IMG/VR virus record: IMGVR_UViG_3300002514_000166
Coordinates: 1-29,311 of that record
Source: a virus
Direction: 5' to 3' (one strand)
Length of the DNA: 29,311 bases
Below, in pieces: positions 1 to 29,311 of this stretch (positions are counted from its first letter, which is position 1; each line of letters starts with the position of its first letter). The notes beneath the pieces were generated by a model. It searched no databases. It saw only the letters and a program-made list of their open reading frames with translations, and was not told the DNA's origin. The translations under genes and the position numbers were made by a program.

Positions 1-207
1 GAGGGTTCAATCAAAATGAACTTAGAAGAGGTGTATAAAGATTACGGCCGGTTCAAGAAAAGGTCAAAAGAGCTTCAGAAATGGGTTTGTGAAGAATTCA
101 ATGAAGAAAAACAATATAAGAATTATATAAATTGCCTATCAGAATGGAGCCCATTTTCATCAGAAGAAATAGATGATTTGTTTAGCGAACTTATGACGGA
201 AGAGTAA
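1..207 (+). CDS. C-terminal end of a probable glycosyltransferase (5'-truncated by window edge)
   Basis: The reading frame is open from base 1 with no stop, so this is the last part of a longer gene; an internal ATG lies at 16. The visible 68 residues are charged and helical. They contain a segment (KKRSKELQKWVCEEFNEEK) typical of the C-terminal helix of GT4 glycosyltransferases, where a Trp/Phe-rich stretch follows the second Rossmann domain. The gene is followed by several glycosyltransferases, and its stop overlaps the next start by one base (TAATG). That supports a role in the same glycan-assembly cluster. A free-standing 63-aa protein starting at 16 is possible, but no convincing ribosome binding site precedes it. 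The catalytic domain is outside the window, so the sugar and acceptor are unknown. Confidence 0.55.
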   Translation, partial: EGSIKMNLEEVYKDYGRFKKRSKELQKWVCEEFNEEKQYKNYINCLSEWSPFSSEEIDDLFSELMTEE

Positions 208-1823
208 TGATTATATTTATATCTGATTTTTTCTCTGATCAGGTCACTGGCGGCGCCGAACTAACTACCGACGCCATTATTGAATCATCTCTGTTCCCTG
301 TTAATAAGATATTATCTAAACAGGTTACTTTAGAAGTAATGAAAAAACACAGAGATGATTTTTGGATATTTGGCAATTTTTCAGGGTTGAACAAAGAAGC
401 TATTGTATATGCTATAAAAAACCTAGATTATTCTATAATAGAATATGATTATAAATTTTGTCAATTTAGATCAGTTAAGAAACACATCAAACATGAAGAT
501 AAGTGTGAATGCGAAAAAGGGGTTATTGGAAAACTAGTAGCTTCTTTTTTTGCAAGATCAAAAATGAATTTTTGGATGTCCCAGAAACAATTGGAAATAT
601 ACCAAGAACGTTTTCCATTTCTGCAACACAATAACACTGTCCTAAGCTCTGTTTTCTCAGATAAGACCATGGATTATCTAAAAAAGCTAGATACCAGCGA
701 TAAAAATGATAAATGGATCATCTTAAAGTCTCCTTCATGGATTAAGGGGACGGAAGACGCAATTCATTATGCTGAAAAGGAAAATCTAGACTATGAGCTA
801 GTCTGGGGCCTAGAGCATAAGTATCTTTTGCAAAAATTAGCCTCTTCAAGGGGCTTAATATTTTTACCTCGTGGTAGAGATACTTGTCCTCGTTTAGTAT
901 TAGAAGCTAAAATACTAAATTGTGAGTTAATCCTAAATGATGAAGTGCAGCATAAAGATGAAGAATGGTTTACTAACAAAAACACAATTATTGAGCATCT
1001 TCATACCCGCGGCTCTGTTTTTTGGAGAAAAATAGAAGAAATCGCGCCCGATAAGCTTAAAATCACGAAAAATAGCCCAAAAGGCGCCCATAACCTAAAA
1101 ATCGTTGTTCCGTTCTATAATGCGGAAAAATGGCTCCCAAAGTGTATAAAGAGCCTAAAAATACAAGATTATGGGCATTTTGAGTGCTTTTTGATCGATG
1201 ATGTATCCTCTGATGACAGTTATAACGCTGCAAAACGTGCTATAGGGCCAGATAAACGCTTTAAACTTGTTAAGAACAAGAAAAAGCGTTATGCTTTAGG
1301 AAATATATCTAGAACAATAGAAAAAGCTGATTGCGAGGATAACGACATCATTATTTTGATTGATGGTGATGATTGGTTGGCTAGTTCATATAGTTTGTCA
1401 ACTTTGGCATGCGCTTACGATGAAAAAGATTGTTTGATGACTTACGGAAACTATGTATACAATCCGACCGGTCAAAGAGGTATAGAGCCATCACAATACC
1501 CGGATGAAGTGATAAAAAATAATTTATTTCGCGAAGACACCTGGCGCGCCTCACATTTGAGGAGTTTTAAGTATTCTTTGTGGAAAAACTTAAATCATGA
1601 TGATCTTAAAGATGAAGAGGGCAATTATTACGCTATGGCATATGATCAGGCTATAATGTTACCTCTTCTGGAAATGGCTTCTACTAGATCAAGATATATT
1701 GAAGACACTCTTTATGTTTATAATAAGGACAACCCTATAAACGTCGATAAAATAAAAGCTGAGCAACAATACGCCACAGCTCGGAAAATCAGAAAAAAGA
1801 AAAAGTATACGGCGGTGCAATGA
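207..1823 (+). CDS. Two-domain glycosyltransferase (GT4-like N-terminus fused to GT2 C-terminus)
   Basis: This 538-aa protein appears to hold two glycosyltransferase modules. Residues 1-290 resemble a GT4/GT-B enzyme. They have an N-terminal GGAE segment at about residue 15 and a late DTCPRLVLE stretch (D225-x7-E233) in the position of the GT4 E-x7-E motif. Residues 296-538 are a GT2/GT-A domain that starts with the classic NLKIVVPFYNAEKWL strand-loop and includes FLIDDVSSDDS. The metal-binding DGDDW is at 386-390, and a later acidic DQA segment fits the catalytic-base region. Such enzymes move sugars from nucleotide-sugar donors to a glycan in the cytoplasm. The start codon overlaps the preceding stop, and the stop overlaps the next start (ATGA), so translation is probably coupled. 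The N-terminal half may be degenerate because the first Glu of the motif is Asp. Confidence 0.85.
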   Translation: MIIFISDFFSDQVTGGAELTTDAIIESSLFPVNKILSKQVTLEVMKKHRDDFWIFGNFSGLNKEAIVYAIKNLDYSIIEYDYKFCQFRSVKKHIKHEDKCECEKGVIGKLVASFFARSKMNFWMSQKQLEIYQERFPFLQHNNTVLSSVFSDKTMDYLKKLDTSDKNDKWIILKSPSWIKGTEDAIHYAEKENLDYELVWGLEHKYLLQKLASSRGLIFLPRGRDTCPRLVLEAKILNCELILNDEVQHKDEEWFTNKNTIIEHLHTRGSVFWRKIEEIAPDKLKITKNSPKGAHNLKIVVPFYNAEKWLPKCIKSLKIQDYGHFECFLIDDVSSDDSYNAAKRAIGPDKRFKLVKNKKKRYALGNISRTIEKADCEDNDIIILIDGDDWLASSYSLSTLACAYDEKDCLMTYGNYVYNPTGQRGIEPSQYPDEVIKNNLFREDTWRASHLRSFKYSLWKNLNHDDLKDEEGNYYAMAYDQAIMLPLLEMASTRSRYIEDTLYVYNKDNPINVDKIKAEQQYATARKIRKKKKYTAVQ

Positions 1824-2734
1824 ACATACATCTAGAAAATGTAAATCTACAGAGTACTTCTGGCCCAAACCACTTTGCATCAAAATTAATCAAATATTTA
1901 GATGCTACATTTGAATCAGAACAAAAGCCGGATATTAGACTTTGTTTTATAGAGGCTCATGAACAATATTCCGACGGTATACCTTTAGTCCAGCGTTTAG
2001 ACGGTATATACTTTAATAAAACACAAAATTATAAGCTTCAAAATACGAATATTAGAAGGACCTATAATAACGCCAACGGCGTCATATTCCAAACGAATTT
2101 TAATAAAAAATTAATAACGAAATATTTTGGAAATCATAAAAATTCAGTTGTTATCCATAATGGAGCAGATACTGAATATATCAAGAATATTAAGCCTTTA
2201 CAAGACAAAATATTTGATAAATACGAAACTATTTGGTCTTGTGCCTCTTCGTGGAGACCGCATAAGCGTTTACAAGAAAATATTAAGTATTTTTTGGAGC
2301 ACTCTTCACCAAAAGACTTATTGGTTATTGCTGGTCATACTGATATCGATATTACTAACGACGAAAGAGTAATATATGTCGGCAATTTGAATATTGAACA
2401 GCTGATCTCTTTATACAAAAGATCTGACAACTTTATACATTTGGCATGGCTTGATCACTGTCCTAACGTTGTTGTAGATGCCAGAGCATCTGGGTGTAGA
2501 ATAATATGTTCCAGCTCTGGAGGGACAAAAGAGATCGCTGGTTCTGATGCAATAATAATAGAAGAGAACGAGTGGGATTTTCAGCCTGTTGAACTGTATA
2601 AGCCACCAAAGCTTAATTTCAGTAGACGAATTAAAAATAAGTTTGAAAGTGATTACAACATGAAAGTTGTGGCCACAAGGTACAAGAATTTTTTAGAAGA
2701 GGTTGTAAATGAAAATTTATACATTAAAAGCTAA
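1820..2734 (+). CDS. GT4-family glycosyltransferase
   Basis: This 304-aa protein has GT-B fold features. The N-terminal half ends in VIHNGAD, the usual hinge before the donor-binding domain. The second half carries SWRPHKRLQENIKYF, a WRPHKR segment typical of GT4 phosphate-binding loops. It continues with VIYVGNLNIEQLISLYKRSD and DHCPNVVVDARASGCRII. The last stretch aligns with the E-x7-E signature but has Asp at both positions (D212 and D220). The protein is shorter than typical 350-400 aa family members, mostly in the N-terminal domain. It presumably transfers a sugar from a nucleotide donor in the same pathway as its neighbours. The start overlaps the upstream stop as ATGA, and the end overlaps the next gene by 26 nt. 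Confidence 0.85.
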   Translation: MNIHLENVNLQSTSGPNHFASKLIKYLDATFESEQKPDIRLCFIEAHEQYSDGIPLVQRLDGIYFNKTQNYKLQNTNIRRTYNNANGVIFQTNFNKKLITKYFGNHKNSVVIHNGADTEYIKNIKPLQDKIFDKYETIWSCASSWRPHKRLQENIKYFLEHSSPKDLLVIAGHTDIDITNDERVIYVGNLNIEQLISLYKRSDNFIHLAWLDHCPNVVVDARASGCRIICSSSGGTKEIAGSDAIIIEENEWDFQPVELYKPPKLNFSRRIKNKFESDYNMKVVATRYKNFLEEVVNENLYIKS

Positions 2735-3623
2735 TGAAAATTGGATTTGTGATCGATTTGTTGAGGAATGGATAAGATACAATGGCGCTATCCACGAACC
2801 AGACCCAAACAAATCAGATATTATTTGGGTATTATCGTCTTGGCAATGGAGAAATATTCCTTTAAGTTTATTAGCTAATAAGAAAGTTGTAGTTACTATA
2901 CATCATATTGTGCCTGAAAAACTTAAACAACAGCAATATAAAAATTTTAAAGAGCTGGAAAAATTTGTTGATGTTTACCACGTTCCAAGCAAAAAAAGTT
3001 ACAATCAAGTAAAACTGTTTACAACAAAAACAATTAAACAGATTCCTTTTTGGGTAAATCAAAATTTATGGTTTCCTTTAAATAAAGAAGATATTAGAGA
3101 AAAATATAAATTTAATAAAAATGCATTTTTGATAGGCTCTTTCCAGAGAGATACAGAAGGAAGTGATTTAAAAAGCCCAAAACTTGAAAAAGGACCAGAT
3201 TTATTTTGTGATTATGTTGTCGAGGAATCTAGAAAAAGAGATAATTTAGAAGTTATTTTAGCCGGCTGGCGCAGGCAATATGTAATCAAACGATTACAGG
3301 AGAATAATGTGCCTTTTAAATATTTTGAATTATGTGATTTTCATACTTTGAACGACCTATACAATAGCTTAGATTTATATGTAGTTTCTTCTAGATATGA
3401 AGGAGGCCCACAAGCTATAGTAGAATGCGCAATAACAAAAACTCCGATTATTTCAACAGACGTTGGTTTAGCCTCAAGCATATTATCATCAGAAAGTATT
3501 TTTTCACCCGAGGAGGAAGAAGAAGCAAAACCAAATATTGAATATGCATATAATAATGTGCTAAAGTATATTATACCTCAAGGGTTTAACGCTTTCGTTG
3601 AAATGTTTGAAGAGTTAATATAA
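2709..3623 (+). CDS. GT4-family glycosyltransferase
   Basis: This 304-aa GT-B type protein has HHIVPEK in the N-terminal domain, where GT4 enzymes carry an acceptor-side His. Residues around 140-165 (IGSFQRDTEGSDLKSPKLEK) form the donor-domain glycine/lysine loop. A canonical E-x7-E motif is present in YEGGPQAIVECA (E231 and E239), followed by TPIISTDVG. The start at 2709 has AGAGG about 7 nt upstream and overlaps the previous gene by 26 nt. The stop abuts the ATG of the next gene with no spacer. Donor and acceptor cannot be told from sequence. The coding DNA is extremely AT-rich: I counted 9 G/C in the 60 bases from 3061. Confidence 0.87.
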   Translation: MKIYTLKANENWICDRFVEEWIRYNGAIHEPDPNKSDIIWVLSSWQWRNIPLSLLANKKVVVTIHHIVPEKLKQQQYKNFKELEKFVDVYHVPSKKSYNQVKLFTTKTIKQIPFWVNQNLWFPLNKEDIREKYKFNKNAFLIGSFQRDTEGSDLKSPKLEKGPDLFCDYVVEESRKRDNLEVILAGWRRQYVIKRLQENNVPFKYFELCDFHTLNDLYNSLDLYVVSSRYEGGPQAIVECAITKTPIISTDVGLASSILSSESIFSPEEEEEAKPNIEYAYNNVLKYIIPQGFNAFVEMFEELI

Positions 3624-4547
3624 ATGAAAATATTTTTTAACAGAAAGCCGGTTGATGGCCCATGGGGCGGAGGAGCAAGCTTTACTAGGAATATGTCAAA
3701 ATATTTTTTGGATAATGGCCATGAAGTTATCTATGAATTAAAAAAAGATATTGATTTGATTTTTATGATTGATCCACGACCAAACGAAAATGGGTGTTCT
3801 GTAAACGAGATTTTAGATTATAAAAATTATTTTCCAAATACTAAAGTCTGTCATAGAATTAACGAATGTGACAAACGAAAAAATACTGATTTTATAGATC
3901 AGCTTATCTTAAAATCAAACGCCTCAGTAGCAGATATGACCATATTTATTAGTGATTGGTTAAAAAAATATTTTATTGAAAAAGGCTTTTCCAAAGATTC
4001 AGTTTCCATATACAATGGTTGCAACGGTAATTTTTTCTATACTAAAAAGCATGATTTACACGATCGCCCAAGGCTTGTAACCCATCATTGGTCTGATAAC
4101 TGGATGAAGGGTTTTGACTTATATACAAAAATAGATGAATATTTAAGTGAAGATAATGATTTTGAATTTACCTATATAGGAAGATATTACAAAGGATATC
4201 GACCAAAAAACACGCGTATTATACAACCTATACACGGGGATCAACTAGGCGAAGAATTAAGGAAACATGATATTTATGTAACTGCTAGCAGATACGAACC
4301 ATGTGGAATGCATCATATTGAAGGTTCAGCCTGCGGTCTCCCAGTTTTATATCATGAAGACGGCGGCGGGATAAACGAGCTTTGCCACAACCATGGTGAG
4401 TCTTTTAAAAATTTTGATGATTTTATTGCAGCGCTCAACAAGGTAAAGAAGCACTATAAAGAATATGTTAATAAAATAAACCATGATTTTCTTCTTGCAG
4501 AAAGATGTTGTAAACAGTACTATGAATTTATAAACAAAGGAATATAA
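3624..4547 (+). CDS. GT4-family glycosyltransferase
   Basis: This 307-aa protein starts with a glycine-rich loop (WGGGASFTRNM) typical of GT4 enzymes and has VSIYNGCNGNFF at the domain hinge. THHWSDNWMKGFDLY and FTYIGRYYKGY lie in the donor domain. A canonical E-x7-E motif is present in YEPCGMHHIEGSACGLPVL (E225 and E233). It is the third consecutive single-domain GT4 enzyme of almost identical length. This suggests duplication and divergence of a compact phage form, although sequence similarity outside the motifs is low. The preceding stop and this ATG are directly adjacent, and the SD-like GAAGAG is about 9 nt upstream. Substrates are unknown. Confidence 0.87.
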   Translation: MKIFFNRKPVDGPWGGGASFTRNMSKYFLDNGHEVIYELKKDIDLIFMIDPRPNENGCSVNEILDYKNYFPNTKVCHRINECDKRKNTDFIDQLILKSNASVADMTIFISDWLKKYFIEKGFSKDSVSIYNGCNGNFFYTKKHDLHDRPRLVTHHWSDNWMKGFDLYTKIDEYLSEDNDFEFTYIGRYYKGYRPKNTRIIQPIHGDQLGEELRKHDIYVTASRYEPCGMHHIEGSACGLPVLYHEDGGGINELCHNHGESFKNFDDFIAALNKVKKHYKEYVNKINHDFLLAERCCKQYYEFINKGI

Positions 4548-5120
4548 ATGGATGAAGGTGTAATATTAGAAAACATACCAGATAAAAGAGAGAACAAGGG
4601 TACTACCAGTTTAAAATTTAAGAAAGATTTAATTGAATTTTATAAAGATAAAAACAATGACACAATTATCGAGCTTGGAACCCATTTCGGATATTCTACT
4701 AAGGTTCTAAGCCATCTTTTCGAAAATGTTATAACTTTTGACAATAACTATGAAAAAACTTGTCTTGCCCGGGCCTTTAATCAAAAAAGAGATAATATAA
4801 CTTATTTTACTGAAGATGCATATAAATATCATTGGTGGGAAACATCTAATCAAGTAAGTGCTGTCTTTATTGACACAGTACATGTATACAACAATGTTGT
4901 GATGGACATTGAAAATTGTCTAAAAATTAACAATGAATGTCATATAATCTTTGATGATTATGGTATGTTTACAGATGTAAAAAGAGCTGTCGACGAATAT
5001 ATAGAAAATAAAAAACTTGAATTTATAAAATTTATTGGTGAACCAGCTGGTTCCGATTGTAGACCTGGTAAAATATTGAAAGATTGGGAGGGAGTCATAT
5101 GCAAGATAAACCAAAAATAG
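4548..5120 (+). CDS. Class I SAM-dependent methyltransferase (Methyltransf_24/CmcI-like)
   Basis: This 190-aa protein has a clear SAM-binding motif I, IIELGTHFGYST (E42, G44 and G48), followed by VITFDNNYEK, where the acidic residue would bind the ribose. Then come VFIDTVHVYNNVVMDIENCL and IIFDDYG. This layout matches the short methyltransferases related to CmcI/rhamnosyl O-methyltransferase families, which often need a divalent metal. In this setting it most likely O-methylates a sugar of the glycan or a precursor. AAGGA lies just upstream of the ATG. The last 22 nt overlap the next gene, whose ribosome binding site is inside this one. The acceptor is inferred from context only. Confidence 0.75.
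   Translation: MDEGVILENIPDKRENKGTTSLKFKKDLIEFYKDKNNDTIIELGTHFGYSTKVLSHLFENVITFDNNYEKTCLARAFNQKRDNITYFTEDAYKYHWWETSNQVSAVFIDTVHVYNNVVMDIENCLKINNECHIIFDDYGMFTDVKRAVDEYIENKKLEFIKFIGEPAGSDCRPGKILKDWEGVICKINQK
5086..5093 (+). promoter_or_regulatory. Ribosome binding site deciding the start at 5099
   Basis: A strong purine-rich SD (GGAGGGAG) lies inside the end of the methyltransferase gene, 5 nt before ATG 5099. An in-frame TTG at 5084 would place the SD inside the coding sequence and has no SD of its own, so 5099 is preferred. Confidence 0.75.
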
Positions 5121-5953
5121 CTATTGTTATGCACGGTCAAGCTGGAACTTCTAATAAATATGGAACAGGTACCGAATTAGATGTGGAACTATCTTATAAA
5201 CATTTTAAAAAACATATTTTAGATAAAAACCCTAATGTTGATGTTTTCATGCATAGTTGGTCGACTGATAGAAGAGAGAAACTAGTAAATTTATATTCTC
5301 CCAAGATTGATTATTTTGAGCCTCAGATTACATTTGATTTTGAATATACTGTCGGTGATCCCAATGGTCCTGGCGGAGAGATTAGCAAATGGAAAGATGG
5401 TAAATTTAAGGGCCTAGATAATTTGAGATTTCATGGACTTTTCAGCAGGTGGTACTCGGCTAAAATGGCCAATGAACTTAGATTGATTAATCAATGTCAA
5501 AACAATTTTGTTTATGATTATGTTATGTTAACTAGATATGATTTAGCATATGTTGAAGATTTTGATTTTTCTAGTTTTGACACAGGGAAGTTTTATGCAA
5601 TTCCGCCGATAAGTCATCACGGAATTCAAGATTTATGGTTTATAGGATCTGACAAAGATATGACTTTGCTTTGTCAGATGTATGATTGGATTAAAAAAAT
5701 AAATCATTTTCCGCATAAATTTACACACAGTCATTGGTTGACATTAAAATTTATAAACAATGTTGGTTTAGATGAAAAATTAGATTTTTTTGGTAGCGAA
5801 AGACCATGGGGTCAGGGTCCCGTGGGCGCCAAACTAGGTCCAAGTCCTTTAGTGAGAGACCATTATAACATTGCTGAAAAGACGCCTGATTCTGCCATGG
5901 GTGAAGTTAGAAACAAATTAAGACAAATTAGTGAAAGAAAGATAACTTGGTAA
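5099..5953 (+). CDS. Probable GT-A-like glycosyltransferase of uncharacterised viral type
   Basis: This 284-aa protein starts KIAIVMHGQAGT and continues VDVFMHSWSTDRREKLVNLYSPKIDYFEPQ. It then has RWYSAKMANELRLI and YDYVMLTRYDLAYVEDFDF. That arrangement is familiar from uncharacterised viral and bacterial proteins in polysaccharide loci. They have an N-terminal beta strand, an 'H-x-W' segment, and an R-Y-D-L motif likely to act like the DxD metal site of GT-A enzymes. A later stretch (SHHGIQDLWFIGSDKDM) fits the family's product-side loop. I infer a nucleotide-sugar transferase role from this pattern and the surrounding transferases. No named family can be assigned with certainty, and it could be an enzymatically unrelated GT-A fold protein. 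The start was chosen for its SD. Confidence 0.55.
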   Translation: MQDKPKIAIVMHGQAGTSNKYGTGTELDVELSYKHFKKHILDKNPNVDVFMHSWSTDRREKLVNLYSPKIDYFEPQITFDFEYTVGDPNGPGGEISKWKDGKFKGLDNLRFHGLFSRWYSAKMANELRLINQCQNNFVYDYVMLTRYDLAYVEDFDFSSFDTGKFYAIPPISHHGIQDLWFIGSDKDMTLLCQMYDWIKKINHFPHKFTHSHWLTLKFINNVGLDEKLDFFGSERPWGQGPVGAKLGPSPLVRDHYNIAEKTPDSAMGEVRNKLRQISERKITW

Positions 5954-5956
5954 ATA

Positions 5957-5963
5957 AAAGGAG
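5957..5963 (+). promoter_or_regulatory. Strong ribosome binding site before an 18-codon TTG ORF
   Basis: AAAGGAG is one of the best SD matches in the cluster and stands 7 nt before TTG 5971. It is too far from the HAD-cupin start at 6024 (about 60 nt) to serve it directly. Either the 18-codon ORF is translated and couples to the next gene, or the SD is a relic. Confidence 0.6.
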
Positions 5964-5970
5964 ATTTAAA

Positions 5971-6027
5971 TTGAACAAGCCGCACATGACTGAAAGAGAA
6001 ATTGATTTTTTTACAGGCAAGGTATGA
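5971..6027 (+). CDS. 18-codon small ORF translationally coupled to the HAD-cupin gene
   Basis: The ORF is TTG-initiated, follows an optimally spaced AAAGGAG, and encodes MNKPHMTEREIDFFTGKV. It ends in TGA inside ATGA, which also supplies the ATG of the downstream gene at 6024. The good SD and overlapping stop/start suggest that it is translated and delivers ribosomes to the next start, which lacks its own SD. It could be a leader peptide, a tiny protein, or the remaining N-terminus of a deleted gene. An alternative in-frame ATG lies at 5986. I do not recognise the peptide. Confidence 0.4.
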   Translation: MNKPHMTEREIDFFTGKV

Positions 6028-6728
6028 AAATGAACAACATAAAACACAAAACAATTTTTTGCGATATAGACGGTACTCTAATTAAACATTTCGGCGACCA
6101 AACTAAACAAATAAAAGAAAAACCTGTATTGCTTGATGGAACAATAGAGAAGCTCAACAGTTGGGATAGGCAGGGATATAGAATAATTTTAGTTACTGGC
6201 CGTCGAGAAAGTACAAGAAAAATCACTAAAAAGCAGCTTAATCAACTAGGGATATTTTATGATAAGTTGATAATGGGTCTTTCTGGCGCTGAAAGAGTAT
6301 TAATAAATGATAGGAAATCTGATGGCCGCAATACTGCACATGCTTTTAATATCGACAGAAATTTTGGTATTAGGAATATAGATCTAAATGAGAATACTCG
6401 TCCATGGGGTAGTTATGAAACACTACTAGATTCTACTGAATGTAAAGTAAAAAAGATTATTATCAAACCAGGTCAACAGCCAAGCTATCAGTACCACAAT
6501 AAGAGATCAGAATGCTGGGTAGTCACGCAAGGCCATGGTTTAGTTACGTTAAACGGAGAAGAAAATGAAGTTCAACCTGGATCAATTATAGAAGTACCCG
6601 CTGGCGCCAAACACAGAATAAAAAATATTGATAAAAATAAAGATTTGGTTTTTATTGAGGTGCAAACTGGAACTTATTTTGGAGAAGATGATATTGTAAG
6701 ACTTGAGGATCAATATGACAGAGACTAG
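6024..6728 (+). CDS. HAD-family phosphatase fused to a ManC-type cupin
   Basis: This 234-aa protein has two domains. Residues 10-120 are HAD-like. Motif I is CDIDGTLI with D14 and D16, motif II is ILVTGRRE with T58, and motif IV is LINDRKSDG with D96 and D100. This matches the small HAD phosphatases of capsule/LPS loci. Residues 125-225 are a cupin like the phosphomannose isomerase end of ManC/AlgA. It has RPWGSYE at 126-132, KPGQQPSYQYH (H158), RSECWVV (E163), a G-rich turn, then PGSIIEVPAGAKHRIKN (H197). The usual HHHR of ManC is reduced to H-N-K-R here. The first domain may dephosphorylate a sugar phosphate, and the cupin may isomerise or bind it. The start is coupled by ATGA, and Met3 (6030) is an alternative. 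Confidence 0.82.
   Translation: MKMNNIKHKTIFCDIDGTLIKHFGDQTKQIKEKPVLLDGTIEKLNSWDRQGYRIILVTGRRESTRKITKKQLNQLGIFYDKLIMGLSGAERVLINDRKSDGRNTAHAFNIDRNFGIRNIDLNENTRPWGSYETLLDSTECKVKKIIIKPGQQPSYQYHNKRSECWVVTQGHGLVTLNGEENEVQPGSIIEVPAGAKHRIKNIDKNKDLVFIEVQTGTYFGEDDIVRLEDQYDRD
6705..6709 (+). promoter_or_regulatory. Ribosome binding site deciding the start at 6715
   Basis: GAGGA lies 5 nt before ATG 6715, inside the end of the upstream gene. The frame extends back to TTG 6703, but that would put the SD within the coding sequence, so the ATG is chosen. Confidence 0.7.
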
Positions 6729-8292
6729 TGTTTTAATTACAACTAGTGGTATTGGAAGCCGTCTTGGAAACATTACTGAGTATACAAACAAGTGTTTAGT
6801 AAGAGTAGGTGATAAGCCAGCGATATCTTATATTATTGAAAATTATCCCCAAGATACACAATTTATTGTAACTCTTGGCTACTATGGCTACCATGTGCGC
6901 AGCTTTTTAGAAATTGCATACCCAGGCAAGAATTTTACTTTTATTGAGGTTGATAATTATAGCGGCCCAGGAAGTAGTCTTTGTTACTCTATTTTGCAGG
7001 CTAAAGATGTTTTACAGAGACCTTTTATATATCATGCATGTGACACAATAGTACAGGAGCCGTCGCCTGATTTAAACAATAATTGGTGCGCAGGGTTTAA
7101 AAAAGGTTTGGGATCTCAATATCGAAGTTTAAACGTTGTTAATAATTGCGTTAGCAAGATTAACGATAAAGGAGAGATACACTACGATTTTGATTATATT
7201 GGCCTGTGTGGTATAAGAGATTATGAACTATTTTGGCAAAAAATAGAAGAACTATATGCAACAGACCACTTAGACTCACAACTATCAGATTGTGACGTTA
7301 TCAATCTAATGCTTGAGACGGTTAGCTTTAAACATATGGAGTTTAAAAATTGGTTAGATATAGGAAACGTAGATAGCCTCGAAACAGCTAGAAGCAAGAT
7401 AGAAAATACATTCGACGTGTTAAACAAAGTTGATGAATCAATTTTTTTAGTTGAAAACCATATTATTAAATTTTTTCATAACGAAGAGATGTGCGCAAAT
7501 AGAATATTTCGTGGGCGTCAGTTAGAGGGCCTTGCACCCTCAATAGTTTCTTATAAAAATAATTTTTATAAATACAAATACGTGGAAGGAGAATTATGTG
7601 CCACGATAGCTAATCGATCAAATTTTGATGAACTTTTAAATTGGGCATCTAACAATCTATGGAAGCCTAATTCTAAAAAAGATATATCGAATTTATGCGA
7701 GAATTTCTATTTTGAAAAAACCTATAAAAGGATAAACGATTTTTTTAACAAAACCAATGATCAGGACAAGACAACGACAATTAATAATTTAGTGATACCT
7801 CCAATATTTGAAGTGATAAAAAAAATTGACAAAGAATGGCTTTGCAACGCAAAACCATATCAGTTCCACGGAGATTTTATATTAGATAATATAATAAAAA
7901 CTAAAGAAGGATTTTGCCTTTTAGATTGGAGGCAGGACTTTGGTGGAGATCTAAAATCGGGAGACATATATTATGATTTAGCAAAACTAGGCCACAATCT
8001 AGTTCTAAACCATGAAAATATAAAAAATAATCATTTTACGATAGAAAATCATAATGGCGAAATTACATGCGATATATTAATAAATTTTAGATTACTCGAA
8101 TGTCAAAAAACATTTCAGACCTTCTTGACTGAAAATAATTTTGATGTAGAAAAAGTGAACGTTCTGACTTCGCTTATTTGGCTAAACATGTCGGCGTTAC
8201 ATGAACATCCTTTAGATAAATTTCTATTTTACTTTGGAAAATATAATCTAGCTGTTAATTTGAGAGAAATACAAAATGAAATCAGAGAATAA
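6715..8292 (+). CDS. Nucleotidyltransferase-kinase fusion (LicC-like plus APH/choline-kinase-like)
   Basis: This 525-aa protein has two enzymatic halves. Residues 1-240 are a sugar/choline nucleotidyltransferase. They carry a start signature ITTSGIGSRLG (G12, G14, R16), K26 in NKCL, the PGSSLCYSILQAKD loop, and D110 in HACDTIV. Residues from about 250 to 525 resemble the aminoglycoside phosphotransferase/choline kinase fold. The catalytic loop is FHGDFILDN (H385, D387, N392) and the metal-binding segment is LLDWRQDFGG (D404). The enzyme would phosphorylate a small hydroxylated substrate and then transfer a nucleotide to it, giving an activated NDP or CDP building block. The combination recalls LicA plus LicC of phosphocholine pathways, but the substrate may be a sugar. 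It overlaps the previous gene by 14 nt and the next by 17 nt. Confidence 0.82.
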   Translation: MTETSVLITTSGIGSRLGNITEYTNKCLVRVGDKPAISYIIENYPQDTQFIVTLGYYGYHVRSFLEIAYPGKNFTFIEVDNYSGPGSSLCYSILQAKDVLQRPFIYHACDTIVQEPSPDLNNNWCAGFKKGLGSQYRSLNVVNNCVSKINDKGEIHYDFDYIGLCGIRDYELFWQKIEELYATDHLDSQLSDCDVINLMLETVSFKHMEFKNWLDIGNVDSLETARSKIENTFDVLNKVDESIFLVENHIIKFFHNEEMCANRIFRGRQLEGLAPSIVSYKNNFYKYKYVEGELCATIANRSNFDELLNWASNNLWKPNSKKDISNLCENFYFEKTYKRINDFFNKTNDQDKTTTINNLVIPPIFEVIKKIDKEWLCNAKPYQFHGDFILDNIIKTKEGFCLLDWRQDFGGDLKSGDIYYDLAKLGHNLVLNHENIKNNHFTIENHNGEITCDILINFRLLECQKTFQTFLTENNFDVEKVNVLTSLIWLNMSALHEHPLDKFLFYFGKYNLAVNLREIQNEIRE

Positions 8293-9295
8293 AACCAATA
8301 TTTATATTGGACCAATGTCTAAAAACATAGTCGATTCAGTAATACAATATTGTAGTGATAACGATACACAAATTGGTTTAATTCCTTCTAGAAGACAAGT
8401 TGAATACAACGGAGGCTATGTTAATAACTGGAAAACAAAAGAATTTGCTTCCTATATTCAGTCAAAAACTTCCAAAGTCAAGATTCAACGCGACCACGGA
8501 GGTAGATTACAGGGAAATGGAAGCACCGACTTTTTAAAATCATATGAAGAGGACGCTTTGTCTAATTTTGATTTAATACATATCGATCCATGGAAAAAAT
8601 TTGTTGATATAGAAGAGATGATAGAAGAAACAGCTAAAAATATAGAATTATGTTATTCTGTTAACCCTGAATGTTATTACGAAGTAGGAACAGAAGAAGC
8701 CATACATGGGTACACAGCGAATGAACTAAACTATTTCTTATCCGGCTTAAAAGATAGATTAGAACTTTTATGGAAAAAGATAAAATTCGCAGTTATCCAA
8801 TCAGGTACAAGAATAATAGGAACTGAAAATACAGGTATATTTGATGCCAAAAAATGTAAAAAAATGATTGATGTCTGCCGGCACCATGGTATCATGTCTA
8901 AAGAGCATAACGGAGATTATCTTAGTCTACAAGGCGTTAAAACTAGATTTGGTTTAGGATTAGACGGGATTAATATCGCGCCGCAATTTGGAGTTTCGGA
9001 AACAAAAATAATAGTTGAAGAGTTAAAGAAGAACAAACAAGGAGAATTATTAAATAATTTTTTTGATTTATGTTATTATAGTAATAAATGGAGAAAATGG
9101 TTGAGAAAAGATATCCAAGTTAATAAAAATACAAAAGATTTAATCCTTGCTGTAAGTGGCCATTATGTTTTTGCAGATCCAAATTTTATATCTATAAAAC
9201 AAAATATTGATAATATTGATGAAAAAATTATAATGGTCCATAAAAAAATGATACAAAATTTAATTCCTGTTTCTTGCCCAGGAATAAAATATTGA
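8276..9295 (+). CDS. GatZ/KbaZ-like TIM-barrel protein (tagatose-bisphosphate aldolase subunit family)
   Basis: This 339-aa protein resembles the GatZ/KbaZ family. An early strand carries IPSRRQVEYNGGYVNNWKT, parallel to the Q-V-N-x-x-GGYTG segment of that family. It is followed by VKIQRDHGGRLQGNG, parallel to the GGDHLGP turn, and then by FDLIHIDPWKKF, parallel to the KIHLD strand. Further barrel strands include CYYEVGTEEA, FAVIQSGTRI and GIMSKEHNGDYL. In bacteria GatZ supports the class II aldolase GatY; no GatY partner is visible here. The family also includes enzymes with independent activity, so this one may act alone on a phosphorylated keto-sugar or sugar acid. It sits between the activating fusion and an FkbM methyltransferase, which fits precursor synthesis. 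The family call is by motif pattern and not certain. Confidence 0.65.
   Translation: MKSENKTNIYIGPMSKNIVDSVIQYCSDNDTQIGLIPSRRQVEYNGGYVNNWKTKEFASYIQSKTSKVKIQRDHGGRLQGNGSTDFLKSYEEDALSNFDLIHIDPWKKFVDIEEMIEETAKNIELCYSVNPECYYEVGTEEAIHGYTANELNYFLSGLKDRLELLWKKIKFAVIQSGTRIIGTENTGIFDAKKCKKMIDVCRHHGIMSKEHNGDYLSLQGVKTRFGLGLDGINIAPQFGVSETKIIVEELKKNKQGELLNNFFDLCYYSNKWRKWLRKDIQVNKNTKDLILAVSGHYVFADPNFISIKQNIDNIDEKIIMVHKKMIQNLIPVSCPGIKY
9280..9283 (+). promoter_or_regulatory. Ribosome binding site supporting a TTG start at 9292
   Basis: AGGA stands 8 nt before TTG 9292. The longer frame from TTG 9274 has no SD and would only add six residues. TTG 9292 overlaps the upstream TGA (TTGA), as elsewhere in this cluster. 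Confidence 0.6.
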
Positions 9296-9897
9296 AACAT
9301 AAAGTAAGATTAAAAGATAATACCTACTTTAATATTGATATTGAGACAGGTGATTATATTATAGACTGTGGAGCAAACGTTGGTAATATTACTGAATATT
9401 TTCAATCTCTCGGAGCAATTGTAATAGCTTTCGAGCCTAATAAATTTGCTTTTGATATTTTACAAGAAAGATTTAAGAATAATAAAAGAGTAAAATGCGT
9501 GCAAAAGGGTGTTTCTGGCAAAAAAGGTACAGGTACTAAGAAATTGTTTCTTCATGAAAGAGCAAAAGAAAACCAAATTTTATGGTCTACTGGCTCTTCT
9601 ATAATAAAAGATAAAGGCAACGTAAATGAACATGATTATATAGACGTAGAAATGGTAGATTTGTGCGCATTTTTAAAATTTCTTAAAAGAGAAGTGAAAG
9701 TGTTAAAAATTGATATCGAAGGCGCCGAAGTTGAATTGTTAAACGATCTAATGGATGAGGGTTTATTACGAAAGATACCTTATATTTTTGTGGAAACGCA
9801 CGAAGAAAAGGCACCTTCTCTTTATGACACAACTAAAAAGCTTAAACAAAGAATAAAAGATGAAAATTATTCAAATATAAATTTGAATTGGATATAA
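9292..9897 (+). CDS. FkbM-family methyltransferase
   Basis: This 201-aa protein has the FkbM layout. SAM motif I is YIIDCGANVGNITEYF (D25, G27, G31). Next is VIAFEPNKFAFDIL, with the acidic residue that binds the ribose of SAM. Later come VKVLKIDIEGAEVELL, the most characteristic FkbM segment, and IFVETHE near the C-terminus. These enzymes O-methylate sugars of glycans and macrolides, so the substrate is probably a sugar of the same pathway. A TTG start with its own SD was chosen over a TTG 18 nt earlier. It is the second methyltransferase of the cluster and is unrelated in sequence to the first. Confidence 0.87.
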   Translation: MKHKVRLKDNTYFNIDIETGDYIIDCGANVGNITEYFQSLGAIVIAFEPNKFAFDILQERFKNNKRVKCVQKGVSGKKGTGTKKLFLHERAKENQILWSTGSSIIKDKGNVNEHDYIDVEMVDLCAFLKFLKREVKVLKIDIEGAEVELLNDLMDEGLLRKIPYIFVETHEEKAPSLYDTTKKLKQRIKDENYSNINLNWI

Positions 9898-9906
9898 GGA
9901 GAAAAA

Positions 9907-10794
9907 ATGTCTAGATGTTTAGTAACGGGCCACAAGGGTTATATTGGCTCTCGGTTATATAAGAAATTAAAAGAAGAAGGTCATGAAGTTATTGGTATAG
10001 ATCTTATGTCCGGCCAAGACATAAATGCAATTGACGGATTAACAGAAGCAAACGACGGAAAATTTCAAGTTTTTTGGTCGAACTTCCGTCCGGAATATGT
10101 TTTTCACATGGCTTGTATACCTAGAGTCGGTTATAGTATAGAACACCCCGTTGCAACGATGAAGAACAATGTTATAGCAGGTAGTAATGTATTAAATTTT
10201 GCGAGAAAGATTGGGGCAAAAAGAGTAATATATTCAAGCTCTTCATCTATTGTTGGAAACGGCGCCGGCCCAACCAGCCCATATGCTTTACAAAAATTAA
10301 CAACGGAAATAGAGACAAAATTATATTCAGAATTATATGATATTGATACTGTCTCTCTTAGATACTTCAATGTATACTCTGAAGACCAGCCTGCCGAAGG
10401 GCCATATGCAACAGCAATATCAAATTGGATGAAATATATAGCCCATAATAAGACGCCATTCATAACTGGCGATGGCGAACAAAGAAGAGATATGGTTCAC
10501 GTTGATGATGTTATTTCTGCAAATATTTTTGCTATGGAGCACAAGGAAAGCTTTGATGGAATAGTTTATGACGTGGGAACAGGAAAGAATATTTCTTTAA
10601 ATGAGGCGGTGGATATAATACATAAATATTTTCCAAATATTGAATTTGAGAAGCGGCCGAGCAGGCCAGGCGAAGTCTTATTAACAAAAGCCGACACAGA
10701 AGGGTTAAAAAAGCTAGGCTGGTGTGCTACAATAAGCGTAGAGGAAGGAATTGATAGTTGTTTCCGAAAACTAAAAGGAGAAAAGAGATGTTAA
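9907..10794 (+). CDS. NAD-dependent epimerase/dehydratase (extended SDR, UDP-glucose 4-epimerase-like)
   Basis: This 295-aa extended SDR has the Rossmann motif CLVTGHKGYIGSRL (G8, G11, G14) and an acidic residue at the end of strand 2 in VIGIDLM. The active site is SSSSSIVGNGAGPTSPYALQK, with the YxxxK pair at Y126 and K130. Substrate-side segments include VSLRYFNVY, GDGEQRRDMVHVDDV and YDVGTGKNISL, matching the UDP-glucose 4-epimerase/UDP-glucuronate epimerase group. It would convert a nucleotide sugar to its epimer in the cytosol. GGAG lies 5 nt before the ATG. The last 7 nt overlap the small gene that opens the next block, so this enzyme closes the glycan cluster. Confidence 0.9.
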   Translation: MSRCLVTGHKGYIGSRLYKKLKEEGHEVIGIDLMSGQDINAIDGLTEANDGKFQVFWSNFRPEYVFHMACIPRVGYSIEHPVATMKNNVIAGSNVLNFARKIGAKRVIYSSSSSIVGNGAGPTSPYALQKLTTEIETKLYSELYDIDTVSLRYFNVYSEDQPAEGPYATAISNWMKYIAHNKTPFITGDGEQRRDMVHVDDVISANIFAMEHKESFDGIVYDVGTGKNISLNEAVDIIHKYFPNIEFEKRPSRPGEVLLTKADTEGLKKLGWCATISVEEGIDSCFRKLKGEKRC

Positions 10795-10961
10795 AATTAT
10801 CAGATGAAGCATTAGGAGCAGTCATGATGGCCCTACAAAAATCACTTTTGGAACAAAGCGATATTGTTCCCGTATTAAAGGGATTTGATTTTAAAGTCAA
10901 CGAGGGGGATGAGCTTTATGTTATGAACCCTCCGATTGTTAAAATGAACGATGAGGAATAA
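10788..10961 (+). CDS. Conserved small T4-like phage protein of unknown function (57 aa)
   Basis: The ATG at 10788 follows AAAGGAG and overlaps the epimerase stop; an upstream TTG at 10758 has no SD and is not used. The protein has an amphipathic helix (LSDEALGAVMMALQKSLLEQ) followed by DIVPVLKGFDFKVNEG and LYVMNPPIVKM. The pattern of helix, short strand and NPP turn is familiar from small uncharacterised proteins of T4-like marine phages, but I cannot name a function. Its stop shares one base with the next ATG (TAATG). It lies in the small-gene block leading to the late sigma factor. Confidence 0.65.
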   Translation: MLKLSDEALGAVMMALQKSLLEQSDIVPVLKGFDFKVNEGDELYVMNPPIVKMNDEE

Positions 10962-11221
10962 TGCCAAAGTACTTCTACATATGTGCTGATTGTGAAGCAG
11001 AGGTTGATTTTTACCACTCAATGAGTGAAAAAATGACTGATTGCACACTATGTGGACGCGCGGACTCTCTAACCAAGAAGCCTTCAAATTTCTCTCTAAA
11101 TAAACAAAAAAAAGAGAAAAAGGTAGGTGATTTAGTCAAAGAGTCCATAGAAGATTTCCGACAAGACTTAGACCAGGAAAAGGAGAAGATTAGAAGTGAA
11201 TTTTATGACCCAAATGAGTAA
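10961..11221 (+). CDS. FmdB-type zinc-ribbon protein
   Basis: This 86-aa protein has an N-terminal zinc ribbon. YICADC gives C8 and C11, and DCTLCG gives C28 and C31. The spacing is CxxC-x16-CxxC, as in the FmdB/CxxC_CxxC family. The rest is a highly charged helix (residues 50-86) that could form a coiled coil. FmdB-type proteins are often labelled transcription regulators, but phage members have not been tied to a clear job. The neighbouring late sigma factor makes a transcription role reasonable but unproven. The gene overlaps both neighbours. Confidence 0.75.
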   Translation: MPKYFYICADCEAEVDFYHSMSEKMTDCTLCGRADSLTKKPSNFSLNKQKKEKKVGDLVKESIEDFRQDLDQEKEKIRSEFYDPNE

Positions 11222-11594
11222 ATATATATTTTGGATTTCCCTGATCCTAAACGGAATATTGTTAATGTTCCTCGTCGGCGTTATTCCGTTCTTATTATAT
11301 CTTAGTGTGTTGTTTAATATACTTTTAATTTGGTTTTCTTTCAAAACCCTACGTAGAACCAGCAATGCAGAAGAAGATCTGTTTGCTCTTATGGGTGAGA
11401 TGGAGCAATTCTTGGAACAACTAGAAAGCATCCACGGGATGGAAATGTATTACGGAGACACAGAGCTGCAAAATTTAATTAACGGCTCAAAAGACCTGAT
11501 TAATAATTTTATTGACGTTCAGGCAAAATATTTTGATGTAGAGGTAGAATTTGAACCAGACGACGAAGCCGAAGAAGAAGCGAAAGAAGAATAA
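11196..11594 (+). CDS. Small membrane protein with two transmembrane helices and an acidic cytoplasmic tail
   Basis: The frame begins at GTG 11196, placed 10 nt after AGGAG. ATG at 11205 and 11214 are alternatives with poorer SD context, so the first residues are uncertain. Counting from GTG, residues 10-30 and 32-49 are strongly hydrophobic and predict a hairpin of two transmembrane helices, followed by KTLRR, a positive stop. The remaining 80 residues are soluble and helical. They end in a very acidic run (EPDDEAEEEAKEE). I do not recognise the family; similar small proteins exist in T4-like phages. It is not obviously a holin. The last 44 nt are shared with the sigma gene in another frame. 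Confidence 0.7.
   Translation: MNFMTQMSKYIFWISLILNGILLMFLVGVIPFLLYLSVLFNILLIWFSFKTLRRTSNAEEDLFALMGEMEQFLEQLESIHGMEMYYGDTELQNLINGSKDLINNFIDVQAKYFDVEVEFEPDDEAEEEAKEE
11541..11545 (+). promoter_or_regulatory. Ribosome binding site for the late sigma factor TTG start
   Basis: GAGGT lies 5 nt before TTG 11551 within the end of the membrane-protein gene. There is no ATG at the N-terminus of the sigma frame until well inside the conserved region, so TTG is the likely start. Confidence 0.6.
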
Positions 11595-12252
11595 TTATTT
11601 TACAAAAGTTCATGAAAACGCAATCATTAGCTATGCATTAACTGATGATAAAATTATTAGGACCGAACTTTATATAGAACTTATTGGCCCTGCTCTTGAT
11701 GAAATGGTTGATAAGATTGTATATACGTATAAATTCAATAATTTACCAAATATTGATTATCTCAAAGACGATTGTAAAATATGGCTAATGACAATACTAG
11801 ACAAATATGACCCTAGTAAAAAGTCGAAAGCATTTTCTTATTTTAGTGTTATCACTAAGAATTGGTTTATCCACAAGGTAAAACAGAACTCTAAAAAGCT
11901 CAAGCGAGATCTTCAATATGAGAGTATAACTTCCGCGGTCGAGTCCGAACAGTTAGTAGAAACCAACCCATATGAGATTGACAGAGAAACATATGAGTTT
12001 TGGCAGCACCTCTTTAGAGAAATGGACAGCTGGGACAAACTTAAACTAAAAGATAATGAAAGAAAGGTCTTAGAGGCGATTAAAATTCTCTTTAACAGCA
12101 TTGATGAAATTGAAATTTTTAATAAAAAAGCTATTTATCTATACATGAGAGAAATAACTGGTTTAAATACCAAACAAATAGTTAATAATCTCAATAGAAT
12201 ACGAAAGCGATATAGGAATTTTAAAAGCGAATGGGTAAAGGGAAACATATAA
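11551..12252 (+). CDS. 55: T4 gp55-like late-transcription sigma factor
   Basis: This 233-aa protein resembles the gp55 sigma factors of T4-like marine phages. A basic N-terminus (PKKKRKKNNYF) is followed by the gp55 core. This includes WLMTILDKYDPSKKSKAFSYFSVITKNW, whose K-x-K-AFSYFSV stretch (residues 91-100) corresponds to the sigma region 2-like segment for core binding and promoter melting. After a linker, the C-terminal part has helices with NERKVLEAI, YLYMREITGLNTKQIVNNL and RYRNFK. Gp55 directs host RNA polymerase to late promoters together with the sliding clamp. The start is TTG with SD GAGGT. The first 44 nt lie inside the upstream gene, and the last 22 nt overlap the next. Confidence 0.85.
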   Translation: MNQTTKPKKKRKKNNYFTKVHENAIISYALTDDKIIRTELYIELIGPALDEMVDKIVYTYKFNNLPNIDYLKDDCKIWLMTILDKYDPSKKSKAFSYFSVITKNWFIHKVKQNSKKLKRDLQYESITSAVESEQLVETNPYEIDRETYEFWQHLFREMDSWDKLKLKDNERKVLEAIKILFNSIDEIEIFNKKAIYLYMREITGLNTKQIVNNLNRIRKRYRNFKSEWVKGNI

Positions 12253-12527
12253 ATTCACAAACTCTTATAGAGGATGCCCTAGAAAATGTTAAAGAAGATA
12301 GAGCCATGGCGTCAACCCTTCTTATAGAGCTTATGAAGATCTTGAAAACTGATGAAACAAAACATCAGTATTCTGGTCCTGTCGCCGCAAAATACCTGGA
12401 AACCCTTCAGCGTTCAAATGAACAAATGGTAAAGCTGGCGACACTATTATCAAAAAAAGAAAATGTCACTTCTGGTTTGTCTTCATTAGAAAAGTCTGAT
12501 ATATATGATTTAATTAAAGAAGAATAG
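12231..12527 (+). CDS. Small helical protein, possibly a gp16-like small terminase subunit
   Basis: This 98-aa protein is almost entirely helical and charged. A central heptad-like region (KHQYSGPVAAKYLETLQRSN then EQMVKLATLLSKKE) could pair as a coiled coil. The pattern of a helix, a short loop, then a longer helix rich in leucine and ending in lysines recalls the central domain of T4 gp16-type small terminases. It is about 60 aa shorter than T4 gp16, and I see no clear DNA-binding segment, so this is a suggestion only. It follows the late sigma gene with a 22-nt overlap. A 15-nt gap with GTGGAGG then leads to the large structural gene. Confidence 0.6.
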   Translation: MGKGKHINSQTLIEDALENVKEDRAMASTLLIELMKILKTDETKHQYSGPVAAKYLETLQRSNEQMVKLATLLSKKENVTSGLSSLEKSDIYDLIKEE

Positions 12528-12542
12528 TGGAGGCTATTTTGC

Positions 12543-15500
12543 ATGGCTAAAACACAACCGGCATGGCATGAACACAAGAAGTTAGATATAGGTGAATTGA
12601 ACCACCTTAATCAGCAGCTTTTCAGTACTCGTTATAACACGAATCAGAAGTTTACTGATACTTTGCGAGAGATTTTCCGTGATCACTATTCTTATGATAT
12701 AATGGACGGCACCGGTCCCTACCTGGCCGTGGTTTTGAAGGTACTGTCCGGCCCTCAAGTCAACAACGAAGCCTCAACTAACGATGGTTCCCAATCTAAA
12801 ACAACCGAACATCTTGAGGGTGATGAAGCGCCTTTAATACAGTCAAAAAAAGATGCCGGCAAACCACCGCCTTTAAAGGTTATAGCTAGGATACCAGAGT
12901 TCGACCGTGACATTGACTGGCCAGACGACGCCGGCGACGCGGCAAGAATATCTGCTCATGGAGAATACCATGAGATCATTGATAACGGAACTAAGAATTT
13001 AGAAAAAATAGGGCCCGGGTCAACCATTCTTGTTCAGTACTCAAACAAGGAAAACACTGTAAGTCCCACCGGCCGCCCAGTCGGCTTTATCATTGGCCTT
13101 CATGAGCCTGGTGTTTTTAGTAAGATTTCCGTAATTGATTCCCCTCAAGATAGCTTTAATAAGGAGTGTAAGACCTCTGTTGACAGAAACACCCCTGCCG
13201 GCAATTTATATTTTGGGAACACCGAGGAGAACCCAAATGAGAACCCGGGTCCCCCAATCCGTAAATTGAAAGGTAAAATTTTAACAGGAATGTTCGGGAA
13301 TGGTTCTGAGCAAACAAAACAACACTTCGAGGAGTGCTTAAGAAATTCTGCTATTTCTAAGAAACACAAAATTAAGGGCCCCGCTCCTGATTCTAACAGT
13401 GCTTTTATATGGGTTGGCCATTTGAGAAACAATGGTCATTTAGACCTGTTAAATCGGCCTATTGATATGGGCAGGGAAACAATAATATATGCCCCGATGA
13501 TGCTTGACCTTTCATCGCCAATTGAAATAAAATACTATTTCCACGACGCCCGCGGCTTTGGTAACGCATGGTTGTCCGGTCCTAATATCACACCTGATGT
13601 CGCCGCAATGGATCATGAATATCCCGGTAATGATTTTAAAGAAAAAATAGCCCCTGGTATTAAAGACATGATTAAAGATGGCCGAAATTTAATTTTAGTA
13701 ATACCAGAAATGGCCCATTCGTCTGGATATGCGACAGGCGGACCCCAAAGAATGTTTGTTGACCCAATAGATCGGGCTGCAGTTATTGAGCGTCTTGAGA
13801 CAATAAGCGGTAGACAATGGGGCGGAGACGAAGGTGGGGAAGATTTAGTGCAGATCACACCTTTCGCAAAGAGGGAACTACACACATTTGATGGTTCTTA
13901 TTCGGGTGGTAAATTTGGTTTATTTCATCAAGAGGTTATAGAAGTGCTGGACGAGCACCTAGGTACAATTTACGATAAGATTGAATTTGTTTCTATCTTA
14001 GCAGATGGAATCTCGGGAGTATCTCTTGCTTCTATTGTTAATAAAACACCTTATTCTGCTGCACATTCGAATGGCGAGTCGAGCTTTAAAGATGTCCCGA
14101 TTAGAAGAATTGATTATATTGATTATGGCAATATAAATAATTTGGCATATTATAGTAATCTTGGACAAAGAACGCCTGCATATGCTATATATAAAGATTA
14201 TTTACTGGAACAAGCTGACGGGCCCTTTTATATTGAGTTTAACCACATCTCTTCTCCGACTAGTACAAAAAATCACCCATTTTTTAGTGAGTTGGGAACT
14301 TCATATGCTGAAAAGTATGCTAAAAACAATGGCTCCGTCGGCGGTTTGGGCGAAAGGAAATTTAGTTTTACTATTAATGAGGGGACTAAAGAAAATTGCT
14401 TAAGCATGCATCAATCATCTACGGATTTGGTGGCATATGCTTTTAGTATGGTAAACGATTTTATACCTTCGTTTTCTGGTTTACCAGGTAAATCAAATGC
14501 TAATAGCTCGAAGCGTCCGGCCCACAATTCTGTCCCTGACCATGCATATGCTGCTTTGGTGAGACCGTCTTCTGCGACAGTGGCAAAAATACAAAAACAA
14601 CAGGAATCACTGCGCGCCAAGATTGAGCATTTCGAGAATCTGCTTTTATTCATAAATGGCGATGTTAGCCAACTCTGTTCCGCAGCGAGCAACAATTTAT
14701 ATAAAGTGTATTGTAACGAGGGGAAGCCAGTTATTGGCCAATCTAGCGTATTTTTCCGTGATTATTTATCTTATTTGGATGATAAGAAGAAATTTATAAA
14801 ACTTGGACTTTTGGCTGAATATGAATTTGGCTTAACAAAGATAAAAAACAACCCACGCGCCTTGCAAGAAGCTTTAAGTGAGATAAAGATTGGCTTATCG
14901 GAGACCATAATCAACAATGATATGGGCGTTGGAGCGGCTCAATTTTCTATAGACGACCAATGGGACAGCTTAAGAGTCAAATTTGATCCTGCTTTTTTTA
15001 TAAATGACCTGGGATATCTTGATTCTGGCGATATCGAGAGTGGCTATTTAGCAATTATAGCCGAACAGCTAGCAAGAGAAGAAGCATTGGAAATTTTTAA
15101 AAATTCTCTAGACAGCGCTATCAAAGTTGCAGGACCAGCACCACCGCCAACAACTCCAAAGTGTGATCCTCCACCGGTAAAAATTCAAGATATAGTTCTA
15201 CCACCACCACCAGCCCCGGCCCCTCCGGTTGTTAATCCTGCCGGCGCCCCATTCGCATGCGACGGGAAGAGACTCACTGTGCCCACGACATATTCCGAGT
15301 TGGTTACTATGATACCATATTATCCGAAAAAATCAGACTTTACATTTTCCGGTAGATATTCCACTTCGAAAACAGGCCTAAAAACAAAGGTTGAGGGTGG
15401 CTATCAAATTGGTACGTTTAAGTATTTAGCTCGCGGCAAGAACAATACTACTCGCGAGGTCGAAAGCCTGCCTGTATGGAAGTGCCTTGTTCCTTTGATA

Positions 15501-16208
15501 GAGCGCGCCTGGCAACAGGCATGTGCAGTCTCTGGCTACGTGCCATTTAAAGTTACAAATTCTATTCGTGGCAGCCATGGCCACGGCGGCGTAACAGCCT
15601 ATAATGCTCCAGGTCTTTCTCTTCACGCTCTTGGGTTGGCCATTGACTTTGATCCACAGTTATCAGGATGGGCCAAGGGTTCTAAGCCGATTAATAGTGT
15701 ATATACAGGCGCTTGGACTGGAACGTTACTACAACGACACGGGGAAGAACTATACAATTTGGGGGTTTTCAAACATAATCCTTCTCGTTTCATGAAAAAT
15801 GCTCTCGAAAGTGGCGTTCCTCGACTGGCTGAAGATTGGAAAGGCGCCCCCGACGCGTATAGGACAGATCGGTCCAGATATTCTAAGGTCATGAAGGCCG
15901 CTAGCGGCTCACCAATTGTTCCTATTGATGCCAATCCAACATTATGGATGGTTACTTTCTGTGAATTATCTGGCATGAAAGTAGGAAATGGTCAATTTTT
16001 AAAAAAACGATATCGAGGAGGAAAAGATTGGTCCGCGGTGGAAAAAGCTAGAATAGCACAAATATATGGTATACCTAATATTATAGATCGCGTCCGCGCA
16101 ATATCTTGGAAAACAACCTCTGTAGAGGATCATATGCATTTTCATTTTTGGGGGGGAAAATCGCTAGTCCCGTGGAGCGAAATTAAGGAAGCTAGGAAAA
16201 ACAGGTAA
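12543..16208 (+). CDS. Large baseplate hub-like protein with C-terminal M15 peptidase
   Basis: This 1221-aa protein appears modular. Residues 40-225 look like an OB-fold-type hub domain (VIARIPEFDRDIDWPDD then STILVQYSNKE and VGFIIGLHEPG). Residues 340-510 may carry an alpha/beta-hydrolase-like fold (NLILVIPEMAHSSGY at 382 onward and FVSILADGISG at 482-492) in which the usual nucleophile-elbow serine seems absent. A proline-rich linker spans about 860-905. The C-terminal 300 residues are an M15 (VanY/endolysin-type) peptidase. LHALGLAIDFDP supplies H1028 and D1035, and DHMHFHFW supplies D1196 and H1199. It probably cuts peptidoglycan cross-links as the tail penetrates the cell. GTGGAGG precedes the ATG by 9 nt. 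The placement just before a spike-like gene supports a hub/tail-tip role. Confidence 0.8.
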   Translation: MAKTQPAWHEHKKLDIGELNHLNQQLFSTRYNTNQKFTDTLREIFRDHYSYDIMDGTGPYLAVVLKVLSGPQVNNEASTNDGSQSKTTEHLEGDEAPLIQSKKDAGKPPPLKVIARIPEFDRDIDWPDDAGDAARISAHGEYHEIIDNGTKNLEKIGPGSTILVQYSNKENTVSPTGRPVGFIIGLHEPGVFSKISVIDSPQDSFNKECKTSVDRNTPAGNLYFGNTEENPNENPGPPIRKLKGKILTGMFGNGSEQTKQHFEECLRNSAISKKHKIKGPAPDSNSAFIWVGHLRNNGHLDLLNRPIDMGRETIIYAPMMLDLSSPIEIKYYFHDARGFGNAWLSGPNITPDVAAMDHEYPGNDFKEKIAPGIKDMIKDGRNLILVIPEMAHSSGYATGGPQRMFVDPIDRAAVIERLETISGRQWGGDEGGEDLVQITPFAKRELHTFDGSYSGGKFGLFHQEVIEVLDEHLGTIYDKIEFVSILADGISGVSLASIVNKTPYSAAHSNGESSFKDVPIRRIDYIDYGNINNLAYYSNLGQRTPAYAIYKDYLLEQADGPFYIEFNHISSPTSTKNHPFFSELGTSYAEKYAKNNGSVGGLGERKFSFTINEGTKENCLSMHQSSTDLVAYAFSMVNDFIPSFSGLPGKSNANSSKRPAHNSVPDHAYAALVRPSSATVAKIQKQQESLRAKIEHFENLLLFINGDVSQLCSAASNNLYKVYCNEGKPVIGQSSVFFRDYLSYLDDKKKFIKLGLLAEYEFGLTKIKNNPRALQEALSEIKIGLSETIINNDMGVGAAQFSIDDQWDSLRVKFDPAFFINDLGYLDSGDIESGYLAIIAEQLAREEALEIFKNSLDSAIKVAGPAPPPTTPKCDPPPVKIQDIVLPPPPAPAPPVVNPAGAPFACDGKRLTVPTTYSELVTMIPYYPKKSDFTFSGRYSTSKTGLKTKVEGGYQIGTFKYLARGKNNTTREVESLPVWKCLVPLIERAWQQACAVSGYVPFKVTNSIRGSHGHGGVTAYNAPGLSLHALGLAIDFDPQLSGWAKGSKPINSVYTGAWTGTLLQRHGEELYNLGVFKHNPSRFMKNALESGVPRLAEDWKGAPDAYRTDRSRYSKVMKAASGSPIVPIDANPTLWMVTFCELSGMKVGNGQFLKKRYRGGKDWSAVEKARIAQIYGIPNIIDRVRAISWKTTSVEDHMHFHFWGGKSLVPWSEIKEARKNR

Positions 16209-16215
16209 GTAATAT

Positions 16216-17616
16216 ATGAGTATAGACGATAAAAATTTAGAGATTGTAGTAACTGAAGAACAACAGTCCAGTGTTACAGTCTACAAGTACGTAGTTTGGA
16301 CTCCAGGCAAAGAAGTCGTTGAGGCAGGGAAGTCTAAAAATCCTGAAAAAATAAAGAAAAAAGTACTTGAGGCTAAAAAGAAGTGGCCCGAAGCTGAAAT
16401 TATTGATGAAGCCGGCGTACTAACAGAAGAAAAGAAGATTTCAACAAACAAAAAGAAAAAAAACCAGCTTATTCCTCCTTTGAAAATGGGACAATTTGGT
16501 TCTCAAACAGGACAAGATGTAAGGGCATTTGATGCAGCTGCCATGTCTACTTTCGGCAGTGGCGGATCATCCGGGTTTGGATCCTTGCCGGGATTAAGTA
16601 TAGACCTAGATAGATTAACTAAGAAGGCCAGAGATACATCAGGAATGTCAGAAAAGAGACGCAAAGAATATGAAAGTCTCACAGAAAAACAGAAAGCAGA
16701 AAAGAAGTGCAGCGGCGTTTTTGGTACAAAGAGACTGCAGGCCATGACTGATAGAGAAAACTTGCCAAGCGAAGTTGAGGTAGGCCGCGGCCTAGATAAT
16801 AATGCATACATCATTATTGGAAATGACCGGGTTAGTAAGCCACACACGGGTTATGGGGGCAAAGGCCATACACAATGTGACGCTATTGATATCGTAGCCG
16901 GCCTTGGTGGATCATACCCAAAAGAAGTTGAAAAAACAAAATCAGAATCAGGAGATGTTATAGAATCGTCAATTAAAACAAACCCAAATTTTTACGTAGA
17001 TTCTGCAAGAATTTATATCTCTCAAAAGACTGATGTCGACAAGAACTTCGGCCTTTGTGAGTTCGCCAAAAAACAAAATGGTTTTCAAGATGATAAAGAT
17101 GATGACATCTTTGGCAAATACGGCGCAAAATCTGCTGTTGCGATAAAAGCAGACAATGTGAGGCTGATTGGAAGGGAGTCAATAAGAATAGTGACTGGCA
17201 CTGACGCAAAGAACTCACAAAGCGGCGCCACTCGGTCAAAATGCGGGATTGAATTGGTTGCTATGAATGAAGTAGAAGAATTACAGCCATTAGTTTTAGG
17301 AGACAATCTCGTCGAGGCATTAGAGAAAATTTTAGAGCGCATGAAAGCTTTTGAAGACTATATGCATGCACACATACAATACCAGATGGAATTCAATCGC
17401 GCGGCTCAGAGTCACACGCATATGTCGCCATTTTTTATAAACCCTACAATGGTATCAGAAACCATGACGACTTCTGGCTTTAAAATGGATGTAGATAATG
17501 CGGTGAAGACAGAGCGTTCAACACTGGTTAACACTATCAACATTGCCGGCGTGAGAAAAAAATATCTAACGCCGGGAGATGAATATATTAACAGCAAGCT
17601 TAATAAAACGAACTAA
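16216..17616 (+). CDS. Baseplate spike/hub structural protein of marine T4-like type
   Basis: This 466-aa protein resembles structural proteins adjacent to gp5 in T4-like cyanophages. The N-terminal 75 residues form a small domain (YKYVVWTPGKEVVEAGKS). A charged low-complexity linker (NKKKKNQ) and a Gly/Ser-rich stretch (FGSGGSSGFGSLPG) follow. Residues 195-355 carry strand-rich segments, including IIIGNDRV, CDAIDIVAGLGG, FYVDSARIYISQKTD, AVAIKADNVRLIGRESIRIV and GIELVAMNEVEE. These are typical of spike or beta-helix folds. The C-terminal third has LVLGDNLVEALEKI, a helix, HTHMSPFF and a terminal YINSKLNKTN. It likely forms part of the tail-tip spike with the preceding hub protein. The job is inferred from family resemblance and neighbours. 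Confidence 0.7.
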   Translation: MSIDDKNLEIVVTEEQQSSVTVYKYVVWTPGKEVVEAGKSKNPEKIKKKVLEAKKKWPEAEIIDEAGVLTEEKKISTNKKKKNQLIPPLKMGQFGSQTGQDVRAFDAAAMSTFGSGGSSGFGSLPGLSIDLDRLTKKARDTSGMSEKRRKEYESLTEKQKAEKKCSGVFGTKRLQAMTDRENLPSEVEVGRGLDNNAYIIIGNDRVSKPHTGYGGKGHTQCDAIDIVAGLGGSYPKEVEKTKSESGDVIESSIKTNPNFYVDSARIYISQKTDVDKNFGLCEFAKKQNGFQDDKDDDIFGKYGAKSAVAIKADNVRLIGRESIRIVTGTDAKNSQSGATRSKCGIELVAMNEVEELQPLVLGDNLVEALEKILERMKAFEDYMHAHIQYQMEFNRAAQSHTHMSPFFINPTMVSETMTTSGFKMDVDNAVKTERSTLVNTINIAGVRKKYLTPGDEYINSKLNKTN

Positions 17617-17628
17617 TTAGAGAAACAC

Positions 17629-20600
17629 ATGACAACAATTGAAAAAATATTACCGCCGGCCGATGCGCCCCTGCCGCCGTCTCTCTTTGTGAGTGACCCC
17701 ACTTTAGAGGCCCAACTACAGCCGACTTCTGATCATTATATTGGAGAGTTAGAAGTCCCGGAAGACGGAGATCCTTATTTACCAGTTCGTTTGGCGCCTA
17801 CGCCTGGCGACCGTATATATGGTTGGGAGGACGAAGGTTACGAGTTTATAGAGTCTAGCGTACTTGACAAGTATCGGCCAGACACGCTTCCAATTGGATA
17901 TCCTATAACAATCACAGAAGTTGTGGTTAGCAATACTGGCACTTGGGTTGGCTTTGTATATGATGACCCGTCAGAGCCGAATGAAGAGGATACAAATCAG
18001 TCCTACTCTGGAAGACTCGTATATACACATGCAAAATATCTACGCGTAAAGCAATCTGCACGTCCATTGCCATATGTATCGAAAAAAATAATTCCCGAAC
18101 TTGAGGCCTCATCGGTTGCCCTCCCAGGCCTCGACCCGGTCGACCCAATGCTGCAAAATTGGCTCAAGTTGCGGCCAAATGATGTTAGATTATCTTATTA
18201 TGATTTTTACCATTATAATGTTGAAACTTTTGGTGAAAAATTAACATACACTTCTAATTTTATTGCCACCAACCCCGTTGCGAGATATACCGAGGGCCAT
18301 TTCTACTTTATTCTTGGCGAACTCCCTCGGGAAAGCGAACAGGAAGTTGTAAATAGTATATCTGATACCGGGATCGCTGAGGAGGAACAAATAGAAGAGG
18401 GCAAAAAACAGTCTTCTTATAAAACCTACAGTGCTATAAAGCAAGTGGCTTGGGACAATCTGATGGATTATCTCGGCAAGAACACTACCGGTGGTAATCA
18501 ACAGCTGCGAGATGAATTGTATGAAAATCACTTTGTTTTGGCTGCCTCAAAAGTTAATACCAATTCAGCCAATCCTAACAACCAGAAAATGCTTTTCGCC
18601 ATACGCGCAAGCTATCTGGACGCCATTCCTGACACAAGAAGACTCTATAGCAGAGATTTTGCAGAGGATTCTGAGTTCTATAGTGGTAAGAATTATGCCA
18701 TTACTCTTTCATTAAAAGACATTGAGGTTATATGTACGGAAATTTCTAATATCTTTAAGAAAATTAAAAGTAAAATAAAATCATCAGCCAAGAAAGTGGT
18801 GAATTTGGATGATTCAGATTACGATTTAGGTATACAAATAGAAGTAATCGAAGAATTTCCCAAGATTTTAAATGACTTCTTAATAAGACAGACATATCCT
18901 GGTTCAACTAATCAAGACTTTGTTTCTAGTTTGTTGAAAACTGGAATTAAAACTTCAGACGATCACTTAGTCCAGCTGGGCATCAAGGATAATGGTTTAA
19001 CTGGTGCTGGAGTGAGGGAAACGGTATCGTATGTTTTATTTTCTCCTGATCCAAAAACTTTAGAGGACGAAGAGAGTGCTAACTTCAATTTATTTCATTT
19101 TGATCCATTTTTAGAAGAGGACTCTCAATCTCCTCCCCGAAGCGCAATTGCGTTAAGAATAGGTCTTCCTAGAATCCGCGAGGAATTAGCTGGGATTTAC
19201 GGAACTCGTGCGTTACATATGATATTATCTTATAATAATGTCAAGAGTATATTGGCGAACGAAAGGCAGGCGCTTTATGATAATTGGCCAGAATTCTTAA
19301 CAAGATATTGCGTACCGCCTTTAAAAATATATCTAGCGGACGACCCTGCTAAGGTTTCAAAAGGAAAGCTCAACTGTGATGAATTAATAAAGCGGCTTAA
19401 TGCTTCCGGTCCGAATGTGGGCGTAGAGGAAAAATTAATCCAGGAGCAGATTTATAATAGTCCTGAGTGTATGGAAAAATATTTTAATCAGTTTAAGAAG
19501 GACACTCCCGCCACGTCTCCGGAACTTACAAAGAAGGGTCTGGAGAAAAAGTCAGAAGAAATGGATCCAAAAAAGAATGATTTTTCAGAAAATGAGTATT
19601 TTAAGATTTTATATACCGGATTCTTTAATGTGCTGGATCCACAAGCATTAATTTCTTTAATTTTGGCCTGCATACAGAAAAAGCTAGGCATGCCCCTAAC
19701 CGCAGAGGCCATATGCGAAGCAGCGATTATACAACTGCTCAATTCTTTAGGCATCGAACAAATTGAAAAGATAATGATTGTGAATGCGATGTTGGATATC
19801 GATAATCCAAGTTCGCAAGCAGTCATAGAGGCTCTTGGCCATGCCCCCAATCCTGCGGCTGCGCCGAAGGGCGCGGCCTATTCTACGACGGTATCAGGCC
19901 AACCAACAGGAGAATATTCAAAAACCGCCGCTGGACCGGGCACGGTAATTAATAATGAGGGCACTACTGCCTTTGAGTATGAGATTATTCTCGTTGCTGG
20001 TGGCACTAAGTCAATAGAGGTAGCTCCGGGCGAGAGCTATACACTAAAACCTGGAGAACATACTATCCACTTTACACCAATACTTGATGAGTCTTATCAA
20101 AGCGCCCCCATCGCAACTGCCATGGCAGCTTCGGCAGACTTTAATAAAGATGGTGTAGTAACTAAAGAAGAGCTTGAACAATATCAAAAACAAATAACCC
20201 TTATTGAAATTGTTAAAAATCTAGAAAAAACCGGTGGTTTCGTGTCGCTAGTCCCTGCTCCGGGTTATCAGAGAGAAGTTATTGACTCAGAAAGAGATAG
20301 ACTATTAGAATTAGGATATACAAAGAAAGAAGCAGACGCTATTCTTGTTAACACTGGATTCTTGGTTTTAAGCGAGGATATAAATCAAAATAGCGAAAGG
20401 TTGGATATCGGAGGTCTCGATTTGGGGCCCCTTGGTCCTGTCCGTACGCCATCGGTTATACGGGCCGCTGAACAAGATGCACAAAATTGGTTAGCTTGGA
20501 TGAAAAGAGTTGTTGACCTGCAGGGTATATGTGAATTAATCGTTGGTTCTGTTTTGGATGGGCTACAGGACTTACTTACAGACCCAGTAGGGTTTTTGGG

Positions 20601-23600
20601 CAACTTTGGAGACGGATGGTGGGAAGATTTTGTTGAAAAGCTCAAGAGACAGTTTTCTTTTCCAACTCCATCAATGGCTTTTCCTGATTCGTTACCAACA
20701 GACAGCCGCATGGGCGATTTTTATGAACAAATTTTTAAATCAATTCTGGCTGCTTTGTCACAAATGTTAGGCCAAATGGTTCAAATGGTAATCCGCGAAG
20801 CGCTAGATAAGTGCTTAGAAGAGAATGATGATCTTGGTCCTGGTCCAAACCCTACCACTAGCCGGCCAACGATACCTTTGCCAACTTTGCAGAGGATGAA
20901 TTTGCCAACAATTAATGGAGTCCCAGATGCTGATATTGTTGCTTGGATGAAAGACATATTAGATAATTTATCCACTGGACAACTTTGCGCCCTTCTTCGC
21001 GAAGACGCATCGAAGCAAACTCTCTATGATTGTTTAGAGAGGACAAAAGCTTTTTGGCCGAATGTATTTGAAAATGGCGTGAATACTATTTACGAAATTC
21101 GGGTGATTTTCGCGAAGATAGGAGAAGAATTAAATCTAGACATATGCACCGTCTTGCAGCCTTCTTCTCCTGTGATTGGAGATATTTGTGATGCTGCTTT
21201 CGACAGCGACGCCCGGTGCGAGGAATTGCAAAAGGCCGGCTTAACAAAGGAAGAGTGCGAGGCACAAATAGAAAAGGAATTAAATGATCTTAAGCAAAAG
21301 GTCCTCGGCCTCTCTGAACTAGCCTTCCCTTCCGCAAATCCATTAGGCGGCATGCCCACTTCACCCTGTGCTATGGGTGGTAGCTTCCAGATCCCACCCG
21401 GGGTTGAACACACAATGTCCCGCGTTACGGATAACATGTTGGACACACTCAAGCGTTCCTTGTTGGACGACTTAAACGCTCTTAAGTTTTTCTCAATGCC
21501 ACCGCGCGCAATATTGGCCGCCAACGATCCAGATGAGATGAAAAAAGCTCAACAAATGTTTGTCGATGCGGTTAAAAACCCCTTTACTGTCGAATGTTTG
21601 GCTTTTATTGGAGATGTAAGATCCTTTGAAACACAAGATATAATAAGTTATGGCTTATCTTATAATCGCTATTTGCATTATGGCGACCATACAACTAAGG
21701 GAGAAAATATAACAGATTCAGACATAGGCGAGGTATTAGATGGTTATTTTCTTGAATGGCAAGATAAACATAATAATCCTGAAAATCTTAGAGAAAGCGA
21801 GAACCTCAGACCAATTACGATCGACGCTGGGTACCCGTTCATCGAGACCGCAATCGCTCATCCGCTGTTCGATTATCAGGAAAATTTTCTGTATTTTTCC
21901 AATTGGGCCGCATCATTCGAAGGCGCCACGCACGCCGAGAAAGAACTAGGGCAAAAAATAACTGATGCATTACAGGAAAACATTAAACCGCTTAATTTAC
22001 ATAACTTAATTTATACTCCAAAAATGTTGCGTGATTTTCGCGGCTTCGGCTCCATCGAGGGCGATTGGGATAGCGATTCACGACTCGTCCCGGGTATTCC
22101 GAGCCCCCAAGGGCCCGCCGGCGGGCATGACGCGGCCCAATCAAAGTGGAACAAGAATAATAATTATCTAAGTAATTATTATTCTTTGGATACAAAATTA
22201 AAAGATATACATCCGGACCCCTTGGTATGGCTTGTTATGCTTCGAAATTTTACTGGTATACTTCACTCTACAAGCGTCGGCACCCTGGGCGATGGCTTCT
22301 GGGATCCGGGCAATCAGTTCTGGGATCAGCAGGCCAACATCACCCCATGGAGTACATACCTAACCCAGTCCGCCGGCCTTAGACGCCTTTATGAAATACA
22401 AAAAAGTAGCAAGTTTGAGAGTGAGATCATTGCAAGATGTTTTATAGAACTGACTGTAGCAGAAGCAATTGGCTTAGAAGACGATAGAGTAAAAAAACTA
22501 TATCCAAATCTTGCAACTCCGATAAGCTCTGCCGAAGGCGTAATATTCACCAGGAGTTGGCAAATGACATCGGTCCTCAGCTGGGAGAAACCCCTAGAGG
22601 GCTCGCCCCTTCCAGAACTCACAACCCAGACGTGGTTCTCAGGCACAACGGAGTCCGGCGACGTTGGGAGCAACACCACCGGATTAGAGCTGCCCAGTTT
22701 TATGCCGCTGTATCTTGTTTTCAAGCAAGTTTTTAGAGATCCGGATAGTCCCTTAAACGCTTCTGCGGGCGAAATGATTGATTATTTTTCCTTAAGGGAG
22801 GAGCCTGTAAGCCCAGAATTGCTTGAGAGCCTGCAAACAGACTCGGCTTACTCAAATAAAGATAAATATCGATATCCTCGCGCCTTCGACGCCAACGCCA
22901 ATTCAGACAATATTTTTCAGGCCCACTCGATGATGGAACTATACAGTAATTTTAACCCAAATATCCTTTTATACGATATGCCATTCACTGAGACAATTGC
23001 GGCCGGATTGGATGGTAAAGCCAAAACAACTGAAATACTAGATGCACTAAGCGGCAAATACTCAACAAATGACCAAATAGGTGCGTTGTTGGACAGTATT
23101 AAATCTAGTAAAAGCAAGGAAACTCTTTTATATCAAAATGTACATCCTGGTATCTCCGACAAATTAGCAAAATTGACTAGCCCCCCGTCAGACATCTCAA
23201 CAGTAGTAAAAGCCCCCATTCGCAGAACAAGCGATGATAATATACCACCAGATCCGCTTTCCCACGGCTTCACGGATCCCAACGGCATCGCGGAAGAAAG
23301 CAAGATAGTTAATCCGAGATATAACTTTAATTTTGGCAAGAGATATAGTTCTGATGTTGAAGGTCTTGTTAACAATATATATGGCGGAAAATTCAATGGA
23401 CTAGACAGTACTGTCAAAAATTATCAGACTATCATCCCACAATCTGAGGAGATAAAAAATGAATTTATAGCTTCTGGGTTTATGGTTGATCAAGCGCCGT
23501 CCCCTGATGGCCCATGGAAACTTGACCCCTATAACCATAAGGCGCAAACGTTCGGACGCCTACTTACTCATAAATTTATGGAGAAGTTTAACAAGTACGC

Positions 23601-26600
23601 GGTTACTAGTGCGGAACAAGCAGAAATAGACTCTATGGAAGCTGCTTTGTCGACATATTGTTATTCTGCTTTACAGTTCGCCTATTCGGGTCAAATGTTC
23701 ATGAAACTTAAGAATTCTCGTTTACACAAACGAAAGTTTATGAAAAAATTGTGGGATAAAATTCTCAAAAGCCCGTTAAATAGTAGCAAAGTAGACCCAG
23801 AATGTCAAGAGGTGTTTGATCAACTTGGTATCACACCACAATCTGATAAGGACGATGTTGAAACAGATTTCTTTAACTTAAGTGAAGTGAAGCCAAAGAT
23901 AATGAAGATGTATAAGAATACTCTCTGCAAGGATCTCTACGAGGGCACACAAGAAGAGAGTTCTGTTAAAAAATCGTTATTTAACGGTGTAATTAAATTA
24001 ATAATTAAAGTCTATTCATTAGAAATGTGCCTATCGGGTATCATATCCTGGGATAGTTTTGATATTTCTGACATTTACAGAGACGACTTGATGGTTAAAA
24101 TCATTGTCAAAAACATCAAGAAAGATTTTGATATTGATATAATTTCTTATTATGCCAACGAGGTCATAAAGAATGAATTGCCCGAAGCACAGGCTGATTT
24201 ATTCCTGGAACGTAGTTCATTAGAGTACTTAATTGAAAAAGAAAGTAAAAGTATTGCTGATACAGTTAAGAAGATCTTCAAGTTTGGAACGCCATTATCT
24301 ACTGACTTAAAGTTAAATACGGTGAAGAATTCCAATCCGGATTTTGTTACACAATATCAAAGCCGGTTTGGGAAATATGATCCGGAAGACCCTAATAGTT
24401 TTAATCCCGCTTTACGCAAAGGCTTATTTGATCAGTCACGGCACGAGTATGTCGTCGACGCGGAATTAGAAAATAATATTTACACAATGAATTATGGTGG
24501 TAATAAGAGTGAATTATATAATTCAGCCGTCGCGACCGATAACAGTGCAGGCGATCCTTTTGACCTGTTTGGACTCAAACATCATGATAGGAACAAATCG
24601 CGATTTCACTCTCTACCCATGACATTTCATCCATTTATTAATAATGATGAAAATATTGATCTTGGGGCATATAAACAATTGACAGTGCCTTATTTAGGGG
24701 CGGGCAGCGCCACTTCTGAACCATTAAACGACTATAAATTAGAATATATAAGAAAACGCAATGCGCAAAGGAACATACTTGGCAATGCTGATCCGTTTGG
24801 GAAAGAAAGTTTCCAAGAAGTGTTGTATGGCAATGACCTGAATGCTAAATTGGGCAATATTACTTTTCAACCTTATGTCCGCGTTGAGGAAATATCTTTA
24901 GATGAGGCTTCAAAATATAGTGTAACAAAGTGGATTAAGGGCGGCCAAGTTACCGAGCCATGCGAAGATGCCTCAACCATAACATTTGACATGTCTGATT
25001 ATTTGGATGACATGTTTGAATATTTCAATTCTGTACGCTTAGACAGTGGTAATATATTTGGATGTCACCTATATGAGTATATCCCGCTATCTGCTTGGAG
25101 TTATTTTTATAGCAATTTATTTATGGAATATCTTGAGTCTGTTGTCGACGAATCAACCGGATTAAAGCCTTTAAAAGAATTGTATGATGAATACGGTCTT
25201 AAGCCTTTCTTTAAAAAAGTGTGTTATGGCCTGCGAATGACTTATTCGACAAATGCCCTTACTCATAATTCTGGCTTCATGAATATAATAGACCGTGAAC
25301 TTTCTGCGCCGGCATCGACGGGCCCTTATGCTAATAGTCTGAAGAAAGTAAAATCTCTTTATTCACATAGGCCACACATGTCTGGTTTGCAAGATCTTGA
25401 GGAAAGGCGATTATCAAGTGAATTACAAATACCTATCGCCGAGGTTGAGAGAGAAATCCACTCAGTGGAAAGAAGCCAATCGTTTACTCTAGGCAACAAT
25501 AAAAAACTTATTCCAATGTCTGAATTGGGAAGCTATTACAGTTTAAAGAATTCAGATATTGGATCGTTTAATGCCCTATCTGGAAATGATGCAGCAATGA
25601 AATTTTTGGTTAATAATCCACAACAATTTTTCTATAAGAATGTTGCGCAAGGGCTGCTTGGTGAAATGAAGAGAACACCAGAATTTAGGCTATTGTTCGA
25701 TCATTTATTACCAATGCAGCGATACATGGCAATGGCCTTCTTATATTCTGGAGAAGGCATGTCAAAATTTATTCCAGAACCAACAGATGTTTTGGATGAA
25801 ACCAAAAACTCTCTTAAAATGATGATGGAGACGCTATTAAACGCGGATGATTACAAGTATTTACCTGAGCCCGTTAAAAATGCAATACCAAACTTAGAAA
25901 TGCGTAAGGCCGGCGGAACTCGTGGTTTAGAGTCGGATGTTACCAAGCAAATGCTTATGTTATTACTTAAAGCACCCTTACTAGTTCTTAAGGGTTTTGT
26001 TGAGGCTACAGATCCCGCAGTTATGTTAGCAAGAAAGATTGTTGAAATTACCAATACAATCGCGCAAACTACATTTGCCGCAATTGATGCTAGCCTACAG
26101 GCAGCAAAAGCAGCGCAGGATGGCATTGTTAGTGGTGCTGAGGCCTCAATGATGCAATTGGAGATGACTGCTCAATTTGCTTTATCTGCGTTAGGGAGTT
26201 TAAAAAACGCCCTCCCGGGCGAACTAAGCAACGCAGTAAGTCTTCCGGAAGAAGGCGCGCCAGTTGCTGACTGGGAGATAAGCATCGAGGATCCTCCGGC
26301 GGACGCATTGGCCGGCAATGAAGAAGAATGGGAGAAATTCAAAGAGTCATTTAACGAGCTAAGTGCTATGATCACAGATTACAAAGCGTTTAAATCGGAA
26401 TATGAAATAGCCAAGGCAAAGGCTGATGAGATACAACAAGATATTCAGAACGTTAAAGAAGATGCAAAAGAGGTTTTTGATTCTATCTTCAATTCACCAT
26501 ACTTAGTACCTGGGATGTGGGCAGCAATGCTACCCTCAATGATTCCTTTCGGCGGCGGCATCGTTCCACCTCCATTTTTCGCCGGCCCGCCGAGCACAGT

Positions 26601-26706
26601 TCCTGGTATGATTTACATCGCGTTACTACTTATAGATGCAATAGAAGAAAAAACTCACGATGATACATATACTGACGATTCGCCAAATTGTGAAGAGGAA
26701 CTATAA
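17629..26706 (+). CDS. Giant virion structural protein of unknown function (3025 aa)
   Basis: This uninterrupted 9.1-kb gene lies between the spike-like gene and gp25, a position reserved for baseplate proteins in T4-like phages. Residues 55-145 may be a small SH3-like beta domain (GTWVGFVYDD then YTHAKYLRV). Residues 760-830 look like an Ig-like beta domain (TKSIEVAPGESYTLKPGEHT). A perfect EF-hand loop follows, DFNKDGVVTKEE, with D837, N839, D841 and E848. Helical segments around 885-905 and 1180-1225 have similar short patterns (LGYTKKEADAIL and AGLTKEECEAQI). The C-terminal 250 residues are helical with hydrophobic runs, a charged coiled-coil-like stretch near 2900-2960, and a Pro/Gly/Met-rich hydrophobic tail. 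I do not recognise the family. It may be a baseplate or fibre-network protein; a tape measure is less likely but not excluded. Confidence 0.7.
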   Translation: MTTIEKILPPADAPLPPSLFVSDPTLEAQLQPTSDHYIGELEVPEDGDPYLPVRLAPTPGDRIYGWEDEGYEFIESSVLDKYRPDTLPIGYPITITEVVVSNTGTWVGFVYDDPSEPNEEDTNQSYSGRLVYTHAKYLRVKQSARPLPYVSKKIIPELEASSVALPGLDPVDPMLQNWLKLRPNDVRLSYYDFYHYNVETFGEKLTYTSNFIATNPVARYTEGHFYFILGELPRESEQEVVNSISDTGIAEEEQIEEGKKQSSYKTYSAIKQVAWDNLMDYLGKNTTGGNQQLRDELYENHFVLAASKVNTNSANPNNQKMLFAIRASYLDAIPDTRRLYSRDFAEDSEFYSGKNYAITLSLKDIEVICTEISNIFKKIKSKIKSSAKKVVNLDDSDYDLGIQIEVIEEFPKILNDFLIRQTYPGSTNQDFVSSLLKTGIKTSDDHLVQLGIKDNGLTGAGVRETVSYVLFSPDPKTLEDEESANFNLFHFDPFLEEDSQSPPRSAIALRIGLPRIREELAGIYGTRALHMILSYNNVKSILANERQALYDNWPEFLTRYCVPPLKIYLADDPAKVSKGKLNCDELIKRLNASGPNVGVEEKLIQEQIYNSPECMEKYFNQFKKDTPATSPELTKKGLEKKSEEMDPKKNDFSENEYFKILYTGFFNVLDPQALISLILACIQKKLGMPLTAEAICEAAIIQLLNSLGIEQIEKIMIVNAMLDIDNPSSQAVIEALGHAPNPAAAPKGAAYSTTVSGQPTGEYSKTAAGPGTVINNEGTTAFEYEIILVAGGTKSIEVAPGESYTLKPGEHTIHFTPILDESYQSAPIATAMAASADFNKDGVVTKEELEQYQKQITLIEIVKNLEKTGGFVSLVPAPGYQREVIDSERDRLLELGYTKKEADAILVNTGFLVLSEDINQNSERLDIGGLDLGPLGPVRTPSVIRAAEQDAQNWLAWMKRVVDLQGICELIVGSVLDGLQDLLTDPVGFLGNFGDGWWEDFVEKLKRQFSFPTPSMAFPDSLPTDSRMGDFYEQIFKSILAALSQMLGQMVQMVIREALDKCLEENDDLGPGPNPTTSRPTIPLPTLQRMNLPTINGVPDADIVAWMKDILDNLSTGQLCALLREDASKQTLYDCLERTKAFWPNVFENGVNTIYEIRVIFAKIGEELNLDICTVLQPSSPVIGDICDAAFDSDARCEELQKAGLTKEECEAQIEKELNDLKQKVLGLSELAFPSANPLGGMPTSPCAMGGSFQIPPGVEHTMSRVTDNMLDTLKRSLLDDLNALKFFSMPPRAILAANDPDEMKKAQQMFVDAVKNPFTVECLAFIGDVRSFETQDIISYGLSYNRYLHYGDHTTKGENITDSDIGEVLDGYFLEWQDKHNNPENLRESENLRPITIDAGYPFIETAIAHPLFDYQENFLYFSNWAASFEGATHAEKELGQKITDALQENIKPLNLHNLIYTPKMLRDFRGFGSIEGDWDSDSRLVPGIPSPQGPAGGHDAAQSKWNKNNNYLSNYYSLDTKLKDIHPDPLVWLVMLRNFTGILHSTSVGTLGDGFWDPGNQFWDQQANITPWSTYLTQSAGLRRLYEIQKSSKFESEIIARCFIELTVAEAIGLEDDRVKKLYPNLATPISSAEGVIFTRSWQMTSVLSWEKPLEGSPLPELTTQTWFSGTTESGDVGSNTTGLELPSFMPLYLVFKQVFRDPDSPLNASAGEMIDYFSLREEPVSPELLESLQTDSAYSNKDKYRYPRAFDANANSDNIFQAHSMMELYSNFNPNILLYDMPFTETIAAGLDGKAKTTEILDALSGKYSTNDQIGALLDSIKSSKSKETLLYQNVHPGISDKLAKLTSPPSDISTVVKAPIRRTSDDNIPPDPLSHGFTDPNGIAEESKIVNPRYNFNFGKRYSSDVEGLVNNIYGGKFNGLDSTVKNYQTIIPQSEEIKNEFIASGFMVDQAPSPDGPWKLDPYNHKAQTFGRLLTHKFMEKFNKYAVTSAEQAEIDSMEAALSTYCYSALQFAYSGQMFMKLKNSRLHKRKFMKKLWDKILKSPLNSSKVDPECQEVFDQLGITPQSDKDDVETDFFNLSEVKPKIMKMYKNTLCKDLYEGTQEESSVKKSLFNGVIKLIIKVYSLEMCLSGIISWDSFDISDIYRDDLMVKIIVKNIKKDFDIDIISYYANEVIKNELPEAQADLFLERSSLEYLIEKESKSIADTVKKIFKFGTPLSTDLKLNTVKNSNPDFVTQYQSRFGKYDPEDPNSFNPALRKGLFDQSRHEYVVDAELENNIYTMNYGGNKSELYNSAVATDNSAGDPFDLFGLKHHDRNKSRFHSLPMTFHPFINNDENIDLGAYKQLTVPYLGAGSATSEPLNDYKLEYIRKRNAQRNILGNADPFGKESFQEVLYGNDLNAKLGNITFQPYVRVEEISLDEASKYSVTKWIKGGQVTEPCEDASTITFDMSDYLDDMFEYFNSVRLDSGNIFGCHLYEYIPLSAWSYFYSNLFMEYLESVVDESTGLKPLKELYDEYGLKPFFKKVCYGLRMTYSTNALTHNSGFMNIIDRELSAPASTGPYANSLKKVKSLYSHRPHMSGLQDLEERRLSSELQIPIAEVEREIHSVERSQSFTLGNNKKLIPMSELGSYYSLKNSDIGSFNALSGNDAAMKFLVNNPQQFFYKNVAQGLLGEMKRTPEFRLLFDHLLPMQRYMAMAFLYSGEGMSKFIPEPTDVLDETKNSLKMMMETLLNADDYKYLPEPVKNAIPNLEMRKAGGTRGLESDVTKQMLMLLLKAPLLVLKGFVEATDPAVMLARKIVEITNTIAQTTFAAIDASLQAAKAAQDGIVSGAEASMMQLEMTAQFALSALGSLKNALPGELSNAVSLPEEGAPVADWEISIEDPPADALAGNEEEWEKFKESFNELSAMITDYKAFKSEYEIAKAKADEIQQDIQNVKEDAKEVFDSIFNSPYLVPGMWAAMLPSMIPFGGGIVPPPFFAGPPSTVPGMIYIALLLIDAIEEKTHDDTYTDDSPNCEEEL
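22041..22680 (+). other. Alternating GC-rich and AT-rich patches inside the giant gene
   Basis: Hand counts give 69 G/C of 100 bases at 22041-22140, 12 of 60 at 22141-22200, 73 of 120 at 22261-22380 and 69 of 110 at 22571-22680. In the first patch 23 of 33 third codon positions are G or C. The change therefore lies at synonymous sites as well as in amino acid choice. The frame is open throughout. Confidence 0.85.
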
Positions 26707-26716
26707 GGAGTAATTA

Positions 26717-27094
26717 ATGAACGGAATAGGGCCAGAACTACCGCTTAACAGAGATCATCGTTTTGGACTATTTTCTCTAATTACCAATTATAGGGATGAA
26801 GTAAGGCAAAATTTTAAAAATTTACTTCTTACCGCACCCGGAGAGCGCGTGATGATACCAGACTTCGGCGTAGGACTTAGGCACTTTTTGTTCGAACCAT
26901 CTCCTCAAGCAATTCCTGGAATAAGACAAAGGATAAGTTCGCAAGTAGCAAAATTTATGCCGTATATAAAAATCAATAAACTGCAATTTAATTCAAGCAA
27001 AGATTCACATGCTTTATCCATATTCATTGAATTTGATGTGCCAAGTATTAACCTTTCAACTTCTATGGTCCTTCAGTCCGAGGATGTTAACTAA
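26717..27094 (+). CDS. 25: gp25-like baseplate wedge protein
   Basis: This 125-aa protein matches the GPW/gp25 family in length and motifs. It has RFGLFSLITNYRDEVRQNFKNLL, the family core TAPGERVMIPDFGVGLRHFLFE, then IRQRISSQVAKFMPYIKINKL. Gp25 forms part of the baseplate wedge core, joining inner wedge proteins to the sheath-initiation ring, and is conserved across contractile tails. AAGGAG lies 9 nt before the ATG. The gene sits 10 nt after the giant protein and 2 nt before gp6. The gp25-gp6 order is the usual one for T4-like marine phages and supports this call. Confidence 0.93.
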   Translation: MNGIGPELPLNRDHRFGLFSLITNYRDEVRQNFKNLLLTAPGERVMIPDFGVGLRHFLFEPSPQAIPGIRQRISSQVAKFMPYIKINKLQFNSSKDSHALSIFIEFDVPSINLSTSMVLQSEDVN

Positions 27095-27096
27095 TC

Positions 27097-28893
27097 ATGT
27101 CGAAAAAAGATAAAAAACTAATAAGATACACAAACAGGGAATTTAATTCTATTAAAGAGGGTTTAATAGAATATACAAAAAGATATTATCCGGACATACA
27201 TAAAGATTTTTCAGACGCATCATTTGGTTCCCTGATGCTTGATACAGTTGCGTATGTGGGTGACACGCTTTCTTTTTATTTGGATTATCAAGCAAATGAG
27301 TCGTTTTTAGATACAGCCATAGAATATGATAATGTGGTCCGCCTAGGCGAACAAGTTGGTTATAAACAACCTTTGAGAGCTAATTCGTTTGGAACAGTAG
27401 TAATATATATATTGGCGCCCGTTATAACAACTGGCGCAGCCCCAGATACAAATTATCTTCCGGTGTTGGCCAGGGGAACAAAGTTCTCTTCCGATTCAGG
27501 TCAAGCATTTTCTTTAATTGATGATATAGATTTTGCGAATCCCAACAATGAAATTGTCGTGGCCACGGCGAACGATGCCGACGGCACGCCGACTGCTTTT
27601 GCTGTCAAGGCCTACGGGAGGGTAATATCTGGAGAAGAAGAACAAGAAATAGTAAATGTTGGCGATTTTACTAGATTTTTAACAATTCCGCTTTCAGATC
27701 CAAACATAACAGAAATAGTTTCTATCGTAGATGCAGAAGGGCACGAATATTTTGAAGTAGACTACCTTTCGCAGGACACAGTGTTCAGATCTGTTGTTAA
27801 CAAAGACCCAGCAACACGGGATTATGTACCAAATATTATTGTAACCACATCAGTTCCGCGCCGCTTTGTTACCTTTAACAGAAATGGTAGAATAGAAGTT
27901 AAGTTTGGTTATGGCTCTGACTCAGCGCTAAAAACGGACAATATTTCACACCCCTCCAATATCGTCTTAAAGATGCACGGCCGCGGTTACGAGACGGACG
28001 AGAGCCTAGATCCATCTAAATTATTAGTAACTGATAAATTTGGTATTGCGCCGGCTAACACGACACTTACAATAACATACAGAAAAAATACTTCTGACAA
28101 TGTTAATGTCGCTACTCGCGGACTTTCTTCGGTGGTTGACCCTATATTTGTTTTTGGTGAGAACGCGACGAATTCAAGTTCGATTTCTTTCGTTAGAGAG
28201 AGTCTTGAAGTTGTTAATGATGCGCCTATAACTGGTGATGTAAGTTTGCCGACGATTAACGAACTAAAACAAAGAGTTAATGATATTTTTGCATCTCAAA
28301 ATAGGGCGGTTACATCTGACGACTATGAGGCCTTAATTTACAGAATGCCAGCTAAATTTGGCCGCTTGAAGCGCGCAAGAATTGTGAGAGACCACGATTC
28401 CTTTAAAAGAAACCTTAATTTATATCTTTTATCGGAAGACACAGATAGAAATTTAATCACGAGCAGCCAAGTATTGAAAAATAACGTGAAAACCTGGCTT
28501 AACCATTACAGAATGATAAACGACACTATTGATATTCTAGATCCTAAAATTGTTAATATTGCAATCAAGTTTTCAGCAGTAGTGGATTATTCTGAAGACA
28601 AGTTTGAAGCATTAAATGCCGCGATTACTGAAATTCAGAATATGTTCTTAGAGAAGATGGATATTGGACAGCCTCTTTATATTACCAATATTTACGACAG
28701 ACTAAATAATCTAGACGAAATTGTTGATGTAACAAGTGTGGAAATAGAAAATAAAGCTGGTGCACTGTACTCAGATAGTTCTATCAACATAGACCAATAT
28801 ATTTCCGCTGATGGTAGAATACTCTATGCACCAGAAAATGTCATATATGAATTAAAATATCCTGCTTTAGATATTAAGGGGACAATTATATAA
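27097..28893 (+). CDS. 6: gp6-like baseplate wedge protein
   Basis: This 598-aa protein resembles T4 gp6 and its cyanophage relatives. It has IRYTNREFNSIKEGLIEYTK at the start and then SFGSLMLDTVAYVGDTLSFYLDYQANE. That helical core is shared with the gpJ-type baseplate proteins. A strand-rich middle (residues 110-350) follows. Then comes RAVTSDDYEALIYRMPAKFGR, the hallmark segment of the family, and a C-terminal part with VDVTSVEIENKAG. Gp6 dimers form the inner ring of the baseplate wedge. The length is close to the family norm. The stop overlaps the next ATG (TAATG), indicating coupled translation. Confidence 0.93.
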   Translation: MSKKDKKLIRYTNREFNSIKEGLIEYTKRYYPDIHKDFSDASFGSLMLDTVAYVGDTLSFYLDYQANESFLDTAIEYDNVVRLGEQVGYKQPLRANSFGTVVIYILAPVITTGAAPDTNYLPVLARGTKFSSDSGQAFSLIDDIDFANPNNEIVVATANDADGTPTAFAVKAYGRVISGEEEQEIVNVGDFTRFLTIPLSDPNITEIVSIVDAEGHEYFEVDYLSQDTVFRSVVNKDPATRDYVPNIIVTTSVPRRFVTFNRNGRIEVKFGYGSDSALKTDNISHPSNIVLKMHGRGYETDESLDPSKLLVTDKFGIAPANTTLTITYRKNTSDNVNVATRGLSSVVDPIFVFGENATNSSSISFVRESLEVVNDAPITGDVSLPTINELKQRVNDIFASQNRAVTSDDYEALIYRMPAKFGRLKRARIVRDHDSFKRNLNLYLLSEDTDRNLITSSQVLKNNVKTWLNHYRMINDTIDILDPKIVNIAIKFSAVVDYSEDKFEALNAAITEIQNMFLEKMDIGQPLYITNIYDRLNNLDEIVDVTSVEIENKAGALYSDSSINIDQYISADGRILYAPENVIYELKYPALDIKGTII

Positions 28894-29311
28894 TGGCTAT
28901 TAAGAAGTATATCGCAGACAAAGACAACACAATAACCAATGCTTATCAACTGGATATATCCACTCGGGGCACTGGTTCGAACATGGGTGCTTCTGATATT
29001 CTTGAGGTGTTTTCAATATATGGCCAGCAAACCTTAACATCTTCTGCTGACACCGGCTCTGTAGAATTATCCCGCGCTTTACTTCAATTTCCAGTGTCAA
29101 CTATATCAGCAGACCGAACTGCCAACACGATTCCCGGCTCAGGCAGTGTTAGTTTTTATTTAAGAATGTTTAACGCCCGCCATTCTGAGCAACTTCCGAA
29201 GAGTTTTACAGTTAATGTTTTGGCTGTATCACAATCTTGGGAGGAAGGCACCGGACTGGATATGGAGGGTTATACTGACAAAACAAAAGATGCTATCGAT
29301 GGTTCGAACTG
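28893..29311 (+). CDS. Virion structural protein conserved downstream of gp6 (3'-truncated by window end)
   Basis: The ATG overlaps the gp6 stop (TAATG) and is preceded by AAGGGGA. The frame stays open to the last base. The visible 139 residues begin MAIKKYIADKDNTITNAY and carry RGTGSNMGASDILEVFSIYG, followed by LSRALLQFPVSTISADR, SVSFYLRMFNARHSEQLP and SWEEGTGLDMEGYTD. This pattern (a strand-rich start, repeated aliphatic/aromatic strands, and a W-x-EG-x-GLD segment) resembles the DNRLRE-like structural proteins often found next to gp6 in marine T4-like phages. It probably belongs to the tail or a fibre. The C-terminus is outside the window, so length and full domain set are unknown. Confidence 0.75.
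   Translation, partial: MAIKKYIADKDNTITNAYQLDISTRGTGSNMGASDILEVFSIYGQQTLTSSADTGSVELSRALLQFPVSTISADRTANTIPGSGSVSFYLRMFNARHSEQLPKSFTVNVLAVSQSWEEGTGLDMEGYTDKTKDAIDGSN

Follow-up and report, generated by a model that had tools for sequence, protein, structure and literature searches.

A phage gene cassette joining a GatZ-like barrel to a nucleotidyltransferase-kinase fusion, with a predicted role in sugar activation

Described sugar-activation systems and the cassette genes

The DNA of phage RB69 contains arabinosylated cytosine (PMC6024577, PMC13390438), and UDP-arabinose roles were assigned to RB69 proteins by inference (PMC6024577); for TH1_060, no activity was obtained (PMC12838424). The RB69-type cassette (RB69 ORF055c and ORF53_52c; bas47_0153-0150 of Escherichia phage AlbertHofmann) adjoins DNA polymerase, dCMP hydroxymethylase, and a U32-type gene, and its product goes to DNA. 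In cyanophage S-SRM01, an operon of SIS, NDP-sugar synthase, and 3′ phosphatase genes is adjoined by GDP-mannose dehydratase and GDP-fucose synthase. In bacteria, the NDP-heptose pathway (GmhA, HddA or HldE, GmhB, HddC) employs a ketose-phosphate isomerase, an anomeric kinase, a HAD phosphatase, and a nucleotidyltransferase, while phosphocholine is activated by LicA and LicC. Escherichia coli GatZ/KbaZ has F6P (ketose-phosphate) C4-epimerase activity in vivo, with a mechanism drawn from genetics, modelling, and docking (PMC11907403). The literature that we searched contained nothing on GatZ in phages and no description of a cassette of the make-up reported here.

We analyzed a 29,311-nucleotide stretch of DNA from a marine phage, hereafter the window (IMG/VR record IMGVR_UViG_3300002514_000166; IMG/VR contigs are fragments). 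Open reading frames and domain matches confirmed the initial annotation of a HAD-cupin fusion, a nucleotidyltransferase-kinase fusion, and a GatZ-like barrel in overlapping frames at 6024-9295 (ORF1 to ORF3; Table 1). The N-terminal part of ORF1 (about aa 1-118) is a PNKP-type HAD phosphatase, matched over residues 9-85, and the C-terminal part (about aa 119-234) is a type II phosphomannose-isomerase-like cupin (PF01050, E=3e-27, residues 123-229). ORF2 joins a sugar-1-phosphate nucleotidyltransferase (aa 1 to about 235; Arch_glmU, E=1e-9; PDB LicC, E=6e-4) to an APH-type small-molecule/sugar kinase (about aa 240-525; PF01636, E=3e-4, below the gathering score). Its start may be ATG 6715, which has AGGA upstream (TTGAGGATCAATATG), or TTG 6703. 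Given the ATG start, the frames, all on the + strand, overlap by 14 nt (ORF1/ORF2) and 17 nt (ORF2/ORF3). The family 2 glycosyltransferase of the same operon is a possible user of the activated sugar.

Table 1. Features of the cassette and its operon neighbours in the window
Feature	Position	Strand	Details
Family 2 glycosyltransferase	207..1823	+	538 aa; PF00535 E=1e-19
Three GT4-type glycosyltransferases in tandem	1820-2734, 2709-3623, 3624-4547	+	PF00534/PF13692 matches
Methyltransferase	4548-5120	+	PF13578 E=2e-7
DUF7796-like protein	5084-5953	+	Weak PF25072 match (E=1e-5) that falls below the gathering score
HAD-cupin fusion (ORF1)	6024..6728	+	234 aa; Pfam/NCBIfam/PHROG/PDB matches
Nucleotidyltransferase-kinase fusion (ORF2)	6715..8292	+	525 aa, or 529 aa from TTG 6703
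GatZ/KbaZ-type TIM barrel (ORF3)	8276..9295	+	339 aa; predicted Zn-dependent ketose-phosphate C4-epimerase
FkbM-family methyltransferase	9274..9897	+	TIGR01444 E=3e-25; frame overlaps barrel gene
NAD-dependent nucleotide-sugar epimerase/dehydratase	9907..10794	+	PF01370 E=3e-47; PHROG 540

Folds and conserved residues

Ligand sites were compared by aligned residues, and the alignments showed that the catalytic residues are conserved in all parts of the cassette. HAD residues D14, D16, N95-D96, and K98 were invariant in 72 sequences. In the cupin, Q156, H158, E163, and H197 were invariant in 98 sequences; from comparison with PMI, we take these four as metal ligands (Q/H/E/H). The PF01050 match and these ligands place the cupin in the type II phosphomannose isomerase family, with predicted isomerase activity. 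Cupins are also present in SIS-containing cassettes (L184), which counts against a firm isomerase role; the L184 fusion, used as query against viral sequences, gave no matches.

For ORF2, K26, D110, D215, K252, H385, D387, N392, and D404 were invariant in 71 sequences. The nucleotidyltransferase has the GxGxR...K signature and two Mg-binding Asp (G12, G14, R16, K26, D110, D215), and the kinase has its HxD...N motif, Mg-binding Asp, and ATP-binding Lys (K252, H385, D387, N392, D404). The AlphaFold model (pLDDT 95) matched LicC, PntC, and HddC in the PDB, and its viral structure matches (BFVD) include RB69 ORF052c/053c. Some of these matches would suit activation of a small alcohol (choline, an aminoalcohol, or a polyol), phosphorylated and converted to a CDP derivative; assembling or trimming this molecule would fall to the barrel, cupin, and HAD. 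LicC is the best PDB match of the nucleotidyltransferase (profile E=2e-11), the phosphonate cytidylyltransferase PntC is the top fold match, and the kinase is APH/choline-kinase-like. However, the partners of homologous fusions are KdsD/GutQ-like and HxlB sugar-phosphate isomerases and ribulose-phosphate epimerase, and the barrel and the cupin both fall into families of sugar-phosphate enzymes, so we regard such non-sugar activation as improbable. LicC and PntC, the nearest nucleotidyltransferase folds, also act on small non-sugar phosphates, a point that counts against a sugar substrate.

The barrel had been called an orphan, which proved wrong: although the ORF3 sequence by itself had no Pfam, NCBIfam, or PHROG match, the fold predicted for it corresponds to that of E. 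coli GatZ. The AlphaFold model (pLDDT 96) had GatZ, PDB 2FIQ, as its best Foldseek match (TM-score 0.77-0.82 by query length across chains); 2FIQ and 3TXV head the list, followed by class II aldolases. A profile of 84 barrel relatives also matched 2FIQ (E=5e-5), and one relative, L003, matched PF08013 GatZ_KbaZ-like at E=2e-4 and 20.5 bits, below the gathering score of 26.7. Across the 84 sequences, D73, H74, and H211 were invariant and E140 was Glu in 82 and Asp in 2; these positions align with GatZ D87/H88/E171/H257, reproducing the metal-site pattern. The barrel is nonetheless about 80 residues shorter than E. coli GatZ, with 11-12% identity and a score below the Pfam threshold. The in vivo activity of GatZ/KbaZ (PMC11907403) is in line with the earlier suggestion that the barrel acts as an epimerase on a phosphorylated keto-sugar.

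Linkage and spread in phages and bacteria

The trio is a conserved cassette beyond coincidence, recurring in scores of phages. A search with only the barrel motifs gave 71 phage loci with complete flanks: the fusion was present in all 71, the cupin in 68, the PNKP-type HAD in 60, and all four parts in 58; 10 of the 11 loci without a PNKP-type HAD had another small HAD directly after the barrel. Fusion-seeded loci contained the barrel in 65 of 66 cases, the sole exception being phage L165, with an SIS, a ribulose-phosphate 3-epimerase (RPE), the fusion, and a KdsC-type HAD. The HAD-cupin fusion is rare (2/80 loci, the window and L016), and the cupin is fused to the nucleotidyltransferase-kinase in 20/80. 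The barrel gene occurs on at least 180 contigs.

In bacteria, contig L320 has an L165-like set, with RPE and 6-phospho-3-hexuloisomerase above NCBIfam cut-offs. Bacterial cassettes of KdsC-HAD, barrel, cupin, and fusion adjoin glycosyltransferases, and transketolase and AroE-like genes adjoin one of them. Matches in a Bacteroidota survey were mostly nucleotidyltransferase-only, two being true fusions. Such neighbours bear on whether the barrel could instead be an aldolase, condensing a triose phosphate and an aldehyde into a longer ketose phosphate that the KdsC-/PNKP-type HAD, kinase, and nucleotidyltransferase then activate. KdsC-type HADs are the usual partners of condensing enzymes, the transketolase and AroE-like genes fit, and class II aldolases follow 2FIQ and 3TXV among the fold matches. 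Yet the metal-site residues follow GatZ (H, E, H + D) and not the three-histidine arrangement of FBA, and an epimerase family, RPE, takes the equivalent place in L165 and L320; we therefore consider an aldolase unlikely and retain the epimerase assignment.

Homologues found apart in unrelated contexts had been named in the initial annotation as an argument against one joint pathway, and at first sight they exist. Solo barrels without the fusion occur in marine Flavobacteria, in neighbourhoods of housekeeping genes only that give no clue to a substrate, and barrel relatives lie in PTS operons, which would suit an accidental adjacency of unrelated phage auxiliary genes. The objection applies only on the surface, since the Flavobacterial barrels nest inside the phage clade (support 100/98), and the PTS relatives are separated by a long, fully supported branch. 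With co-occurrence of 71/71 and 65/66, which refutes it for the phage clade, and two gene fusions, accidental adjacency has a negligible probability. One joint pathway is instead strongly supported by the near-obligate co-occurrence in phages, two fusion types, invariant residues, and swaps of the barrel, with or without the cupin, for known ketose-phosphate epimerase/isomerase pairs or for an SIS isomerase by itself.

Transketolase was found in 6/24 and transaldolase in 4/24 of the PTS operons; this could indicate a pentulose or heptulose phosphate as substrate but is too weak to decide. Listeria phage LM records were rejected as phage homologues: the barrel gene in these records belongs to a standard PTS operon with further bacterial genes next to it, and the DNA looks bacterial.

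Proposed pathway and comparison with known systems

Homology of the fusion to RB69 and cyanophage proteins, together with RPE and SIS in the barrel's place (L165, L320), provides the best model for the pathway. Our main reading, at a probability of roughly two in three, is that the three genes form one nucleotide-sugar activation cassette of barrel, cupin, kinase, HAD, and nucleotidyltransferase, whose product passes to glycosyltransferases. The starting compound is probably a common sugar phosphate and the end product an activated sugar of an unusual kind, destined for glycosyltransferases that the phage itself encodes. From the observed architecture, homology, catalytic residues, linkage, and swaps, we infer every reaction in the window phage as follows. 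Epimerisation of a ketose phosphate by the barrel would probably take place at C4 and involve Zn-assisted retro-aldol/aldol chemistry, and the cupin would turn the product into an aldose phosphate. The anomeric position would be phosphorylated by the APH-type kinase and the terminal phosphate removed by the HAD, before or after the kinase step; a kinase-first, heptose-type order fits the data as well as HAD-first. The fused nucleotidyltransferase would then yield an NDP-sugar (pentose, hexose, or heptose), which the adjoining glycosyltransferases may use, with a glycan of the virion or the cell surface as the most likely target.

Homology of the fusion to ORF53_52c of RB69, a phage with arabinosylated cytosine (PMC6024577, PMC13390438), also brings in DNA hypermodification, in which an NDP-pentose would supply the sugar for phage DNA, in the way that RB69-type phages attach arabinose to theirs. 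Against this, the cassette's neighbours are glycosyltransferases, sugar epimerases, aminotransferases, and methyltransferases, and no dCMP hydroxymethylase-like gene was found near 158 loci. The U32-type enzyme of the RB69-type cassette was found in 0/9 large cassette-bearing records, while the AlbertHofmann positive control was recovered. The operon glycosyltransferases and the lack of this enzyme in the nine records lead us to favour a glycan over DNA as target, and DNA hypermodification seems quite unlikely. Acceptor genes could lie in parts of the phage genome outside the window.

More tentatively, the cassette may represent a widespread phage-borne pathway, in many marine and freshwater phages and occasionally in cells, to a rare NDP-sugar through a ketose-phosphate C4-epimerase step; the solo Flavobacterial barrels would then have been captured and kept. 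If so, phages would gain a glycan building block that their hosts do not make. Our results link an unannotated phage protein family to a concrete route open to testing, predict that GatZ-family enzymes take part in nucleotide-sugar making, and show the poorly understood RB69-type sugar-activation core to be modular, with isomerase or epimerase front ends swapped.

Compared with known systems, GatZ/KbaZ (PF08013, 2FIQ) shares with the barrel the best fold match and the Asp-His/Glu/His metal site, but GatZ belongs to a galactitol operon and the phage barrel to a sugar-activation operon. LicA/LicC shares the kinase and cytidylyltransferase folds, whereas the partners in the window cassette are sugar-phosphate enzymes. 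The NDP-heptose pathway has a common logic, and its HddC is among the PDB matches of the fusion; the window cassette differs in its APH-type, fused kinase and its extra epimerase barrel, and a GmhA SIS and a GHMP/PfkB kinase were looked for in it and neither was found.

The S-SRM01 operon has a homologous fusion, a homologous HAD, overlapping frames, and a glycosyltransferase neighbourhood in common with the window, with a KdsD/GutQ-like SIS where the window has barrel and cupin. S-SRM01-type fusions lay between such an SIS and a HAD, without a barrel, in 12/12 cases, a uniformity that may be partly ascertainment because the set was found with one query. The RB69-type cassette shares a full-length homologous fusion (hhalign probability 97.4 over 464 columns against ORF53_52c), and in both cassettes a small HAD adjoins the fusion and a sugar-phosphate isomerase forms the front end. 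The window HAD had no BLASTP match to the AlbertHofmann HAD; the S-SRM01 HAD matched the HAD model at 1e-19. The front end is an SIS isomerase in the RB69 type and a GatZ-like barrel plus cupin in the window, whose cassette has no KdsD/GutQ-like SIS; among the 158 related phage loci, only the barrel-less L165 has one. The cassette is thus a previously unreported variant of the RB69/S-SRM01-type set, in which barrel and cupin replace the SIS isomerase.

Cassette layout and domain content

Three plus-strand ORFs make up the cassette, bearing out the overlapping HAD-cupin, nucleotidyltransferase-kinase, and barrel genes of the initial annotation. Taking ATG 6715 as the start of the second gene, the overlaps are 14 and 17 nt. 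The cassette belongs to a single same-strand gene run in the window. Of this IMG/VR virus record, 29,311 bases in length, 17,017 bases are identical to part of another IMG/VR contig (41,310 bases). The gp25- and gp6-like baseplate wedge genes support a tailed phage. Just upstream of these are two very large ORFs, possibly encoding tail fibers or glycosylated structural proteins.

Features of the window and of homologous loci (L-numbers) in phage or bacterial contigs
Record	Coordinates	Strand	Feature	Remark
Window	6024-9295	+	HAD-cupin fusion, nucleotidyltransferase-kinase fusion, TIM barrel	barrel 339 aa
Window	6715	+	ATG, candidate start of nucleotidyltransferase-kinase gene	preceded by AGGA
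Window		+	one GT2 and three GT4 glycosyltransferases	cassette neighbors
Window		+	two methyltransferases, DUF7796-like protein, nucleotide-sugar epimerase	cassette neighbors
Window	12543-16208		ORF, 1221 aa	no Pfam match
Window	17629-26706		ORF, 3025 aa	no Pfam match
Window	26717-28893		gp25- and gp6-like baseplate wedge genes	PHROG matches
L005	14986-16843		HAD-bearing fusion, then APH/choline-type kinase	marine virus AG-345-E15
L032	7372-7992		AroE-like gene	
L184	8207-17576		two adjacent paralogous cassettes	alphaproteobacterial single-cell genome
L184	17557-18381		AroE-like gene	

The HAD domain is PNKP-like, the cupin corresponds to the C-terminal domain of type II phosphomannose isomerases, the nucleotidyltransferase domain resembles LicC, PntC, and HddC, and the kinase is APH-type. 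Catalytic residues are conserved among relatives: HAD D14/D16 and N95/D96/K98 (72 sequences), cupin Q156/H158/E163/H197 (98 sequences), and, across 71 sequences each, nucleotidyltransferase K26/D110/D215 and kinase K252/H385/D387/N392/D404 show no variation, as do barrel D73/H74/H211 across 84, with E140 kept in 82. The barrel had been called an orphan, which holds for its sequence alone, as this matches no family, but not beyond: a profile built from the 84 relatives finds Escherichia coli GatZ, and the predicted structure (pLDDT 96) best matches the GatZ/KbaZ-type structures 2FIQ and 3TXV. In alignment, barrel D73, H74, H211, and E140 correspond to GatZ D87, H88, H257, and E171, which have been proposed as the catalytic Asp and the Zn-binding residues of a C4 epimerase (PMC11907403). 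Conversion of F6P to T6P in E. coli requires gatZ or kbaZ, and the C4-epimerase mechanism itself is modeling-based (PMC11907403).

Linkage of the cassette genes and standalone homologues

Scanning viral contigs with barrel motifs only yielded 180 relatives, of which 80 were kept and 71 had adequate flanks. The nucleotidyltransferase-kinase fusion was present in all 71 loci, the cupin in 68, the HAD in 60, and the complete set of four in 58; in 10 of the 11 lacking the PNKP-like HAD, a different small HAD directly followed the barrel. Seeding with fusion motifs placed a barrel downstream in 65 of 66 phage loci. Fusion of HAD and cupin genes was confined to the window and one other locus (L016), and a cupin-nucleotidyltransferase-kinase gene fusion occurred in 20/80 loci (e.g., L019 and L032). 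The joint pathway proposed for the three genes is thus well supported by linkage, gene fusions, and the module swaps described below; its biochemical steps we infer.

In 21/93 non-redundant loci, L032 among them, an AroE-like gene (shikimate dehydrogenase N-domain) lay near the barrel, within the cassette or adjoining it, and its usual place was between fusion and barrel; L184 and L288 also have such a gene.

In marine Flavobacteria the barrel occurs on its own, adjoined by housekeeping genes, and no fusion was found in these genomes at comparable score. Since these solo barrels nest inside the phage clade (support 100/98), they are likely, judging from the tree, captures from phage cassettes, and their unrelated contexts are no refutation of a joint role in phages. 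Barrels of bacterial cassettes and PTS operons fall outside that clade, across a long, fully supported branch. Most solo barrels of marine Flavobacteria/Bacteroidetes (L167-L169, L171-L177, L179, L181, and L182) sit beside fumarate/succinate-type dehydrogenase genes.

Six bacterial contigs (L184, L189, L289, L290, L293, and L321) combine a KdsC-type HAD, barrel, cupin, and fusion, with glycosyltransferases adjoining. The L184 pair comprises KdsC-HAD/barrel/cupin/fusion and cupin/fusion/SIS/split transketolase. Gammaproteobacterial clusters (L295-L299) have a capsule-phosphatase-type small HAD, a separate nucleotidyltransferase, and a divergent kinase-bearing fusion whose nucleotidyltransferase part looks degenerate. 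In L005, a parallel kit in a different arrangement stands beside the barrel cassette, as a separate HAD-bearing fusion with a nucleotidyltransferase-like N-terminal part, followed by a separate kinase. Records labeled Listeria phage LM (OR846727, which is L008, and the related OR846732, OR848100, and OR848179) hold a PTS operon with a GatZ-like gene, an aldo-keto reductase, and a metal ATPase, and look like bacterial chromosome.

Probable acceptor of the putative activated sugar

The surroundings of 158 barrel- or fusion-seeded loci revealed no gene resembling dCMP hydroxymethylase or thymidylate synthase; PF00303 proteins occur elsewhere in 5/9 large cassette-bearing records, from which nothing specific follows. 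The U32-type enzyme that adjoins the RB69-type cassette, and is found in Escherichia phage AlbertHofmann, was absent from all nine large barrel-cassette records. Because of these absences and the glycosyltransferase operon, a virion or surface glycan is favored as acceptor; DNA, though less likely, may still be the acceptor in the window's own phage, whose genome is incomplete. In RB69 relatives, arabinose is now reported as joined directly to cytosine C5 (PMC13390438).

In Enterococcus phage 9183 (L007), a HAD adjoins a distantly related nucleotidyltransferase-kinase fusion, and the surrounding genes, for thymidylate synthase, dUTPase, and DNA polymerase, suggest a role in DNA modification there.

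Comparison with RB69-type and S-SRM01 cassettes

RB69 ORF055c and ORF53_52c are the proposed makers of UDP-arabinose (PMC6024577). The window fusion profile directly matches an RB69-type coliphage protein (hhalign 97.4, 464 columns), and its viral structure matches include RB69 ORF052c/053c. Cyanophage S-SRM01 encodes SIS, fusion, and HAD; its fusion is homologous both to the window fusion (hhalign 98.6) and to the RB69-type protein annotated as involved in UDP-arabinose biosynthesis, which an SIS isomerase and a phosphatase adjoin. All 12 S-SRM01-type fusions found were accompanied by SIS and none by the barrel. Among the 158 barrel- or fusion-seeded loci, SIS occurred only in L165, the sole one without a barrel, in the order SIS, ribulose-phosphate 3-epimerase, fusion, KdsC-type HAD. 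This set recurs in bacterial contig L320, where the epimerase and 6-phospho-3-hexuloisomerase score above NCBIfam cut-offs. These sets indicate that a ketose-phosphate epimerase and an aldose-ketose isomerase feed one common kinase-nucleotidyltransferase core. A HAD step before the kinase would be compatible with the fused kinase-nucleotidyltransferase; in the heptose pathway precedent, the kinase acts first. By position, the window barrel would occupy the epimerase slot and the cupin the isomerase slot of these systems.
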